Source: Bacillaceae bacterium JMAK1 (GTDB lineage: Bacteria; Bacillota; Bacilli; Bacillales; Marinococcaceae). From it: a DNA stretch of 64,000 bases. A program made the position numbers and the translations under genes. The stretch is from positions 372,001 to 436,000 of the forward strand of contig JIBW01000006.1 in the NCBI GenBank assembly GCA_012970285.1, read 5' to 3'. Positions 1-64,000 of this stretch are shown here, piece by piece. Below the pieces are notes generated by a model. That model was not told the origin of the DNA. It worked only from the letters and a program-made list of their open reading frames with translations, and ran no database searches. The first letter of the stretch is position 1. Every line of letters starts with the position of its first letter.

Positions 1-2
1 AA

Positions 3-461
3 GATGTGATGATCATCCACCATATGATGCTTTATAACATGCTCGATATTTTTCTCAACTTCCCGAAGGTAGGCATGCTCGGTGTTGTAGGGTGTGAACA
101 CCTAAACGACCAAGGCCTCTGGTGGGATAGCCCAAATCGGTTCGGTAAAATACTCGAAGATAAAGATTACTACGTAATGTCTGTACTTCAAGAGCCAACA
201 GATCACTATCAGTCTGTTGAAGCGATTGACGGATTGATTATGATGACACAATACGATCTTGAATGGGAGTCATCGGTCTTTGACCATTGGCATTTCTATG
301 ATATTTCTCAATGTGAACAATTTAAAGCTCACGGATACGAAATTGGCGTTCCACAGCAAGGATACCCTTGGGTGATTCACGAATGCGGTCCAGTCATTAA
401 TATGGAACGTTATGAAGAATATCGACTGAAGTTTCTTGCTTGGAAAGAACAACGACTATAG
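3..461 (+). CDS. glycosyltransferase family protein (StrF-like), 5'-truncated by window edge
   Basis: The frame is open to the left edge, so this is the C-terminal part of a longer protein and not a 151-residue protein. The segment around FPKVGMLGVVGCEHL, followed by GLWWDS, resembles the C-terminal half of StrF/Glyco_tranf_2_5 glycosyltransferases (hydrophobic strand, small glycine-rich turn, then a discussion of substrate acceptor near Trp-Trp). A GTG codon at position 6 is an accidental start. It ends against the convergent MFS gene with a six-base overlap. The family is thought to transfer sugars to cell-surface or secondary-metabolite acceptors; no substrate can be read here. Assignment to the family is likely, function unknown. 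Confidence 0.55.
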   Translation, partial: DVMIIHHMMLYNMLDIFLNFPKVGMLGVVGCEHLNDQGLWWDSPNRFGKILEDKDYYVMSVLQEPTDHYQSVEAIDGLIMMTQYDLEWESSVFDHWHFYDISQCEQFKAHGYEIGVPQQGYPWVIHECGPVINMERYEEYRLKFLAWKEQRL

Positions 462-1646
462 CTCTTCTGCTCGTTCTTTTCTTGCAAATTGAATTGCCGG
501 TACAGCGAGAGCGAGCAATCCAAGCATAAATACGACAACTCCAAGCCACGCAAACGAAGTATAGAAGAAGCCACCAATGGCTCCAGCAATGCTCGAACCG
601 GCGTAATAAGCAAACAAATAAAGCGAAGATGCTTGTGATCGATATTCCTTTGCACGTTGGCTGACCCACGCACTCGCTGTCGAGTGTGCGCCAAAGAAAC
701 CAAATGTAAAGACAACAACGCCAAGAATCGTAATCGGTAACACCGGCACTAACGTGAGAAATGCACCAACAGTCATCAAACCGATACCTAGAAGAATCAC
801 TGCAGGCTTTCCGTGTCGATCAGCTTTCTTTCCCATATAAACTGAACTAAATGTCCCTGCTAAATACACGACGTAAATAAAACCGATAATCGCTTGAGAT
901 AAAGAAAACGGTGGCTCCATTAATAAGTAAGCGAAATAATTAAAGAGAACGATAAAGGAACCCATGAGGATAAACCCTAGTGAAATGACTGCCATTAACT
1001 GTGGCTGTTTCAACACAGATCCATATCGTCTTAACGCTTGATTAATTGAAGATTTCTTAGGGGTATAATGCTTTGAGTTCGGCAACATGAACATGAATAA
1101 CACACTCATGACAAGGGACAATCCTCCAAGCGCAGTGAGTGCCACTTGCCAATTCCAAATGTCTGTCAAAACGCCTGTGATGAGTCGTCCACTCATTCCC
1201 CCGATGCTTGAACCTGCGATGTAGAGCCCCATTACTTTCCCGAGGCTGTTTTGATCAAATTCTTCCACAACATAGGTCATGGCAATTGCAGGAACACCTG
1301 CCACGGCTATGCCGAGGAGTGTTCGAATTGATAATAACGTTCCAAAATTCGGACTAAACGCTGTAAGAAGACCCATTACTGCCGTTAAAATCATAGATAA
1401 AACCATTACATTCTTTCGGCCGAATCGGTCCGATAATGGTGCTGCCACGAGTAACAAAACAGCTAGCATACCTGTCGTTACAGAAATTGTTAAACTGGCT
1501 GACTGGGCAGTAACGCCAAATTCATTAGAAAAAATGGGAAGCAAAGGTTGAGTCGCGTAAATCGTTGCAAACGTTACAAATCCAGCAAAAAATAACGCGA
1601 CCGCTGCAGAGTAGTATGTTTTCGTCCCACTTTGAATATAAGTCAC
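456..1646 (-). CDS. MFS transporter, YnfM-like
   Basis: A 396-residue integral membrane protein with about twelve hydrophobic segments. The loop after the second segment carries the MFS motif A (LSDRFGRKNVMV). The opening ATIYATQPLLPIFSNEFG is typical of the YnfM/putative drug or metabolite exporter branch (DHA1-like). It starts at GTG, with GAAGG seven bases upstream. The gene is divergent from the DoxX-like gene and convergent with the truncated glycosyltransferase. It probably exports a small hydrophobic compound using the ion gradient; substrate unknown. Confidence 0.85.
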   Translation of the reverse strand: MTYIQSGTKTYYSAAVALFFAGFVTFATIYATQPLLPIFSNEFGVTAQSASLTISVTTGMLAVLLLVAAPLSDRFGRKNVMVLSMILTAVMGLLTAFSPNFGTLLSIRTLLGIAVAGVPAIAMTYVVEEFDQNSLGKVMGLYIAGSSIGGMSGRLITGVLTDIWNWQVALTALGGLSLVMSVLFMFMLPNSKHYTPKKSSINQALRRYGSVLKQPQLMAVISLGFILMGSFIVLFNYFAYLLMEPPFSLSQAIIGFIYVVYLAGTFSSVYMGKKADRHGKPAVILLGIGLMTVGAFLTLVPVLPITILGVVVFTFGFFGAHSTASAWVSQRAKEYRSQASSLYLFAYYAGSSIAGAIGGFFYTSFAWLGVVVFMLGLLALAVPAIQFARKERAEEL

Positions 1647-1760
1647 ACTAACGCCTTCTTTCTATTCTCTTAAGTCTAATACGCGAACTTGGAATCGTCC
1701 ACAACCTCACGTTTGAGAAAGTCCAAATAATGGTATAGACAGCTAAAAAGGCGTGACGCT

Positions 1761-2162
1761 ATGATTACAATGTTCCGCACCATTTATTCTATGATTTTAT
1801 TCGTAGCAGGTGTTTTACACTTTACTCAAGAGAAGATTTTTCGAAGTATTGTTCCGAAGTTCCTGCCATTCAGACGACTGATTGTCCTCGTAAGTGGCGT
1901 GATGGAACTTGCTTTCTCCATTCTTCTCTGGGTTCAAAAGGGGCAGAAACTCACTGGTAAACTTCTCGCACTGTTTATGATTATCATCTTTCCAGCAAAC
2001 ATCTATATGGCAGCCAAGAATCGTACATACATTAATGGGAAGAAAATTCATCCTATATTTCTGTGGCTACGTCTTCCGCTTCAAATCCCACTCATCTTAG
2101 GCGCACTTTATGTAACCAATCATACGAAAAAAGACGTGGAACCTAACAAACCACTGAGCTAA
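1761..2162 (+). CDS. DoxX-like small membrane protein
   Basis: A 133-residue protein with four hydrophobic helices. The pattern GVLHF near residue 18, the basic PKFLPFRR segment, and ANIYMAAK/LPLQIP near the end match the DoxX/MauE-like family of quinone- or thiol-linked membrane proteins. It starts at ATG behind AAAGGCGTG. The last codons (Lys-Pro-Leu-Ser-stop) form one arm of the terminator hairpin. It is a single-gene unit divergent from the MFS gene. The family role is redox-related, but nothing here fixes the partner. Confidence 0.75.
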   Translation: MITMFRTIYSMILFVAGVLHFTQEKIFRSIVPKFLPFRRLIVLVSGVMELAFSILLWVQKGQKLTGKLLALFMIIIFPANIYMAAKNRTYINGKKIHPIFLWLRLPLQIPLILGALYVTNHTKKDVEPNKPLS

Positions 2163-2186
2163 ATGCTCAGTGGTTTGTTGTTTTTG
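2148..2186 (+). terminator. Rho-independent terminator of DoxX-like gene
   Basis: A perfect 12-bp stem (AAACCACTGAGC / GCTCAGTGGTTT, loop TAAAT) is followed by GTTGTTTTT. The stem begins upstream of the stop codon, so it is partly coding. Confidence 0.9.
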
Positions 2187-2463
2187 ATCCGTTCAGCGGG
2201 GCTATTTCAAGCTCTGCTCACAAAAATGCTTGTTTGTGGTCAGAAGCGAGCAAAAATAGCACATCACATTTTTTGTTGCCTTAGCTTTCGGTCTTAGTAG
2301 AGAATGTCTAAGAATTTTTATCTTTGATGTTCTCTATCTAAGTCAGATTCACTCGTCTTGATCCACGCTACTTTGACTTCCTCGCGGTCAAAGGCCAAAG
2401 GTTATATTCAAATTTTAAACGCTCGGCACTTCCTCCTGCGCTTTAAAGCATTCGCTAACGATC
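2187..2463. other. non-coding gap with an imperfect hairpin
   Basis: No credible gene is seen. Positions 2201-2260 form an imperfect inverted repeat (GCTATTT...AAATAGC outer arms, GCTC/GAGC inner). The rest is unstructured sequence between two convergent genes. It may be a degenerate intergenic repeat. Confidence 0.35.
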
Positions 2464-2493
2464 AAAAAAAAACGAGGAGTACACTCCTCGTTT
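2464..2493 (-). terminator. terminator of iolS
   Basis: An AAACGAGGAGT/ACTCCTCGTTT stem with a three-base loop is followed on the minus strand by a run of T (A-run 2464-2472 on the plus strand). The iolS stop codon is inside the stem. Confidence 0.9.
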
Positions 2494-3424
2494 ATGAAAA
2501 AATGTCATCAATAACAAGTATTTCTCGATCCGTTAATGCAATCTCTGCCGCACGAATACTCGTTTTCACTTGGTCGGTACGTTTTGCACCTGGTATTAGC
2601 ACATCGACAGAAGGTCTCGTTAAATACCATGCCAAAATAACGTGTGCTACTTCTTCTCCTTTTGCATCGGCAATTTCACGAACACGTTCGACTTTTGCGA
2701 GGTTTTCTTTAAACGCTTCTCCTTGAAACGAAGGCTTTTTTGAACGAAAGTCAGTAAACGTACTATTCTCAGTATACTTTCCTGCGAGCAATCCCGATTC
2801 TAGCGGGAAGTAAGGAATAAACGTAATGTCCTCTTTCGATGTGTATGCAAAAAAGTCGGATTCTGCTTGGCGATTTAATAAATTGTACTCTGCTTGCAAC
2901 ACATCGACGTAACCGTCTTGGTTCGCATCCTTTAGCTGTTCAGGGGAAAAGTTAGATACACCAATGGAACGGATCTTCCCTGCATCCTTAAGCTCTTTCA
3001 ACGCCCCAACGGCTTCAGCTTTCGGTGTTGATTCATCTGGAAAATGAATATAAAACAAATCGATATAATCCGTCTGCAATCGTTTGAGTGCATCATCAAC
3101 AGATTGCTTCAAGAACTGTGGAGAGTTATCAAACTCCATCGTATCGCCAACAGCTTTATGTGCGGCTTTCGTTGCAATAACAAGATCTTCTCGCTTATAT
3201 TCTTTAACGACTTCGCCGACGAGTTCTTCCGAACGCTTCGGGCCGTAAATGAAAGCCGTATCAAGCATTGTAATTCCGTGGTTGATCGCACTCCGAACAA
3301 CATTACGTCCTTCTTCTTCATCAAGCATATTCGGATAAATGTTATGACCACCAACCGCATTCGTTCCTAATCCGATCGGATGTACGTAGACACCTGACTT
3401 TCCTAACTGTACATGTTTCACCAT
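2492..3424 (-). CDS. iolS: aldo/keto reductase, IolS family
   Basis: An NADPH-dependent aldo/keto reductase with a TIM-barrel fold, about 310 residues. The catalytic tetrad is visible: Asp and Tyr in LDTAFIYG, Lys in ATKAA, His in YIHFPDE. The coenzyme-site stretch [12 protein letters not shown] near the C-terminus and the N-terminal [13 protein letters not shown] are very close to Bacillus subtilis IolS as I recall it. The ATG at 3424 is chosen because AAAGGAG lies eleven bases upstream; the GTG at 3436 overlaps that ribosome site. It stands alone here, not beside inositol catabolic genes, so its physiological substrate is open. Confidence 0.88.
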
Positions 3425-3470
3425 TCTCTGCCTCACTCCTTTCTACTGCTATTGCACAAATCTATAACCG

Positions 3471-5030
3471 TTAAACCAAGTCTCGTAAATAAACTTTCTG
3501 GATTTTCCCGCTCGCTGTTTTCGGCAGCTCATCCATAAATGTCACGTAACGCGGACACTTAAAGTGGGCCAACTTACTTCTTGCATAGTCAATCATCTCT
3601 TGCTCCGTTGCCGTATGCCCTTCACGCAAAACGAGGATAGCATGAGGGGTTTCGCCCCACTTTTCATCAGGCTTTGCAACAATCGCTGCTTCTTTCACAG
3701 ATGAGTGATCATAGAAAACGCTTTCAACTTCAATCGATGAAATGTTCTCTCCCCCACTAATGATGATGTCCTTTTTGCGGTCAACGACTTGAACACGATG
3801 GCGATCGTCAACCGTAGCCATGTCACCTGTATAAAGCCAGCCATCACGAATTGTTCGTGACGTTTCCTCGTCGTTCTTCCAATACCCTTTCATCACTCCA
3901 TGCCCTTTAACGACAAGCTCACCGACTGTTTTCCCGTCTATAGGCACGCTTTCACCCTGATCATCAATGACCCGCACTTTAGAGCCAATCATTTCATACC
4001 CCTGTTTCGCTTTTGCCTCATAATAACGATCTCCAACTAAATCATCGTCTTCTGAAGATAAATAACTAATCAGTGATAATGGGGAACTCTCGGTCATCCC
4101 ATACACTTGAATAAACGTAAAACCGATCTCTTCTTCTAACGTTTTCACAAATGCTTGAGGTGGTGCAGCACCCGCAATAACGACTCGCACATCTTGTGTG
4201 ATGTTACGCTTTTCTGCTTTGTACTTATCGATTAAACTGCCAAGTACTGTTGGCGCCATATGCATAACTGATACGTCATATCGTTCCATTCGCTCTAGAA
4301 TTTCTGACGGGTCGGTTTTCTTTTGCATCACTTGGGTCGCACCATTTGCCGTATAGTAAAATGGAGAGCCCCAGCCATTGACGTGGAACATCGGTAACAC
4401 GTGCAGCAGCGTATCTTGGTCGCTAACTTGAAGATGATGCATCGTACTCAGCGCATGCAAGTAATTACTGCGATGTGTGAGCATAACCCCTTTTGGCTTC
4501 CCGGTAGTCCCACTCGTATAGAGAATCGAGCATAAATCATTTTCGCTTAAGTCCGCCCGTGAATAAGAAGCGCTCTCTTGTGACTGTAACCAAGAATCAT
4601 ACGCGAAGTATGAGCCTGATGAGCGCTCTGCTCCGTGTACAACAACAGACTGCACCGTTTCAAGTTTCGGTAAAATCGGTGCGATTAAGTCATACAATTC
4701 ATGGTCTACAAACAGTATTTTGCTTTCACTATGATTAAGAATGTACAAATAATCATCTGACTTTAAACGTGTATTCAGTGAAACCATAATCGCACCTACC
4801 TGAAACACCCCGTAAAACCCTTCGAACATTTCAAGCGTATTCGGTGCTAAATAGGCAACCCGATCACCCTTTTGAATTCCGAGTGCAGAGAGCCCATGAG
4901 ACAGTTGATTCACTCGATCATTAATTTCTGTATACGTGTAGGCTTGATCATTTTGATCAATAATTGCCTTCTTTGAGCCATATACTCGTACCGCACGATC
5001 CAAAAAATCGGTTAAAATCATCTCGGTCAC
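3471..5030 (-). CDS. long-chain fatty-acid/acyl-CoA ligase
   Basis: A member of the ANL adenylating superfamily, 519 residues. The phosphate-binding loop YTSGTTGKPKGVMLTH, YGMTESSP, TGDMATVD, the hinge KDIIISGGENISS and the C-terminal catalytic Lys in PKTASGKIQK are all present. It forms an acyl-adenylate and then an acyl-CoA; the chain specificity is not readable, though the medium/long-chain FadD3/DitJ-like branch fits best. The GTG start at 5030 is preferred (AGGAG nine bases upstream); the open frame runs to 5114 but has no ribosome site. It lies beside a LysR gene and close to the ketone-body operon, suggesting a lipid-catabolic neighbourhood. Confidence 0.87.
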   Translation of the reverse strand: MTEMILTDFLDRAVRVYGSKKAIIDQNDQAYTYTEINDRVNQLSHGLSALGIQKGDRVAYLAPNTLEMFEGFYGVFQVGAIMVSLNTRLKSDDYLYILNHSESKILFVDHELYDLIAPILPKLETVQSVVVHGAERSSGSYFAYDSWLQSQESASYSRADLSENDLCSILYTSGTTGKPKGVMLTHRSNYLHALSTMHHLQVSDQDTLLHVLPMFHVNGWGSPFYYTANGATQVMQKKTDPSEILERMERYDVSVMHMAPTVLGSLIDKYKAEKRNITQDVRVVIAGAAPPQAFVKTLEEEIGFTFIQVYGMTESSPLSLISYLSSEDDDLVGDRYYEAKAKQGYEMIGSKVRVIDDQGESVPIDGKTVGELVVKGHGVMKGYWKNDEETSRTIRDGWLYTGDMATVDDRHRVQVVDRKKDIIISGGENISSIEVESVFYDHSSVKEAAIVAKPDEKWGETPHAILVLREGHTATEQEMIDYARSKLAHFKCPRYVTFMDELPKTASGKIQKVYLRDLV

Positions 5031-5120
5031 AGTCACCCACTCCTCATATATCTGAATAATAAGAATTGTAGTTGCATCGTACACTAACTCCAATTTCAAT
5101 TGCAACTGATTCATCGCACA

Positions 5121-5160
5121 CCATAAAAGAAACAGAATACAACTTAGTATTCTGTTTCTT
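5121..5160 (-). terminator. terminator of LysR gene
   Basis: A 14-bp stem (positions 5127-5140 with 5147-5160) is followed on the minus strand by TTTTATGG. The LysR stop codon lies in the loop, so the final Glu-Thr-Glu-Tyr codons are in the stem. Confidence 0.85.
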
Positions 5161-6040
5161 CTTTGAAATAAGCTTTCACATACTCAATCCAAGCAGTTGT
5201 AGCAGGTGATTGATAGCCGTTCTTCCGCGAGATTAGCGCAAGGTTCCAGTGAATTAGCGGATGATCAATTTCAATAGCGCTAACCCCTGTCTGATTCGAG
5301 TCTTCGACAATCGTCTCTGGTAAGAAGCTGACGCCTAGATTCTCTTTAACCATCTTTAAGAGAAAATCCCATTGCGTACTTTCATGAATAACGTTCGGCT
5401 CAAATCCTGAATCGATCGATGCTTCACGAACTCGGTCATACAATGAGAAGCCTCGTTTAAATAAAAGAAATTGCTCTCCTTTAAGTTCAGACATCGTAAC
5501 CTTTTTTGAGTCAGCCAATGGGTGCTCATTCGAAACGACTAACAACAATTTTCTTTTTACAATTGGAATGACTTCGAGTTCCGTATCAGGAATCGGCAAG
5601 ATCCCAATGCCTACATCCAATTCCCCATGAAGGATTGATTGTTGGACGACGCGTGCCCCTTCTTCTACAATGCTCATTTTCGCATCAGGATTCTGCTTTT
5701 GAAACGCTGCGATTACCTTCGGAAAGAAGCTTGAACCAATGACCGGAGGTAACCCAAACCGGAAATGTCCTTTGTGCTTTGTACGAAGATCTACCGCCGC
5801 TTGCTTAAAGTCTTCAACTTCTCGAATGACTTTTTGTGCGTATTCGTACATCGCCTCCCCTTCAGCGGTGATTTGAAGCTGGCGGGTCGATCGATCAAAC
5901 AATTGCAACTCCAGCTCTTCTTCCAACTGAGCAATCACTTTACTTAGCGCCGGTTGACTAATCCCAAGCTTTTCGCTCGCCCTTGAAAAGCTCACTTGTT
6001 GATAGACTTCTATAAAATAACGAAACTGTTTAATTTGCAT
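5144..6040 (-). CDS. LysR-family transcriptional regulator
   Basis: About 298 residues. The N-terminal winged helix (MQIKQFRYFIEVYQQ...ASEKLGISQPALSKVIAQLE) is followed by a LysR substrate domain with GLPPVIGSSFFPKV and a C-terminal MVKENLGVSFLPE motif. It resembles the CidR/YwbI branch and the second LysR gene at 38044. The start is ambiguous: an ATG at 6055 lies directly on AAAGGA, a TTG at 6043 has twelve-base spacing, and ATG 6040 gives the usual LysR N-terminus. It is divergent from scoA, so it may control that operon, the adjacent acyl-CoA ligase, or both (inference). Confidence 0.85.
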   Translation of the reverse strand: MQIKQFRYFIEVYQQVSFSRASEKLGISQPALSKVIAQLEEELELQLFDRSTRQLQITAEGEAMYEYAQKVIREVEDFKQAAVDLRTKHKGHFRFGLPPVIGSSFFPKVIAAFQKQNPDAKMSIVEEGARVVQQSILHGELDVGIGILPIPDTELEVIPIVKRKLLLVVSNEHPLADSKKVTMSELKGEQFLLFKRGFSLYDRVREASIDSGFEPNVIHESTQWDFLLKMVKENLGVSFLPETIVEDSNQTGVSAIEIDHPLIHWNLALISRKNGYQSPATTAWIEYVKAYFKEETEY

Positions 6041-6097
6041 CAATGAACGACTCATTCCTTTATGGAATACTATTATTATAATTATATATTTTACTTA

Positions 6098-6111
6098 TGT
6101 AAGCGCTTATA
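6098..6111 (+). promoter_or_regulatory. cre box (CcpA operator) upstream of scoAB-thiolase operon
   Basis: TGTAAGCGCTTATA matches the cre consensus TGWAANCGNTNWCA at 13 of 14 positions. It lies 43 bases before the scoA start in the scoA-lysR intergenic region. It implies glucose repression of ketone-body/short-chain acyl-CoA metabolism. Confidence 0.7.
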
Positions 6112-6153
6112 GTAAAGTGAATACAAACTTAAAGAGAAAAAGGAGACTTGGCG

Positions 6154-6849
6154 ATGACAAAAGTAGCTTCTTCTTTTACAGAAAGCATAAAGAATATTAA
6201 GGATGGCGACACGATTATTGTCGGAGGATTTGGACTTTGTGGAATTCCTGAGAATGCGATCGTTGAGCTAGCGAAACAAGGCACGAAAAACTTAACCGTC
6301 GTAAGTAACAACTGTGGCGTTGCAGACTGGGGACTTGGTCTGCTTTTGCAAAACAAGCAAATTGACAAAATGATTGCGTCATACGTCGGCGAAAATAAAG
6401 TTTTCGAAGAGCAATTTTTAAATGGCGAATTAGATGTTGAGCTCACCCCGCAAGGCACACTTGCTGAACGTATTCGTGCAGGTGGTGCAGGAATCGGCGG
6501 ATTCTATACACCAGCAGGTGTCGGAACACCGATTGCTGAAGGAAAAGAGCATAAGGAAATCGACGGTAAGACATATATCTTTGAAAAGGCGATTAAAGGG
6601 GATGCCGCACTCGTTAAGGCTTGGAAAGGCGACCCTTATGGAAACCTCGTGTACCGTAAAACGTCCCGCAACTTCAACCCACTTGCAGCAGCTGCAGGAA
6701 CTCATACGATTGCTGAAGTGGAAGAACTCGTTCAAATTGGTGAAATAGATCCTGATCATGTTCATACACCGAGTATCTACGTTCAAGAACTATTACTTGG
6801 CAAAAACTATGAAAAGCGAATCGAACGCCTTACGGTTCGTAAAGCCTAA
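6154..6849 (+). CDS. scoA: 3-oxoacid CoA-transferase subunit A
   Basis: The 231-residue alpha subunit of succinyl-CoA:3-ketoacid CoA transferase. [13 protein letters not shown] near the N-terminus is the family's CoA-binding glycine-rich motif; VVSNNCG and PAGVGT are also typical. The partner subunit follows 15 bases later. With it the enzyme moves CoA between succinyl-CoA (or another acyl-CoA) and acetoacetate in the cytosol. ATG 6154 has AGGAG eight bases upstream; the TTG at 6148 is too close. It is the first gene of scoA-scoB-thiolase, behind a cre box. Confidence 0.93.
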
Positions 6850-6864
6850 AAGGAGCTGACAGTG

Positions 6865-7518
6865 ATGAGCGACTCTAGAGAGATCATTATTAACCGTGCA
6901 GTAAAAGAAATTGAAGAAGGAATGGTCGTCAACTTAGGCATCGGAATGCCGACAATGATTGCCGACAAAATTCCAGCAGAAAAAAACATCTTCTTGCATT
7001 CTGAAAATGGCATGCTCGGCATCGGAAACTATCCCATTGAAGGAGAAGAAGACGCTGATCTTATTAACGCTGGTAAAGAGACAGTAACCGCAAAGCCTGG
7101 AGCTGCTTTCTTTGACAACGCTGAATCGTTTGCGATGATTCGTGGTGGACACGTTGATTTAACGATTCTCGGTGGTATGGAAGTCTCACAAACTGGTGAT
7201 CTAGCAAATTGGATGATCCCAGGCAAGATGGTCAAAGGCATGGGCGGTGCGATGGACATTGTTCAAGGAGCGCGTAAAGTCGTTATTATTATGACGCATA
7301 CGAACAAAGCTGGAGAAGCAAAAATCAAGAAGCAATGTGACTTGCCTCTTACCGGTAAAGGTGTCGTCAACCGAGTCATTACGGACATGGCCGTTTTCGA
7401 ATTCACCGATGAAGGCATGGTTTTGCGCGAAGCACTTAATGGTCACAGCATTGAATCGATTAAAGAAAACACAGATGCTGACTTTACAATTGATCCAAGC
7501 TTGTCAGGAGGCCAATAA
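6865..7518 (+). CDS. scoB: 3-oxoacid CoA-transferase subunit B
   Basis: The 217-residue beta subunit. The catalytic glutamate is in the LHSENGMLG motif, which forms the glutamyl-CoA thioester in this family. VNLGIGMPT near the N-terminus and [17 protein letters not shown] near the C-terminus are standard. It starts at ATG 6865 (AGGAG nine bases upstream), one codon after a GTG. The thiolase gene begins two bases beyond its stop, so the three genes are translationally close and act in one pathway: acetoacetate to acetoacetyl-CoA to two acetyl-CoA. Confidence 0.93.
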
Positions 7519-7520
7519 TC

Positions 7521-8705
7521 ATGAGTCAAAATGTCGTGATCGTTGAGGCAACTCGGACCGCTATCGGTGGCTTCCAAGGCAGCCTGTCATCAGTCTCAGC
7601 TATTGATTTAGGAAAAACAGTCATTGAACAATTACTGAATAAATCTGGGGTTACACCAGATCAGATCGATGAAGTTATTCTAGGAAATGTGTTACAAGCA
7701 GGTCTCGGACAAAACCCTGCAAGACTAGCTGCAATGAAAGCTGGGCTTCCAGATTCCGTACCGAGCATGACCATTAACAAAGTGTGTGGTTCTGGTTTGA
7801 AAGCCGTACACTTAGCAACACAAGCGATTCAAAATGAAGATGCTGACATCGTAATTGCAGGTGGTATGGAGAACATGAGCCAAGCGCCTTACTTAACGAT
7901 GAATGCCCGTAGCGGGTTTGGAATGGGCGACCAGAAGTTTGTCGACAGCATGGTTCATGATGGCTTAACTTGCGGACTCGAAAATTACCATATGGGCATT
8001 ACAGCTGAGAACATTAATGACGAATACGGCTTTACTCGCGAGCAACAAGATGAATTCGCTGCTTGGAGTCACCAAAAGGCAGAACAAGCACAAACAAATG
8101 GTCATTTCGCAGACGAAATTGCGCCTGTGTACATTCCTCAGCGTAAAGGTGATCCAATACGCTTTGATCAAGATGAGCATATCCGACCTGGTACGACAGC
8201 AGATAAACTCGGCAAATTACGTCCTGCCTTCAAAAAAGACGGCAGTGTATCTGCTGGAAACGCATCTGGCATTAACGACGCAGCAGCGGCCGTTCTCGTC
8301 ATGAGCGAAGCCAAAGCAGCAGAATTAGGTCTTACACCACTCGTCACAATCCGTTCCAATGCAAGTGCAGGTGTGAGTCCGAAAATGATGGGAATCGGCC
8401 CAGTACCAGCAACGAAGAAGGCCCTAGAGAAAGCGAACTTGTCCGTTTCAGATATCGACTTGTTTGAGATGAACGAAGCCTTCGCAGCTCAGTCCCTTGC
8501 TGTACAGCGAGACTTAGATTTACCTAAAGAGAAAATTAACGTGAACGGTGGTGCCATCAGCCTCGGCCATCCGATTGGCGCAAGTGGTGCACGAGTACTT
8601 GTTACACTCATTCATGAAATGAAACGACGAGACGTAAAAACTGGCGTTGCCTCCCTTTGTATCGGTGGCGGTCAAGGCGTCGCTACAATTATTGAGCGTC
8701 CATAA
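7521..8705 (+). CDS. acetyl-CoA C-acetyltransferase (thiolase)
   Basis: A 394-residue thiolase. The acyl-accepting Cys is residue 89 in [11 protein letters not shown]; the His of [12 protein letters not shown] (about 349) and the second Cys of CIGGGQG (about 379) complete the active site. MNEAFAAQ is present. The length and spacing match biosynthetic/degradative acetoacetyl-CoA thiolases (AtoB/MmgA/YhfS). Its place after scoAB supports a role in cleaving acetoacetyl-CoA to acetyl-CoA. The operon ends at a bidirectional terminator. Confidence 0.92.
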
Positions 8706-8708
8706 AAC

Positions 8709-8756
8709 AAAAAGACGAGTCAACGTGGTCTTCACGTTGATTCGTCTTTTTTGTTT
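8709..8756. terminator. bidirectional terminator between thiolase and alcohol dehydrogenase
   Basis: An 18-bp stem with one mismatch (8709-8726 with 8733-8750) is flanked by A- and T-runs, serving the two convergent genes. Confidence 0.88.
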
Positions 8757-9891
8757 ACCCCGGAAACTCAACCATAATTCGCTGACTCTTTCCTTCGTGC
8801 AGTCGGTCAAAACCTTCATTGATTTCTTCAAGCGTAATCCGCTCACCAATCAGTTGATCAATTGGCAACTTCCCTTGCTTGAATAATGAAATATAGCGAG
8901 GCACATCTCTCATTGGTACACAACTTCCTAAATAAGACCCTTTAATTGTCCGTTCTTCTGCAGTGAGGCCGACTTGCGGAAACGAGAACTCTTCTTTCGG
9001 ATCTGGCAATCCACTCGTCACTGTCATTCCACCTCGACGAGTAATCGTATACGCCGTTTTCATTGCCGGCACAACCCCTGCCGTTTCAAATGCATAGTGC
9101 ACACCACCATTCGTGTACTCCCGAATGCGCTCAACCACACCTTCCTCAGTTGCATTAAATACAGCTGTTGCTCCGAGCTCCTTTGCATGTTCCAACTTCG
9201 CATCATTTACATCCACAGCGATAATTTCTTTCGCTCCAGCAAGTTGCGCCCCTAGTAAGGCGTTCATTCCAATGCCACCGAGTCCCACGACAGCTACATC
9301 CGTTCCTGGTATTACTTCCGCCGTATTAATGACAGCACCTAGCCCTGTAATTACAGCACAACCAAACAAGGCTGCATGATGAAATGGAACATCTCGATCA
9401 ATTTTCACCGCAGACTTCGTTGAGATAATGCTGTACTCAGAAAACCCTGAGATCCCGATATGAGTGTACACATCACTTCCATCAGCATGTTCAATCCGCA
9501 AGCCACCTGAAAGCATCGTTCCAGCATTATTCGCCTCAGCTCCTGGTTCACAAAGAGCTGGTCTTCCTTCTTTACACGGTAAGCATTGCCCGCAGTTTGG
9601 AATAAAGCTGGTGACAATATGGTCCCCAACTTCAAAGTCCGTTACGTGATCTCCAACTGCTTTGACAACACCCGACACTTCGTGACCTAGAACCATTGGC
9701 GTTTGTCGTGAGCGATTGCCATTGATAACCGATAGGTCAGAATGACAAAGACCAACTGCTCGTACTTGTATGAGCAATTCGTCGCTTCTAGGGTCTCGTA
9801 AATTCACTTCTTCAATCTTTAATGGCTTTGACTTTGCGTAAGGCATTGATAAACCACTCTCATAAAGTACTGCTGCTTTTGTTTTGATCAT
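8755..9891 (-). CDS. zinc-dependent alcohol dehydrogenase
   Basis: A 378-residue medium-chain dehydrogenase. Catalytic zinc ligands are the Cys of GLCHSD and the His of GHEVSG; the structural zinc lobe CGQCLPCKEGRPALC carries four Cys. The Rossmann motif VVGLGGIGMNAL and the acidic residue in IIAVDV favour NAD. Its layout is that of class III-like/aryl or short alcohol dehydrogenases; the alcohol cannot be named. The start at 9891 is supported by AAAGG nine bases upstream; two earlier ATGs overlap the ribosome site. It is a monocistronic unit, convergent with the thiolase operon. Confidence 0.88.
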   Translation of the reverse strand: MIKTKAAVLYESGLSMPYAKSKPLKIEEVNLRDPRSDELLIQVRAVGLCHSDLSVINGNRSRQTPMVLGHEVSGVVKAVGDHVTDFEVGDHIVTSFIPNCGQCLPCKEGRPALCEPGAEANNAGTMLSGGLRIEHADGSDVYTHIGISGFSEYSIISTKSAVKIDRDVPFHHAALFGCAVITGLGAVINTAEVIPGTDVAVVGLGGIGMNALLGAQLAGAKEIIAVDVNDAKLEHAKELGATAVFNATEEGVVERIREYTNGGVHYAFETAGVVPAMKTAYTITRRGGMTVTSGLPDPKEEFSFPQVGLTAEERTIKGSYLGSCVPMRDVPRYISLFKQGKLPIDQLIGERITLEEINEGFDRLHEGKSQRIMVEFPG

Positions 9892-10160
9892 GTTCATCAT
9901 CCTTTAAAGTGATCTGTATTATCTCTAAACTATAATTTAAATTTTCCAACAATATATTCATTGTATAACACTATTTCGTCAATAGATAGATTTAGACGAC
10001 ATGTAGTCAAACAGATCTCTTCTTTATTACTATATACATAATTCAGATAATGTCGAATTTAATTTTAATTTAGATAATAAGCGCAAAATATGATGATTTT
10101 TCCAATATTTTGTTTTACAATGTTTTTAGAAACACAAAGTCAAGAAAGGATGACCCTAAG

Positions 10161-11252
10161 TTGACAATAGAGAACACGCTCATCTCGAAGATCGGAAGTT
10201 GGTTACGAGCGCTCTCCATGTACAACCTCGATGACGCTCAGCGCTATCAAAAAGAGATTAGTGAAATGATTCATCACATCCATGTATCAAAGCAAGCAGC
10301 TACTTATTACGACTTGGTTCATTTCAAGCACCAATTTGTTACAGGGCAGATGATGCATCAACCGATGGCCCAGCATTCCATCAAATTGAAAGAAGCAACA
10401 TTTGAGACGAACAACATCTTGAACTACTTGTATCATTTCAATGAAGGCATGATTGCGACAAGTGTCGAGAATTATCTTTGTGCACTGAAACATTTCAAAG
10501 AAGCAGAGAAACATATTATTCATGTGAACAATTATGAGCAAGCCGAGTTCTACATTCGAATTGCGAACGTTTTTTATCGCTTAGATCAGAACATCACCGC
10601 ACTTTCTTACCTTAATCAAGCATACGACATTATCAAAGGTTCGAAAGATCATATGAGACTCCAGATGAACTGTCTCATTATGAAAGCAGGAATTTATTCA
10701 GAGCTAGGCTATTATGAGAAATCGAACACGTACACTAGCTACGCTCAGCAACTTACGAACAAAGAACCTTATCATCGATCCCTTGTCCATTATGCCAAAG
10801 CGAACAATGAATACCGGCACGGACACTTTGAGAAGGCATTAAAGTCTTATACGCGAGCCCATTCAGATAGCCACCAAAAGAAAACGATGATACGAATTAA
10901 ATCCAAGTATCACATTGCCAACACTCACTTTAAACTCGGCATGACCGATCGTGGGCACGAGCTGTTGGATGAAGTAGAGTCAAGCATTGCTAAAGAAGCA
11001 CTTCAATTAAATGAATATAGTGCGAAGTGTTTGATCAGTCGTGGGCTGCACGCACAAATGACAGTCGATCTGTCTCTCATTGATCAAGGCTTAACAATTC
11101 TCCAAGAGAACAATCTCCACGGAGAGTTTTCAGAAGTATGCAACGATTTATCGAAGCATTTTAGAGATCATGAAGATTTCGAGAACGCCTACCGCTATCT
11201 ACATTTATCAAATGAAGCAAGCGGTGGTAAACACGTTATTGGAGGTGATTAA
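10161..11252 (+). CDS. Rap-type TPR response-regulator phosphatase/inhibitor
   Basis: About 363 residues, fully helical. The N-terminal bundle (SKIGSWLRALSMYNLDDAQR, then YYDLVHFKHQF) matches the three-helix bundle of Rap proteins, and the rest is a series of TPR repeats (for example AEFYIRIANVFYRLDQNITA, ALKSYTRAH, ENAYRYLHLS). There is no helix-turn-helix, so it is Rap-like and not NprR/PlcR-like. Rap proteins dephosphorylate Spo0F or sequester regulators and are switched off by a Phr peptide. The TTG at 10161 is chosen (AAAGG ten bases upstream); the frame extends to 10110 without a ribosome site. A Phr-like gene begins five bases after its stop. The target is unknown. Confidence 0.8.
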   Translation: MTIENTLISKIGSWLRALSMYNLDDAQRYQKEISEMIHHIHVSKQAATYYDLVHFKHQFVTGQMMHQPMAQHSIKLKEATFETNNILNYLYHFNEGMIATSVENYLCALKHFKEAEKHIIHVNNYEQAEFYIRIANVFYRLDQNITALSYLNQAYDIIKGSKDHMRLQMNCLIMKAGIYSELGYYEKSNTYTSYAQQLTNKEPYHRSLVHYAKANNEYRHGHFEKALKSYTRAHSDSHQKKTMIRIKSKYHIANTHFKLGMTDRGHELLDEVESSIAKEALQLNEYSAKCLISRGLHAQMTVDLSLIDQGLTILQENNLHGEFSEVCNDLSKHFRDHEDFENAYRYLHLSNEASGGKHVIGGD

Positions 11253-11256
11253 GGTT

Positions 11257-11364
11257 ATGAAAAGTTGGATGCTAGTAGCAGCAATCGCGCTTACTGTTTT
11301 AGTCGTTGGCGATACAAGTGGCTCAGAACTCATCGGTACACAAACCAAAAATGAAATCTTGTAA
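11257..11364 (+). CDS. Phr-like secreted signalling peptide precursor (35 aa)
   Basis: A 35-codon gene directly after the Rap gene. GGAGGTGAT, an almost perfect ribosome site, ends seven bases before the ATG and encodes the last residues of the Rap protein. The product begins MKSW, has a hydrophobic core LVAAIALTVLVVG (signal peptide), then a polar tail ending GTQTKNEIL. This architecture is that of Phr pro-peptides, whose C-terminal five to seven residues are released and re-imported by an oligopeptide permease. The mature sequence cannot be proved. A strong terminator follows eight bases later. Confidence 0.6.
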   Translation: MKSWMLVAAIALTVLVVGDTSGSELIGTQTKNEIL

Positions 11365-11371
11365 AATCAGG

Positions 11372-11402
11372 GGCTGCCGTGCAGGGCAGCCTTTTGTTTT
11401 TT
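11372..11402 (+). terminator. terminator of rap-phr cassette
   Basis: A GGCTGCC/GGCAGCC stem (11372-11378 with 11385-11391) is followed by TTTTGTTTTTT. Confidence 0.85.
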
Positions 11403-11428
11403 CTTATGTGTTCTTCAAATTAAACATC

Positions 11429-12850
11429 TTAATCGGTATGCTCTTCTCGCAATTGTCTAATCACATCTTGAATACGGTCCCTCGATTCCACAACCTCTGC
11501 TCGTTTTTCAGACGTCGTTTCATCACTCACTTCTTGAATGAGATTTGCTCGTTCTCTTATTAGTTGCCTCAATTCATTAATTTCATCTGGTTCCAATTCA
11601 TTATTTTCAATCACAATTTCAACGGCTTCGGTCATTCGTGAGTTCTCTTGGTTTCTTAAGGTGGAGACATCATTTCGTAATTCTCGAAGCTCATTTTCGA
11701 TGTCTAATTGATCTTCACTCGTTGCAATCAATCCATCTCTTGCCCACCAAATCCAAGCAAATTGACTAATCTGATCGAGCCAAGTACCGGTCACTTCTTC
11801 ATCTAACTCTTGTGCTGTATACACAGAAGAATAATTCCCACCGCTTACCTCTGCAACTTCTTGAAGCTGCTCGTGCTCATCATCAGCAATATCAAACCCT
11901 AGAATATTAACTTCAAAGTCAATCCCTGCTTCTGGAATCGTTTCTGCCACCGCGACTGGATCACCACCACACGTTTCAATGCCATCGCTAATCACATAGA
12001 TGAAGTTGATTGAGTTTTCATCTGCTTCCTCAATCAAGTCTTCTTTGGCTTGCTCCATTGCATCCGCAAGTGGTGTCCATCCTGTCGGTTCAATTGGATC
12101 AACCGCTTCAACGAATTCACGATCATTGATTGGTGATAATGGATAGACATTTTCGATGGCTTCACATGACTCCGTCTTTCCATCATTTGTATTGTCACCT
12201 TCATGACCATACGCTTGCACTAAAACATTCGTTTCATCAGGAATATTTTGAACAAAAACTGCGATTGCATCTTTCGCTAGATCCATCTTCTGTCCACCGT
12301 CAACTTGCCCGGCCATACTTCCACTCGCATCAAGAAGAATGGCTACGTTCACTTCTTTTTCCATCTCTTCTTCAAGCTCTTCATCTTCTAACTCAACAAT
12401 TGACCTGCCATCAGGTAACGTCAGCTCCGAAAACTCGACCTCATAGTCCTCAACCCGTTGCAGCACTTCTTCATGGTTAGCTCCCAATTGATAAACGGTA
12501 AAGTCGAGCCATTCTTTCATCGTCCGTTCAGCGCCATCTTCTTGCACAATTGCCTCGAACTCTTGAAGTGCAATTTGCTCGGCTTGATCGTATGAGTCCA
12601 CGATCGTCTCCTCGTCAGGAAGATGTTCAGCCGTTAATTCTCCCTCACTGGAAGTTAACACACCTTCTGCCGTCAAATCGACCGCTGGCACATCCGTCGT
12701 GATTGTCTCCTCACCATCTACTTCTTGAGCCTCTTCATTCTCTACGCTTTCCTCAGCTTCTTCGGTTCCTTCACTGTTGTCATTACATGCCGCAAGTAAC
12801 AACACGAAAAGCATAGCTACCATACTACTTTTCCACCTGGAAACACTCAC
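11429..12850 (-). CDS. VWA-domain lipoprotein of the Tad locus
   Basis: A 473-residue lipoprotein: basic N-terminus, hydrophobic segment and lipobox LLLAAC with the lipidated Cys at about residue 22. A very acidic linker leads to a von Willebrand A domain (about 168-360). The MIDAS motif DASGSMAG is intact; ISDGIETCGG follows later. The final 120 residues are a predicted coiled coil of Glu/Arg-rich helices. It is similar in plan to YwmC/YwmD-type secreted VWA proteins. The start at GTG 12850 is supported by AGGAAGGGG nine bases upstream; the longer frame to 12907 would put the signal peptide internally. It is the last gene of the locus and probably an extracellular metal-dependent adhesion or assembly factor. 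Confidence 0.8.
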   Translation of the reverse strand: MSVSRWKSSMVAMLFVLLLAACNDNSEGTEEAEESVENEEAQEVDGEETITTDVPAVDLTAEGVLTSSEGELTAEHLPDEETIVDSYDQAEQIALQEFEAIVQEDGAERTMKEWLDFTVYQLGANHEEVLQRVEDYEVEFSELTLPDGRSIVELEDEELEEEMEKEVNVAILLDASGSMAGQVDGGQKMDLAKDAIAVFVQNIPDETNVLVQAYGHEGDNTNDGKTESCEAIENVYPLSPINDREFVEAVDPIEPTGWTPLADAMEQAKEDLIEEADENSINFIYVISDGIETCGGDPVAVAETIPEAGIDFEVNILGFDIADDEHEQLQEVAEVSGGNYSSVYTAQELDEEVTGTWLDQISQFAWIWWARDGLIATSEDQLDIENELRELRNDVSTLRNQENSRMTEAVEIVIENNELEPDEINELRQLIRERANLIQEVSDETTSEKRAEVVESRDRIQDVIRQLREEHTD

Positions 12851-12893
12851 GCTACCAAACCCCTTCCTAGCTGAAAAACAAATTAAATTCGAC

Positions 12894-14270
12894 CTATGAG
12901 ACCTCACTTCTTAACTCTTCTAATTGTGCCACTTCTTCCTCAAGCTCTTCAATATCACTTTCTTCCTCTTCTTCTTCGAGCTGATTCTCTAGAATTTCAA
13001 TTTGTTCATCCAACGCACGCCTTTGATAGTTAGAATCTTCAACACGCTCCGCAAATGCATACGCTTCTTCAGGATCTAAAGCGAGATGCGCATAAAACGT
13101 CAGCTGAATCTCACGTTCGTTTAACGAGCGTTCTTCTTCAATTTGTTGACTATACGTGAGAAGTTCTTCACTTTCATCCTCAATGTTGTGTTGCTCCATT
13201 CGAACATATGAATCATCGGTCTCAAGTTCTAGAATTTCTTCGCCACGCTCTTGCAGGTGAAGTTGATAAGCGACTTGAGCAACTTGATCTGGATACTCTA
13301 ACAAATAATCTTCATAGTGATCACTAAGAACAACGAGTTCAATATATAAAGAATCATCAATGGATCGATGAGGTTTGACAAGTTCAAGCAAAGAGAATGC
13401 TTCTTCATATTCTCCTTGATAATAATACTCTAACGCTTCCACATACTGATTAGCGATGTCTAATTGTTCATTCACTTCTGTCGCGTGGTCCTCTTCAACC
13501 TCTTGAACATGGGCTTCTTCAGTTGAACCTGCGAACCCGACTGCATAGACGATTGCACCGACCGCGATGACGGCCGTAGCGAGTAATCCTACACGCTTCC
13601 CTCGATTTGGTTTCTTAACTGGTTGGGCTTGGTTTTCATAATACGTCGATTGCACGCTCGTAATCTCTTTACGAATCATGTCTAGAATTTGATCTAACGA
13701 TGTCGCTTCTACAATCGTGGTCACGACATGCTTTTCATTCTGAGGGGCTTTCTTAATCAACTCTTCTTCTGACGCCTCATAAAAGTCTTTATCTTTTACT
13801 AGAGAAAATAAATAAACAAGCTGCTTCTGTACGAACGACAATTCATTCGATTCCTGTTCAACGTCAGATTGATTAGAGAAATGAATCGTCTTAATTGATC
13901 CTAACGCTTTTGTTTCATTGTGTTCTTTAGAAAATACGAGATTATGAAGGTCAAACGATGTCTCAACCTCCGTTTGTTCTGAGAAATAGTTATAGGACTC
14001 TATCAGTCCTTCCGCTGCACGTAAACGTACAAGCACATCTTCTTGGCGCAATGCAACATAGGGTACATGATCTTCTAATGCCCAAGTAAAGATCATTTGA
14101 TTCCCTTCATGAACCATTGATTTGACCGGAAGTGTGTATGGACGCTTTTTCTTCATATACGATAAATCGTTCATGGTCGCACTTTGGACGAACGTATCTT
14201 CAACACGCCATTGCACATACTCAGTATTAAGTGTTAATTCACCATGATTAAATGGTACCGTCTTCTTCAT
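12894..14270 (-). CDS. EssB/YukC-like single-pass membrane protein
   Basis: A 458-residue bitopic protein. An N-terminal cytosolic part of about 220 residues contains VLVRLRAAEGLIE and a FDLHNLVFSKEHN segment that resembles the degenerate kinase fold of EssB/YukC ('hENLVFDeN' type motif). One transmembrane helix (about 227-247) is followed by an acidic all-helical extracellular part with TPR-like elements and a terminal Glu-rich coiled coil. That three-part plan and the C-terminal pattern (DPEEAYAFAERVEDSNYQRRA...) fit EssB. EssB is a core type VII secretion component, so its place in a pilus operon is unexpected. The start at 14270 has AGGAG eight bases upstream. The homology is my reading, not a search result. 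Confidence 0.55.
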   Translation of the reverse strand: MKKTVPFNHGELTLNTEYVQWRVEDTFVQSATMNDLSYMKKKRPYTLPVKSMVHEGNQMIFTWALEDHVPYVALRQEDVLVRLRAAEGLIESYNYFSEQTEVETSFDLHNLVFSKEHNETKALGSIKTIHFSNQSDVEQESNELSFVQKQLVYLFSLVKDKDFYEASEEELIKKAPQNEKHVVTTIVEATSLDQILDMIRKEITSVQSTYYENQAQPVKKPNRGKRVGLLATAVIAVGAIVYAVGFAGSTEEAHVQEVEEDHATEVNEQLDIANQYVEALEYYYQGEYEEAFSLLELVKPHRSIDDSLYIELVVLSDHYEDYLLEYPDQVAQVAYQLHLQERGEEILELETDDSYVRMEQHNIEDESEELLTYSQQIEEERSLNEREIQLTFYAHLALDPEEAYAFAERVEDSNYQRRALDEQIEILENQLEEEEEESDIEELEEEVAQLEELRSEVS

Positions 14271-14309
14271 CGTCATCTCTCCTAGGTTCATCCGACCGGA
14301 TCGTATCAG

Positions 14310-14465
14310 CTACCCTGTTTTAAAGGCTCGTGTGTAAAACACAAAACATAAAATAATCATGAGAATAAATGAAATGTTAATCGATTGACGTTGCACCATG
14401 TCATAAATAAATAACGGAGTGAGTAAAACCAGTGCACCTAAAAATATCCAGAAAAAAATCTTCAT
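14310..14465 (-). CDS. 51-aa two-helix membrane protein of the Tad locus
   Basis: A small gene between flp and the EssB-like gene. It begins MKIFFWIFLGALVLLTP and has two hydrophobic helices (about 4-21 and 30-46) separated by a short polar loop (YDMVQRQS), ending in a basic tail. AGAAGG lies eight bases upstream. I recognise no family. Its size and position suggest a small accessory subunit of the envelope complex formed by its neighbours (inference). Confidence 0.6.
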   Translation of the reverse strand: MKIFFWIFLGALVLLTPLFIYDMVQRQSINISFILMIILCFVFYTRAFKTG

Positions 14466-14495
14466 CTCCTACACCTTCTTTACTAACAAGTTGAA

Positions 14496-14518
14496 GCCCG
14501 ACGGTTTTTACGCCGGGC
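14496..14518 (-). other. stem-loop downstream of flp, no U-tract
   Basis: An eight-base GC-rich stem (14496-14503 with 14511-14518, one G-U pair, seven-base loop) sits nine bases after the flp stop. No T-run follows on the transcript, so it looks like an mRNA 3'-stabilising or processing element that would raise flp message relative to downstream genes. Confidence 0.5.
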
Positions 14519-14527
14519 CTAGTCGTA

Positions 14528-14695
14528 TTACTGAGCAATCGCATCTGCAATGTCAGAGAACATTTGCATGATGTTGTCTCCTAGTAACGTTAACGTAGTA
14601 ATAGCTACAACCGCAACCAGGGCGAGAATTAACCCGTACTCACTCATTGATTGTCCCTTTTCATCATTCCAAAAGTTTTTTAAGAACTTTAACAT
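14528..14695 (-). CDS. flp: Flp-type major pilin
   Basis: The 55-residue structural pilin. The prepilin site is NDEKG followed by QSMSEYGLILAL: cleavage after Gly14 leaves Glu at +5 and Tyr at +6, the Flp signature. A 20-residue hydrophobic stretch and a short helical tail complete it. It would be processed by TadV, assembled by TadA/B/C and displayed outside the cell. A stem-loop lies just downstream. This gene is too short for many gene callers. Confidence 0.93.
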   Translation of the reverse strand: MLKFLKNFWNDEKGQSMSEYGLILALVAVVAITTLTLLGDNIMQMFSDIADAIAQ

Positions 14696-14715
14696 TTTAA
14701 TTTCCTCCTATTAAT

Positions 14716-16488
14716 TTAATTGCCAAACAATCTATTGAATCCATTACTAATGCTTTTTCCGACACTACTTGCTCCATCACTGATAGCACTTCCAACACGA
14801 CTTGCTCCATCACTGATAGAATTGCCAAGGTTTCTCACTCCATCTACTGTTGAATTCCAAGCATTTGAAGCTTTGTCACCAACCCAATTAAGAGCTTTAC
14901 CAATTGGCTCACGATACCTAATTATTAATCCAGCACCTGTTGCAACCACTCCTACAGCTGCAGCCGCTATTCCTACAGGAGTAACACCTCCTGATAATGC
15001 CGAAACCGTAAACGCGGCTGAACCAATACCTTCTAGTACTGAACCTGTACCATCTAGATAATTCCCCTCACTAAAATGATTATACGATTCATAGGCACTA
15101 ACACCCGTACCTACAATACCAAGACCAATTCCAGCTCTCTTGGCAATCGTACCCCATAAAGAGCTTGAAGGGGCACTTGAAGCAGCATTAGCTACGTTTG
15201 CGGCAGCATTTGAACCACTCGCAGCAGGAATTGTGGGTGCATTTCCCATTGAAGCGTTGAAAACGTTACCAGTAAAAGCTGCTGCCCTATAATCTCTCCA
15301 TGATTTAGCAGTATCGAATGCACCTGCTGTAAACCCTAGACCATCCATTACGCCATCGAGGCCATCAACATTGGCAAATCCCATTATAGGAGTAGCTATA
15401 GACAATGCATAATTCACAGTATTAACAACCTGATTAGCTCCTGAAAAAGCATTTGGGTTATGTCCTAACTCTTCTGCTGTTTCTACAATTGATCCAAATG
15501 CATTACGCTGATCAACGATAGCTTGTAGAACACTATCAACACCTATTGCATGATCTCCACTACTGGAAAACAGAAAATTACTAACTGATTGAAGATTACT
15601 CGGTTTAGCAGTTACTGAGCCTAGTTCAGAAGCAGCACCAGAGACCGTTAATTGCGTCATATGGTCACGGTTAAAGCCAAACATCTGTTGTTGAAAATGA
15701 CTATTAACCATCGAATTCATCGTTGGATAATAATTATTATTCAAGGAGTTATGTGACCAAATGCCATATAATCCTCCTAGACCTACTTCGATGGCATTGC
15801 CCTGACCAGGCAAACCTTCTTCACCTGCACCAATTCCTCCTGAACCTATACCTAAAAGACTTCCTGGACCTGGAATTCCTCCTGGACCTATACCTAATGG
15901 ATTTCCTGGACCCGGAATTCCTCCTGAGCCTATACCTAATGGACTTCCTGGACCTGGAATTCCTCCTGGACCTATACCTAATGGATTTCCTGGACCTGGA
16001 ATTCCTCCCGGTCCTATGCCTAATGGATTTCCTGGACCCGGAATTCCTCCCGGTCCTATACCTAATGGATTTCCTGGACCTGGAATTCCTCCTGGACCTA
16101 CACCTAATGGATTTCCTGGACCTGAAATCCCTCCTGGACCTACACCTAATGGATTTCCTGGACCTGGAATTCCTCCCGGCCCTACACCAACTTCACCACC
16201 AGAGGGTCCTTCTGGGTCCGTACCTCCAGAACCACCTCTTGGAGTACCATTAATATCTGACCAACTAGGTGCCCCCGGCGTTCCTCCACCTCCAACGGAT
16301 GGTCCAGAACTTCCAGAGCTAGAGCTACTTCCGCTCCGAATGTTGTTTTTTTCGTCTGCGCCGTCTAGACCTACACTAGGTGGGTCTATCGTTTCCTCTG
16401 CATGCACATACGAGGTTATACTTAGCGGCACCGCAGATATTAGCAGTGTAATGAGAAACGCAATAAGAACCTTATTACACTTCCTCAT
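14716..16488 (-). CDS. secreted Gly/Pro-repeat protein with glycine-rich C-terminal half
   Basis: About 590 residues. A signal peptide (MRKCNKVLIAFLITLL..., cleavage near YVHA-EE) leads to a Ser/Gly-rich linker, then eight tandem 14-residue units of type GIGPGGIPGPGNPL and one degenerate unit (about residues 101-220). The second half has an all-helical segment, then Ala/Gly-rich hydrophobic helices (GIGLGIVGTGVSAYES and GIAAAAVGVVATGAGLII) and a C-terminus with repeated AISDGAS-type heptads. The C-terminal half recalls the membrane-active middle of type VII-exported toxins, but no toxin domain is seen. The start at 16488 follows AGGAGG by eleven bases. It lies between the paralogous pair and flp. 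It may be a pilus tip or surface adhesin, or an exported effector; function unknown. Confidence 0.65.
   Translation of the reverse strand: MRKCNKVLIAFLITLLISAVPLSITSYVHAEETIDPPSVGLDGADEKNNIRSGSSSSSGSSGPSVGGGGTPGAPSWSDINGTPRGGSGGTDPEGPSGGEVGVGPGGIPGPGNPLGVGPGGISGPGNPLGVGPGGIPGPGNPLGIGPGGIPGPGNPLGIGPGGIPGPGNPLGIGPGGIPGPGSPLGIGSGGIPGPGNPLGIGPGGIPGPGSLLGIGSGGIGAGEEGLPGQGNAIEVGLGGLYGIWSHNSLNNNYYPTMNSMVNSHFQQQMFGFNRDHMTQLTVSGAASELGSVTAKPSNLQSVSNFLFSSSGDHAIGVDSVLQAIVDQRNAFGSIVETAEELGHNPNAFSGANQVVNTVNYALSIATPIMGFANVDGLDGVMDGLGFTAGAFDTAKSWRDYRAAAFTGNVFNASMGNAPTIPAASGSNAAANVANAASSAPSSSLWGTIAKRAGIGLGIVGTGVSAYESYNHFSEGNYLDGTGSVLEGIGSAAFTVSALSGGVTPVGIAAAAVGVVATGAGLIIRYREPIGKALNWVGDKASNAWNSTVDGVRNLGNSISDGASRVGSAISDGASSVGKSISNGFNRLFGN
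15853..16188 (-). repeat. 42-bp tandem repeat, eight units (14-aa Gly/Pro repeat)
   Basis: Eight in-frame units with few substitutions (Val/Ile at position 2, Pro/Ser at 4, Asn/Ser at 12). The near-identity at DNA level suggests recent expansion and likely copy-number variation between strains. Confidence 0.9.
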
Positions 16489-16635
16489 AGAGACTGTCAC
16501 CTCCTAATTAACATATTGAGTTTTCTTCACACTACTTCCAAAATGACTAATCACTAGCAAATTCAACAGCTTGTTTTTAAGGAGAATTATTACTAGACAA
16601 TCGAACCACCCCCTTTTGAAACAAAAGTGCTGTGC

Positions 16636-17529
16636 TTATCTAGAATAGTTACTTGATAATATCCAAGTGCGATCAATCATGATGTCTAGCTGCTCTTGAA
16701 ACCGTTCTTTATCCGTAGGCTTATTTTCAAGAAAATGAAGAAAATCTTTTTTTGATTGCATTGATCTGCCATAAATAGTGTTTGTTTCTCGAATAAGGCG
16801 TGGAGATGCCTTTTCTGCATCCCTCATCTCACTTACCACCTTCCGATAAGAGTACCTTCCAATAACTTTCCTAATGCTCCGCTTGTGCTTTCGGAAAATT
16901 CGATACGCCTCTTCACGTGTATACTCTCCATTGAAAAATAGAAGTCGCTCCAACTCATTGCGATGGGTTGTCCGTTCCTCTACTAAATTGATCATGTCTA
17001 ACAATTCTTCTTCCGTGATTTTATCTGCTCGTCCAATAAACCTTTTTCGATCGAGCAGCTTCGTACTCACCTCCTTTAAATATCCCCCGACCTTTTCCAA
17101 GTCTTTGAAATACTTCAGATGCTGACTTATTACCTCTTGTTCTGATTCATTAAAAGGGTTTGGTTGTTGATGCGTGAGCTTCGTTAAGCTTTCTATTTCC
17201 ACTCTTCTAAGCTCTGGATCACCTTGTCTTATATCAAATTCAAATTGACTATCCGGCTCTTGAAAAAGCGTAAGTCCAAAAACTGAATAAACGCACCTAC
17301 GTACTTCATCCGCATTTGTTACAACGTCACCATTGTTATAAAGCACAATTAATTTAGAATACAATGGATCCTTAGGCATTTTAGAGAATAGATGACGATA
17401 TTCTCTACTTTCTATTTTGATCGGTATGGACATATCTGCACGTTCTTTATTTGATAAATAAGGTTCATACGCCTCTAGATAGACCCCTTCTGCTTTTGAA
17501 AACCCCGGATATTTTATACGGTGTAACAA
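16636..17529 (-). CDS. unknown protein, paralogue A of tandem family
   Basis: A 297-residue soluble protein with no signal peptide or membrane helix. The N-terminal motif YPGFSKAEGVYLEAYEPYLS, then EYRHLFSKMPKDPLY, a central THRNELERLLFFNGEYTR and a basic FRKHKRSIRKVIGR are all shared with paralogue B; well over half of the residues agree. The TTG start is supported because AAGGA lies ten bases upstream, exactly as in the GTG start of B. I recognise no family. The position inside the Tad operon suggests a cytosolic partner of the pilus or of the secreted repeat protein. Confidence 0.7.
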   Translation of the reverse strand: MLHRIKYPGFSKAEGVYLEAYEPYLSNKERADMSIPIKIESREYRHLFSKMPKDPLYSKLIVLYNNGDVVTNADEVRRCVYSVFGLTLFQEPDSQFEFDIRQGDPELRRVEIESLTKLTHQQPNPFNESEQEVISQHLKYFKDLEKVGGYLKEVSTKLLDRKRFIGRADKITEEELLDMINLVEERTTHRNELERLLFFNGEYTREEAYRIFRKHKRSIRKVIGRYSYRKVVSEMRDAEKASPRLIRETNTIYGRSMQSKKDFLHFLENKPTDKERFQEQLDIMIDRTWILSSNYSR

Positions 17530-17657
17530 AATCTATCATTCCTTGTTCGTTTTAACTGAATTAGATCTTTACTTCTTTAACTAGCTAAACCTTTTACACG
17601 GTTCCTTCTGCAACTCGTGGGTTAAACCGTTCAGTCTCGTCGTTCCAAAGGGTCGAA

Positions 17658-18551
17658 CTATTTCATATAGTTCCTCGATAAAACCCAAGCTTGATCAAAT
17701 ATGACTTCTAATTGCTCTTGAAACCGCTCTTTATCCTTAGGTTTGTTCTTGAGAAAGTTAAGGAAGTCTTTTTTGTTGTTTAAAGACGTCCCATAAATCT
17801 TGTTCGTTTCTCTAATGATCCGAGGAGTTTCTCTCTCTGCACCCTTCATTTCACTAACAATTTTTCGATAGGCGCTCCTGCCAATGACTGCTCTAATACT
17901 TCTTTTATGTTTCCGAAAAACTTTAGAAACCTCTTGTCGTGTATACTCTCCATTGAAAAATAGAAGTCTCTCCAACTCATTTCTATGCTGTGTCCTTTCT
18001 TCAGCTAGATCGATACCAAATAACAACTGTTCTTCTGTCACTTTATCTGAGCTTTCAATAAGCTTTTTATGATCAAGAATTTTTTTTGCAATGATACTTA
18101 ATGGTTTACCAACTTCTTCTAAGCCTTTGAAATATTCCAGATGGTCACTAACCACTTCTTGGTCCGACGCACTAAATTGTGTCAAAGATTTCTCTTTAAG
18201 TTTGGTTAATGCATCAATTTCTGTTTTCCGTAACGCCACATCGCCCTGTTTTATGTCTAACTTCAATTGGCTTTCTGGTTCTTGATAGAGCGTAAGTCCG
18301 AAAACCGAGCTAATGCTTCTCCTTACTTCATCCTCATCTGTTACAATTTCTCCATCGTTATAGAGCACCATTAATTTGGTATATAAAGGATCATTCGGCA
18401 TTCTAGAGAATAAATGTCGATATTCTCTATTTTCAATCTTAATCGGCAATGACATATCTGCACTTTCCCTCTTTGACAAATATGGTTTAAAAGCATTTAA
18501 GTAAATTCCTTCTGCTTTTGAAAACCCCGGAAAATTCATATGGTTTGACAC
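17658..18551 (-). CDS. unknown protein, paralogue B of tandem family
   Basis: A 297-residue protein, same length as paralogue A and collinear with it along the whole chain (FPGFSKAEGIYLNAFKPYLS at the start, KDKERFQEQLEVIFDQ at the end). It starts at GTG with AAGGA ten bases upstream. The intergenic DNA on both sides of it is also related (17530-17657 and 18552-18690), so the duplication unit was gene plus spacer, about 1 kb. No family is recognised; the protein is predicted cytosolic and mostly helical in its second half. Confidence 0.7.
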   Translation of the reverse strand: MSNHMNFPGFSKAEGIYLNAFKPYLSKRESADMSLPIKIENREYRHLFSRMPNDPLYTKLMVLYNDGEIVTDEDEVRRSISSVFGLTLYQEPESQLKLDIKQGDVALRKTEIDALTKLKEKSLTQFSASDQEVVSDHLEYFKGLEEVGKPLSIIAKKILDHKKLIESSDKVTEEQLLFGIDLAEERTQHRNELERLLFFNGEYTRQEVSKVFRKHKRSIRAVIGRSAYRKIVSEMKGAERETPRIIRETNKIYGTSLNNKKDFLNFLKNKPKDKERFQEQLEVIFDQAWVLSRNYMK

Positions 18552-18641
18552 AACTAATCATTCCTTGTTTGTTTTAACTGGATTGACACTTTTGCTCCTA
18601 CGGAGTGTTCTACTTATTTAACTTAACTAGCTAATCCTTTT

Positions 18642-18845
18642 TCACGACCTCGTCTGCAACTCGTAGGTTAAACCATTCATCGAATCTGTAGGTTTCTTAG
18701 AATACAACAATCGATACTCACTGTTTTTTATGATGACTGGTAGTGATAGAACCGCTTGCTCTCGTTTAGCTAAATACGGTTGATAAGCGTTTAAATACAT
18801 GCCATTCGCTTTCGAAAAGCCTGCGAAATTCAAGAACAGTGACAT
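18642..18845 (-). pseudogene. truncated third copy (C) of the tandem family
   Basis: A 67-codon frame whose first about 55 residues (FAGFSKANGMYLNAYQPYLA...EYRLLYSKKPTDS) match the start of paralogues A and B. It then runs straight into DNA homologous to the spacer found downstream of the other copies (CTGCAACTCGTAGGTTAAAC on the plus strand, compare 17612-17630), giving a nonsense tail. This is an internal deletion that removed about 240 codons. Its ribosome site (GAGAGGGTG) is still present, so a short peptide could be made. Confidence 0.7.
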
Positions 18846-18893
18846 CCCGCATCACCCTCTCTATGCTTACCTAAGGGCAAACTCTTTGAAAAC

Positions 18894-19349
18894 TTAATCG
18901 TCGCTCTCCTCTTCTTCTCCGCCTTCAAAGTTTGAATCATCGAGACTCGCAGAGGCTGAGGCTTGAACTTCGGTCTCGTATTGATTAAACATCGCCATGA
19001 AGAATAACGGAGCGGTTGCACTTGCTTCTAAGGTGACGCGATTTCTAGAGGCATCAATCGTTAAGTTACGTATTGAAGCTTCTTCCATGTTCTGTGTTAA
19101 ATAGCGGGTCGCAATAGCACGGACTTCGTTATCATTTAACGAAATCTCACCCGATTCTTCCCACAACTCTCGGTCATAGGCATCTAGCGTTGCAACGGTG
19201 GCAGCATCAACTGCACTTGATAGTTTCGTATGATGATAGATAGTCATGCCACCATCGATGAGCAGTCCCCCAAACGCAAGAACAAAAATGATAATGCCTG
19301 CTGCTAAGGGATACACGCCGCCTTCTTCATCGTTTAGCCATCGCTTCAT
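18894..19349 (-). CDS. tadG: TadG-like pilus protein
   Basis: A 151-residue protein with the TadG N-terminal plan: short basic/acidic leader MKRWLNDEEGGVYPLAA, one hydrophobic helix (about 14-32), then an extracellular domain and a very acidic end (EGGEEEESDD). The EEGG junction resembles a prepilin site, but Glu at +5 is missing. AVDAATVATLDAYDREL is the DAAALA-type motif of the family. Its ATG overlaps the tadE stop by four bases (ATGA). It is much shorter than Gram-negative TadG, lacking the VWA part, which may be supplied by the VWA lipoprotein at 11429. Confidence 0.78.
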   Translation of the reverse strand: MKRWLNDEEGGVYPLAAGIIIFVLAFGGLLIDGGMTIYHHTKLSSAVDAATVATLDAYDRELWEESGEISLNDNEVRAIATRYLTQNMEEASIRNLTIDASRNRVTLEASATAPLFFMAMFNQYETEVQASASASLDDSNFEGGEEEESDD

Positions 19350-19798
19350 TCGTCATCTCGCCCCCATATGTGATAGCTCGACGTATGCTCGATCACGTAG
19401 GATGTTGGAATGTTTGTACCAGGTATACCTACTGGAAACCGGAATTCATAGGACACGGTCGTTTGGAATTGATCTCCGTTAACGACTGACGAGACTTGGC
19501 CTTGATTAATGTTCAATCCTTGACTTAACGTCGATTCTGCTGTTGATTGTGCAACTTGTATCATTTGTCCAGGGTTTGCCTCAAGATCGGCACTGATCGC
19601 ACTGCCAGCGCGAGCGCCTTGATTAGCGGCAGAAACTACAATAATTTGTGAGTACACAAAATACCCGAGTAATAGTACACCAATCGCAATCATCAACATA
19701 ATCGGCGCTACAAGGCCGAACTCTGCAAGTGATTGCCCTTCTTCCCTTCGCCAAAATCGTTTCGGCCTAGGACTTACAGTTGCGGATACATTTGCCAT
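19346..19798 (-). CDS. tadE: TadE-like minor pilin
   Basis: A 150-residue pseudopilin. Prepilin site REEG followed by QSLAEFGLVAPIMLMIAIG: Glu at +5, Phe at +6. One hydrophobic helix is followed by an extracellular domain starting with ANQGARAGSAIS, the usual TadE motif. The start at 19798 is preferred to the longer frame at 19828; either way it overlaps the end of tadV by about 25 bases. It is processed by TadV and thought to initiate or cap Flp pili. Confidence 0.82.
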   Translation of the reverse strand: MANVSATVSPRPKRFWRREEGQSLAEFGLVAPIMLMIAIGVLLLGYFVYSQIIVVSAANQGARAGSAISADLEANPGQMIQVAQSTAESTLSQGLNINQGQVSSVVNGDQFQTTVSYEFRFPVGIPGTNIPTSYVIEHTSSYHIWGRDDE

Positions 19799-20235
19799 AC
19801 CGTTAACACACTCCCTACAGTAATCCAAAGACTAAACGGAAACGCTGTGTTCATTTGATTTTTTGCCAAGTGATCTCGTCTGCGTTGTCGATGCCTAACA
19901 ATGAGTACGATGATTGATACGAGGCCTCCAATGAGTACAATAATGATTGAACTGTACAGAATAAATGGAACACCCATAATGGCACCGATTGCTGCCATTA
20001 ACTTCACATCACCAGCACCGTAAGCTTTCATTAAATAAAAACAAAAGAAGATTGCAAACCCAATAATCATCCCAAGCAAACTCGTAAACAGACCATCTAA
20101 TCCGTACATAAAACCGTTATGCGTTACACCGATGACTGTAGCTGATAACGTTAACCAATTAGGAATTTTCCACGTTCTTAAATCAATAATTGTTGCGATG
20201 AGCAGTGTTGTTGCTAATAGGAAGATTGAAACCAT
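19774..20235 (-). CDS. tadV: prepilin peptidase (TadV/CpaA, A24 family)
   Basis: A 153-residue polytopic membrane aspartic protease with about five hydrophobic segments. Both catalytic aspartates are visible: Asp in ATIIDLRTWKIPNW (about 18) and Asp in GAGDVKLMA (about 76). The N-terminal methylase domain of large PilD enzymes is absent, as is usual for TadV. It cleaves the leader of Flp, TadE and perhaps TadG at the membrane. Confidence 0.92.
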   Translation of the reverse strand: MVSIFLLATTLLIATIIDLRTWKIPNWLTLSATVIGVTHNGFMYGLDGLFTSLLGMIIGFAIFFCFYLMKAYGAGDVKLMAAIGAIMGVPFILYSSIIIVLIGGLVSIIVLIVRHRQRRRDHLAKNQMNTAFPFSLWITVGSVLTVWQMYPQL

Positions 20236-20247
20236 GGGCTCCGCCCC

Positions 20248-21144
20248 TTAATTCATTGATAAGATAAAGTCCATCACACCTAAAATGGCTGGACCGAGAA
20301 GGAAGATCGCCGTAGCCGGAAACGCTAAGAGCAAGAGCGGGAGGAATAACTTCATTGATGCTTTCTCCCCGAGTTCTTGGGCTTTTTTCTTACGCTGTTG
20401 CCACACTTCACTTGCTTGATTACGAAGAACTCTCGTAACACCTGAAGCCCCTCGTTCAAGGTTCTGAGAGACTGCCGATACGAAACGGTTCACCTCATCA
20501 ACTTGGCAACGTTCAGCCAATCGTTCTAATGCTGTAATTTGGGAGACACCGACCGACACATCACGAATGACCATTTGCAATTCGTCAGCAAGAACACCTT
20601 TTTTCTTATCCGCAACTTCTTTCATTGCAGGCACAAGGTTTAATCCCGCCTCACTCATAATTGCGATTGCATTGATGACATATGGTAGCTCTTTCTTAAT
20701 TTGATCTTTCCGTCTGCTTCCTAAAATCTTTAACCAATGTTCAGGAAGAATATAGCCCATGAGTGCGGTCATCATAGCAACTAGGAATAGCATCGGACTG
20801 CTAGCAACAACTCCTAGAAAGAGAAAGTAACTCATCAACCCCACCGCGGTCATCATTTTCATCGTCAAAATGTCTTCCACACGGTACTTCTCTGCTTTTC
20901 CTGCCATTTGGATTTTGGTCTCAAGTTGTTCTCTTCTTTCAATCGATAACCGAAAGTTAACGAGTGAGAGCATTCTCATCACAGCAGGTGTTGCTTTACG
21001 AATGGTAAAGCGGCGTTCTTCTTCAATGAGTACTTCCTCTTCTACAGCGAGACGTTTCTTAATGCTACTTGCTTCCACCCATTGCTTTGGTGTTAACAGT
21101 AGAACAATAAACAGAAACATCAATGAGGCTATGATGATGGCCAC
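20248..21144 (-). CDS. tadC: Tad inner-membrane platform protein TadC
   Basis: A 298-residue type II secretion F-domain protein: N-terminal helix, basic cytosolic part, paired helices near 95-140, the soluble F domain (LPYVINAIAIMSEAGLNLVPAMKEVA, about 160-250), and a C-terminal helix pair. GTG start behind AAAGGAGG. With TadB it forms the platform that couples the ATPase to pilus growth. Confidence 0.88.
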   Translation of the reverse strand: MAIIIASLMFLFIVLLLTPKQWVEASSIKKRLAVEEEVLIEEERRFTIRKATPAVMRMLSLVNFRLSIERREQLETKIQMAGKAEKYRVEDILTMKMMTAVGLMSYFLFLGVVASSPMLFLVAMMTALMGYILPEHWLKILGSRRKDQIKKELPYVINAIAIMSEAGLNLVPAMKEVADKKKGVLADELQMVIRDVSVGVSQITALERLAERCQVDEVNRFVSAVSQNLERGASGVTRVLRNQASEVWQQRKKKAQELGEKASMKLFLPLLLLAFPATAIFLLGPAILGVMDFILSMN

Positions 21145-21159
21145 GTCCGATCCCTCCTT

Positions 21160-22068
21160 TTACACATCGATGTTCGTCACCTTTCTACCGATAAAGTAAT
21201 TTGCGACAAGCATTAGCACCGCGGCGAACAACATAAACGTTCCAAGCGTTTGATCGTACATCGGTTGCATATAATCTGGATTTAGCATCATCAAAACAAC
21301 GACAATCCCAACGGGCATAAATGTAAGCAATGATGCTTCCATTTTCTTTTGTGCAGTCGCTACTTTAATTTCTTGTTGTATCATGATTTTGTCTGAAATC
21401 GATTCTGCCGTGTTATCAATAACGTCTGCTAAATTGCCACCCTTTGTTCTCGTCATAATAATGGCATCAACAAATTGGGCAATGTCTTCAATGTCGTGTT
21501 CGTTTCTAAACGTTTGTAACGCATCCTCAACAGGTGTCCCGAGTTGAATATCTCCGTTAATTCGCTCTAATGCATCAAGCATCGGCTTGTCTTTTTGAAG
21601 CTGTAGCTCTCGCGTCATGTCTGTTTCACAACGACGCAAAGCAACTTGGAGGGACGTACCCGCTTTCAATGAGCTTGCCAATGAAAGAATCGCATCTCTA
21701 AATTGTAACAACATGATTTTCTCTTGCTTTTGATGATCGTGATTCGCCTTCACTTTCGGATAGAAAAGGCCTAAAAGAGCAATCAACAGTGCAAAGAAAA
21801 CGCTCCGGAACAACATCATACCTAGTAAGAAAAGAATCAAACAGATCACGGCTGCTTGGAGTATATTCATTCGGCGCTTTGAAGCTTGACGCTCTTCGGC
21901 TGACTGTGTACTGTACACCGATTTCTTTCTACCTTCTAAACGCTTGAATGATTTTTCTAATATTTTTTTCTGTGGCACGGTCCCATAGATGAGTATTTGT
22001 GTGAGTTCAACAATTGCTTTTAACATAATCAAAAGCAGTACCACAATCGCTATATAAGTCAAAAGCAT
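21160..22068 (-). CDS. tadB: Tad inner-membrane platform protein TadB
   Basis: A 302-residue protein with the same F domain as TadC (LQFRDAILSLASSLKAGTSLQVAL, about 120-240), flanked by helices, ending in MLVANYFIGRKV. Typical TadB motif: FVDAIIMTRTKGGNLADVID. It starts at ATG behind GAGGAG, 13 bases after tadA. Confidence 0.88.
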   Translation of the reverse strand: MLLTYIAIVVLLLIMLKAIVELTQILIYGTVPQKKILEKSFKRLEGRKKSVYSTQSAEERQASKRRMNILQAAVICLILFLLGMMLFRSVFFALLIALLGLFYPKVKANHDHQKQEKIMLLQFRDAILSLASSLKAGTSLQVALRRCETDMTRELQLQKDKPMLDALERINGDIQLGTPVEDALQTFRNEHDIEDIAQFVDAIIMTRTKGGNLADVIDNTAESISDKIMIQQEIKVATAQKKMEASLLTFMPVGIVVVLMMLNPDYMQPMYDQTLGTFMLFAAVLMLVANYFIGRKVTNIDV

Positions 22069-22081
22069 GCTCGTCCACTCC

Positions 22082-23464
22082 TCAAGAATAGTGATGGACC
22101 ATCGTCGGTTCTTCTAGCGGTTGCTCACCGTAACCTGCGGATTGCCACTTTTCTACTTGCTCCATTGCTGAACCTGTTGGCACTAACCTGCCGACGACTT
22201 TATCTTTTGTGCTTTCTTCTGAGTTAATTTTGAAATGAAACAAGTCGCGATGTTGAATTTCACCTTGCTCTTCACCGAGAATTTCTGTGATCTGCAACAC
22301 GCGTCTCGAACCATCTCGCAATCTTCCGAGTTGAACAATTAGCTCGACCGATGAAGAGATTTGTCTTCGAATCGCTGGAATCGGTAGATCCAGACCAGAC
22401 ATGAGTACCATCGTTTCTAACCTTGATAACATATCGACCGATGAATTGGCGTGCCCTGTCGTTAAAGAACCGTCATGACCGGTATTCATCGCCTGCAACA
22501 TGTCTAATGCTTCTCCACCACGAACCTCACCAACAACAATACGATCTGGACGCATTCGAAGAGCCGTACGAACGAGGTCTCGCATCGTAATTTCGCCTTT
22601 ACCTTCCACATTTGCAGGTCTTGTTTCTAGACTGACTAAGTTCTGAATTTGTGTAAGCTTCAGCTCCGCGGAATCCTCGACTGTAATTACACGTTCATGA
22701 TTTGGAATGTACATGCTCAATGCGTTAAGAAAGGTCGTCTTCCCTGAACCTGTTCCCCCAGAGATGACGATGTTGTACTTTGCTTCCACAAGTTTTTGCA
22801 GCCATTCAGCAATCGGCGTGTCCAGTGCACCAAAGTCAATGAGCTTCTCCATCGTAAAAGGATCACTTGGGAACTTTCGAATCGTAATGATTGGTCCACC
22901 TAGAGAGATTGGGCGAATAACGACGTTCACACGTGAGCCATCAGGAAGCCGTGCATCTACGATCGGATTTGCTTCATCAATCTTCCGGTTAATCGGCGCT
23001 ACAATCTTCTCAATAATCGTCAAAAGATCCGCTTCTGATTTGAATCGAATGCGCTCCCCGTCTTCATCATAGGCATAGCCGAGACGGCCATTCTCCTCAA
23101 TAAACACGTCATCGGTACCATTAATCATAATCTCCGTAATGTCTTGCCTGCGTACGAGTGGATCAATAATTCCGTAGCCGATGAGCTGTTGCATAATTTC
23201 ATCCGTAAGCAACTTCCGCTCATCTGTCGTTAACAGCAAATCTTGATGATTCATCGTCTCTTTCTGCTCGAGTGAATACCAAACCGCTGCCCGTAATCGA
23301 TCGTTATTGCTTAAAATCTTATGATCTTTGTTTCCTTGTTTAACAATGTCTTCACGAACCGACTGCTTTAGTTGATCAACCTCAACATCTAAGTCCTCGT
23401 TCCACAGCGCTTCATGTCCTTCATTTTGTCGTTGCTTACGTTTAATCGCTTGTTCGATTCCCAT
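22082..23464 (-). CDS. tadA: Tad pilus ATPase TadA/CpaF
   Basis: A 460-residue secretion ATPase. Walker A is [15 protein letters not shown]; Walker B is [19 protein letters not shown]; the His-box [14 protein letters not shown] follows. The N-terminal half contains the CpaF domain ([24 protein letters not shown]). It forms a cytosolic hexamer that powers Flp assembly. Start and tadZ stop share a base (TAATG), indicating coupled translation. Confidence 0.95.
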
Positions 23465-24717
23465 TACGCAAGCACCCCTTTTCTTAAGCCGTTGCGTTTC
23501 GCTACTTCTTTCTTCTCGAACATCGGCTCAATTAAGTTTGCAATACTGCGGTAATGCTTATTAATCTTTAGCGCTGGCTTTTCTGCCATCACAATGCCAC
23601 GGTTTGCGTACCCTTGTACTTGCTCGTATTTATGTGGAATCACTGCTGATACTTTCATGGACAACATGGATTCCATTTCAGAAATCGGGAATCCAATTGA
23701 ATCATGGTAAGCGTTAATGATAAGATAACGATTTTGCAACGGGCGATGAAGCTTACGAATAATATCCACAGAAGATAACATCGACCAGTTTGCTGCAACA
23801 TCTGTCGTTAAGACGAAGAACAAATCTGTCGCATTACTCATTAATGAAATGTTACGTTCAGACAAGTCTGTCGAAGAATCAACGACGATCATGTCATAGT
23901 CTAGCCGTTGCAATGCTTCCATAATTCGGTCTGTATGATCGAGCGATAAAGCTGCCATCTTCAGCGGCGACCCTGCACTTAGTACACTTAATTTCTTCCC
24001 TTGAAGGCTGACCGTTTCAATGGACTGGCGCAATACTTCATCAAGCTCCTCGTCGTCTTGACGACCTTGCTCCAAGTAAGTGACGACATCAGATAGACCT
24101 TTTGTTCCTTGTGGAAGATTAAATGCAACAGAAACATGACCGAACAGGGCGAAGTCTACGAGTAATACGTTTTTGTCTTTTAACGTCAGTTGAGCGGCTG
24201 TGTTAACCGCAATGGTCGTCGTACCGACGCCTCCTTTTGGAGAATAAAACAACGAGATCTTTTTGTCGGTATGCTCTTTTGCAGCTGCATTTACACTCGT
24301 GAAAATATCTTTATCTTGGCCGATTGGCGTGAATGATAACATCTTCTGAGTGTACGTTCCCATCGGTGTGTACTTATAAATGAGATCAACGTTCTCATGA
24401 ATCAATTCCGTTTCTCGAACGATATGAAGTTGCTCAGCAACGAGGATGATCTTCTGGGTATTATAGTTTAATAAATTGCGATACCACGCTGGATCTGCAT
24501 TCGTAGCCTCGACGTTAATCAATAGAATATCAACGGTATGGCTTCCAAGATATTCGTACAAATCTGTTAATGTTTCCCCTTGAAAAATGACTGATACTAA
24601 ATCTTCACTTTGTTCGTAATACCGGTTAATATCTGCGCGGTAACTTGGGTCTTGATCAATAATTGCGACCGTTAATGACTCACTTGAATGTCGACCTGGT
24701 ATAAACTCTGCATCCAT
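23464..24717 (-). CDS. tadZ: Tad localisation ATPase TadZ/CpaE
   Basis: A 417-residue protein. A degenerate receiver-like domain (about 1-125: TVAIIDQDPSYRADINRYY, then DILLINVEA) precedes a MinD/ParA ATPase domain with deviant Walker A FYSPKGGVGTTTIAVNTA and IVVDSSTDLSERN. It is thought to place the pilus machine in the cell. ATG start behind AAAGGAGGTG. Confidence 0.9.
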   Translation of the reverse strand: MDAEFIPGRHSSESLTVAIIDQDPSYRADINRYYEQSEDLVSVIFQGETLTDLYEYLGSHTVDILLINVEATNADPAWYRNLLNYNTQKIILVAEQLHIVRETELIHENVDLIYKYTPMGTYTQKMLSFTPIGQDKDIFTSVNAAAKEHTDKKISLFYSPKGGVGTTTIAVNTAAQLTLKDKNVLLVDFALFGHVSVAFNLPQGTKGLSDVVTYLEQGRQDDEELDEVLRQSIETVSLQGKKLSVLSAGSPLKMAALSLDHTDRIMEALQRLDYDMIVVDSSTDLSERNISLMSNATDLFFVLTTDVAANWSMLSSVDIIRKLHRPLQNRYLIINAYHDSIGFPISEMESMLSMKVSAVIPHKYEQVQGYANRGIVMAEKPALKINKHYRSIANLIEPMFEKKEVAKRNGLRKGVLA

Positions 24718-24735
24718 GAATTGGCACCTCCTTTT

Positions 24736-25461
24736 CTAGCTTTCTAGTGTTGACTCTCTTATAATCTCCAAATCGATTGACTCGCCATTTGAAGGGTTTA
24801 AGGCTAAGCTTAATGACCCGTTTTCTACCGCATTTCCGAGTGCCACAACCTCTTGTGGGTTAACGAGTAGCGTCACATGTTGCACCGTTGAATCTTTTGC
24901 CAAATCTGCAAGTGAATCTTCATTGTAGGACTCTACTTCATACACTTCTGCGAACTGAATGAGCATTCGAGAGTAGAACTCCCCTTGTCCATCTTCTGCT
25001 GTGTACACAACATCAACGTGGTCTCCTTTTTGCAAAGAGTTATCCACAGCTGCTTGTGGACTCAACGCTAATGTGTATAACCGCATTTCGTCAGGAATAA
25101 ATTCCGACGAATCAATATTTCCTGAAGCTGTTACATATTCTGCAGCATCCTCTGGAAAAACAATCTGCTCGGGATCTAACAACACCGGTTTTCCAGATTC
25201 AATCTCCTGACGTGTAATCGCACCAATCACAGATTCTGGATCTTGAACCCGGTTTGGAAGAAGCGTTTCTACCGCACTTGCTTCTACGTTCACTGTCGTT
25301 AACATCTCTTCTGTAATTTCTGTTTGCTCAGCAATCGTTCGATCACTTACGACAACCGCTGTCGTCTGTTGCAAAGAATCTAAATATTGAAAGGTTAAAT
25401 AAGCAATTAACCCGGCACTGCCCAGTATAAGAATTAAACGCCAACTTAATTTAGCAAACAT
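24736..25461 (-). CDS. cpaB: Flp pilus assembly protein CpaB/RcpC
   Basis: A 241-residue protein with one N-terminal anchor helix (about 7-25) and a SAF domain (TEITEEMLTTVNVE...AITRQEIESGKPVL) followed by the RcpC domain (YTLALSPQAAVDNSLQKGDHVDVVYTA). In Gram-negatives it works with the secretin. No secretin is expected here, so it probably faces the wall side of the membrane. Confidence 0.88.
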   Translation of the reverse strand: MFAKLSWRLILILGSAGLIAYLTFQYLDSLQQTTAVVVSDRTIAEQTEITEEMLTTVNVEASAVETLLPNRVQDPESVIGAITRQEIESGKPVLLDPEQIVFPEDAAEYVTASGNIDSSEFIPDEMRLYTLALSPQAAVDNSLQKGDHVDVVYTAEDGQGEFYSRMLIQFAEVYEVESYNEDSLADLAKDSTVQHVTLLVNPQEVVALGNAVENGSLSLALNPSNGESIDLEIIRESTLES

Positions 25462-25489
25462 CGATGATCCTCCTGACCCGTCTCATTCA

Positions 25490-26254
25490 TTACGAAACCA
25501 ATTGCCCACGCTCTTTTGAGAACACAGCGTAATCAAACGCTTCTTGTCGTGCACGTAAATCAAAATACATGCTCATATACAATGAGCCGATAAATGGCAT
25601 CATAACAAGGTATAGTATTGTATTAATTACGATATCCACCCAGAAAATTGGCGTTCCAATCATGACTAGAATAAGGATTTCTGCACCTACGATGAGTACA
25701 TTGGATGCGATAATGATGAGCAGTAACAAACCTAGTATTCGCCAGAATGAGCCTATCACGAGTTGACGGCTTCGCATTAAGGATCGAAAGATTCCTTTAT
25801 TTTCAAAAGCGATTGTCTGAGCAAATAAACCTAGATAAGCGTAGATGATTAAGCCTGGTATAACGAGGAGCGCTAACCCAAACGTCGTAAGCACCGTATA
25901 AAGAATTGTCGCAACAATAATCGTCGGAAATACTAACGCAGTCTTTTTTAAACCAGCTAGTATGCGCTTCTTAAAGGGAAGCTCTCGATCGAGCAATAAC
26001 AAATAAAATACATGAACACCTAGCACGCTAAACATAAGAGCTTGATTAAAAATTCGCAATGCCTCAAGCTCAACAACACTTACGCCTAGTTGATTCATGT
26101 AATCAAAAAATAAGAATAATGCCGTTATAAGAGGAACACTGATGAGTAGCGTCCCTGGTATAGAGTGTACGAACACTCGCTTTCCGTTTTGACTCATGTT
26201 GCGCATCAATTCTTTAAACGATTGTGGTTGTGTTTGTTCCTTACTAATGTCCAT
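25490..26254 (-). CDS. polytopic membrane protein of the Tad locus
   Basis: A 254-residue protein with about six hydrophobic helices. The C-terminal stretch YMSMYFDLRARQEAFDYAVF is typical of the membrane domain related to GPDPase-type/DUF7847-like proteins of unknown function. ATG 26254 (AAAGGA eight bases upstream) is preferred; it overlaps the DUF192 stop by eleven bases. Role in the pilus locus unknown. Confidence 0.7.
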   Translation of the reverse strand: MDISKEQTQPQSFKELMRNMSQNGKRVFVHSIPGTLLISVPLITALFLFFDYMNQLGVSVVELEALRIFNQALMFSVLGVHVFYLLLLDRELPFKKRILAGLKKTALVFPTIIVATILYTVLTTFGLALLVIPGLIIYAYLGLFAQTIAFENKGIFRSLMRSRQLVIGSFWRILGLLLLIIIASNVLIVGAEILILVMIGTPIFWVDIVINTILYLVMMPFIGSLYMSMYFDLRARQEAFDYAVFSKERGQLVS

Positions 26255-26627
26255 CTTTACCTTCCTTTCTTCCACCGGGATCTATAAAGAGGCATTGCCC
26301 TTTTGTAAGTCCATAGTCTAAAACTACACCACTTTTAAGCTCCAATATCCCGTATACCGTCTTTTCGTACGGCAACATTTTCCACGGCGCAACATCCTCA
26401 AACACTTCTTTAACTCGATACTCATTATTAGTAATTTTCTCTAAATAAACACAGTCAATTGGGAATTTCATGAACCATGTATGAACTTGCTGGCATGGAT
26501 ATATGAATATCCCTTCTTGATCTCCCAAGTTATTTTTCCCAAGTAGTCCTTTTAATCTTGAAGCGTATCCATTTGCGATTATTAACTGATCCACAAGAAC
26601 TGTTTTTGATCCTTGAATCCAGACCAT
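26244..26627 (-). CDS. DUF192 family protein
   Basis: A 127-residue protein with the DUF192 pattern: RLKGLLGK early, WFMKFPIDCVYL in the middle (family: fWMknt.ipLDi.f), ILELKSGVV and TKGQCLFIDP at the end. No signal peptide, although many DUF192 proteins are exported. It is the first gene of the long Tad transcription unit. DUF192 genes are known as neighbours of Tad clusters in other Gram-positives; the role is unknown. Confidence 0.8.
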   Translation of the reverse strand: MVWIQGSKTVLVDQLIIANGYASRLKGLLGKNNLGDQEGIFIYPCQQVHTWFMKFPIDCVYLEKITNNEYRVKEVFEDVAPWKMLPYEKTVYGILELKSGVVLDYGLTKGQCLFIDPGGRKEGKDGH

Positions 26628-27139
26628 AGATTCTCCCTATCTACTTTTTGAGTATTTTCTTAGTTCAGTAGTTGCTCATAGTACAGTAAAGTACCATATT
26701 ATAAAAACAAATCAAGTAATGAAGATTCAGACAAATAAAGTTTTACATTTAATGGGAATCTATTAAGCCGAAAATAACAACAAACCCGCACTTTATGACA
26801 AGTCCTTTGGTACGTATTGTCGTAATATAGTCAAGAGGTCGAATTCCAATGAAACTTAGGACCTTCAATTCCCGTGTCATTAGTCCTTTTTTTCGATATT
26901 CCCTTTACAAATTTATTAAATCAATCACTTTAATTTTAAACTAATAGATTGACTGAACCATGCTTATCAAAAACCCCGACTCACTGGACATTAGAATTTA
27001 CTTTAATTTCGTCAAGATTCGCTCTAATCCCCCATGAATTTCGTTCATCATTCGCTTCGTAATGAAGCAATTTAATTGTTATACACAAATAACACCTCTT
27101 CAACAACGATTCTCTTTTTACCTTATCCACAAGTGCACA
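26628..27139. other. long intergenic gap upstream of the Tad operon
   Basis: This must contain the Tad operon promoter (minus strand). A perfect -10 TATAAT is at 26698-26703 (minus strand), without a good -35, and a GTAC-N6-GTAC element at 26681-26694 lies in the leader. On the minus strand, 26981-27088 is a 35-codon frame with a TTG start and AGAGGTG four bases upstream; protein-like text continues after its stop codon for 14 more codons, so it may be a gene remnant. Otherwise AT-rich with nothing recognisable. Confidence 0.45.
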
Positions 27140-27176
27140 CAAAAAACCGATCATCACTAAAACGTGACAATCGGTT
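27140..27176 (-). terminator. terminator of peptide-binding lipoprotein gene
   Basis: A 13-bp stem (27145-27157 with 27164-27176, two G-U pairs) is followed on the minus strand by six T. Confidence 0.85.
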
Positions 27177-27184
27177 CTGGGTAG

Positions 27185-28822
27185 TTAGTATCCACCATCA
27201 GATGCATCACTTGAAACGGTTGTTTCGCGTAAATCAAATACACCGTGAGGGAGTTGAATAAATCCTTCTACATCGTTCGAAACACCTGCTCTGAATTGAT
27301 CATGAACGATCGGGAAGAGTGGCACTTCATCGTTAACCGTCTCTCCAACTTGACGATACAGCTCTACACGCGCTTCTTCGTCTGTCTCACGACGAGCATC
27401 GTCGAGCAGTTGGTCAACGTCTTCATTTGTGTAGAACGTATTGTTTCCTGGAGGTCCGTGGTTGTCAGAATGGAACAGCGCGTGCGTACCATAATCCGCA
27501 TCACCGGTTACAGTCGTCCAACCGAGCATAACCATCTCATAGTTCGCCTCATCGGTTGCATCAAGCAACGCCCCCCACTCGGTTTGTTGAAGTGAAACAT
27601 CAATGTTCAGTTGCGAAAGTTGATCTTGAATGACTTCTGCCATCTGTGTATTAATTGTATTTCCTGATTGAACCATAAGTTCTACTGAGAATCCATCTTC
27701 AAACCCTGCATCTGCAAGCAATTGTTCTGCTTCTTCGAGGTTATAGTCAACTGGATCTACATCTTCACTAAATCCAAATGCCATCGGACTAACCGGACCA
27801 ATTGCTTCTACACCGTACCCTTGGAAAATCCCTTCTACGATTTCATTTTTATTAATTGCTTTAGAGATGGCTAGTCGCACATCTGGATCATCAAGTGGTT
27901 CAACGGTAGTGTTAAACCCTAAGTAATCCAGTCGTAAGCTTTCTACAGCCGACACGTCTCCAGAATCACTATTTTCAATTTGTCCGACATTGGCCGGTTC
28001 AATTGCATTTACGATATGAGCTTCACCCGTATCGAACATTCCAATACGTGTAAGCTGTTCATCAACAACACGGTATGTAGCTGAATCAAGCGCAACAGGT
28101 CCACGCCAATAATCTTCATTACGTGTAAGGACGATTTCATTTCCTTGTACCCAGTTATCAAGTACGAATGGACCAGTCCCTACAGGTTCAATATCAATGT
28201 TGTGTTCACCGTTCGCCTCGTCCTCAATTGCTGTCGGACTGATCATTCCACCAGCATCATGAGCAAGGTGAGCAAGAATTGGTGCAAACGGATATTCCGT
28301 AACAATCTCCACCGTATACTCATCAATAGCGTTCACTTCTTCAATCATCTCGTACATAAAAGAACGCGGTGACGCTAATTCAGGGTCATTAACACGCTCT
28401 AAGTTCGCAACGACTGCATCTGCATTAAATGGCGTACCGTCTGTAAATTCAACGTCCTCTACGAGTTGGAACTCCCAAGTGAGTTCATCTACTTGTTCCC
28501 AACCTTCTGCAAGTCCCGGTTGTAATTCCATGTTAACATCGTGTTGAACGAGACCTTCATAAATGTTCGTACGAATATGTGTGGATGCCGTATCATTCGA
28601 ACCGTGTGGATTTAAGTCTACGGCGTCTGCCTCGATCGCAATAATGAGATCCCCGCCACCTTCTGAACTAACAGCCTCTTCAGAATCGCCAGTCTCTTCA
28701 TCGTTCTCATTTGCTGGCACTTCATCAGAATCAACAGCCGTATCATCAGAGCAAGCGACCATCAGGCTCGCCATCGATAAAACGAGTGCACCGCCGATCC
28801 ATTGTCGTTTAAATTTTTTCAC
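27185..28822 (-). CDS. oligopeptide ABC transporter substrate-binding lipoprotein
   Basis: A 545-residue SBP_bac_5 protein. Signal peptide with lipobox SLMVAC (lipidated Cys near 24), then an acidic linker and the binding fold (DLNPHGSNDTASTHIRTNIYEGLV; PFNADAVVANLERV; ISKAINKNEIVEGIFQGYG). The GTG start at 28822 follows GGAGGAG. It stands alone between terminators, with no permease or ATPase, so it must borrow a transporter elsewhere. It could serve import of peptides, possibly including the Phr-like peptide (speculation). Confidence 0.87.
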   Translation of the reverse strand: MKKFKRQWIGGALVLSMASLMVACSDDTAVDSDEVPANENDEETGDSEEAVSSEGGGDLIIAIEADAVDLNPHGSNDTASTHIRTNIYEGLVQHDVNMELQPGLAEGWEQVDELTWEFQLVEDVEFTDGTPFNADAVVANLERVNDPELASPRSFMYEMIEEVNAIDEYTVEIVTEYPFAPILAHLAHDAGGMISPTAIEDEANGEHNIDIEPVGTGPFVLDNWVQGNEIVLTRNEDYWRGPVALDSATYRVVDEQLTRIGMFDTGEAHIVNAIEPANVGQIENSDSGDVSAVESLRLDYLGFNTTVEPLDDPDVRLAISKAINKNEIVEGIFQGYGVEAIGPVSPMAFGFSEDVDPVDYNLEEAEQLLADAGFEDGFSVELMVQSGNTINTQMAEVIQDQLSQLNIDVSLQQTEWGALLDATDEANYEMVMLGWTTVTGDADYGTHALFHSDNHGPPGNNTFYTNEDVDQLLDDARRETDEEARVELYRQVGETVNDEVPLFPIVHDQFRAGVSNDVEGFIQLPHGVFDLRETTVSSDASDGGY

Positions 28823-28865
28823 AATTTCTCCTCCTAGTTGTTTGATTACTTCTAGTTGTAAAACT

Positions 28866-28894
28866 ATTATAAACATGACTTAATAATTATACAA
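28866..28894 (-). promoter_or_regulatory. sigmaA-type promoter of peptide-binding lipoprotein gene
   Basis: TTGTAT (28889-28894) and TATAAT (28866-28871) on the minus strand, spacer 17 bases, 44 bases before the GTG start. Confidence 0.5.
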
Positions 28895-28953
28895 CTGCAA
28901 TGCAACTTCTTACATATATTGTTAGTATTCTGTCATTTTATCGGTTGAAATAG

Positions 28954-28998
28954 AAAAAAATAAAGAGATTAGACGAAAATTGTCGTCTAATCTCTTTA
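28954..28998 (-). terminator. terminator of prs unit
   Basis: A perfect 16-bp stem (28961-28976 with 28983-28998) followed on the minus strand by ATTTTTTT. Confidence 0.92.
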
Positions 28999-29002
28999 TC
29001 CA

Positions 29003-29953
29003 TTAATCAAAAAGTGAACTCACGGACACTTCGTTATGAACACGGTTAATTGCATCAGCAACAAGCGGTGCAATTGAAAGTGTTGTAATTTTGTCTGAAT
29101 GCTTATCTTCTGGAAGTTGAATTGAATTCGTAATGACAAGTTCCTTAATTGGCGAACCTTCGATTCGACTAATTGCTGGTCCTGATAAAACGGGGTGTGT
29201 ACAACAAGCATACACAGCTTTTGCACCGTTCTCGATCAACGCATTCGCAGCAAGTGTAATCGTTCCAGCCGTATCAATTAAATCATCAATGATAATTGCG
29301 TTACGACCTTTAAATTCACCTACGATATTCATAACTTCAGCGACGTTCGGTTTCGGACGACGTTTATCAATAAAAGCAATCGGAGCATTTAACGCTTCAG
29401 CCATTTTACGTGCTCGTACTACACCACCGTTATCTGGTGCAACAACGACAACATCTTCTAATTCCATGTTCGCGAAGTACTCTGATAGAATTGGAACACC
29501 TTGCAGTTGATCGACTGGCATATCAAAGAATCCTTGAATTTGCGGAGCATGAAGATCCATCGTGATGACACGAGTCACACCTGCTGTTTCGAGTAGATTC
29601 GCAATGAGTTTTGCAGTAATTGGTTCGCGTGAGCGAGCCTTACGATCTTGCCTAGCATACCCGTAATAAGGCATAACGACGTTAATGCGTTTTGCCGACG
29701 CACGTTTTAATGCATCGACCATAATGAGAAGTTCCATAATGTTCTCGTTACCTGGGCATGACGTTGACTGCACGACATACACTTCGCAACCACGAACGCT
29801 CTCCTCAATGGAAATTTGAATTTCCCCATCACTAAAACGTTTCACAGAACTGCGGCCGAGTTCACAACCTAGGTGTCTGACGATCTCTTCGGTGAGGGCT
29901 TGATTTGAGTTTAAGCTGAAAATCTTGAACTTGTCATTTAAATGGTAATCCAT
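29003..29953 (-). CDS. prs: ribose-phosphate pyrophosphokinase (PRPP synthetase)
   Basis: A 316-residue class I PRPP synthase making PRPP from ribose 5-phosphate and ATP. Present: [27 protein letters not shown], the catalytic His in [12 protein letters not shown], the flexible-loop KRRPKPN and the PRPP loop [11 protein letters not shown]. Two normally conserved places differ: [10 protein letters not shown] (usually PDHGGVTRAR) and [11 protein letters not shown] (usually STSAPVNEHLM). It is not next to glmU/spoVG, the usual Bacillus place, but 17 bases after a hydroxyacid dehydrogenase gene in the nik unit, so it is probably a second paralogue. Confidence 0.9.
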
Positions 29954-29970
29954 GAGTTTGTTCTACCTTC

Positions 29971-30933
29971 CTATTTTGTCACGGGTGTAAGTGGGTCTTT
30001 GCCACTTAGTACGTGAATTAGATTATCAGTTACAAGATGACACATATGAAGACGTGTTTCAATACTTGCACTGCCGATATGTGGAGAAGTCGTTACATAC
30101 TTTGATTGAAGTAATGGGTTTGTTAAAGGTACTGGCTCTTCTTCAAACACATCTAAGCCAGCTCCAAAAATCTCCCGATTTTCTAAAGCATGATATAAAG
30201 CGTCTTCATCTACAAGACCGCCTCGTGCCGTATTGATTAAAATTGCTTCCCTTTTCATTAAACCAATTTCTTGACTTCCAATCAAGTGATGGTTTGATTT
30301 ACTATATGGCAAAAGTAGCACAATAAAATCTGAATGCTTTAAGAGTTCGTGGAATGACGCGTACGTAACCCCTAGCCTGGACTCTGCCTCTTCGTTACGT
30401 CTTCGATTATGATACAACACGTTCATATCGAATCCTGTTGAGCGTTTTGCGACCGCTTCGCCAATTCTACCGAGCCCAATGATACCAAGCGTTTTGCCAT
30501 GTACGTCTTGTCCAGTATAGTGCATCGGCGACCACGCTCCCCACGTCCCATTACGAACGACTTCTGACGTTTCTACAAGCCTTCTTGCAGATGCAAGCAT
30601 GAGCGCAAACGTTAAATCGGCGGTCGTTTCAGACAACACGCCAGGAGTGTTTGTTACAATTACATTGCGACTTTTTGCCGCTTCAATATCAATGTTGTTA
30701 TAACCGACAGCAAGATTTGCAACAATTTTCAACTTAGGCGCTGCGTCTAAAAGCTCTTCATCAATCGTTTCTGTGAGCATACAGAACAGACCTTCACAAT
30801 CTTTGATCTCATTCAACAATACATCCCGAGGTACTGGATCGTCCTCATCGTTCCAATAGTTCACATCAAAATTCTCGTGTAAACGATTCATAATAAGGCT
30901 TGGCAACTTTCTAGTTACATAGATCTTCTTCAT
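29971..30933 (-). CDS. D-isomer-specific 2-hydroxyacid dehydrogenase
   Basis: About 320 residues, NAD(P)-dependent. The dinucleotide motif is LGIIGLGRIGEAVAKR; the catalytic triad is Arg in NTARGG, Glu in FEEEP and His in SPHIGSAS. The sequence is of glyoxylate/hydroxypyruvate reductase (D-glycerate dehydrogenase) type. The start at 30933 follows AAAGGAGG by six bases; the longer frame to 31011 overlaps nikE and lacks a ribosome site. It lies 29 bases downstream of nikE and 17 upstream of prs, probably co-transcribed. Confidence 0.85.
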   Translation of the reverse strand: MKKIYVTRKLPSLIMNRLHENFDVNYWNDEDDPVPRDVLLNEIKDCEGLFCMLTETIDEELLDAAPKLKIVANLAVGYNNIDIEAAKSRNVIVTNTPGVLSETTADLTFALMLASARRLVETSEVVRNGTWGAWSPMHYTGQDVHGKTLGIIGLGRIGEAVAKRSTGFDMNVLYHNRRRNEEAESRLGVTYASFHELLKHSDFIVLLLPYSKSNHHLIGSQEIGLMKREAILINTARGGLVDEDALYHALENREIFGAGLDVFEEEPVPLTNPLLQSKYVTTSPHIGSASIETRLHMCHLVTDNLIHVLSGKDPLTPVTK

Positions 30934-30962
30934 CATACTCCTCCTTTTCTCTGGTTTCGTAC

Positions 30963-31613
30963 TTACTGTGACTGAATCGTTCCATTCTCCAACCTGTAGA
31001 TCGTATCGCACGTATACTCAGCACTCGTCACATCGTGAGTAACAAATAAATACGTAAGTTGGTGAGAATGCTTCAATACACGTAATAAATCGAGCAATTT
31101 CACTTTTGTTTGGACGTCTAATCGATTCACAACTTCATCTAGCACAACAAACGCAGGTTTTGCAATTAGGGCTCTGGCAATGCAAACACGTTGGAGCTGG
31201 CCACCACTCATTTGATCTGGATATCGGTAGAAAAATGACTCATCTAATCCTACTTCTAAAAGCATTTCCCGTACTTGTCTTTCCCTTTCTTTACGACTAA
31301 GCCCTAGTTGCAACAACGGCTCTTCAACACTCTCAACAATGCTACGTTTCGAGTTCAAGGAAGACTCTGGGTGTTGGTGAACGAGTTGTCCAATCCCTTT
31401 AGGCGCTTTCGTCGCCAACTCCCCTTGAATGATGATGTTCCCCTCTGTCGGCTTCATCAATCCTAATAACAAGCGGCTTAGCGTCGTTTTACCACTTCCA
31501 CTTCTTCCTAAGAGAGCAACTGAGGACCCTTGTTCGATGGTTAATGACAAATCGTTAAGTATAATCGGTGCTCTCTTACCGTACCGAAACGTGACGTTTT
31601 GCATGTTAATCAT
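30963..31613 (-). CDS. nikE: nickel/peptide-type ABC transporter ATPase (NikE)
   Basis: A 216-residue ATPase. Walker A GRSGSGKTT, signature MSGGQLQRV, Walker B AFVVLDEV, H-loop FVTHD. The shorter of the two ATPases, without the usual C-terminal oligopeptide/dipeptide extension. Its start overlaps nikD by eight bases. Energises import with NikD. Confidence 0.85.
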   Translation of the reverse strand: MINMQNVTFRYGKRAPIILNDLSLTIEQGSSVALLGRSGSGKTTLSRLLLGLMKPTEGNIIIQGELATKAPKGIGQLVHQHPESSLNSKRSIVESVEEPLLQLGLSRKERERQVREMLLEVGLDESFFYRYPDQMSGGQLQRVCIARALIAKPAFVVLDEVVNRLDVQTKVKLLDLLRVLKHSHQLTYLFVTHDVTSAEYTCDTIYRLENGTIQSQ

Positions 31614-32385
31614 TCTTCATCGCCCCTCTTTGCAGAACAGTTTCATAATGAAGAAAGCTTTGCAAGCGAGAACTTGATGGGTCGTTAAAGAGCTGATCAG
31701 CCGGCCCACGCTCCACGCATTTCCCGTTTTCAAGGACGAGAATTCGGGTTGCCATTTTCTTAATTACGTCAATTTCATGACTCACAAATAGAATTGAAAG
31801 CCCCTCGTCTCGTTGTTTTCGTAGCAACAATTCCAAGACGACCGTTTTCGTTTCTTCATCGAGTGCTGTTGTTGGTTCATCCGCAATAACAAGTTCTGGT
31901 TGAAGTGAAGAAACGAGCGCAATTCCTGCACGTTGCAACATTCCTCCACTTAACTGAAAAGGAAAGAAGTTATAATGTTCATCTCTTAGTTGCACTTCTC
32001 TTAATGAAGCAATCGCTGTGCTTTTTGCTTCTCGCTTTGTAGTTCGTTCGTGAGCTCGTATTGCTTCAACCATTTGTACGCCAATCTTCCGATAAGGATC
32101 AAAGATGGCTTGTACATTTTGTGGTATATATCCTAATACATTCCCACGAATAGATCGTAATTGTTCGTTCGATGATGAATTGAGGTCTTGATCGTGAACA
32201 ACGACGCTACCTTCTACTTGAAGCGGACTAGGCAAAAGTTGTAACAACGCCTTCGTTAACATCGTCTTCCCTGCACCACTCTCACCTAACACACCGATGC
32301 TCTCGCCTTTTTGTATACGAAACGTCAAAGGTTCTAATAGCGTTTTATTTGCTGTTTTTACAGCTAAGTTATTCACTTCGATCAT
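31606..32385 (-). CDS. nikD: nickel/peptide-type ABC transporter ATPase (NikD)
   Basis: A 259-residue ATPase. Walker A GESGAGKTML, signature LSGGMLQRA, Walker B ELVIADEPTTALD, H-loop FVSHEID. Its ATG overlaps the nikC stop as ATGA. Partner of NikE. Confidence 0.85.
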   Translation of the reverse strand: MIEVNNLAVKTANKTLLEPLTFRIQKGESIGVLGESGAGKTMLTKALLQLLPSPLQVEGSVVVHDQDLNSSSNEQLRSIRGNVLGYIPQNVQAIFDPYRKIGVQMVEAIRAHERTTKREAKSTAIASLREVQLRDEHYNFFPFQLSGGMLQRAGIALVSSLQPELVIADEPTTALDEETKTVVLELLLRKQRDEGLSILFVSHEIDVIKKMATRILVLENGKCVERGPADQLFNDPSSSRLQSFLHYETVLQRGAMKND

Positions 32386-33191
32386 AAACCACTTCCCCTT
32401 TTCTGATCAAACTCATCACGCATTTGCTCTGATAACAAATTCCAAAAAAGTACAACCAGAAAGATCGCCATTCCTGGAACGATCATGAGCCATGGCGCTG
32501 CATAAAAGTAAGAGCGACTCTCATTTAGCATCGCTCCCCACTCAGGTAACGGTGGTTGAATTCCAATGCCTAAAAATGAAAAACCTGCAATATGAAGCAT
32601 GGCACTCCCTATGTTTAAAGCGAGAAGAACGGTCACTTGCGGTAAAACCGCTGGAATGAGATGCCTTTGAATTCTTTTCACATGAGGCACACCACTAATC
32701 ATCGCGGATTCATAATAAGGTTCTTGCATCGTTCGCACAGTTGTGTTGCGCACAAGCCTTGCGATTGGAATCCAGAACACGAGAGAAAGTGCGATCAAGA
32801 TATTCAATAACCCCGGTCCAGCAATTCCCACGAATAAAAACGCTAAAATAACGGATGGGAATGCCGACATCCACTCACTAAAGCGCATGAATACTTGATC
32901 GATGATTCCCCCTGACGTCGCTGAAACAAAACCGATACTCATCCCAATTAGACCGCTAATTACGACAATCATTAGCGCGGTTACAACAGTATACCTTGCC
33001 CCGTAAACGATGCGACTCAAGAGATCACGCCCAAGGTGATCAGTACCAAGAAGATGACTACTTGACGGTGGCAACAAACGGTTAGCTGAATTAGCAGAAA
33101 AGGGGTCTTGAATTATGAGCAATGGTGCAATGAAGACCATCAATAGCCCGATTGCTGCCATCGCGATATACATCCATGAGGTTCTAGACAT
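32382..33191 (-). CDS. nikC: nickel/peptide-type ABC transporter permease (NikC)
   Basis: A 269-residue permease with six hydrophobic helices; the DppC-type sequence LLGTDHLGRDLLSRIVYGAR near the N-terminus and the EAA loop (YYESAMISGVPHVKRIQRHLIP) that contacts the ATPases. It overlaps nikB by eight bases. Confidence 0.87.
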   Translation of the reverse strand: MSRTSWMYIAMAAIGLLMVFIAPLLIIQDPFSANSANRLLPPSSSHLLGTDHLGRDLLSRIVYGARYTVVTALMIVVISGLIGMSIGFVSATSGGIIDQVFMRFSEWMSAFPSVILAFLFVGIAGPGLLNILIALSLVFWIPIARLVRNTTVRTMQEPYYESAMISGVPHVKRIQRHLIPAVLPQVTVLLALNIGSAMLHIAGFSFLGIGIQPPLPEWGAMLNESRSYFYAAPWLMIVPGMAIFLVVLFWNLLSEQMRDEFDQKRGSGL

Positions 33192-34134
33192 GCTTCACCC
33201 CATCCTTTTGATGACGCTGCCTCGGATCAAGCCAAGCTTGAAGAAGGTCAACAATCAAATTAATAAGTAAAAACATACAGGCAATCACTAAGATGTAAAA
33301 TTGTATTACTGGATAATCCCTCTGAACGATTGCGTTCATCATATAGCGACCTACCCCTGGCCAGGAAAAGATATTTTCAACGATAAACGTCCCTGCGAGT
33401 AAATACCCCATCACAATGCCAAGCACCGGTAGCAAAGCTAGCACCCCGTGACGCAATTGGAATTTTATCCAGATCGTTTTCTCCGATAACCCTCTAGCTC
33501 TTGCACTAAACATCCACGGCAGCTTCTCAACTTCCAAAAGACTCGTTCGAAACAACCGACTATAAATCGCAATGTAAGGAATTGCTAGCGTCAAAACAGG
33601 CAATACGTAGTGTGCAAAAGTCCCCCTATTCCCGGAAGGGAAAATTCCAAGTGTCATCGAAAATACATAAAGCAATAAAAACCCAAGCCAAAATGAAGGA
33701 AGCGACGCACCGACAATTGAGAAAAGTCGACTGCCATAATCAACCCACGTCTTGCGGAAGTAAGCCGAAGCACTTCCTAAAACAATGACAAAAAGAATTA
33801 CCGTAAGAAACGCCCAAACACTTAGTTCAACTGTGGCCGGGAAATAAAACAAAAACTCCTCGACGATCGGCTCACCTGTCATATACGACGTACCAAAATC
33901 CATCGTGAGCGCGGAAGAAAACCATGAAACATACTGCTCCCAAACCGGTCGATCTAACCCAAGTTCGATCGTGACACGTTCGATCGCCTCCTCAGTAATA
34001 GGCAGTTGCGAAGCTGATAGATACGCAACTGCCGGGTCACCTGGAATCAGGTGCAAAGCAAGAAAAACAACGATCGACAACAATATAATAGAAGGCACCA
34101 AAGTAAAAAGGCGCCAACTAAGAATCCGAAGCAT
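33184..34134 (-). CDS. nikB: nickel/peptide-type ABC transporter permease (NikB)
   Basis: A 316-residue DppB-type permease: LHLIPGDPAVAYL near the N-terminus, six helices, EAA loop (FSARARGLSEKTIWIKFQLRHG), and the terminal WLDPRQR motif. It overlaps the end of nikA by 17 bases. Confidence 0.87.
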   Translation of the reverse strand: MLRILSWRLFTLVPSIILLSIVVFLALHLIPGDPAVAYLSASQLPITEEAIERVTIELGLDRPVWEQYVSWFSSALTMDFGTSYMTGEPIVEEFLFYFPATVELSVWAFLTVILFVIVLGSASAYFRKTWVDYGSRLFSIVGASLPSFWLGFLLLYVFSMTLGIFPSGNRGTFAHYVLPVLTLAIPYIAIYSRLFRTSLLEVEKLPWMFSARARGLSEKTIWIKFQLRHGVLALLPVLGIVMGYLLAGTFIVENIFSWPGVGRYMMNAIVQRDYPVIQFYILVIACMFLLINLIVDLLQAWLDPRQRHQKDGVKHV

Positions 34135-35671
34135 TTTTCTTAACCTTCTCTAACTGGAACTCATAAGGAATCGGCGCAAATTCTACACCGCTAATTCCAT
34201 CATGATAGACGGCAATGGTCGATGTGTATGAAACCGGTAAATAGACGGCTTGGTCATGAATCTCTTGAAGAATTTCCTCGTATAGATCCGTACGCTTAGA
34301 CTCTTCTGTTGTAATGAAGACTTGATTGATCATTTGGTCAATCTCAGCTTTTTGCTCTAGCCCTAATTGAGCTTGATAGTCTGCGTGCGCCGGGATGCGC
34401 ATCGATGAAACAAACGCATGAGGATCATACGGGGCACCCCAAGTCTCCTGATAAATCACATCAAACTCTCCGCTTTTTTGTGCATTCAAATACGCTTGGT
34501 TGTCGACTCCTTCGAGTTGAACTGCAATCCCAACTTGACCCGCACCGTGTTGTAGCCATTCACCAACCGTTCGCTGAATGGCATCATTAGCATCGTAAAC
34601 ATACGACAATGATAACGATTCCTGGTCTTTAACACGAAGGCCCTCTTCATTCAGAATCCAACCCGCCTCCTCCAACTGTTGTGCTGCATAATCTAGGTCA
34701 TAATCAAACGGCTCTACCGAAGGCATATAAGGAACATGTTCACCAAATAAGGCGGTTGCAGGCTCTTCCGTACCGTAAAAAACATCCTGAACGACTTGGT
34801 TCGTATTAAAGCTATGCACTAACGCATGACGTACAGACTCCTCTTCGAGAGGTCCACGGTTCGTGTTCAACACCGCGGTTCGTGTTGCTTGTGGATCCGA
34901 TTGATTAACTTCAAATCCCTCTTGATCTTCAAAATATTGAATCGCATCCATACTAAGCAAACCATTCCCATAGACGAGATCAATCTCACCGTTATCAAGC
35001 GCCATCATTCTAGATTCGCTGTCAGGAATGACTTGAACGACTAATCGATCAACTTCTGGAGAATGAGACCAATAGTGTTCATTCCCGGAAAATACAGCAC
35101 GTTCCTCTCGATCATGCTGTTGAAGTTCATAGACGCCTGTTCCGACATATTGACCATCAACCTCTTTGGCAATTCTAAAGGGTCGGACAAGTGCCAACTC
35201 TTCGAACAGTGGATAGTATGCCTCACTTAACGTAAGCTCTACGGTATACTCATCAATCACGTTAACTTCTTGCAGCTGGTTGGCTAATTCTAGCCATGCA
35301 TGACGCTCACGATTGTCTAATACTTTGTTGAAATTCGCTTTAACGTCGTCAGCATTAAAGGGGCTACCATCTGAAAACTGCACATCTTCTCTTAAATAAA
35401 ACGTCGTCGTTCTTCCATCTTCACTTTGTTCCCAATCTTCAGCTAGTAAAGGCTCAATTTCCCCTTCGTCATTATATTGAACAAGTGATTCGAAGATTAA
35501 GTTTTGTGCAAACATTTGCGATGCGCCATACCCTCTAGGATCCATCGCACCAATGTCTTGCGGCCAAGCGATCACCAATTCATTAGTCTCACTCTTAACA
35601 CTTCCGCTCGAACAAGCTGTTATAAGAAAAAACAAAGACATCCCTACGAAAAAGTATGTACGTTTAATCAT
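34118..35671 (-). CDS. nikA: nickel ABC transporter substrate-binding lipoprotein (NikA)
   Basis: A 517-residue lipoprotein (lipobox FLITAC, Cys at 20) of the SBP_bac_5 family. ETWGAPYDPHAFVSSMRIPAHADYQAQ and the C-terminal VSYTSTIAVYHDGISGVEFAP resemble NikA/CntA of Gram-positive nickel importers rather than peptide binders. First gene of nikABCDE; no staphylopine-type biosynthesis genes are adjacent, so the ligand may be nickel with an endogenous or scavenged chelator. Confidence 0.8.
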   Translation of the reverse strand: MIKRTYFFVGMSLFFLITACSSGSVKSETNELVIAWPQDIGAMDPRGYGASQMFAQNLIFESLVQYNDEGEIEPLLAEDWEQSEDGRTTTFYLREDVQFSDGSPFNADDVKANFNKVLDNRERHAWLELANQLQEVNVIDEYTVELTLSEAYYPLFEELALVRPFRIAKEVDGQYVGTGVYELQQHDREERAVFSGNEHYWSHSPEVDRLVVQVIPDSESRMMALDNGEIDLVYGNGLLSMDAIQYFEDQEGFEVNQSDPQATRTAVLNTNRGPLEEESVRHALVHSFNTNQVVQDVFYGTEEPATALFGEHVPYMPSVEPFDYDLDYAAQQLEEAGWILNEEGLRVKDQESLSLSYVYDANDAIQRTVGEWLQHGAGQVGIAVQLEGVDNQAYLNAQKSGEFDVIYQETWGAPYDPHAFVSSMRIPAHADYQAQLGLEQKAEIDQMINQVFITTEESKRTDLYEEILQEIHDQAVYLPVSYTSTIAVYHDGISGVEFAPIPYEFQLEKVKKNASDS

Positions 35672-35700
35672 TGAATCTCCTACCTTCTAATTCTATGTAT

Positions 35701-35738
35701 GTATACTAACTATACCTACACAAAAGAAAAATTCGCAA
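35701..35738 (-). promoter_or_regulatory. nik promoter with palindromic operator candidate
   Basis: On the minus strand TTGCGA (35733-35738) and TATAGT (35709-35714) are 18 bases apart. The palindrome GTATA-N5-TATAC (35701-35715) covers the -10, a place expected for a metal-responsive repressor. The nikA start is 30 bases downstream. Confidence 0.5.
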
Positions 35739-35765
35739 TAGCAGATTCTAGTCTTAAAATCATAT

Positions 35766-35790
35766 GTTTAAATGAGAGGTCAGCGGGAAC
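35766..35790 (+). promoter_or_regulatory. sigmaB-type promoter of DJ-1/PfpI gene
   Basis: GTTTAA, 13 bases, GGGAAC fits the general-stress consensus GTTTWW-N12-15-GGGWAW with one mismatch, 40 bases before the ATG. Confidence 0.55.
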
Positions 35791-35830
35791 ATTGTATTAG
35801 TAGAACGAGTTAACAAGGAGCGTGTTTACG

Positions 35831-36490
35831 ATGACAAACATTTTAATGGTCGTAACGAATGGATATACAATGGAAAATGGTCACCTTGCAGGCATTTGGC
35901 TCTCAGAATTTGCCGAGCCTTATGAGATTCTAAAAGAAAACGGTTATGAGATTACCGTTGCTAGTCCGAAAGGTACGGAATCTCCAATCGACCAAAGCAG
36001 TCTCGGAAAAGAAGGCATTCCAACAGATTGGAAAGAAATTGCTGACCAACTCACCAAAACAGTCCCACTCGAAGAAGTTAATCCAAACAATTACAGCGGA
36101 ATTTTCCTACCTGGTGGGCACGGTACGATGTTCGACTTCCCAGATAATGAACAGCTAAAGAGCCTACTACAAACATTTGAAGAACAGAAGAAGCCAATCG
36201 CTGCTGTCTGTCACGGACCCGCTGGTCTTGTAAACGCAACGAAGAAAGACGGAACACCACTCGTACAAGACAAGTATGTTACAAGCTTTACAGACTCAGA
36301 AGAACGCGGCGTAGAACTTGAGAATCAAGTTCCGTTCATGCTAGAAGAATCGCTACGCGAAAAAGGTGCTAAATTCAGCGCCGCAAATGATTGGGCAGAG
36401 CACGTACAACGCGATGGTTTGCTCGTCACAGGTCAAAACCCTCAGTCTTCTATTAAAGTCGCAGAGGAATTTATCGAGGCGTTGAAATAG
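35831..36490 (+). CDS. DJ-1/PfpI family (Hsp31-like) protein
   Basis: A 219-residue type 1 glutamine-amidotransferase fold. The nucleophile Cys is in the elbow IAAVCHGPAGLV; the conserved Glu is in GIWLSEFAEPY, and GIFLPGGHGTMFDFP is typical of the Hsp31/YDR533C-like branch (glyoxalase III or protein deglycase-type activity in relatives). ATG 35831 has AAGGAG ten bases upstream; the GTG at 35822 is too close. A sigmaB-type promoter suggests general-stress control. Confidence 0.88.
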   Translation: MTNILMVVTNGYTMENGHLAGIWLSEFAEPYEILKENGYEITVASPKGTESPIDQSSLGKEGIPTDWKEIADQLTKTVPLEEVNPNNYSGIFLPGGHGTMFDFPDNEQLKSLLQTFEEQKKPIAAVCHGPAGLVNATKKDGTPLVQDKYVTSFTDSEERGVELENQVPFMLEESLREKGAKFSAANDWAEHVQRDGLLVTGQNPQSSIKVAEEFIEALK

Positions 36491-36493
36491 AAC

Positions 36494-36530
36494 AAAAACC
36501 CTTCAAAGTGAATGCTTTGAAGGGTTTTTT
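36494..36530 (+). terminator. terminator of DJ-1/PfpI gene
   Basis: A stem CCCTTCAAAG/CTTTGAAGGG with six-base loop (extended by flanking A/T-runs) followed by TTTTTT. Confidence 0.92.
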
Positions 36531-36639
36531 GTGCGAGGAATTAAAAGCTAGTGTACGTCGAACGTCAATACAGATTCAATTATTGACGCAAAATCTATGT
36601 AAGATATGTACACAAACCCGATGACTTAGGAAGTAAGCT

Positions 36640-36665
36640 GTTTTAATTAACCGTCCATCGGGTAA
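36640..36665 (+). promoter_or_regulatory. sigmaB-type promoter of M50-like gene
   Basis: GTTTTA, 14 bases, GGGTAA is a full match to the sigmaB consensus, 41 bases before the proposed TTG start. Confidence 0.6.
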
Positions 36666-36705
36666 TCATGATACGTATGTAACTAAACTATTGGCGGTGT
36701 CGACC

Positions 36706-37299
36706 TTGTTTGACTTCTTAGATTTTCTTCGTTTACTTATGTCAGCTTTTATTATTTTACCGATTGTTTCTCTCATTCGAGAAGCTGGGTATTATGCAGT
36801 CGTCTCAATGTTTGGTGCCACGAATAAGCAAATTGTCATCGGCTGTGGACCTGTCTTGTTTCGTTTTCCATCAATTGAAGTAAGACGGTATTTTTTTATG
36901 TTTAGTTGGTGTCATTATGATGAAATTAAGCCTAATCATAAATTTTGGCATGCTTTTATATACGCATCTCCAATGCTCAGTAACATTGTCGCTGCAGTCA
37001 TCGTAAACATATTACTCGGACTTGAGCTTATGCCTGGCAGCGAGACGTTATGGAATACATTTTTATTTTATACCTTTTATTTTGTTCTTTTTGACGCCTT
37101 ACCTGTCTACATGCCAGATGGTCAACCGACGAATGGCCGGGCGATTTGGGATTTGTTCCGACATGATCGTTGGTACACTTCCGATGAGCGACAAAAAGAA
37201 GAACATACAGAACGTACAGAAGAGCAAGAAGAAACGATAGAAAACCGCGACCGCGATGAACGTGAGCGAGACGATTATCGTGAACCTGAGCACGCCTAA
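36706..37299 (+). CDS. degenerate M50 (site-2 protease-like) membrane protein
   Basis: A 197-residue membrane protein with about four helices and a long charged tail (Glu/Arg/Asp-rich, residues about 155-197). Helix one contains REAGYYAVVSMFGA in the place where M50 proteases have HExxH (HEAGHYxxA...FG), followed by IGCGPVLFRF; the third helix region ends DALPVYMPDGQPTNGRAIWDL, matching the LDG/PDG motif of site-2 proteases. Both zinc His are replaced (Arg, Tyr), so it should be inactive as a protease. The TTG at 36706 follows GGCGGTG; an upstream TTG at 36691 is possible. Confidence 0.6.
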   Translation: MFDFLDFLRLLMSAFIILPIVSLIREAGYYAVVSMFGATNKQIVIGCGPVLFRFPSIEVRRYFFMFSWCHYDEIKPNHKFWHAFIYASPMLSNIVAAVIVNILLGLELMPGSETLWNTFLFYTFYFVLFDALPVYMPDGQPTNGRAIWDLFRHDRWYTSDERQKEEHTERTEEQEETIENRDRDERERDDYREPEHA

Positions 37300-37868
37300 A
37301 ACTTGTGATCATCATCTCGATCCCACTTTAAGGCGCGCTCTTCTCGCGTCTCCCCGGTTACGCCATCCAAGACAATTGAGCGATGAAACTCACCGATTCT
37401 AAGGGAAACAAGAATCATAGGCTCATAAGCAAGAATAATTTCCTCTCGGTCATAACTAGGCCGCTTCCCTACATATTGACGGTTCCAATAATTTTCTAAA
37501 TCAATCAAGTAGGGTCGAAGAATCCGTTCATTATGAATGACCGTTTCGACGAACGGTACAGAATGGTCGACTTCATCAGTAAGAGAAGGAAACGTATCAA
37601 TTTCAGTGCGGTAACCCGATACCGCATCAATAAATGCATACACACGCTCTTCTTTCGGGGGAAATAAGCCTCTTTCACACGTTCTCTTACATGTAACGAG
37701 CCAACATGGATGATAAAACTTCATTTTCTCAACAACGTAATGACTAAACTGAGTGAGCATCGCTTGACGTTTTGCTACTTTATCTAAACTTTTGTAAATG
37801 GATAAGTGTAGTTGATCGGTAGAGATCTCAGAAAACGTTCCGATCATCTTAAGATCATTGATCGCCAT
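37296..37868 (-). CDS. conserved hypothetical cytosolic protein
   Basis: A 190-residue soluble protein of unknown family. A Cys/basic patch HPCWLVTCKRTCERG (three Cys) lies near residue 60; the middle repeats predicted strands (EEIILAYEPMILVSLRIGEF) and the end is acidic/basic (TREERALKWDRDDDHKF). ATG 37868 has GAGGAG nine bases upstream; the GTG one codon earlier is less likely. It is convergent with the M50-like gene, overlapping by four bases. Confidence 0.6.
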   Translation of the reverse strand: MAINDLKMIGTFSEISTDQLHLSIYKSLDKVAKRQAMLTQFSHYVVEKMKFYHPCWLVTCKRTCERGLFPPKEERVYAFIDAVSGYRTEIDTFPSLTDEVDHSVPFVETVIHNERILRPYLIDLENYWNRQYVGKRPSYDREEIILAYEPMILVSLRIGEFHRSIVLDGVTGETREERALKWDRDDDHKF

Positions 37869-38043
37869 CACAGCACGCTCCTCTCGTCTATACCGATAGA
37901 TTCTCCTTCATTTCGCTCATTTCCTTTATCGAATGATCGCTATTTTTGTCGCATGATCCAATTCGCTTCCATTCATTAGCAGGGAATTGTTCACTAAAAA
38001 TCGAAAATAACCATGGATAGTACGATTAAGAAGGTGGACAGAC

Positions 38044-38955
38044 ATGGACATTCGACATTTAACTTACTTCATTGAAGTCGCGAAGCATTCAAGCTTCACG
38101 AAAGCAGCCCGCACCTTACACGTATCTCAACCTTCTCTAAGCAAAACAATCAAACAACTCGAGCGAGAATTTGATGTACCTTTATTCTATCGTTCTTCTA
38201 AAAAACTCGAATTAACCGATGCTGGAGAAGCTGTATTAAAAAATGCCCAAAATGTCATTGATGCTTTTCAAAATTTGCAAGCAGGAGTAACGGATCTTGC
38301 GGACATAAAGAAAGGCCAAATCCGTATTGGACTGCCACCAATTATTGGAGCCGCGTTCGTCTCTTCTCTCATTAGTTCCTTTATTGAAGACTTCCCACTC
38401 ATCGACTTGCGCTTAAGTGAGGTTGGAAGTATCGCAATTAAGAAAGGAATTACTGAGGGTTCACTCGATGTTGGCTTTATTTGCAATGTCCCTTTGCAAG
38501 GAGAAGATTTCGAATGCAAGCAGATCCTTCACGACCCACTTGTTGCAGTTATGCATCACGATCATCCATTATCGTTAGAGGATCGTATTCCTTTAAAAGC
38601 GCTTGAAGAAGAACACTTTATTCTTTATCGGAATGACTTCTCCTTGCATCGCTCGATTATTGAAGAATGTTTACGGCAAGGTTTTTTTCCGAATGCTGTA
38701 TGTGAGAGTTCCCAAAAAGATTTTATGCTACAAATGGTTGAGGCGAAGCTCGGCATTGCCTTACTTCCTGAACATATCGCAAAAACGATGCAATCACATG
38801 TACTTTCTTATGTTCCACTAGAAGACAACCCGCTTCACTTAGAGCTCGTTATGATTTGGCGTAAAGATTCGTACTTACCCTTTGCTGCACGCACCTTCAT
38901 TGAAGAGGCTAGCACGTATTATTCAAACGCAAAAAAAGAAGCTAGGAAATCCTAG
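38044..38955 (+). CDS. LysR-family transcriptional regulator
   Basis: A 303-residue regulator: DNA-binding domain MDIRHLTYFIEVAKHSSFTK...VSQPSLSKTIKQLE, then a substrate domain with GLPPIIGAAFVSSL and a MVEAKLGIALLPE motif. It belongs to the CidR/YwbI-like branch and is a relative of the LysR protein at 5144. AGAAGGTGG precedes the ATG. Its C-terminal codons and stop are inside the terminator hairpin. No divergent partner lies close, so the regulon is unclear. Confidence 0.88.
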   Translation: MDIRHLTYFIEVAKHSSFTKAARTLHVSQPSLSKTIKQLEREFDVPLFYRSSKKLELTDAGEAVLKNAQNVIDAFQNLQAGVTDLADIKKGQIRIGLPPIIGAAFVSSLISSFIEDFPLIDLRLSEVGSIAIKKGITEGSLDVGFICNVPLQGEDFECKQILHDPLVAVMHHDHPLSLEDRIPLKALEEEHFILYRNDFSLHRSIIEECLRQGFFPNAVCESSQKDFMLQMVEAKLGIALLPEHIAKTMQSHVLSYVPLEDNPLHLELVMIWRKDSYLPFAARTFIEEASTYYSNAKKEARKS

Positions 38956-38965
38956 CTTCTTTTTT
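38933..38965. terminator. bidirectional terminator between LysR and MetE-like gene
   Basis: A long stem (AAAGAAGCTAGGA/TCCTAGCTTCTTT) with A- and T-flanks and a two-base apex; it contains the LysR stop codon. Confidence 0.9.
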
Positions 38966-38968
38966 AGG

Positions 38969-40072
38969 TTAGTTCGTTAACTCTTTGGATAGCTCAACAA
39001 TGTAACGTAGTTTCTCCCACTGCTCTTCTTCCGTTAAGATGTTGCCGTGATGAGTCGAAGCAAATCCACATTGAGGGCTTAAACAAATTTGCTCTGCAGA
39101 AACGTGTTGTTTCGCTTCTTCAATACGCTCTTTTATCGTCTCTTTATCTTCAAGCTCCCCGTGCTTTGATGTGAATAGTCCGAGTACTACTTGTGGTCCA
39201 TCGTTTGGAATGTGGTCGAGGGGACCGAAGTCACCAGAACGATCATCATCGTATTCTAAGAAGAAGCCGTCCACACTTTCTTTAGCAAACAATGTTGGTG
39301 CAATCTTTGCGTAACTTCCTTTAAATGCCCACTTAGAACGATAGTTTCCACGGCATAAGTGCGTCGTAATCGTTAAGTCTTCTGGTTTGTTTTCAAGAAC
39401 TGCATTCGCAACTTTTAGCGCGTGTTCAATTAAGTCTTCTCTTGTATAACCGCTATCGTTAAACGGAATGTCTTCTGAGTTAAGTCCTGCAATATACACA
39501 TCATCCAGTTGCAAATAGCGACAACCTGCATTATAGAATGCTTGAATTGCATCGCGGTACGTTTGGACGATATCTTCCGTGTACGCATCAAGATCTGGAT
39601 AAAGGTCAAGATTACGAATTCCCGCATTAAACAATTGGTTCGGACTCGGGATCGTTTGCTTTGCTACTGCACGATCCCCGACAATTTCTTTGAACTGAAT
39701 AAATTCTTTTACGTGCGGATGATCTTCGTTAAATGAAATCTTGCCAACAACTCTCACATCATAACGCTCTGTTTCTTCGCCTTTGAATTGAAAACCATGG
39801 TCAGGCACGTAGCCTTCAATTCCGTTTAAATGCTCAAGAAAATCTGTATGCCAAAAGCGACGGCGGAACTCTCCATCAGTAACTGCTTCTAGACCAACTT
39901 CAATTTGCTTATCAACTACTCGAGTAATCTCTTCTGTTTCGATGTTGTATAACTCTTCAGCGGTAATGTTACCATCTTGAAATTCTTTTCTCGCAATATG
40001 AATTCGCTCCGGACGTAATAGGCTTCCTACGTGATCTGCTTTAAATGGGGCATGCGTTGCTGTTTTTGTCAT
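38969..40072 (-). CDS. yxjG: cobalamin-independent methionine synthase-like protein (MetE C-domain, YxjG/YxjH type)
   Basis: A 367-residue single-domain MetE-C protein. It starts PFKADHVGSLLRP. The zinc site is visible as His/Cys in ITTHLCRGNY, Glu in FFLEYDD and Cys in LSPQCGFAS. YxjG/YxjH proteins methylate homocysteine or salvage methionine from other methyl donors. A SAM riboswitch with a terminator controls it, confirming a sulfur-amino-acid role. It is monocistronic. Confidence 0.92.
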   Translation of the reverse strand: MTKTATHAPFKADHVGSLLRPERIHIARKEFQDGNITAEELYNIETEEITRVVDKQIEVGLEAVTDGEFRRRFWHTDFLEHLNGIEGYVPDHGFQFKGEETERYDVRVVGKISFNEDHPHVKEFIQFKEIVGDRAVAKQTIPSPNQLFNAGIRNLDLYPDLDAYTEDIVQTYRDAIQAFYNAGCRYLQLDDVYIAGLNSEDIPFNDSGYTREDLIEHALKVANAVLENKPEDLTITTHLCRGNYRSKWAFKGSYAKIAPTLFAKESVDGFFLEYDDDRSGDFGPLDHIPNDGPQVVLGLFTSKHGELEDKETIKERIEEAKQHVSAEQICLSPQCGFASTHHGNILTEEEQWEKLRYIVELSKELTN

Positions 40073-40137
40073 GGTAATCTCTCTCCTCTATGTGTGTAAT
40101 CTCCTAGTTTTCAAACGATCAATCGACGATAATTACG

Positions 40138-40300
40138 AACAAAACCCCCTCTTCTTGTAATAAGAAGAGGGGGTAAATGGTTGCCATTCATCCGACTCTT
40201 CTCATCTTTGTAGTATCGCTACTACTGGAATTGGCACAGTACTTAAAAAGTCCGCTGCCGAGGTTTCAAAGGGCCAGTCCCTCCACCTCTCTAGATAAGA
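40138..40300 (-). promoter_or_regulatory. SAM-I riboswitch (S-box) with terminator
   Basis: On the minus strand the S-box core is clear: CTTATCTAGAGAGGTGGAGG, then GACTGGCCCTTTGAAACC, CTCGGCAGC, and later GGATGAATGGCAACC. It ends in a 12-bp terminator (40145-40156 with 40162-40173) and a T-run, 65 bases before the gene. High SAM should terminate transcription. Confidence 0.95.
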
Positions 40301-40330
40301 AAAATGAATTCATTGAATTTATTAAATCTA

Positions 40331-40358
40331 ATACTAACATCTACAAATTGCTTGTCAA
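40331..40358 (-). promoter_or_regulatory. promoter of S-box leader
   Basis: On the minus strand TTGACA (40353-40358), 16 bases, and an extended -10 TGTTAGTAT (hexamer 40331-40336). It starts the riboswitch transcript about 25-30 bases upstream of the S-box. Confidence 0.65.
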
Positions 40359-40422
40359 CAGAAAAGTATATTTTTATTGAATATTATTTCAATGTAATTA
40401 TTTTACACACAGGCTTGGTTGG

Positions 40423-40581
40423 TCATTTCTCACTGTGATCTTCTTTTTGCTTTTTATCGCGGTTGTACGTTATGAGTTCTTCTGATTTTACATTCTCTTT
40501 ATTCTTTTTCGTGACCATCTCTTCAGACCGAACCTTCTTTCCTGATAACTCTTCTGATTTTACTTTATGTTGATCGGACAT
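40423..40581 (-). CDS. 52-aa highly charged protein with repeated SEE motif
   Basis: A 52-residue hydrophilic peptide behind AAGGAGG. It contains three related units KVKSEEL, KVRSEEM and NVKSEEL, separated by Lys-rich linkers, and ends KQKEDHSEK. No family is recognised. Lys/Glu composition and small size would fit a nucleoid-, spore- or stress-associated peptide; it was below the usual size limit of gene callers. Confidence 0.55.
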   Translation of the reverse strand: MSDQHKVKSEELSGKKVRSEEMVTKKNKENVKSEELITYNRDKKQKEDHSEK

Positions 40582-40654
40582 CTTCTTACCTCCTTGTTGC
40601 ATCTCATCGTTACGATTCAGTTTTGACGTGTAAGCTTCAATGTATTCTATGAAC

Positions 40655-40807
40655 TTATAGTAGATTAATTCCGTACCCTACTAAAAGCATAACCGCGATT
40701 ACGATAAGAATGACTACCGTAAAGATAAACATGCCGTAGAAGACCGCACCAACACCGTGAGCAACATCGAGCCCTACTTGTTTTAATGCATCCTTTATTC
40801 TACTCAA
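40655..40807 (-). CDS. 50-aa single-helix membrane protein
   Basis: A small gene read toward the 52-aa gene. The product has an amphipathic N-terminus (SRIKDALKQVGLDVAHGVG) and one long hydrophobic helix (FIFTVVILIVIAVMLLVGYG). The TTG at 40807 is five bases from GGGGGTG; the GTG at 40816 is the alternative. No family recognised. Confidence 0.45.
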   Translation of the reverse strand: MSRIKDALKQVGLDVAHGVGAVFYGMFIFTVVILIVIAVMLLVGYGINLL

Positions 40808-41010
40808 ACGAAACACCCCCACGATCAAAACTTCATTGGTTCAACTATAACAACGAAACTGTTCAGACATAACCTTTTGCGCCAATTATTTGACTACAAC
40901 TCATCCTTTTCACTCAGACAGCGTAGTGCAATCCTCTTGATCGAGCTCCCAGTTATTGTTCAATCAGACGAACGTTGCTACCATAATGGGTGAAATCAGG
41001 AGGGGATTTT

Positions 41011-42903
41011 ATGGGAAAAACAAAAAGATTTTCCATTTTTATGGGGAGCACCTTGCTCGTTGGGATGCTAGCAGCCTGTGGAGATGATGAGGAACAATCG
41101 GCAGATCCAGTCGATGAAGAAACAAATAACGAAACAAATGAAAGCGATTCAACAAGTACATTTGCTGTATTTGGGACGACTGATATTCACGCTCACCTTA
41201 TGCCTTATGATTACATGAACGACGAAGAAGACTCTACAATCGGGTTAACGAAAGTTTACTCACTTGTCGAGCAACTTCGCGAAGAGTATCCACACCATAT
41301 GCTCATTGATAATGGAGATACAATCCAAGGGAGCATCCTAGGCGATATGCCAGCACAAATTGAACCACTTGAAGATGATGAGTCACACATCGTGATGGAT
41401 GCCATGAATGAAATGGGATACGACGCAGCTGCACTTGGAAATCATGAATTTAATTTCGGTCTTGATTTTCTCGATGAAACAATTGCTGACTCAGATTTCC
41501 CATGGTTATCTGCCAATGTCGTAGAGCCTGGAACTGAGACGCCTATATATGAGCCATACACAATTGTAGAACAAGAAGTGGATGGTGAAGTTCTAAATGT
41601 AGGTTTTATCGGGTTCGTTCCACCACAAATTATGAGTTGGGACGCTGCACACCTTGAAGGTGAAGTTGAAACGTTAGAGATTGCAGATGCCGCTGAGACA
41701 TTTGTGCCACAACTTCAAGAAGAAGGTGCAGACCTTGTCATCGCTATTGCCCATTCAGGGATTGATGATGGCGAGCGTATGAGTGAAAATGCTGCATTGT
41801 CTGTAGCTGAAGTTGATGGGGTTGATGGCATGTTGCTCGGTCACCAACATAACCACTTCCCAAGCGAGGATTATGAAGGTGTCGACGGTGTGGATGTGGA
41901 TGCAGGAACAATTCACGGTGTACCGGCAATGATGCCAGGATCTTGGGGGAGTCACCTCGGTGTGTTAGCTTTTGAATTAGAGAATGCTGACGGAGAATGG
42001 AATGTCGTTTCAGCGACTTCTGAAATTCAAAGTACTGAAGATCAACCGTCACATGAAGAGCTCGAAAACCTCGTCATGGACGCTCACGAAGCGACGGTAA
42101 GTTATGTAAATAGCCCGGTTGGCGAAATTACTGACGACATTAATACATTCTTCGCGCGTGTCGAAGACAATGAAGTTGTACAGTTAATTAATGACGCACA
42201 ACTTGATTACATGGAGCAAATGCAAGCAAGCGGTGAACTTGAAGAAGACATACCCCTTCTATCAGCTGCTGCACCGTTTAGAGCAGGACGCGGTGGCGAC
42301 TTTACGTACGTTGAAGAAGGCGACGTTGCCATTCGTGATATGAATGACGTTTACGTCTTCCCGAACACGTTGCACGTCGTTGAAGTTGACGGTGATCAAT
42401 TGAAGAACTGGTTAGAATACTCTGCTCTTAACTTCAATCAAATTGATCCAGATGATAGCAGTGAGCAAGCCTTGATTAATGAAGACTTTGCAAGCTATAA
42501 CTTTGACATCATTGAAAACGTGACTTACGAAATTGATGTCACGCAAGATGAAGGCGAGCGAATCGCTGATCTTCAACATGAAGGCGAAGAAGTAACGAGC
42601 GATGACCGCTTCTACGTCGCAACAAATAACTACCGTGCTGGTGGCGAAGACCACCTTGACAGCTCTGTAGAAACTGTCCTTGAGACAACGGATGAGAATC
42701 GCCAAGTCATTATTGACTACATCGTGAATCATGACGGCGCCTTGAACGTTGAGCGTAGCAACAACTGGCAAATCACGCCATTCGAAGCTGCTGGAGAAGT
42801 CGTTTTCCAAACAGCTTTAGAAGCACAAGACGCAAGTGACAATCACGAACGAATTGAATTTATTGAAGAAGACGGTGACGGCGCAACATTTAGCTTTAAC
42901 TAA
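41011..42903 (+). CDS. 5'-nucleotidase / 2',3'-cyclic phosphodiesterase lipoprotein
   Basis: A 630-residue surface lipoprotein. Lipobox GMLAAC (Cys about 24), acidic linker, then the metallophosphatase domain: TTDIHAHL, LIDNGDTIQG, LGNHEFNFG, IAHSG, LLGHQHNHF (two-metal site). The C-terminal substrate domain contains RAGRGGDFTYV and TNNYRAGGED. It releases phosphate and nucleosides outside the cell (YfkN/CpdB/UshA family). ATG 41011 follows AGGAGGGG. The mature protein is strongly acidic, as in alkaliphiles. Confidence 0.9.
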   Translation: MGKTKRFSIFMGSTLLVGMLAACGDDEEQSADPVDEETNNETNESDSTSTFAVFGTTDIHAHLMPYDYMNDEEDSTIGLTKVYSLVEQLREEYPHHMLIDNGDTIQGSILGDMPAQIEPLEDDESHIVMDAMNEMGYDAAALGNHEFNFGLDFLDETIADSDFPWLSANVVEPGTETPIYEPYTIVEQEVDGEVLNVGFIGFVPPQIMSWDAAHLEGEVETLEIADAAETFVPQLQEEGADLVIAIAHSGIDDGERMSENAALSVAEVDGVDGMLLGHQHNHFPSEDYEGVDGVDVDAGTIHGVPAMMPGSWGSHLGVLAFELENADGEWNVVSATSEIQSTEDQPSHEELENLVMDAHEATVSYVNSPVGEITDDINTFFARVEDNEVVQLINDAQLDYMEQMQASGELEEDIPLLSAAAPFRAGRGGDFTYVEEGDVAIRDMNDVYVFPNTLHVVEVDGDQLKNWLEYSALNFNQIDPDDSSEQALINEDFASYNFDIIENVTYEIDVTQDEGERIADLQHEGEEVTSDDRFYVATNNYRAGGEDHLDSSVETVLETTDENRQVIIDYIVNHDGALNVERSNNWQITPFEAAGEVVFQTALEAQDASDNHERIEFIEEDGDGATFSFN

Positions 42904-42906
42904 CGA

Positions 42907-42964
42907 AAAGGGGACAGTCCCCCACCACTGCACAGAATTAACGCAGTGGGGGACTGTCCCCTTT
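42907..42964. repeat. REP-like inverted repeat with GGGGACAGTCCCC arms
   Basis: Arms at 42907-42931 and 42943-42964 are complementary except for a three-base insertion; each arm contains the self-complementary GGGGACAGTCCCC. It follows the nucleotidase stop and includes the last codons of the GNAT gene. It may also act as a terminator. Confidence 0.75.
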
Positions 42965-43441
42965 GTTTGTCATGAGTAGAAATTCGACGTCTGTTTCGCC
43001 GTAGTTCATAAATGTCGTTTCGGTTTTAAATCCGAACTTCTTATAAAGGGTAACGGCTCGTTGGTTCCACCTCGCAACGCTTAGCCGAAAGAACTCTGGT
43101 GCGTACATGTCGTTGCCTACGCTAAGTCCGAGCTCAAAAAACTGAAGTCCATACCCTTGCCCTGTGTATACCGGATTCATACCTAAGCCAATGTCAACTG
43201 GGCGTTGATCATTGTAACACCCTTCCCGCTTTCCACCCGGTACCTTTGCACTTTCACCGTAGCAATAGAAACCAAATACTTCATCTTCTGCTGTTAAAAC
43301 AACATAGTAGTTACCGTTAAGCAATTCATCTTGTTGCTCTTTACTCTTACGCAAACTGTATAAAGAGTACGGAGGTTCATATGTCCAGTTCATGATGACG
43401 GACGCCTCTCGCTTACTCATCGGCAACACATTTAGCTTCAT
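42938..43441 (-). CDS. GNAT-family N-acetyltransferase
   Basis: A 167-residue acetyltransferase. The acetyl-CoA loop is NPVYTGQGYGLQFFELG, followed by FRLSVARWNQRAVTLYKKFGFK, the standard GNAT C-terminal motif. ATG 43441 overlaps the stop of the AraC gene as ATGA and has GGAGG eight bases upstream; the longer frame to 43513 lies inside the AraC gene. The last eight residues (KGDSPPLR) come from the inverted repeat. Substrate unknown. Confidence 0.85.
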   Translation of the reverse strand: MKLNVLPMSKREASVIMNWTYEPPYSLYSLRKSKEQQDELLNGNYYVVLTAEDEVFGFYCYGESAKVPGGKREGCYNDQRPVDIGLGMNPVYTGQGYGLQFFELGLSVGNDMYAPEFFRLSVARWNQRAVTLYKKFGFKTETTFMNYGETDVEFLLMTNKGDSPPLR

Positions 43442-44145
43442 CGCTTTATCCTCCGATACGATGTAGGAGTTACACCGGTCACTTTCAAGAAGGTTCTGCT
43501 GAACGTCGAGCAATACGTATACCCGACCTGCTTCCCTACTTGAGCAACCGAATGGCTCGTTTCGATTAATAGAACTTTCGCCTGTTCAATTCGGTAGTCT
43601 TCCAAATAGGCCCGAGGAGTTTTCCCCGTCTTCCGCTTAAACCATTCCACATAATACACAGGGTGAAAATGCTCAATGGACGCCAAATCTTCTACTGTTA
43701 TGCGTGACGAAAAGTGTTCATGAATATGAGCAATCGATGCGTATTCATGGACAGATACTTTTTCTTTTATTATAGCTGCAAGGTGAGGAAGTAAATTACC
43801 TTTCGCTACTTGATTTGCAGCTTCCAGTAATAGCTGACGAATCGCGTGCCATGATTGATCTTTATGAAACCTTCGCTCACTCCGCACGTCTGTCGTTTCA
43901 CAATAAAACTGCGGAAGGTCGACGACTAGAAATTCGTTATAACTCTTACAGTAAAACGAATGTTCCAAATTCTGAGGGAGCAGCACAATACTCTTATCCT
44001 TCAACGTCTGTTTTCCATTTACCGTTTCAATTTCCATAGAACCTTGTAGCGGAAATAAGATTTGCGCATATGCATGACGATGTGTATACGGTTCGTTCCG
44101 ATACGTTCGCCTCTCACAAATGATCGGTTGATAGACTGCCCCCAG
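43438..44145 (-). CDS. AraC-family regulator with cupin domain, non-standard start
   Basis: About 235 residues. The N-terminal cupin (HRHAYAQILFPLQGSMEIET...EHSFYCKS) leads to two AraC helix-turn-helix motifs (ITVEDLASIEHFHPVYYVEWFKRKTGKTP and VAQVGKQVGYTYCSTFSRTF). The first cupin strands lie upstream of the only ATG (44037). The frame there runs back to a stop directly before AAGGAGG, with only CTG (44145) or ATT (44148) available. CTG is seven bases from the ribosome site and is proposed. It is coupled to the GNAT gene, its likely target. Confidence 0.72.
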   Translation of the reverse strand: MGAVYQPIICERRTYRNEPYTHRHAYAQILFPLQGSMEIETVNGKQTLKDKSIVLLPQNLEHSFYCKSYNEFLVVDLPQFYCETTDVRSERRFHKDQSWHAIRQLLLEAANQVAKGNLLPHLAAIIKEKVSVHEYASIAHIHEHFSSRITVEDLASIEHFHPVYYVEWFKRKTGKTPRAYLEDYRIEQAKVLLIETSHSVAQVGKQVGYTYCSTFSRTFLKVTGVTPTSYRRIKR

Positions 44146-44214
44146 AATCTCCCCTCCTTATCTATACGTAACATTATAGCGAACGAAGCACTCGTTCTTG
44201 TAACTCAAAGAATA

Positions 44215-45054
44215 TTAAACTTCTTCCATTTCCTCAATCAATTCACTAACACTCGTCACTTTACGATCCCCATAAGCGACAGCACCATTATCGAGATCAA
44301 TATAAATGGCGTTCATACCTACTGCCTTCGCAGGAATAATTTCATTTAAATAATTGTCCCCAATGCTTAACGTCTGTTCTGGAGTCACATTATATCTTTT
44401 CATAATCGAGATAAAATGCGCGCTCGTCTCTTTCGGCTTCATCGCATTTGTGACCACCTCGTGGAACACACCTTCTAGATGAAGAAGGTCCAGTAAGCGC
44501 TCTACATCGTCATCTGTACTGTTCGTAAGTAAAACGATTGATTTCTTTTCTTTCAATGACAGTAACCCTTCACGAAGCCCTTCTATAATAGAAAGCGTAA
44601 ACGCATCCGTTGCCATAAATTCTTTCGTTTTGTGATAAGCAGGTTGAGGATCTTCAACACCGTAATGTCTCGCTGCTACGTTTGGTAGCCACCACCCATC
44701 ACCGATTGCAATTACGCGATCGAAATCGTATTCTACTGGTCTATCGTGAATCGCTTTCCAGTTTGATTCTACCACTTCCTCCCCTTCCCACGTTACGACG
44801 CGCTTGATGTTTCCTGTAAAGGGATCGACCTCTAAGACCCAATCATTTTGAACATCATAAGCCTTTCCGATTGAAACTGCATGGTTTCCTTTTTTCATAT
44901 GTTCATAGTCGGTAAAAAACGACAGCTTGTGCTCTTCTTTTACTTCTTCTGATAACGTTTTGGCGTAGTAATCAAAATGATCAGTATCTTCATATAATGT
45001 TCCATCAAGATCAAATATAATTAGTTCACTTTCTTTAAAAAGGTTTGTCTCCAT
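44215..45054 (-). CDS. HAD-superfamily hydrolase
   Basis: A 279-residue HAD phosphatase. Motif I is IIFDLDGTLYED, motif II VLLTNSTDD, motif III Lys in AMKPKETS, and motif IV LSIGDNYLNEIIPAK. The cap is an insert of about 130 residues. AGGAGG precedes the ATG. Substrate not readable. Confidence 0.85.
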   Translation of the reverse strand: METNLFKESELIIFDLDGTLYEDTDHFDYYAKTLSEEVKEEHKLSFFTDYEHMKKGNHAVSIGKAYDVQNDWVLEVDPFTGNIKRVVTWEGEEVVESNWKAIHDRPVEYDFDRVIAIGDGWWLPNVAARHYGVEDPQPAYHKTKEFMATDAFTLSIIEGLREGLLSLKEKKSIVLLTNSTDDDVERLLDLLHLEGVFHEVVTNAMKPKETSAHFISIMKRYNVTPEQTLSIGDNYLNEIIPAKAVGMNAIYIDLDNGAVAYGDRKVTSVSELIEEMEEV

Positions 45055-45197
45055 GTTGTCCCCTCCTATGCTTTGATTATAAAGTAAAGTATTTTGTTGA
45101 TATCGTCAATTTTTCCTATGTAAATTGTTAATTTGCTCTATATTTCTACAATTGAATACAAAATATATGAATTATTGTGGTAGAATAGTGGGGGTTG

Positions 45198-45216
45198 TTA
45201 CCAATCATGTTGGTAA
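45198..45216 (+). promoter_or_regulatory. palindromic operator candidate upstream of phnD
   Basis: A perfect inverted repeat TTACCAA-N5-TTGGTAA lies 12 bases downstream of a TAGAAT -10-like box (45181) and 34 bases before phnD. It fits a repressor site overlapping the transcription start. Confidence 0.5.
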
Positions 45217-45250
45217 ATCTTACATATTACGGGAGGGGGAAATCGTCATT

Positions 45251-46141
45251 ATGAGAAAATTCACTATTGCAAGTACGGCAGTGCTCATGACTACGATTTT
45301 AGCAGCGTGCGGAACAGGGGCAAGTGACTCGCCTGACACGCTATCTATGGGGTTTGTTCCATCACAAGATGCGGATGAGTTGGCAGATACCGTCCAACCA
45401 TTAGCAGAACGTTTATCAGAAGAACTCGGTATCGACGTTCAAGCAGAAGTTGTTACGAATTATGTTGGTTTAGTAGAAGCCATGGGGAACGACCAAGTCG
45501 ACATCGGGTTCTTACCGCCACTTGGATTTGTTCAAGCAGAGCAATTGCACGATGTTGAGGTATTATTGAAGTCCGAACGTTTTGGAGATTATGAATATTT
45601 AGCGCAATTCAACGTTCGTGCTGACAACGATGAGATTGATAGCATCGAAGACTTAGTGAATTCCGAAGGTCTCGTTTGGGCATATGGAGATACGTCATCT
45701 GCTGCAGGGTTCTTGTTCCCAGCGAACGAACTAATGGACGCAGGAATTGACGACCTTAACACTCATTTCCAACATTCTCAAGTCGGTGCACATGATACGG
45801 CATTAATGGCCGTCCTTGACGGAGATGCAGACTTCTCAACATCTTTTGATGATGCGCGTGAAAATCTCGAAGATGATTATCCAGACATTAAAGATGACAT
45901 TAAAGTAATTGGATATACACAACCAATTCCAAATGACACAATTTCAGCTCGACCTGGACTTGACGAAGAGTTGAAGAACGAAATCATCGAAGCTTTCTTA
46001 AGCTTTAATGACGATGACGAAATGTTAGAGGTCCTTGACAGCATTTATAACTGGACAGGCATTGCGGAAGCAGAATCTGCGGATTACGAAGTCGTTCGTG
46101 ATACGTATGAACGTTTCCAAGAAGATGTTTCTTTAGATTAA
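45251..46141 (+). CDS. phnD: phosphonate/phosphite-type ABC transporter binding lipoprotein (PhnD)
   Basis: A 296-residue lipoprotein (lipobox TILAAC, Cys about 20). PhnD-family features are LSMGFVPSQDADEL, YVGLVEAMGNDQVDIGFL, YGDTSSAAGFLFP and the C-terminal helical end. Ligand could be phosphonate, phosphite or phosphate ester; no C-P lyase genes are present. It starts at ATG 45251; the frame upstream to 45125 lacks a signal peptide. Followed by a hairpin that should lower expression of phnCEE relative to phnD. Confidence 0.88.
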   Translation: MRKFTIASTAVLMTTILAACGTGASDSPDTLSMGFVPSQDADELADTVQPLAERLSEELGIDVQAEVVTNYVGLVEAMGNDQVDIGFLPPLGFVQAEQLHDVEVLLKSERFGDYEYLAQFNVRADNDEIDSIEDLVNSEGLVWAYGDTSSAAGFLFPANELMDAGIDDLNTHFQHSQVGAHDTALMAVLDGDADFSTSFDDARENLEDDYPDIKDDIKVIGYTQPIPNDTISARPGLDEELKNEIIEAFLSFNDDDEMLEVLDSIYNWTGIAEAESADYEVVRDTYERFQEDVSLD

Positions 46142-46155
46142 TGATGTGAACACAC

Positions 46156-46185
46156 AAAGGGGGTGCGCAAGCTCCCCCTTTTTTT
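46156..46185 (+). terminator. attenuating hairpin between phnD and phnC
   Basis: AAAGGGGG/CCCCCTTT arms with a GCAA loop region, followed by a T-run. It probably gives excess binding protein over the membrane components. Confidence 0.75.
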
Positions 46186-46222
46186 AGAATCAATCTTTTA
46201 ATAGAAAGTAGGAGAAACGCGA

Positions 46223-47044
46223 ATGATCGAATTTAAAGACGTTTCTTTAACCTATCCTAACGGACATCAAGGACTCAAAAACGTCAACTTAAAAATTGAA
46301 CAAGGCGAAATGATCGTCGTCGTCGGCCTCTCAGGCGCAGGAAAATCGACGCTCATTCGAAGTATCAATCAGCTCGTAAAACCAACATCAGGAGAACTGA
46401 TGGTAGACGGAAAGAACTCGCTCGCCTTTAACGAACGCGACCTCCGAAAAATGCGTACGAACATCGGAATGATCTTCCAAAGCTACAATCTTGTTCGGCG
46501 TATGTCTGTTCTTCGTAACGTGCTCTCTGGTGCACTCGGGCGAACGAGCACAGTCCGTAGCCTACTAGGCTTATTCAAGCACGAAGACAAGCAACTCGCC
46601 CTTCGTAGTCTGGACCGTGTGGGTATTGCGGAGAAAGCTTATTCAAGAGCTGACCAGCTCTCAGGCGGGCAACAGCAACGAGTTAGTATTGCTCGCGCAT
46701 TAACGCAGAAAACGAAAGTATTTCTCGCAGATGAGCCTGTGGCAAGCCTTGATCCTCCAACGTCACATATCGTGATGAAAGATTTACGTAGAATCAACCG
46801 CGAAGACAACATAACGATGATTGTAAACCTTCATTTCATTGATATGGCGATGGAATACGCAGATCGAATTATTGGAATGCGTAACGGTGAAGTTGTTTTT
46901 GATGGTCCCGCATCTGAAGTAACAGAGAAGACATTCGAAGATATTTATGGTCGTCCAATTAAAGAAGATGACAAAATAAGCGAGCAAGACGAGGACAATG
47001 CTGAGACTGAAACAGCCAGCCATAAAGAAGGTGATTCCGTTTGA
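46223..47044 (+). CDS. phnC: phosphonate-type ABC transporter ATPase (PhnC)
   Basis: A 273-residue ATPase. Walker A GLSGAGKST, signature LSGGQQQRV, Walker B FLADEPVASLDPP and the PhnC-specific VNLHFIDMAMEYADRI. It carries an extra acidic C-terminal tail of about 20 residues (KISEQDEDNAETET). It overlaps phnE by four bases. Confidence 0.92.
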   Translation: MIEFKDVSLTYPNGHQGLKNVNLKIEQGEMIVVVGLSGAGKSTLIRSINQLVKPTSGELMVDGKNSLAFNERDLRKMRTNIGMIFQSYNLVRRMSVLRNVLSGALGRTSTVRSLLGLFKHEDKQLALRSLDRVGIAEKAYSRADQLSGGQQQRVSIARALTQKTKVFLADEPVASLDPPTSHIVMKDLRRINREDNITMIVNLHFIDMAMEYADRIIGMRNGEVVFDGPASEVTEKTFEDIYGRPIKEDDKISEQDEDNAETETASHKEGDSV

Positions 47045-47844
47045 CTCCTGCACCGAAAATGGACAAAATCCCCATCTTACCTCGACGCTCCAAGCTTAAC
47101 ATTTTATCCATTCTCGCCGTAGTAGCCGGGCTTTACATTGCAGCTGCTTACCTGACAAATGCTGCACCAGACCGAATCATTAACGGATTGCCACAGATCG
47201 TTAATTTTGTTTTCGGAAACTTAATCCCGCCAAACTGGGGGTACTATGACACCGTTGCTTCAAGTTTACTCGAAACGTGGAACATTGCATTGCTTGCAAC
47301 GACGTTATCAGTCATTTTCTGTTTACCGATTGCCTTTTTATCTGCATCGAATGTAAATCCAAGCTCCTTTCTTTACAACACTGTTCGCTTCACTATGAAT
47401 GTGTTGCGTACAATCCCTGACCTCGTACTAGCCGTCATCTTTGTCGGACTCGTAGGGCTCGGAGCCATGGCAGGTGTGTATGCGCTATTCTTCTTTAGTG
47501 TAGGTATTCTTGCCAAGCTAATTAGTGAAACGATTGAATCCATAGATCCTGATCCACTCGAAGCGATCCGCTCCACTGGCGGAAATACGTTCCAAGTCAT
47601 TTGGTACGGCGTTATGCCTCAAGTATTACCTCATTACATATCTTATAGTTTATATGTATTAGAAATTAACGTACGAGCTTCAGTCGTTCTTGGTTTTGTC
47701 GGCGCTGGTGGTGTCGGTCTCATACTCAATCAACAGCTGAACTTCTTTAACTACGGGAATGTTTCTCTCATTATCATTATGACGTTTGTCGTCGTCACGT
47801 TGATTGATATGGTAAGCATTCGCTTGAGAGAGAGGATCGTCTAA
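47041..47844 (+). CDS. phnE: phosphonate-type ABC transporter permease PhnE (first)
   Basis: A 267-residue permease with about six helices. The EAA loop is DPLEAIRSTGGNTFQVIWYGVMPQ. TTG start inside the phnC stop region (TTGA), with AGGTGATT eight bases upstream. It pairs with the second PhnE. Confidence 0.88.
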   Translation: MTPAPKMDKIPILPRRSKLNILSILAVVAGLYIAAAYLTNAAPDRIINGLPQIVNFVFGNLIPPNWGYYDTVASSLLETWNIALLATTLSVIFCLPIAFLSASNVNPSSFLYNTVRFTMNVLRTIPDLVLAVIFVGLVGLGAMAGVYALFFFSVGILAKLISETIESIDPDPLEAIRSTGGNTFQVIWYGVMPQVLPHYISYSLYVLEINVRASVVLGFVGAGGVGLILNQQLNFFNYGNVSLIIIMTFVVVTLIDMVSIRLRERIV

Positions 47845-48641
47845 TGAGAGAAATCGAAATTACGAAGCCAAAAAAGCCACCAATGTATTGGGTTAAGCTC
47901 GGCGGTATTGTTGCTTTTATTATCATTGCTTACTCTATCGCTTTTACGAATCTTGATCTTGAATCGTCGTTCCGCTGGGAACAAGCGTCTAACATGTTAC
48001 AACGTCTCGTGCTCGGTCCCTTCACTGATGCCGCAGCAATTGAACGTATTCCAGAATTGTTTATGATGATGATGGAGACCGTTGCCATTGCGTACGCTGG
48101 TGTTCTTGCAGGCTCCATTTTAGCCATTCCATTCGCGTTCTTCGCGTCTAGAAATATAGCGAAGAGAGGGTCCATTGGTGGCAAAGGAGTCTTAAACGGA
48201 ATCAGATCGTTCCCTGAACTGCTATTTGCCATCATCTTCGTTTCTGCAGTTGGGATCGGACCTCTAGCAGGGGTGCTTGCAATTACAATCAACTCTGTCG
48301 GTATGCTCGGAAAGCTTTATTCAGAAGTGATCGAGTCGATTGACCAGAAACCACTAGAAGCGTTACGAGCAAGTGGTGCTGGTAAAATTCAAGTCATTTG
48401 GTACGGTGTGCTACCGCAAGTATTGCCTGAATTCATGAGCTACGCACTTTATCGCTATGAAATTGATTTACGTTCAGCAACGGTACTCGGAATGGTCGGT
48501 GCCGGTGGACTTGGTGCACCATTGATTATTGCATCACGTTCAAGAGAATGGGAACAAGTCGGTATGATGTTGCTCATCATCATCGTTGTAGTCACACTCG
48601 TAGACATTCTCAGTCGTAATATCAGAAAACGTATCGTTTAA
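47844..48641 (+). CDS. phnE: phosphonate-type ABC transporter permease PhnE (second)
   Basis: A 265-residue permease; EAA loop KPLEALRASGAGKIQVIWYGVLPQ. Its ATG shares one base with the previous stop (TAATG). A homologue of the upstream PhnE, together giving a heterodimeric channel. Last gene of phnDCEE. Confidence 0.9.
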   Translation: MREIEITKPKKPPMYWVKLGGIVAFIIIAYSIAFTNLDLESSFRWEQASNMLQRLVLGPFTDAAAIERIPELFMMMMETVAIAYAGVLAGSILAIPFAFFASRNIAKRGSIGGKGVLNGIRSFPELLFAIIFVSAVGIGPLAGVLAITINSVGMLGKLYSEVIESIDQKPLEALRASGAGKIQVIWYGVLPQVLPEFMSYALYRYEIDLRSATVLGMVGAGGLGAPLIIASRSREWEQVGMMLLIIIVVVTLVDILSRNIRKRIV

Positions 48642-48650
48642 CATCCTGAT

Positions 48651-48681
48651 CCTAAGAAGAGTACTCTTCTTAGGTTTTTTT
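48651..48681 (+). terminator. terminator of phn operon
   Basis: A 12-bp perfect stem CCTAAGAAGAGT/ACTCTTCTTAGG followed by TTTTTTT. Confidence 0.93.
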
Positions 48682-49010
48682 CATTCGTACTCATCTACTA
48701 AGATCAATCCAATCATGAGTTCACAATGAAACAATGAAACTTTCATTCTAGTAACTTCTCCTTCTACCCACTCAAACACAAACTAAAACCTTTTTTATCC
48801 ATGTAAGTTATTTACACTTTGGTAAAGTGACGGTAATTCGACATGAAATCTATGTAAATATGTAATAAAAGTTGGATAATGACGGAAAAAGGTTACAATG
48901 ATATTGCAAAACGATTAAATAGCAGAATAACCCTTGTCCACCTCCTATTCTGTTGTTAAGATGCAACTTGTGGATTGAGATAACTACTAACAACCACTAG
49001 GAGGGTAACA
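48682..49010. other. leader/promoter region of 3D-domain gene
   Basis: No gene seen. A perfect inverted repeat TGTAA-N5-TTACA is at 48802-48816, and TGTAAA/TGTAAT hexamers at 48853 and 48861. These resemble WalR half-sites but with wrong spacing. Confidence 0.4.
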
Positions 49011-49982
49011 ATGAAATCTATTAGAAAGATTGCTTATAGCCTCGGTTTCACGGCATTCGCTGCAGGATTTGCTTTCATTACAGCGCCTACGGCTGCAGAT
49101 GCTAGTGATTTCAACACAGATCTAGAGAACAGCTCAGACGTAGAACTACTACAAGAAACGTTAATCGATAAAGGCTATTTAAATGAATCAGAAGTTACAG
49201 GGGAGTATGACAGCACAACAACAGATGCGGTTCAAGCATACCAATCTGACTTCAACCTATTAAGTGACGGCATTGCTGGCACACAAACACTCGGAGCACT
49301 TGCTGCTCTTTCATTAGAAGATGAAGGCGAACTCGTTGAAGATCTTCAATCAAAACTACAAAATAAAGGGTTTGACCCAGTATATGTAGATGGAATCTTT
49401 GGTCCACGAACTGAAGAAGCCGTACGTGATTTCCAATCTGCAGCAGGTATTGGCGTTGACGGTATTGCTGGACCTGACACATTCGGTCAGTTAATGTACA
49501 ATGACGCACCCGTTGCAAACAACAATCGAAGTGAAGAAGAACCAGCAGCTAAAGAAGAAGAACCTGCTGAAGAACCACAACCTGAAGAAACACAGTCGGA
49601 AGAAACTGTAGCTTCTGAATCCACTGAATCAACCGAATCAACTGAAAGTAGCTCATCAGAATCAGCTAGCTCTTCAAGTGAGTCACCTGAAGGTACAACA
49701 ATGACAATGGAAGCAACAGCTTATACTGCTGATTGCGAAGGTTGCTCAGGTATCACTGCAACAGGAATTGACCTACGTAACGATCGCGATGCGAACGTTG
49801 TCGCTGTAGACCCGAATGTTATTCCACTTGGTTCAACTGTTTATGTTGAAGGATATGGTGAAGCAATTGCCGGAGATACTGGTGGCGCAATTACTGGAAA
49901 CAAGATCGATCTTCACATGGCAACAACTGAAGAAGCACTTAACTTCGGACGCCAAAATGTTGAAGTAACAGTTTTAGACTAA
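49011..49982 (+). CDS. secreted cell-wall protein with two PG-binding domains and a 3D domain (YocH-like)
   Basis: A 323-residue exported protein. Signal peptide (cleavage near ADA-SD), two peptidoglycan_binding_1 domains (VELLQETLIDKGYL and VEDLQSKLQNKGFD...FGPRTEEAVRDFQ), a low-complexity Glu/Ser/Thr linker (170-225) and a C-terminal 3D domain (MEATAYTADC ... VDPNVIPLGSTVYVEGYG ... GNKIDLHM) with its three conserved Asp. The 3D domain is the catalytic part of lytic transglycosylase-like enzymes. Probably a wall-remodelling enzyme, in relatives under WalRK control. AGGAGGGTA precedes the ATG. Confidence 0.88.
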   Translation: MKSIRKIAYSLGFTAFAAGFAFITAPTAADASDFNTDLENSSDVELLQETLIDKGYLNESEVTGEYDSTTTDAVQAYQSDFNLLSDGIAGTQTLGALAALSLEDEGELVEDLQSKLQNKGFDPVYVDGIFGPRTEEAVRDFQSAAGIGVDGIAGPDTFGQLMYNDAPVANNNRSEEEPAAKEEEPAEEPQPEETQSEETVASESTESTESTESSSSESASSSSESPEGTTMTMEATAYTADCEGCSGITATGIDLRNDRDANVVAVDPNVIPLGSTVYVEGYGEAIAGDTGGAITGNKIDLHMATTEEALNFGRQNVEVTVLD

Positions 49983-49991
49983 TCTTATAAA

Positions 49992-50027
49992 AACCTCCGA
50001 TGCTCCATGCATCGGAGGTTTTTTTGC
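49992..50027 (+). terminator. terminator of 3D-domain gene
   Basis: AACCTCCGATGC/GCATCGGAGGTT perfect stem with five-base loop, then TTTTT. Confidence 0.93.
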
Positions 50028-50159
50028 GTTCGAATAATTTCCGAAATCCATCTCTTTTTTTTATCGCTTTAGAAGATTCTTCGATTATACTTAAATAAAC
50101 AGAATGACTCACGTTAATTTCACTATTATTCAGAATAAATAATGTCCAGAGGTGAAATC

Positions 50160-50624
50160 ATGGTAAAATTGATTGACAGTACAGATCGACAATTATTAAA
50201 AGCACTCCAAGAAAATGCACAAATTGCAAATGTTGACTTGGCAAAACGGATTAATCTATCTCCTTCTGCTACTCACACACGCCGTAAGAGATTAGAAAAC
50301 GAAGGTATTATTCTAAGCTACGAAACAACGATTGACCGACAAGCATTAGGCTATGATTTACTTTGCTTTATCTACATCGCAATGAATGCACATCAACGAG
50401 ACGATATTACCCAATTCCAACATAACGTCACTTGCCTTCCTGAAGTATTAGAATGTCACCATGTTACCGGAGAATACGATTACATTCTTAAAGTCGTACT
50501 AAAAAACACAAATGATCTAAAGCATTTTATCGTTGAACATTTGAGCTCTTTGCCTAGTGTGACGAGAATTCAAACGACCGTTTCATACGGCGAAGTAAAG
50601 CAAACGACTGCACTACCACTCTAA
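50160..50624 (+). CDS. Lrp/AsnC-family transcriptional regulator
   Basis: A 154-residue Lrp protein: helix-turn-helix (DLAKRINLSPSATHTRRKRLENEGII) and a RAM effector domain (VLECHHVTGEYDYILKVVL). ATG 50160 follows AGAGGTG. It is 17 bases upstream of a PLP enzyme of sulfur amino-acid breakdown, resembling the mdeR-mdeA arrangement, so it probably senses an amino acid and controls that gene. Confidence 0.9.
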   Translation: MVKLIDSTDRQLLKALQENAQIANVDLAKRINLSPSATHTRRKRLENEGIILSYETTIDRQALGYDLLCFIYIAMNAHQRDDITQFQHNVTCLPEVLECHHVTGEYDYILKVVLKNTNDLKHFIVEHLSSLPSVTRIQTTVSYGEVKQTTALPL

Positions 50625-50641
50625 TTCGTAGGAGGATTTTA

Positions 50642-52006
50642 ATGAGCCAACAAGTAAGCACAGGCATGCGACACTACGTAGACATTGGAAATCAAAAGCA
50701 ACAAGCAGAACAACAATACCGGGAGAAAATGCGTAAAAAACGCTTTGACACGATTGCTGCACACGGCATGTACAGCCTTGAAGAAGCTTCTTCGAACTAC
50801 GGAAGCACGATGGAGCCTCTCGTCCTCTCTCCTGCTCAGCATTTCGAGAACTCCGACCACCTTGAGGCGGCATTATCTTACGCTACTCCTGCGTGGGGAT
50901 ATACACGTATTCATAACCCTTCGCTTCATTATTTAGAAGAGACGTTATCCCTTTTAGAAGGCTACGGTTATGATGGTGAAACGAATTCAACGGTAACTAG
51001 TTCGGGGATGTCTGCAATCTTCATGGCAACGCAGCCCTTTTTAGAAGATCCCGTGCCGGGTGTGAACTTTATTGCCGATGCTAAGTGCTATGGCGGTACG
51101 TTTATGTTATTTAACGAGCGTTACCATAAAGAACGCAATATCGATGTGCGTTGGATTGAAGATTCCTCTGATCTCTCTCATTGGGAACGTTCGATCGATG
51201 AACATACGCGTTTTCTTTATGTAGAGATGCCTTCTAACCCAAGTTTAACTGTTGTAGACCTTGAAGCCTTATCATCACTTGCACACCATTACAACATTCC
51301 TTTAATTGTAGATGCAACAATTGCTACACCTGCACTCATGCGCCCTCTTCGTCACGGTGCTGATATTGTGGTTCACTCGTTAAGTAAAGCGATCGGTGGC
51401 AGTGGTTCAGCAATTGCGGGAGCAATTATTGCTAAGGATAACATTACGACAAAACTTCAAAATGACGACTTGAAGGCAAACTTTACAGGGTATTTAAAGC
51501 TTTGGCCAATGCGCGATCACGGACCAGCATTATCACCGATGAGCGCTCATTTTCTACTCAATGACATTCGCACGCTCAGAACTCGCGTGGATGCGATGAG
51601 CCAGAACGCATCAACCGTAGCTAAGCATCTAGAAAGCATACCGTCCGTTGAATCGGTCTATTATCCAGGCCTCCCATCAAACGCTGGTCATACGACAGCA
51701 AAGCGCTACATGCAACTTGTTGATCATCCTGAACAAGCACACCGTTATGGACACTTAATTAGTTTCACGGTAGCAGGTGGTGCCCAGGCGACAAGGGACA
51801 CACTAGATCGACTCTCGCTCATTTGGCGAGCAACTGACCTCGGGCGTCACAAGTCCGTTGCTGTGATCCCTTCAATCTCTACCCATCAACAACAAGGGGA
51901 AACAGGTCGATCACTCGCATCGATTCCAGCGAACTTAATTCGCTTATCCATTGGCATGGAACATCCTGATGATCTTATGACCGACTTAGAGCAAGCACTT
52001 CAATAA
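50642..52006 (+). CDS. PLP-dependent Cys/Met-metabolism enzyme, methionine gamma-lyase-like
   Basis: A 454-residue fold-type I PLP enzyme. The Schiff-base Lys is in VVHSLSKAIGGSG; TSSGMSAIFMA binds the cofactor phosphate; EMPSNPSLTVVDL and the final LIRLSIGMEHPDDL (substrate-binding Arg) are diagnostic of the Cys/Met family. It has an unusual N-terminal 60-residue extension (QQAEQQYREKMRKKRFDTIAAHGMY). It could be methionine gamma-lyase, cystathionine lyase or O-acetylhomoserine sulfhydrylase; the Lrp neighbour favours a degradative lyase. Confidence 0.82.
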   Translation: MSQQVSTGMRHYVDIGNQKQQAEQQYREKMRKKRFDTIAAHGMYSLEEASSNYGSTMEPLVLSPAQHFENSDHLEAALSYATPAWGYTRIHNPSLHYLEETLSLLEGYGYDGETNSTVTSSGMSAIFMATQPFLEDPVPGVNFIADAKCYGGTFMLFNERYHKERNIDVRWIEDSSDLSHWERSIDEHTRFLYVEMPSNPSLTVVDLEALSSLAHHYNIPLIVDATIATPALMRPLRHGADIVVHSLSKAIGGSGSAIAGAIIAKDNITTKLQNDDLKANFTGYLKLWPMRDHGPALSPMSAHFLLNDIRTLRTRVDAMSQNASTVAKHLESIPSVESVYYPGLPSNAGHTTAKRYMQLVDHPEQAHRYGHLISFTVAGGAQATRDTLDRLSLIWRATDLGRHKSVAVIPSISTHQQQGETGRSLASIPANLIRLSIGMEHPDDLMTDLEQALQ

Positions 52007-52029
52007 GCACCTTTTAAGTTTATAGTAGA

Positions 52030-52075
52030 AACCAGTTACCTAGATCAAGATCATTCTTGAGGTAACTGGTTTTTT
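52030..52075 (+). terminator. terminator of PLP-enzyme gene
   Basis: AACCAGTTACCT/AGGTAACTGGTT stem with an inner TCAAGA-TCAT-TCTTGA stem, followed by TTTTATTTT. Confidence 0.9.
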
Positions 52076-52113
52076 ATTTTATAGAGCACCTATTTTCTTT
52101 TTAATTTTTATAA

Positions 52114-52147
52114 ATTGATTGACATCAATCTGCATTTTACATAGACT
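52114..52147 (+). promoter_or_regulatory. promoter with operator-like palindrome upstream of VOC-ssuACB operon
   Basis: TTGACA (52119-52124), 17 bases, TAGACT (52142-52147). The -35 is embedded in a perfect palindrome ATTGAT-TGAC-ATCAAT (52114-52129), suggesting a repressor or LysR-type contact. Confidence 0.6.
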
Positions 52148-52205
52148 AAAAACATAAACTCTATATTTCATATGAATTTAATCGGGAATAAGACGGAGGA
52201 CTCTA

Positions 52206-53045
52206 ATGAGCTTAAACATTTCATTTGATCATGTTATCCACTACATTGATAATGCTCACGAACTAAAAGATGAGTGGTTAAATAAAGGCTTTCATGCTGT
52301 TGAAGGTGGCCGTCACGAGCATCGCGGTTCTTACAATACACTTCTTCATTTCGGCATTGAATACATCGAATTTTTAGCTATTGATGATTTCGAACTTTTC
52401 AAGCGTGTTGGTGCACAAGATGTGAAAGATAGTCCTTTTTATGCGATCGGAGACGATCAATTCGTAGAAGGGTTCTACAAAGTGTGTATACGAACGAAGA
52501 ACCTAGACGACTTAGCTGAACGTTTCCGCAAGAAGGGACTTCAAGTGAATGGTCCCGTTCCGCTTAGCCGCAAACGACCAGACGGTACGCTGCTCGAATG
52601 GTCTTTATTATTTGTCGGTGATGAATCTTCAGATTTACCTTTACCATTTTTCATCGATTGGCATGAAACGGATGAAGAACGAATTGCAAGTCTGAAGGAT
52701 GCCAACGTCATTCATCCACATGAAGCTGGCAACACGTCGATTACGGGCTTTACGATGGCTGTTCACGATGCAAAGCAAACGGCGCACAACTGGTCAAAAT
52801 GGTTTGAACTAGACGTAGAAGAACCTGCTTTTGATGAAAAACTCAACGCGACTGTCTATACGTTGAATTTGCCAGGGGCAAAGCTGCATTTCGCCGAACC
52901 AAAAGGAAGTGGCCTCGTTCAAGATACACTAACAACTCGGGGGGAGCGACCGTTTGAACTCCGATTGCACAACGCTAACAACGTAAGCTCCTTCACGACA
53001 AAAGGGGCCAACTATACAATCTCAGGAGGAAACAACAATGCGTAA
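52206..53045 (+). CDS. VOC/glyoxalase-like protein of sulfur-compound operon
   Basis: A 279-residue protein of the glyoxalase-like (Glyoxalase_3) family: FDHVIHYIDNAHELKDEWLNKGF, HRGSYNTLLHFGIEYIEFLAI in the first VOC module and FTMAVHDAKQTAHNWSKWF, LHFAEP in the second. AGACGGAGG precedes the ATG. It is the first gene of the unit and overlaps ssuA by eight bases. It may modify or bind the imported sulfur compound. Confidence 0.78.
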   Translation: MSLNISFDHVIHYIDNAHELKDEWLNKGFHAVEGGRHEHRGSYNTLLHFGIEYIEFLAIDDFELFKRVGAQDVKDSPFYAIGDDQFVEGFYKVCIRTKNLDDLAERFRKKGLQVNGPVPLSRKRPDGTLLEWSLLFVGDESSDLPLPFFIDWHETDEERIASLKDANVIHPHEAGNTSITGFTMAVHDAKQTAHNWSKWFELDVEEPAFDEKLNATVYTLNLPGAKLHFAEPKGSGLVQDTLTTRGERPFELRLHNANNVSSFTTKGANYTISGGNNNA

Positions 53046-54033
53046 ATCAACACTGATTGTCGGTTCGTTCTTACTAGCAAGCGGAGGAGTACTCGCTGCT
53101 TGTGGAAGTGATACCGACTCTTCTGAAGCGAGTGGAAACGACACCATTCGCATCGGCTTTCAAACGGGCAACACATTAAATGTGCTTCGTGACAGTGGCT
53201 ATCTAGAGGATCGAATTGAAGAAGAGGAATTGGATGTTTCTGTAGAATGGATTGAATTCGATCAAGGAAATGCCGTCATGGAAGCTTTGTCCACGAATAA
53301 CATTGATTACGGCAATGCCGCCGATGGACCAGGTATTTTCGCCCAAGCGCAAGGTCGAGAGATCGTTTACGTCGGTGCGAGTCTTCCTCATGAAGAAGGC
53401 GTTGGCATTATGGTGCAGGCAGACTCTGGAATTGAATCGATCGCAGATCTTGAAGGGAAAAGCCTTGCTGCACTAGAAGGCGGAAATCATCATTATCTTG
53501 CATTACTCGCACTTGAGAATGCAGGAGTTGCTATTGATGATGTAGAGTTTCGCTATATGGGAGACGCTTCTCAAGGTCGTGCAGCACTTGAAACCGGAGA
53601 AGTTGATGCGCTCGCCTCTTGGGACCCGTTCTTCGCAGGTGTTGAACATACCCTTGATGTAACGACACTCGATGACGGCGTGACCGACTATCCGAACCGT
53701 ACGTTCTATTACGCAACTCCTGAATTCGCTGAACAATCACCAGAACTTGTTCAACTCGTATTAGAAGAAACAAACCGCTCTGACCAATGGGCGAACGACA
53801 ACCCCGATGAAGTTGCAGAACTTCTTTCTGGCATGATCGGCATTGATAAAGAAATTCTAGATACAGTTGTAAACCGTCGTGATTACGGTGTTGAGAATAT
53901 TAATGAAGAAATTATCGCTGCTCAACAAGCACAAGCTGATGATTATTACCGATACGAACTCATCCCAGAGGAAATTGACGTTTCATCAATCATGCCACTT
54001 GAACCTGCTTGGGCGTCTGACAACATTGAGTAA
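53038..54033 (+). CDS. ssuA: sulfonate/taurine-type ABC transporter binding lipoprotein
   Basis: A 331-residue lipoprotein (lipobox VLAAC, Cys 22). NMT1/SsuA-like features: IRIGFQTGNTLNVLRDSGYLEDR, AADGPGIFAQAQGREIVYVGA, SLAALEGGNHHYLAL, and ALASWDPFFAGVEHTL. The ligand is likely an aliphatic sulfonate or other sulfur/nitrogen compound. Operon with a permease and ATPase. Confidence 0.87.
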   Translation: MRKSTLIVGSFLLASGGVLAACGSDTDSSEASGNDTIRIGFQTGNTLNVLRDSGYLEDRIEEEELDVSVEWIEFDQGNAVMEALSTNNIDYGNAADGPGIFAQAQGREIVYVGASLPHEEGVGIMVQADSGIESIADLEGKSLAALEGGNHHYLALLALENAGVAIDDVEFRYMGDASQGRAALETGEVDALASWDPFFAGVEHTLDVTTLDDGVTDYPNRTFYYATPEFAEQSPELVQLVLEETNRSDQWANDNPDEVAELLSGMIGIDKEILDTVVNRRDYGVENINEEIIAAQQAQADDYYRYELIPEEIDVSSIMPLEPAWASDNIE

Positions 54034-54050
54034 GAAGTAGGTGGCCGACA

Positions 54051-54818
54051 ATGTCAAACACATTCCAAAAACAAATACTACCTTGGCTATTACCGTTTGT
54101 CGTTTTAATCGTATGGCAAATTGTTTCGATGTTAGAAGTTGTATCACCAAGCCTGTTCCCGGCTCCAACGACCGTTCTTGAGTCATTTTATGAGCTGATC
54201 GTTTCAGGAACATTAGCGGAACACATTCAAATTAGTCTCTATCGTGCCTTTGTTGGTTTGATCATCGGAGGAAGTATCGGATTATTACTCGGAATTCTAA
54301 ACGGATGGTCAAAGTGGTCGTTTTTCACATTTGATACATCCATTCAAATGGTCCGAAACATCCCCCATCTCGCGTTATTGCCCCTTGCGATTGTGTGGTT
54401 AGGAATCGGTGAGACATCTAAAATCTTCCTCGTTGCACTTGGGGTTATGTTCCCGATCTACATTAATACGTTACACGGCATACGTAGCGTCGATCGAGGC
54501 TACGTTGAGATGGGCCGGATGTACGGCTTACGAGGTTGGCAACTATTCCGCCACGTCTATCTACCAGGCGCACTTCCTTCCATCTTCGTTGGTCTACGGT
54601 ACGCATTAGGTGTGATGTGGTTAACACTGATCGTTGCAGAAACAATTGCAACGAGCGATGGACTCGGTTATCTTGCAATGAATGCACGTCAATTTATGCA
54701 AACAGACATTATTATCGTCACGATTATTATTTATGCGCTCTTTGGTAAATTGGCCGATATGATAGCTCAGGTCGGTGAAAAGAACGCCCTTCGTTGGCAT
54801 CCAAATTATCGGAAATAG
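54051..54818 (+). CDS. ssuC: sulfonate-type ABC transporter permease
   Basis: A 255-residue permease with about six helices; EAA loop [22 protein letters not shown]. It is a SsuC/TauC/NrtB family member. ATG follows AGTAGGTGG, 17 bases after ssuA. Confidence 0.88.
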
Positions 54819-54829
54819 GAGGAGCTGTT

Positions 54830-55582
54830 TTGACGAACTCAACAGAAGAACGCGGTGTCAGAATTAACGTCTCACAACTCCAAAAGTCATTTGGAGACAA
54901 CGAGGTATTAAAAGACGTCGATCTCACCATAGAAAAAGGTCAATTTATCGCGATTGTCGGAAAGAGTGGTAGCGGTAAAAGTACGTTGTTACGCCTCGTT
55001 GCCGGTCTTGAACAACCGACGAATGGTACGCTTTTATTCGATGATAAAACGATTAAAAAGACAGATGCAAGTGTCACCATGATGTATCAAGATTCTAGGC
55101 TACTTCCTTGGAAAACCGTTATTGATAACGTAGGCCTTGGACTTAAAGGTGACTGGAAAGACGGAGCACTTCGGGTGCTTCAAGCAGTCGGACTTTCCGA
55201 GTTTCAAAAAGAGTGGCCTGGAACGCTATCTGGAGGTCAGAAACAGCGAGTCGCCTTAGCAAGAGCACTTATTCGCGAGCCAGACTTGCTTATGCTCGAT
55301 GAACCACTTAGCGCATTAGATGCACTTACACGAACGGAAATGCAAGACTTGATTGAACAGATTTGGAGAGACAATCAATTTACGTCTCTTCTCGTTACAC
55401 ATGACGTTCGCGAGGCAGTTAAGCTTGCCGATCGCATCGTTCTAATTGAAGACGGTGAAATTACACTCGACCTTGAAAACCCGTTGCCAAGACCTCGAGA
55501 TGTTACCGACGAACGACTTGTTGCACTTGAAAAACAAGTCACAAACAGAATACTCGAAGAAGAACCTTCAGCAAACCATTGA
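54830..55582 (+). CDS. ssuB: sulfonate-type ABC transporter ATPase
   Basis: A 250-residue ATPase. Walker [10 protein letters not shown], signature LSGGQKQRV, Walker [14 protein letters not shown]-loop VTHDVREAV. The TTG at 54830 follows AGGAGGAG by eight bases; the frame upstream to 54794 overlaps ssuC. The stop codon lies in the terminator stem. Confidence 0.9.
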
Positions 55583-55608
55583 GAGCCACCCTCTCAATGG
55601 TTTTTGTT
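55574..55608 (+). terminator. terminator of VOC-ssuACB operon
   Basis: AACCATTGAGAG/CTCTCAATGGTT perfect stem with a five-base loop, then TTTGTT. It includes the ssuB stop. Confidence 0.9.
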
Positions 55609-55928
55609 CGTTTAGATGGCGCGCTGCCACGTTCCTATTCTGAAAATTGCTTTACAGTCAGATATTTAGAAAGGTTCTTGTAGTAATATCTGCTCAATGT
55701 AATCTGTGTACAATTACACATTCTATATAAAGTAACTAAGTACTAGATTCTATACCGCCACCTCATATAGCGAACCTCACCTCACCTATAACGTAACAAC
55801 AGACTAAAACTATAGAATTATACTTATCCAAATACTTCCTTATATCTTTTGAGTCCGCCACTATTTAGATTAGTTTAATTTTTATGAATGTTATACTATT
55901 TATCTATTATCTGAAGGAGGGGTTTTTA
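55609..55928. other. intergenic leader of ggt
   Basis: No gene seen. A palindrome TGTGTA-CAAT-TACACA lies at 55705-55720, a possible regulator site. The remainder is AT-rich. Confidence 0.4.
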
Positions 55929-57917
55929 TTGAAAAAGAAAGCGATCTCATCGATTACTAGTGCAGCGATGATCGGTTCTCTCATCTTTATGAATGTTCAG
56001 CCTGCATCCGCCGAAGAGCAATCGGTTCCTGTAGACTTAGCCGAACATGGAATGGTTTCTAGTTCGCATGACCTCGCCACTCAAATTGGTCAACAATTTC
56101 TGAGCGAAGGTGCGAATGCTGTTGATGCGGCAGTGGCAGTTCAATTTGCATTGAACGTCGTAGAACCACATATGTCCGGAATCGGTGGTGGCGGATTTAT
56201 GATGGTCTATGACTCAAAAACCGGTGAAACGACAATCGTAAACAGTCGTGAACGCGCTCCACTCGGTGCCACACCAGATATGTTTCTAGATGAAAACGGC
56301 AATGTTATTCCTTTTGCAGAACGTTCTACAAGCGGTCAAGCGGTCGGTGTACCTGGAACATTAGACGGGGTAAATTCTGCGCTTGATGAATGGGGTAGCT
56401 TTGAATTTGAAGAACTCATTCAACCTGCGATTGATTTAGCTGCAGATGGCTTCCATATTGACCGCCAACTAGCTGATGCAATTTCTGATAATGAAACGAA
56501 ATTGCTCAAAAGCACAGCCAAGCATGTGTACTTACCCGATGGTGAACCTTTAGAACAGGGGGATTTTATCATTCAAGAGGATCTTGCTCATGCATTAAGC
56601 CTCATTCAAGAACAAGGTCTTGATGTGTTTTATCACGGTGAAATCGGAAACGCCATCGCAGAAACCGTTCAAACATACGGCGGGACGATGACGACTGAAG
56701 ATATTGCTAATTTCAATTCTACAGTGGAACAACCTGTTTGGGGAGAATACCATGATTACTCAATCGCAAGTATGCCTCCACCAAGCTCAGGGGGTCTCAC
56801 ATTACTTCAAATGCTCTCCATCCTTGATGGCTTTGACATTGGACAATACGATCCAAAAGATCCGATGCGTTACCATATTCTAGCTGAAACGATGCGTCTT
56901 GCTTATGCAGACCGTGCGGAGTACATGGGCGACCCAGAGTTTGTTGAAGTTCCATTTGACGGGTTATTACATCCTGAGTATATCGAAGAGCGTCGCGACT
57001 TGATTCCGCTTGATCATTCTTCAGAAAATGTAGAAGCTGGAGATCCTTGGGCTTATGACGATCGTGAAGAAGGTTCTCTTGACAGTCACTATGAAGACCA
57101 AGACGGAATGGGCGAAACGACTCACTTCACGGTCACTGATGCAAAAGGCAACATGGTGAGTTATACGAGTACGATTGAATCATTGTTCGGTACCGGAATT
57201 ATGGTCCCAGACTACGGGATTATGCTTAATAATGAATTGACCGACTTCGATGCTGTACCCGGTGGTGCAAATGAAGTACAACCAAACAAACGCCCACTCT
57301 CTAGCATGACACCGACGATCGTGTTTGACGGGGAAGGCGACCCAGTGATGAGTGTCGGCTCTCCTGGTGGTCCCCGTATTATTAACGCAGTATTCCAAGT
57401 GATCACAAATGTCCTTGACCATGGGATGACACTCGAAGAAGCTGTCGATGAACCGAGAATCCATAGCATGGGAGCGAAAGACATCACCTATGAAGAAACG
57501 ATTCCTACCTCGGCTATACGCGCATTAGAGGAAATGGGTCATGAATTTAACACACAAATGGCAATTGGAAACGTCCAAAGTATCCGAGTGACAAGCGCAG
57601 GGCTTTATGAAGGCGTTGCCGATAAACGTCGCGACGGTGCCTCGCTCGGACTTACTGTTGATGCAACGTCCATGCGCTCTTTAGTTCGTGAACTTGAAGC
57701 AAATGAGGAGATTGCAAGCTCAGAAGTGGCAGATCAGCTCTACCGTGAACTCTCAATCATTCGCTTGTTCCAACTACACGGATTCACACGTGAGATTGTG
57801 AGCCATACTGAAGCCTTTCAAGATACGATCGATGCCCTTTTTGAAGAAGGAGAACTATCATTTAAAGTGCATCGTATGCTTCAGGCACAAGCATCCATCA
57901 TAATTCATCACGCATAG
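55929..57917 (+). CDS. ggt: gamma-glutamyltransferase
   Basis: A 662-residue secreted Ntn-hydrolase. Signal peptide (cleavage near ASA-EE). The maturation/nucleophile Thr is in MGETTHFTVTD; GIGGGGFMMVYDSKTGET, YTSTIESLFGTG, and SVGSPGGPRIINAVFQ form the active site. The enzyme hydrolyses or transfers gamma-glutamyl groups (glutathione, poly-gamma-glutamate). After the usual end (DKRRDGASLGLTVDA) there is an extra helical tail of about 80 residues. TTG start behind GAAGGAGG. Confidence 0.92.
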   Translation: MKKKAISSITSAAMIGSLIFMNVQPASAEEQSVPVDLAEHGMVSSSHDLATQIGQQFLSEGANAVDAAVAVQFALNVVEPHMSGIGGGGFMMVYDSKTGETTIVNSRERAPLGATPDMFLDENGNVIPFAERSTSGQAVGVPGTLDGVNSALDEWGSFEFEELIQPAIDLAADGFHIDRQLADAISDNETKLLKSTAKHVYLPDGEPLEQGDFIIQEDLAHALSLIQEQGLDVFYHGEIGNAIAETVQTYGGTMTTEDIANFNSTVEQPVWGEYHDYSIASMPPPSSGGLTLLQMLSILDGFDIGQYDPKDPMRYHILAETMRLAYADRAEYMGDPEFVEVPFDGLLHPEYIEERRDLIPLDHSSENVEAGDPWAYDDREEGSLDSHYEDQDGMGETTHFTVTDAKGNMVSYTSTIESLFGTGIMVPDYGIMLNNELTDFDAVPGGANEVQPNKRPLSSMTPTIVFDGEGDPVMSVGSPGGPRIINAVFQVITNVLDHGMTLEEAVDEPRIHSMGAKDITYEETIPTSAIRALEEMGHEFNTQMAIGNVQSIRVTSAGLYEGVADKRRDGASLGLTVDATSMRSLVRELEANEEIASSEVADQLYRELSIIRLFQLHGFTREIVSHTEAFQDTIDALFEEGELSFKVHRMLQAQASIIIHHA

Positions 57918-58037
57918 ATTCTCTCTTCGTCCACTTTACTTATTGTAAAGTGGACGATTTACGTAGTAGACATGAATTGGCATATGTTGCTAGAATTCCC
58001 TATAATAGAGCAATGACGATTAGAAAGGGGGAGGCAC

Positions 58038-59624
58038 ATGTTCCGTACAAGAAAATTACCATTGCAATTCCGAGTCATGATCTATGCGATGGCGATGTTA
58101 TTTGGAACAATTTTATTAAGCGGAATATTTGTAGCCTTCTCACAAGCCCAGCAAGCGAGACAATCCTTAGAAGACCAAGTGTTGTTAAGCGCTAGTCATC
58201 TCGCTGAAAGCCCAATGGTGGTCGAAGCGTTGCAAGATGACTATGCAAACGAAGCATTACGTACAATGCTCCAAAAATTACGAGATGAGAATGATTTGCT
58301 ATATATCGTCGTGGTTGATATGACAGCTACACGCCTTACACACCCTAATCCTTCAGAAATTGGGGAATTATTTGTAGGTGATGATATCTCGGATGTATTA
58401 GAGAATGAGCGTACATATACTTCAGAATTCGAAGGTACCTTAGGGCCTTCCTTACGTGCATTTACACCGGTTTACAATCCTACAAATGAACAAATCGGAG
58501 CTGTTTCTGTCGGTATTTCGACCGATCGGGTCGACGCCTATGTCTCTGACCACCTAAACTCGCTCTTCATTAGTATTGGTATTAGTTTGATGATCGGAAC
58601 TATTGGATCCTTTTTCCTTGCCAGACGCATTAAACAAACACTCAATGGCATGGAACCAGAAGATATTGCCCACCGCCTCAAAGAACGCGAAGCCATGCTT
58701 TCAAGTGTACAAGAAGGGGTCATCGCTACGGACCAAAACGGGATTATTATCGTTGCCAATGCTTCTGCAAAAGCGACCTTTCATTCGAACCTAATCGGTT
58801 TGTCAATTTATGATGCATGGCCTAACTTACCTATTCAACAACAATTAGCGCAGCAACAAATGGCAAAAGACGAACTTCATCGCTATCAATCAACCGAAAT
58901 GATAACAAATCGAATACCGGTCATTGTTAATGAATTAACAGTAGGTACATTGATTACATTTAGAGATAAAAGTGAGCTAGACCATTTAGTAGAGCGGCTT
59001 GCAAGTGTGGAGAACTACGCCCAACAATTGCGTATGCAAACACACGAATTCATGAATAAGCTTCACATCATTGGCGCAATGGTGTATACCGAATCGTATG
59101 ATGAACTTGAAGATTATATCGAGACTCTTTCCACTTCCTATCAGGCTGGTGTGAATGAAGTGGGTACATATGTGAAAGACGTTACTTTAGCAAGTTATCT
59201 ATCAAATCAATTAGAGCGGCTTCAGGAATCGGGTGTTCACATTACCATTGCTGGTGAAGGGTCATGGCCAGAACTGCATTATTCAAGTCAATTAGACACT
59301 TGGATTACCGTAATTGGAAATGCGTTAAATAACGCCTATGATGCCATCCATCAACAAACCCATCGAGAAATCACACTACGGTTTTCAACCGAAAACACAA
59401 GTCTTTTACTTGAGATCAGCGATAATGGTAGTGGGTTTACCGATGAGCAATTATCTACCTTTAAGAAACAAGGTTTTTCTACAAAAGGAATTAACCGAGG
59501 ATTTGGATTAACAATCATGCTAAATGCTATTACTATTGCCAACGGTAGCTATGAGTTTAATAGTTCAATAGGCAGAGGGACAACGTTAAAAGTAGCGATT
59601 CCATATAAAGAAAAGGAGGATTAG
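58038..59624 (+). CDS. CitA/DcuS-family sensor histidine kinase
   Basis: A 528-residue sensor: two membrane helices (about 13-33 and 173-193) enclosing an extracellular PAS-like citrate/dicarboxylate domain, a cytosolic PAS domain (AMLSSVQEGVIATDQNGIIIVANA), the phospho-acceptor His in MQTHEFMNKLHIIGAM, and an ATPase domain with N-box GNALNNAYDAI and G-boxes ISDNGSGF, GINRGFGLTI. It should sense an external di/tricarboxylate and, with the next gene, control the adjacent transporter. Confidence 0.92.
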   Translation: MFRTRKLPLQFRVMIYAMAMLFGTILLSGIFVAFSQAQQARQSLEDQVLLSASHLAESPMVVEALQDDYANEALRTMLQKLRDENDLLYIVVVDMTATRLTHPNPSEIGELFVGDDISDVLENERTYTSEFEGTLGPSLRAFTPVYNPTNEQIGAVSVGISTDRVDAYVSDHLNSLFISIGISLMIGTIGSFFLARRIKQTLNGMEPEDIAHRLKEREAMLSSVQEGVIATDQNGIIIVANASAKATFHSNLIGLSIYDAWPNLPIQQQLAQQQMAKDELHRYQSTEMITNRIPVIVNELTVGTLITFRDKSELDHLVERLASVENYAQQLRMQTHEFMNKLHIIGAMVYTESYDELEDYIETLSTSYQAGVNEVGTYVKDVTLASYLSNQLERLQESGVHITIAGEGSWPELHYSSQLDTWITVIGNALNNAYDAIHQQTHREITLRFSTENTSLLLEISDNGSGFTDEQLSTFKKQGFSTKGINRGFGLTIMLNAITIANGSYEFNSSIGRGTTLKVAIPYKEKED

Positions 59625-59626
59625 TG

Positions 59627-60331
59627 ATGTATTCTATTGGAGCCATTGATGACGAACCATTAATTATTAAATTCCATGAGCTTTACACCGAAAAAGTTAA
59701 GGGCTATGTGTGGAAAGGTTCTGCAAACACATTAGCTACAGGCAAAGAAATGATCTTAAACAAAAAATTAGATTTGTTATTGCTCGATATATACTTAGAT
59801 CAAGAAAATGGCCTCCAATTATTACAGTTCATTCGTAACGAGAATATTGATCTTGACGTAATTTTAATTACTTCAGCAAATGATTTGGAATCCATCACGC
59901 TCGGAAAAAGGTATGGAGCCATTGATTTCCTCGTGAAACCTTTTACTTTTGAACGTTTCAAAGAAGCGTTAGAGCGCTACCAATCCTTTCAGAAACATGC
60001 AAAGCCGTTGAATCAACAAACGGATATTGACCAGCTATTTCATGATCAAAGATTGGAAGGACACTTACCTAAAGACCTCCCAAAAGGAATCACAAAAGAA
60101 ACGGCGGTACGAGTTCTTCATGCTTTTAATGATTGTACAGTTTGGTTAACAACCGCCCAACTTTCGGAGCAAACCCAAATCTCTCATGTTTCATTGCGAA
60201 AATACTTACGCTTCTTTAGCGAAACTGACTTGCTTTCTAAAGAAGTTATTTATCAATCTTCCGGTCGGCCCTTACAACAATATCGTCTTACAAGTAAAGG
60301 AGAAGAAATTAAACAAAATGGTTTCATTTAA
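59627..60331 (+). CDS. CitB/DcuR-family response regulator
   Basis: A 234-residue regulator. Receiver domain with DD in IDDEP, phospho-acceptor Asp in LLLLDIYLDQENG, Lys in FLVKPF; C-terminal helix-turn-helix (TTAQLSEQTQISHVSLRKYLRFF). ATG 59627 has AAAGGAGG seven bases upstream and follows the kinase stop by two bases. Pairs with the kinase to activate the transporter operon. Confidence 0.93.
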   Translation: MYSIGAIDDEPLIIKFHELYTEKVKGYVWKGSANTLATGKEMILNKKLDLLLLDIYLDQENGLQLLQFIRNENIDLDVILITSANDLESITLGKRYGAIDFLVKPFTFERFKEALERYQSFQKHAKPLNQQTDIDQLFHDQRLEGHLPKDLPKGITKETAVRVLHAFNDCTVWLTTAQLSEQTQISHVSLRKYLRFFSETDLLSKEVIYQSSGRPLQQYRLTSKGEEIKQNGFI

Positions 60332-60373
60332 TTAAAAAAGCTAGTCGAAACGTGTCTAAATATGCAAAATGTA

Positions 60374-60387
60374 AGTAAGCGTTTTCA
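60374..60387 (+). promoter_or_regulatory. cre box upstream of dicarboxylate transporter
   Basis: AGTAAGCGTTTTCA matches TGWAANCGNTNWCA at 13 of 14 positions, 25 bases before the start. It suggests CcpA repression in glucose. Confidence 0.6.
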
Positions 60388-60411
60388 ATGCGCATCAAGG
60401 AGGGATATTCT

Positions 60412-62094
60412 ATGAAATCAACCTTTATAACGACATGGAACAGTTTATGGAGACAGCACAATCGCACGAAAGATCTCCTAAATATTTTCTCTTATAAAAA
60501 AGACATCGACAAAGCTGCTGAACAACGTAAAAACAAAGAAGAAGCAGCTACAACGAGCAGTTCAGAACCACCATCTTCTCCTAATCTACCAAAACAAGCG
60601 TATACAAAAGCCCAAATGATCGGACTATTACTCGGTCCAACATTGTTTATTCTTACGATGGTATTCTTCAACCCAGAAGGTCTAGCTTCAGAAGCAAGGG
60701 CTGTACTGGCGGTTACATTATGGATCGCGACTTGGTGGGTCACTGAAGCCTTACCGATTCCAGCAACTTCATTACTGCCTTTGATTTTGCTACCAACTAC
60801 TGGTGCCCTTGAAGGAAGCGCGGTTGCCTCTTCATACGGTGACGATGTAATCTTCTTATTCCTCGGTGGTTTCTTTATTGCTACAGCCATGGAAAAATGG
60901 AACTTGCACAAACGAATGGCCTTATTGATTATTTCTTTAATTGGAACGAGTACACAAAGAATCTTACTAGGGTTTATGGTCGCTACAGGTTTCCTCTCAA
61001 TGTGGGTGTCAAACACCGCAGCTGTTATGATGATGATTCCTATGGGACTCGCAATTACCGCTCAAGTAGCTTCTGCATTGAAGGGCAAACCTGAAGAAAA
61101 AGACTTTCCAAAATTCGAAAAGGCGCTTATTTTCGGGATTGGGTACGCGGGTACGATTGGTGGTGTTGGTACTTTAATTGGTACTCCACCAAACATTATC
61201 TTAGCTGGACAAATGCGCGAAATTTTTGGAATAGAGATTTCATTCGCTACTTGGATGTTATTCGGTATTCCAATTGTAGCAATCATGCTCCTCTTTACAT
61301 GGTTCTATCTTGGTAGAGTAGCCTTTAAAACCGAAATTAAGTCTCTTCCGGGCGGCAAAGCCGTTATTCAAGATGAACGAAAAGGTCTTGGAAAAACTTC
61401 TTACGAAGAGTTGATGGTAGGTTTTGTTTTCCTATTCGCTGCTTTCATGTGGGTGACACGCTCTTTCTTCTGGGATTATGAAGATGGAATCATCTATGGT
61501 ATTCAAGGGTTAAGTGATGGTTTAATCGCCGTTCTTGCCGCAGTATTGCTGTTTTCCATTCCTGCAAGTCGAGCAAAGGGTGGTCGCATTCTAGTCTGGT
61601 CAGATTCTAGAGACATTCCTTGGGGCGTATTACTACTCTTCGGTGGTGGTCTTGCAATCGCACAAGGGTTTACTGCATCTGGATTATCAGATTGGCTCGG
61701 TCAACAGCTTACGGTTCTAGATGGATTTAATCTAATCATCATTATCGCTGCTGCTACAATTTTCATTATGATTTTAACGGAGATCACATCAAATACAGCT
61801 ACAGCTACAATGATTTTACCTGTTGTTGCTGCACTAGCACTCGCCCTTGATGTTCACCCATTTGCACTCATGATTCCTTGTGCAATGGCCGCGAACATGG
61901 CATTTATGTTACCTGTTGGTACACCACCAAATGCCATTATGTTTGGAACAGGTAAGCTGAAAATAATTGAGATGGTAAAAACAGGATTCTTCGTGAACAT
62001 TGTTGCAACCATAATTATTATCTTCGGTGTCTACTATGCTGTACCACTCGTTTGGGGAATTGATTTATCAGTCTTCCCAGCATCTCTTCAATAA
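60412..62094 (+). CDS. SLC13/DASS-type Na+:dicarboxylate symporter
   Basis: A 560-residue transporter with about twelve hydrophobic helices. Both ion-binding SNT motifs are present: SMWVSNTAAVMMMIP and ITSNTATATMILP; GTPPN signatures follow (TLIGTPPNII and PVGTPPNAIMFG). An extra hydrophilic N-terminus of about 60 residues (KDIDKAAEQRKNKEEA) precedes the first helix. It should import citrate, malate, succinate or sulfate with sodium. Probable target of the adjacent CitA/CitB pair. ATG 60412 follows AAGGAGG. Confidence 0.92.
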   Translation: MKSTFITTWNSLWRQHNRTKDLLNIFSYKKDIDKAAEQRKNKEEAATTSSSEPPSSPNLPKQAYTKAQMIGLLLGPTLFILTMVFFNPEGLASEARAVLAVTLWIATWWVTEALPIPATSLLPLILLPTTGALEGSAVASSYGDDVIFLFLGGFFIATAMEKWNLHKRMALLIISLIGTSTQRILLGFMVATGFLSMWVSNTAAVMMMIPMGLAITAQVASALKGKPEEKDFPKFEKALIFGIGYAGTIGGVGTLIGTPPNIILAGQMREIFGIEISFATWMLFGIPIVAIMLLFTWFYLGRVAFKTEIKSLPGGKAVIQDERKGLGKTSYEELMVGFVFLFAAFMWVTRSFFWDYEDGIIYGIQGLSDGLIAVLAAVLLFSIPASRAKGGRILVWSDSRDIPWGVLLLFGGGLAIAQGFTASGLSDWLGQQLTVLDGFNLIIIIAAATIFIMILTEITSNTATATMILPVVAALALALDVHPFALMIPCAMAANMAFMLPVGTPPNAIMFGTGKLKIIEMVKTGFFVNIVATIIIIFGVYYAVPLVWGIDLSVFPASLQ

Positions 62095-62096
62095 AT

Positions 62097-62134
62097 AAAG
62101 AGTTCTCCCAAGCATGGGAGAACTCTTTTTCTTG
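62097..62134 (+). terminator. terminator of dicarboxylate transporter gene
   Basis: A 14-bp stem AAAGAGTTCTCCCA/TGGGAGAACTCTTT with four-base loop, followed by TTCTTGG and preceded by A-run. Confidence 0.9.
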
Positions 62135-62187
62135 GCAGAAGCACACACAATCGTCATACTAGACATGACGAAAGGGAGGGTTAACCA

Positions 62188-63033
62188 TTGATTCGCCAAT
62201 TACATCCAGAAGATCAAACGTACTATGAACAAATGGACACTGGCATCGAGGACGATTACATTGCAGCTATTTTCCCGCACCTCGTTACAGGACCAAACAA
62301 AATGTATGGACTATTTATTGAAAATCAACTCGTCAGTACAGCAGGATTTACGATTTACCATTCGGTCTATGCTATGCTCGGGAGATTACGTACGGATCGT
62401 CGCTATCGCGGGCAAAACTTAGCAACAGAAATTATAAGCAACGTGTTAGACAAAGCTTGGGGACATTCAGCGATCCAGTGGGTCGGCGCCAATACCCAAC
62501 AATCAAACGTACCCGCTCAAAAAGTACTCACTAAAATTGGCTTAACTCCACTTATCTCTTTGCAATCAGCAACAACAACATCGCCGAACCAATTGGCCGA
62601 TAATCACGCTCAATGGACAGAAATCACTACTCTTTCAAAGAAAAAAGCGCTACTTTCAGAACAGTATATCCAACCGGGACGAGTATTCCCATACGAATGT
62701 TATTATCCCTTTGAAGCGAAAACTGAATTATTTAACGATGATGAAGTTGCTACGTGGCGTTTCTTTATGAATGAGCAACGTGATCGTTTTTTTATAGCGA
62801 AATACGACCAAAAAAAATATCACTACTTGCACGTCCTCTATCCGTTTGATGACTTGTTTGATCAACCTGGTCTATGGTCTACGATCACTCAAACATATAG
62901 CGACTCACGAGTACTCTTTGAAGAGGAGGTTCACGTTTGGATCGATTTAACTAGCGATCAACTAGAAAAGCTTCCCAAACAACACCCTTTTAACCTTCCT
63001 TCACCGTGGAACCTTTACGTAGATCAACGATAG
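62188..63033 (+). CDS. GNAT-family acetyltransferase with C-terminal extension
   Basis: A 281-residue protein. The N-terminal half is GNAT: GRLRTDRRYRGQNLATEII is the acetyl-CoA loop, then VGANTQQSNVPAQKVLTKIGL. The second half (about 150-281) is an additional alpha/beta domain without a recognised motif. TTG start behind GGGAGGG. Substrate unknown. Confidence 0.82.
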   Translation: MIRQLHPEDQTYYEQMDTGIEDDYIAAIFPHLVTGPNKMYGLFIENQLVSTAGFTIYHSVYAMLGRLRTDRRYRGQNLATEIISNVLDKAWGHSAIQWVGANTQQSNVPAQKVLTKIGLTPLISLQSATTTSPNQLADNHAQWTEITTLSKKKALLSEQYIQPGRVFPYECYYPFEAKTELFNDDEVATWRFFMNEQRDRFFIAKYDQKKYHYLHVLYPFDDLFDQPGLWSTITQTYSDSRVLFEEEVHVWIDLTSDQLEKLPKQHPFNLPSPWNLYVDQR

Positions 63034-63046
63034 CTCTTCATTCAAA

Positions 63047-63078
63047 AATTCAGCCCCCATGCTTTATGGGAGCTGAAT
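63047..63078 (-). terminator. terminator shared by convergent genes (better on minus strand)
   Basis: TTCAGC...CCCAT / ATGGG...GCTGAA hairpin; the T-run is on the minus strand, after the hydrolase gene. Confidence 0.6.
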
Positions 63079-63097
63079 TAATATCTTATGAAGGTCT

Positions 63098-63958
63098 TCA
63101 CGTGCACCTAGATTTCTTATCAAACTGCAGAATGTGCTCCGCAATTTCCTTTGGCTTCTCTTCTGGTACGTAATGACCACACCCTTCAATCTCATAACCG
63201 TGGACATGGTCAATAGTCTTCTTCCATACATCAACCACAGGTAAACCAGCCAAGTTGCCATGTTCTCCCCAAAGCAGCAACGTCTCCATCGATAACGTAT
63301 CGACTCCTTGTTCATATTCAGAAAGATCTGAATGATAGTTAGCACGGTAATCACTTAGCGCTGCTTGAACCGCACCTGGTTGCTTAAACGCTCGTAAATA
63401 TTCATCAAAAGACCCATCTGCCTTTAGGCGTTCATACAACCCATCACCACGACTTAATAGAAACGTTAAGTACTCTTCTTCTTTTCCCTCTATTAACGTT
63501 TCGGGAAGATCTGGCACGATTTGAAATACCCAATGCCAATACTTTTTGGCTACTTCTTTGGCTGACAAGTGATAGACGTATTCCATTGGCATAATATCAA
63601 TGAATACGAGCTTATGAACAAGTTCTGGACGTAAATAAGCAAGCTTCCTAGCAATTCTTGCACCTCGGTCGTGACCAACAATCAAGGCGCTCTGAACGTT
63701 TAAGGTGTCTAGTACATGAGCGACATCGTTTGCCATAACATCATTTCGATACAACGATTCTCCTACCGGCTTTGCTGAATTGCCATAACCTCTTAAGTCA
63801 ACGGTAACGATCCGGTACTGTTCTGATAAATAAGGAATCACATATCGCCACGTTAACGAGCTTTGAGGAAACCCATGTAACAAAAGACAGACCGGCTTTT
63901 CAATCGCACCATCATCCGTATAATGAATGGTTACACCTTGAACAGTTACCTCTCCCAT
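63098..63958 (-). CDS. alpha/beta hydrolase, haloacetate-dehalogenase-like
   Basis: A 286-residue alpha/beta hydrolase. The nucleophile Asp is in VGHDRGARIAR, which also gives the two Arg that bind the substrate carboxylate in fluoroacetate dehalogenases; the halide-site His-Trp is in KKYWHWVFQ; a Tyr is in ALSDYRANY; the catalytic His is in GCGHYVPEE. Oxyanion hole HGFPQSSLTW. This set is the fluoro/chloroacetate dehalogenase pattern rather than epoxide hydrolase. The ATG follows AAAGAGGTG. It could instead be a related epoxide or haloalkane hydrolase. Confidence 0.72.
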   Translation of the reverse strand: MGEVTVQGVTIHYTDDGAIEKPVCLLLHGFPQSSLTWRYVIPYLSEQYRIVTVDLRGYGNSAKPVGESLYRNDVMANDVAHVLDTLNVQSALIVGHDRGARIARKLAYLRPELVHKLVFIDIMPMEYVYHLSAKEVAKKYWHWVFQIVPDLPETLIEGKEEEYLTFLLSRGDGLYERLKADGSFDEYLRAFKQPGAVQAALSDYRANYHSDLSEYEQGVDTLSMETLLLWGEHGNLAGLPVVDVWKKTIDHVHGYEIEGCGHYVPEEKPKEIAEHILQFDKKSRCT

Positions 63959-64000
63959 TTTGTCACCTCTTTAACTCTTGGATAATTGCGTTTGTCACGT

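Follow-up and report, generated by a model that had tools for sequence, protein, structure and literature searches.

Accessory genes of a Tad pilus locus in Bacillaceae bacterium JMAK1: an exchanged rep-duf block and a diverged EssB-like protein

Do the genes that follow tadG in the Tad locus of Bacillaceae bacterium JMAK1 form one surface system, as the first-pass annotation proposed, or several separable ones? The window, the whole stretch of 64,000 nucleotides that was analysed, carries Pfam-recognised genes for a Tad/Flp pilus: the TadA ATPase, TadB and TadC, the TadV peptidase, an Flp pilin, and TadE and TadG. The gene called tadZ is named by its ParA-type ATPase domain and its place. The seven ORFs reported 3' of tadG are open at the claimed positions, all on the minus strand, and a 67 aa duf remnant had been overlooked in that count (Table 1). 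With the remnant included, the spacing from tadG to the VWA gene is 48, 90, 128, 135, 20, 62, 18, and -14 bases. The window has tadZ, tadA, tadB, tadC, tadV, tadE, tadG, cpaB/rcpC, and flp in common with the classical tad locus. Its rep, duf, small transmembrane (TM), EssB-like, and VWA genes are missing from the tad operon gene list in the available part of PMC3244431, which bears out their placement outside the classical set.

A scan of 11200-27200 found no minus-strand terminator-like hairpin between 18891 and 11429, and one just 3' of the VWA gene. Promoter-like matches are at chance level (28 versus 34.8 +/- 6.1), which makes that scan uninformative. Judged from this layout, the accessory genes may be co-transcribed. 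The likely start of the EssB-like protein is the ATG at codon 8 (14270), 8 bases after a GGAG, and that of the VWA protein, read from the DNA, is perhaps the GTG at codon 20 (12850). Because these likely starts are internal, the 14-base overlap between the two genes may not be real. The VWA protein has an LLAAC motif, which we take to be a lipobox, and DASGS, TPLAD, and SDG motifs that are presumably MIDAS-like. Its relatives adjoin Tad genes in other loci; likewise, up1 has relatives in Tad loci elsewhere, close to rep and duf.

Table 1. Features of the Tad locus and its accessory genes (positions in the window)
Feature	Position	Strand	Evidence
Terminator-like hairpin just 3' of VWA	11372..11391	-	hairpin scan of 11200-27200
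VWA-domain lipoprotein	11429..12907	-	PF00092, E 8.5e-13
EssB/YukC-lineage protein, diverged N-terminal domain, helical outer part	12894..14291	-	
51-aa protein, two hydrophobic segments	14310..14465	-	ORF, hydrophobicity
flp, major pilin	14528..14695	-	PF04964, E 6.8e-12
rep: signal-like N-terminus, 14-residue repeat stalk, variable middle, C-terminal hydrophobic segment	14716..16500	-	
42-bp tandem repeat, 8.5 copies, encoding the rep stalk	15832..16188	.	
Block differing between window and G008	14946..18751 (approximate limits)	.	blastn; dS contrast
dufB, 297 aa, no hydrophobic segment	16636..17529	-	no Pfam family
dufA, 64% identical paralogue of dufB	17658..18551	-	ORF, sequence comparison
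67-aa 5' remnant of a third duf gene	18642..18845	-	ORF, sequence comparison
Tad core: tadG, tadE, tadV, tadC, tadB, tadA, tadZ, cpaB/rcpC	18894..25461	-	Pfam
up1, polytopic membrane protein, locus head	25490..26275	-	sequence analysis

The accessory genes are two sub-modules, (A) rep with duf and (B) the EssB-like gene, rather than one fixed set. Within the genus, the same gene order is found in G008 (whose locus is divided between two contigs) and G009, each with a single full duf where the window has two, and the fourth genome, G010, has a different Tad locus. In G020, where TadA is 75% identical, rep, duf, and a small TM protein are kept and EssB and VWA are absent. The 70-aa protein after the G020 duf pair is, judged by eye, a relative of the 51-aa protein of the window. 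EssB is likewise missing from rep- and duf-bearing Tad loci of other genera, which speaks against the reading preferred below. The proposal of a single undescribed module is not supported as it stands: EssB and VWA are separable from rep and duf in G020. Neighbourhood conservation, which was suggested as its check, is seen in the adjacency to Tad genes, with rep then duf, and VWA, recurring in Tad loci from further families of the order; it fails for EssB and VWA in G020. In family f1, the only sample drawn by tadA (17 genomes with a tadA hit, 18 loci), 5 loci have none of the accessory genes sought, one of these (L044) being a stretch at a contig end. Elsewhere the Tad adjacency of rep and EssB is conditional, because the loci were found by the genes' own profiles. 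The secreted hydrophobic proteins of L039, L045-L048, L196, and L197 have no recognisable duf next to them, a further point against that reading.

The protein encoded by rep has no Pfam family match, LXG domain and pilin families included. A hydrophobic core is near the N-terminus in all 17 rep proteins tested, and in the 16 with the C-end covered a hydrophobic segment starts no more than 165 residues from it. In the window this segment begins at residue 509 and the tail after it looks amphipathic. Against the REPC profile, which is built from Tad-locus proteins, the G020 rep scores no better than shuffles (5 in 1000 do at least as well); it is assigned on position, an N-terminus 38% identical over 42 residues, and 20.9 bits with the A7 profile (0 of 1000 shuffles).

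The C-end of rep may resemble the tail of an LXG toxin, at 31.8 bits with a window-centred profile (0 of 1000 shuffles) and 10.5 bits with a Tad-locus profile, for which the best of 500 shuffles in one run was 12.9. An LXG protein of G041 (PF04740 present), the tail of which resembles that of rep, adjoins DUF443. Identity of the two tails was rejected as proven, as the profiles disagree and a phage tape-measure protein also scores (21 bits window-centred, 13 bits Tad-locus); homology of the rep tail to the LXG toxin tail is thus not firm. The LXG toxin TspA with its TsaI (DUF443) immunity array, in the available part of PMC7456083, is comparable in that several partner genes are lined up next to a variable effector. 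In contrast to that system, rep matches no LXG domain and the window dufs are not membrane proteins.

Within the genus, the duf-rep block has been swapped between Tad genes of 95-100% identity and their neighbours. Between the window and G008, dS is 0.08-0.33 in the Tad core and 0.13-0.17 in EssB and VWA, as against 2.4 or saturation in duf (dN 0.35-0.37). The C-terminal piece of rep has a dS of 1.0 and a dN of 0.47, in an alignment that includes repeats. Genes beyond the locus are also above Tad-core divergence (rap dS 0.43, adh 0.66), so the rep value is less outstanding than that of duf.

Divergence of rep and duf co-varies (Mantel r 0.90, p 2e-4, 10 pairs), also when TadA is taken into account (partial r 0.81, p 0.001, 7 loci). 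The sample holds eight loci from the REPC profile and Lentibacillus salicampi, with the window's own pairs outside it. Dropping one of each near-duplicate pair (G225/G122 and G045/G089) leaves r at 0.81 for 8 pairs (reached by 4 of 5000 permutations) and the partial r at 0.81 for 6 loci (15 of 720 permutations). The control correlations are 0.17 for rep with VWA and 0.01 for duf with VWA. Orphan dufs in two relatives are each of the other's type: identity is 50 and 39% between the G139 orphan and the two partner dufs of G166, where rep-duf is present twice, and 30 and 34% between the two G166 orphans and the partner duf of G139. Co-variation and orphan partners, as sought for a toxin-immunity pair, are both found in the loci with group I dufs, and rep and duf look like cognate pairs, on this pattern most simply an effector and its immunity protein. 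The first-pass label of 'repeat protein' undersells rep, which is the partner that is exchanged in what looks like a cognate pair with duf. Co-variation of this kind also fits a cognate chaperone, which speaks against effector-immunity.

The dufs fall into group I (those of the Mantel test), group II (the window dufs), and group III (G017 and G018). An hhalign comparison links groups I and II (83%, E 8.5e-6, with no more than 0.7% in 40 column-shuffled controls), and a plain HMM search with group I dufs did not join the window dufs. Group III is joined through hhalign only, weakly (59% with group I, 14% with group II). Membership of a known family was rejected for the window dufs and their relatives, Pfam hits being weak or below curated cut-offs; the best E was 0.01 in PHROGs and, for A8, 0.04 in PDB, with no match in PADLOC or, for A2, in PDB. 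An initial duf search of the genome contigs gave no matches. Weak matches in G087 and G300 have no recognised Tad genes in their neighbourhood, and those in G180 and G104 none nearby, the G180 one resembling an AraC regulator by eye. Decaying copies are seen as remnants in the window and G009, small pieces in G139, and a split duf in G225. The window remnant is 70% identical to the G008 duf over 46 residues and 57% to dufA over 56. No membrane segments are predicted in the window dufs; the available part of PMC7456083 describes a membrane protein as the immunity partner to an LXG toxin that depolarises membranes, a difference that speaks against effector-immunity.

The reading preferred here, tentatively and with somewhat less than an even chance, is that this Gram-positive Tad (Flp) pilus has been supplied with two additions, a rep-duf effector/immunity cassette and an EssB/VWA adaptor. 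Given its signal-like N-terminus, rep would be exported by the general (Sec) pathway. It would be anchored in or at the envelope by the C-terminal hydrophobic segment with the repeat stalk pointing outward, as the specific, changeable end of the system, every form having its matching duf. Its most likely target would be the membrane of a neighbouring cell in contact, with the producer protected by duf and perhaps also by the small TM protein. If so, strains that swap the cassette may retain old dufs as spare immunity. Export, display, toxicity, immunity, and the adaptor role are what we infer from sequence.

A plausible, if somewhat doubtful, account is that rep serves the pilus as an adhesin or as a sleeve through the wall, and that duf is the cytosolic chaperone or assembly factor dedicated to it, with diversity driven by ligand or phage pressure rather than warfare. 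The predicted solubility of the window dufs is consistent with this, as are the pairing of duf with its own rep in group I loci, the signal-like N-terminus and stalk of rep, and its place 20 bases 5' of flp. Type IV pilus tips can also carry VWA domains, according to the available part of PMC12075869. A chaperone role does not readily account, however, for orphan and decaying dufs that have no matching rep, and the dufs in tandem at a single rep in the window, G020, G017, and G018 also speak against it.

The EssB-like call of the first-pass annotation is supported at the family level, by way of relatives of the window protein. The window protein scores 58.7 bits (E 1.5e-17) against an HMM of 13 Tad-EssB proteins from which it was excluded, the best of 500 shuffles reaching 9.9 bits, and hhalign gives 98.9% over 442 columns. 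It has no direct Pfam match to YukC (PF10140); all 10 other A5 members do match YukC, and the profile of the window protein with ten relatives matches the EssB structures 4ann, 4ano, and 2ynq. N-terminal pieces alone score weakly (12.3 and 17.6 bits). These profile comparisons place it in the YukC/EssB lineage, as a diverged branch. One hydrophobic segment, a predicted TM segment at about residues 236-254 of 465, lies, in the predicted topology, between the N-terminal domain and the helical part as in EssB/YukC of T7SSb. Unlike in T7SSb, the gene is in a Tad locus, in a genome without a detected EssC-type ATPase or WXG100.

The EssC search used an EssC-sized protein of G308, which matches itself. 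In G000, G008, and G009 its best match is 91 bits over about 230 residues, the level of FtsK/SpoIIIE, compared with 594, 616, and 2020 bits in G063, G322, and G260; WXG100 has no match there at E 0.01. Type VII markers above cut-off are absent from 8 of the 9 Tad-EssB genomes tested, the window's included (G000, G008, G009, G368, G163, G076, G183, and G174), with weaker, sub-cut-off scores in G368 and G076. The loci listed as L110, L115, and L117 are presumably those of G076, G174, and G368, as their contigs are of equal length. This suggests that EssB probably serves the Tad pilus. In other genera EssB comes after FHA, PP2C, and kinase genes, and in 13 other Tad loci a Pfam-YukC protein is behind DUF6382-FHA and kinase genes; DUF6382 was not found in G000, G008, or G009.

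The EssB-like protein would then be an envelope scaffold taken from, or common to, type VII secretion. In other Tad loci it may couple the FHA protein and kinase, as signal input, to the Tad machine, and in the genus of the window EssB and the VWA lipoprotein probably persist as a structural adaptor. According to Garrett, Higginson and Palmer (2024, PMC11217815), T7SSg and T7SSh also adjoin Tad genes, and T7SSe is accompanied by genes for an FHA protein, a phosphatase, and a kinase. The loci resemble these in the adjacency of type VII-related and Tad genes and in DUF6382-FHA, PPM phosphatase, and kinase. In contrast to the Tad-EssB loci, T7SSe/g/h clusters carry an EssC-type ATPase and WXG100, and the available part of that paper holds no description of EssB inside Tad loci without these two.

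A wider extension of the effector/immunity and adaptor reading is rather unlikely: contact-dependent antagonism by Tad pili in Gram-positive bacteria, in which rep would be a new polymorphic family of Sec-exported, membrane-acting effectors and the dufs a new family of immunity proteins. The adaptor, a pseudokinase of EssB type that is common to type VII secretion and perhaps conjugation machines, would link the pilus to envelope signalling. If confirmed, the Tad-linked killing known from Myxococcus would have a counterpart in Gram-positive bacteria, with one envelope adaptor common to several Gram-positive export machines. The locus shares with the Tad-like contact-killing Kil of Myxococcus a Tad machine with interchangeable specificity parts; the variable parts of Kil are minor pilins, in the available part of PMC12075869, whereas rep matches no Pfam pilin family. 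From our impression of the literature, Gram-positive Tad pili seem little studied. The rep-duf pair, which evolves like an effector with its immunity, offers a testable handle, and EssB/YukC in Tad loci without type VII markers would separate EssB function from EssC.

It is improbable that the end of the Tad operon is just an insertion site and that rep, duf, EssB, and VWA are cargo unrelated to the pilus. Sub-modules are gained and lost among loci, and a duf relative with a partial copy lies away from any Tad locus in G059, as such cargo might. Against it, no ORF of the block has a Pfam transposase or integrase match, and the EssB-DUF6382-kinase genes are behind Tad genes in 13 of 13 loci, all retrieved through EssB. 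The C-end of rep has 19 matches in all, and 13 of the 15 with examined neighbourhoods (the remaining four matches being in G088, G104, G280, and G311) are in Tad-type loci; the REPC profile at E 0.01 falsely marks tadG in four stretches. A distribution independent of tadA, which the first-pass annotation had named as contrary evidence, is seen in part between the sub-modules, yet the rep C-end stays largely with Tad-type loci.

It is very improbable that the EssB-like gene is left over from a type VII secretion system or active in one, as its YukC lineage and G063, which has Tad-EssB and encodes an EssC-type protein and WXG100 elsewhere, might suggest, and a remnant was rejected on the missing EssC-type ATPase and WXG100 in the eight other Tad-EssB genomes. 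EssB matches in G397, G322 (at a contig end), and G392 have no Tad genes beside them. The YukC scores over cut-off also argue against such a system in being bimodal: most are at 304-438 bits, and in seven genomes, of which five are the Tad ones, the top match is in the lower mode of 41-87 bits.

The seven accessory genes that the first-pass annotation had placed behind the Tad core, all on the minus strand, are borne out by open reading frames and Pfam, and Pfam also identifies the Tad core upstream of them. A third duf gene has left a 67-aa remnant beside the seven. On the minus strand no terminator-like site was found within the stretch scanned from tadG to VWA; one is present after VWA. Two sub-modules follow the Tad core, one made up of the repeat-stalk protein (rep) and its ~300-aa partner (duf), the other of the EssB/YukC-like protein (EssB) and the VWA-domain lipoprotein (VWA). 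Genomes of the order carry G-numbers (G000 is that of the window; G008, G009 and G010 are of the same genus) and individual loci carry L-numbers.

Positions of the features discussed
Feature	Stretch	Position	Strand	Remark
Rap-type TPR phosphatase gene (RapH_N, TPR)	window	10110-11252		convergent with VWA gene
VWA	window	11429-12907	-	
EssB	window	12894-14291	-	
rep	window	14716-16500	-	
dufB	window	16636-17529	-	
dufA	window	17658-18551	-	
Tad core	window	18894-25461	-	
Limits of exchanged block	window	~14946 and ~18751		blastn, window against G008
duf relative and partial second copy	L041 (G059)	8160-9533		near minD-, mreB- and rplU-like genes (by eye)
LXG protein, then DUF443 and DUF4176 genes	L159 (G041)	7695-10507		LXG protein tail resembles rep tail
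EssB-like gene amid conjugation genes (Pfam)	L194 (G184)	4322-17594		look-alike cluster in L193 (G208)

The window EssB has no significant match in Pfam. A profile of this protein and three relatives, run on 397 genomes of the order (E 0.01), matched in 15, including G000 and G008. YukC (PF10140) is matched by the EssB-like proteins of G063, G368, G163, G076, G183, G174 and G397 (E 2e-21 to 1e-27), and an EssC-sized gene adjoins three other matches (G308, G220 and G260). Neither Tad nor EssC-sized neighbours were recognised around the matches in G397, G322 and G392. A profile search of genome contigs gave 10 EssB loci, every one with the order tadV, DUF6382-FHA, PP2C, kinase, EssB. Three of these were taken as those of G076, G174 and G368, which with G063, G163 and G183 makes 13 distinct loci. 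DUF6382 and the kinase precede EssB in all 13, PP2C is present in 12 (it was not seen in G063), and all 13 proteins match YukC. tadA was found in each of the six loci fetched further upstream (G063 and five others); the remaining seven have Tad pseudopilin and tadV genes, some with tadB or tadC.

An HMM of the 13 Tad-EssB proteins, with the window left out, matches the window EssB at 58.7 bits (E 1.5e-17; best of 500 shuffles 9.9). By hhalign the window protein aligns with these 13 at 98.9% over 442 columns and with three type VII secretion (T7SS) EssB proteins at 92.6% over 158. In the PDB, a profile of the window and ten EssB proteins finds the EssB structures 4ann (E 4.8e-11), 4ano (2.4e-9) and 2ynq (7.4e-6), the top match being the conjugation protein traF (8cba, 2.1e-11). 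PF10140 at E 1e-4 matched 83 of 299 genomes, two of them under the cut-off, and missed G000 and G008. Scores are mostly 304-438 bits, with the best match of seven genomes only 41-87 bits; five of these are Tad genomes (G076, G183, G163, G174 and G063). The other two, G208 and G184, have their matches in look-alike clusters, and the G208 genome also has a high-scoring YukC. The G184 ORF scored 41 bits in this genome search, yet YukC is absent from the direct Pfam scan; the gene is called EssB-like from the local profile and the genome search. Around it are genes for a T4SS coupling protein, TrbL, a TraG P-loop protein, a CagC/TrbC-like pilin and a lysozyme/NlpC protein. Taken together with the traF match, this cluster hints at one pseudokinase-type adaptor common to T7SS, conjugation and Tad machines.

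T7SS markers were found in one of nine Tad-EssB genomes, G063. The EssC query, a 1473-aa protein of G308 beside YukC and WXG100 that was named from size, place and relatives, scored at best 87-99 bits over ~230 residues in G000, G008, G009, G368, G163, G076, G183 and G174, which is the FtsK/SpoIIIE level; G063, G322 and G260 scored 594, 616 and 2020 bits. WXG100 (E 0.01) had no match in G000, G008, G009, G163, G183 or G174, scored below the cut-off in G368 and G076, and was above it in G063, G322, G308 and G260. In T7SSb the EssB pseudokinase touches the FHA domains of EssC, according to PMC11217815. The FHA gene beside Tad-EssB suggests that the latter may make the same kind of contact with its neighbour. 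A DUF6382 search found none in G000, G008, G009, G010, G020, G018 or G017; the control G368 was positive. EssB would act as an adaptor from the Tad machine to the envelope.

The rep C-end profile (E 0.001) matched 19 of 299 genomes, and 13 of the 15 matches examined are in Tad-type loci (G000, G008, G020, G018, G017, G225, G122, G139, G166, G045, G089, G253 and G055). This count includes G225, a short contig with VWA, TadE-like, rep and duf that ends before tadA, and G008, where rep is split between the tadA and EssB contigs. The other two are an LXG protein (G041) and a phage tape-measure-like protein (G219). Each of the eight new Tad-type loci has VWA, and a duf-like gene directly after rep; the rep-duf unit is duplicated in G166. 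A 14-kb contig of Lentibacillus salicampi (L114) has tadV, DUF6382, kinase, EssB, VWA, a 133-aa rep C-end protein and duf, with no tadA on the contig. Because EssB, VWA, rep C-end protein and duf occur together here, the two sub-modules also meet outside the genus of the window. A duf relative lies at the end of the G107 Tad locus. The family exists away from Tad too, no Tad locus being recognised in the G059 stretch.

In the comparison of the window with G008, identity is 95-100% for the Tad genes (dS 0.08-0.33) and 95-96% for EssB and VWA (dS 0.13-0.17). For rep (the C-terminal contig piece) identity is 47% (dS 1.0), and for duf 53-54% (dS 2.4 or saturated). This high synonymous divergence points to replacement of rep and duf by another allele, and not to fast change only. 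Divergence above that of the Tad core is also seen in neighbouring genes that lie outside the locus (rap dS 0.43, adh 0.66), which leaves a clear contrast for duf and a moderate one for rep. Against G009, dS is 0.40-0.68 for the Tad core, 0.28 for dufB and 1.0 for rep. The duf remnant after tadG is a 5' part in the window and a 3' part in G009. In the G009 locus (L033) tadA, tadC, tadG and rep look frameshifted, through assembly errors or decay.

Among group I dufs, to which the group II dufs of the window are linked by hhalign only (83%), rep and duf identities co-vary over 10 pairs (Mantel r 0.90, p 2e-4). In the seven loci that include TadA the correlation is 0.87 (p 0.001), or 0.81 with TadA held constant (p 0.001); against TadA itself, rep gives 0.66 (p 0.03) and duf 0.55 (p 0.07). 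With near-duplicates left out, r is 0.81 for eight pairs (4/5000 permutations) and 0.81 for six loci both without and with TadA held (14/720 and 15/720), and VWA gives 0.17 with rep and 0.01 with duf. G139 shares 50% (rep) and 38% (duf) with G122, of another family, against 21-25% and 14-15% with G166, of its own genus; its TadA is nearly equally identical to both (73 and 72%). The spare duf of G139 has identities of 50% and 39% with the two partner dufs in G166; conversely, the G139 partner is matched at 30% and 34% by the two spare dufs in G166.

A hydrophobic, signal-like N-terminus is present in all 17 rep proteins tested, and a C-terminal hydrophobic segment in all 16 that include the C-end (two weak, mean hydropathy 1.4-1.5), the 133-aa Lentibacillus ORF being left out. 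Rep may be an envelope protein that acts outward. The main rival reading makes rep and duf a protein and its cognate chaperone. Rep as a putative effector with duf as its immunity protein would fit best to the exchange, the cognate pairing, and the spare and decaying dufs. Neither EssB in Tad loci that lack a T7SS nor the rep-duf pair was found to be described in the portions of the literature searched, including PMC11217815, PMC12075869, PMC7456083 and PMC3244431.

A tadA search matched 17 of 29 genomes of the family, and all 17 (18 loci) were examined. A secreted hydrophobic protein, rep or of similar kind, is found in 13 loci, with G020 counted by place and N-terminus and G022 by blastp. 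VWA is present in seven loci, duf in six (two being of the weakly joined group III), and EssB in three, all from the genus of the window; five have none of these. L045, L046 and L048 have another kind of secreted hydrophobic protein (510-517 aa) behind their Tad genes, and after it come a 101-aa membrane protein and a lipoprotein that is OmpA-like by eye. This gene set may be analogous to the rep module.
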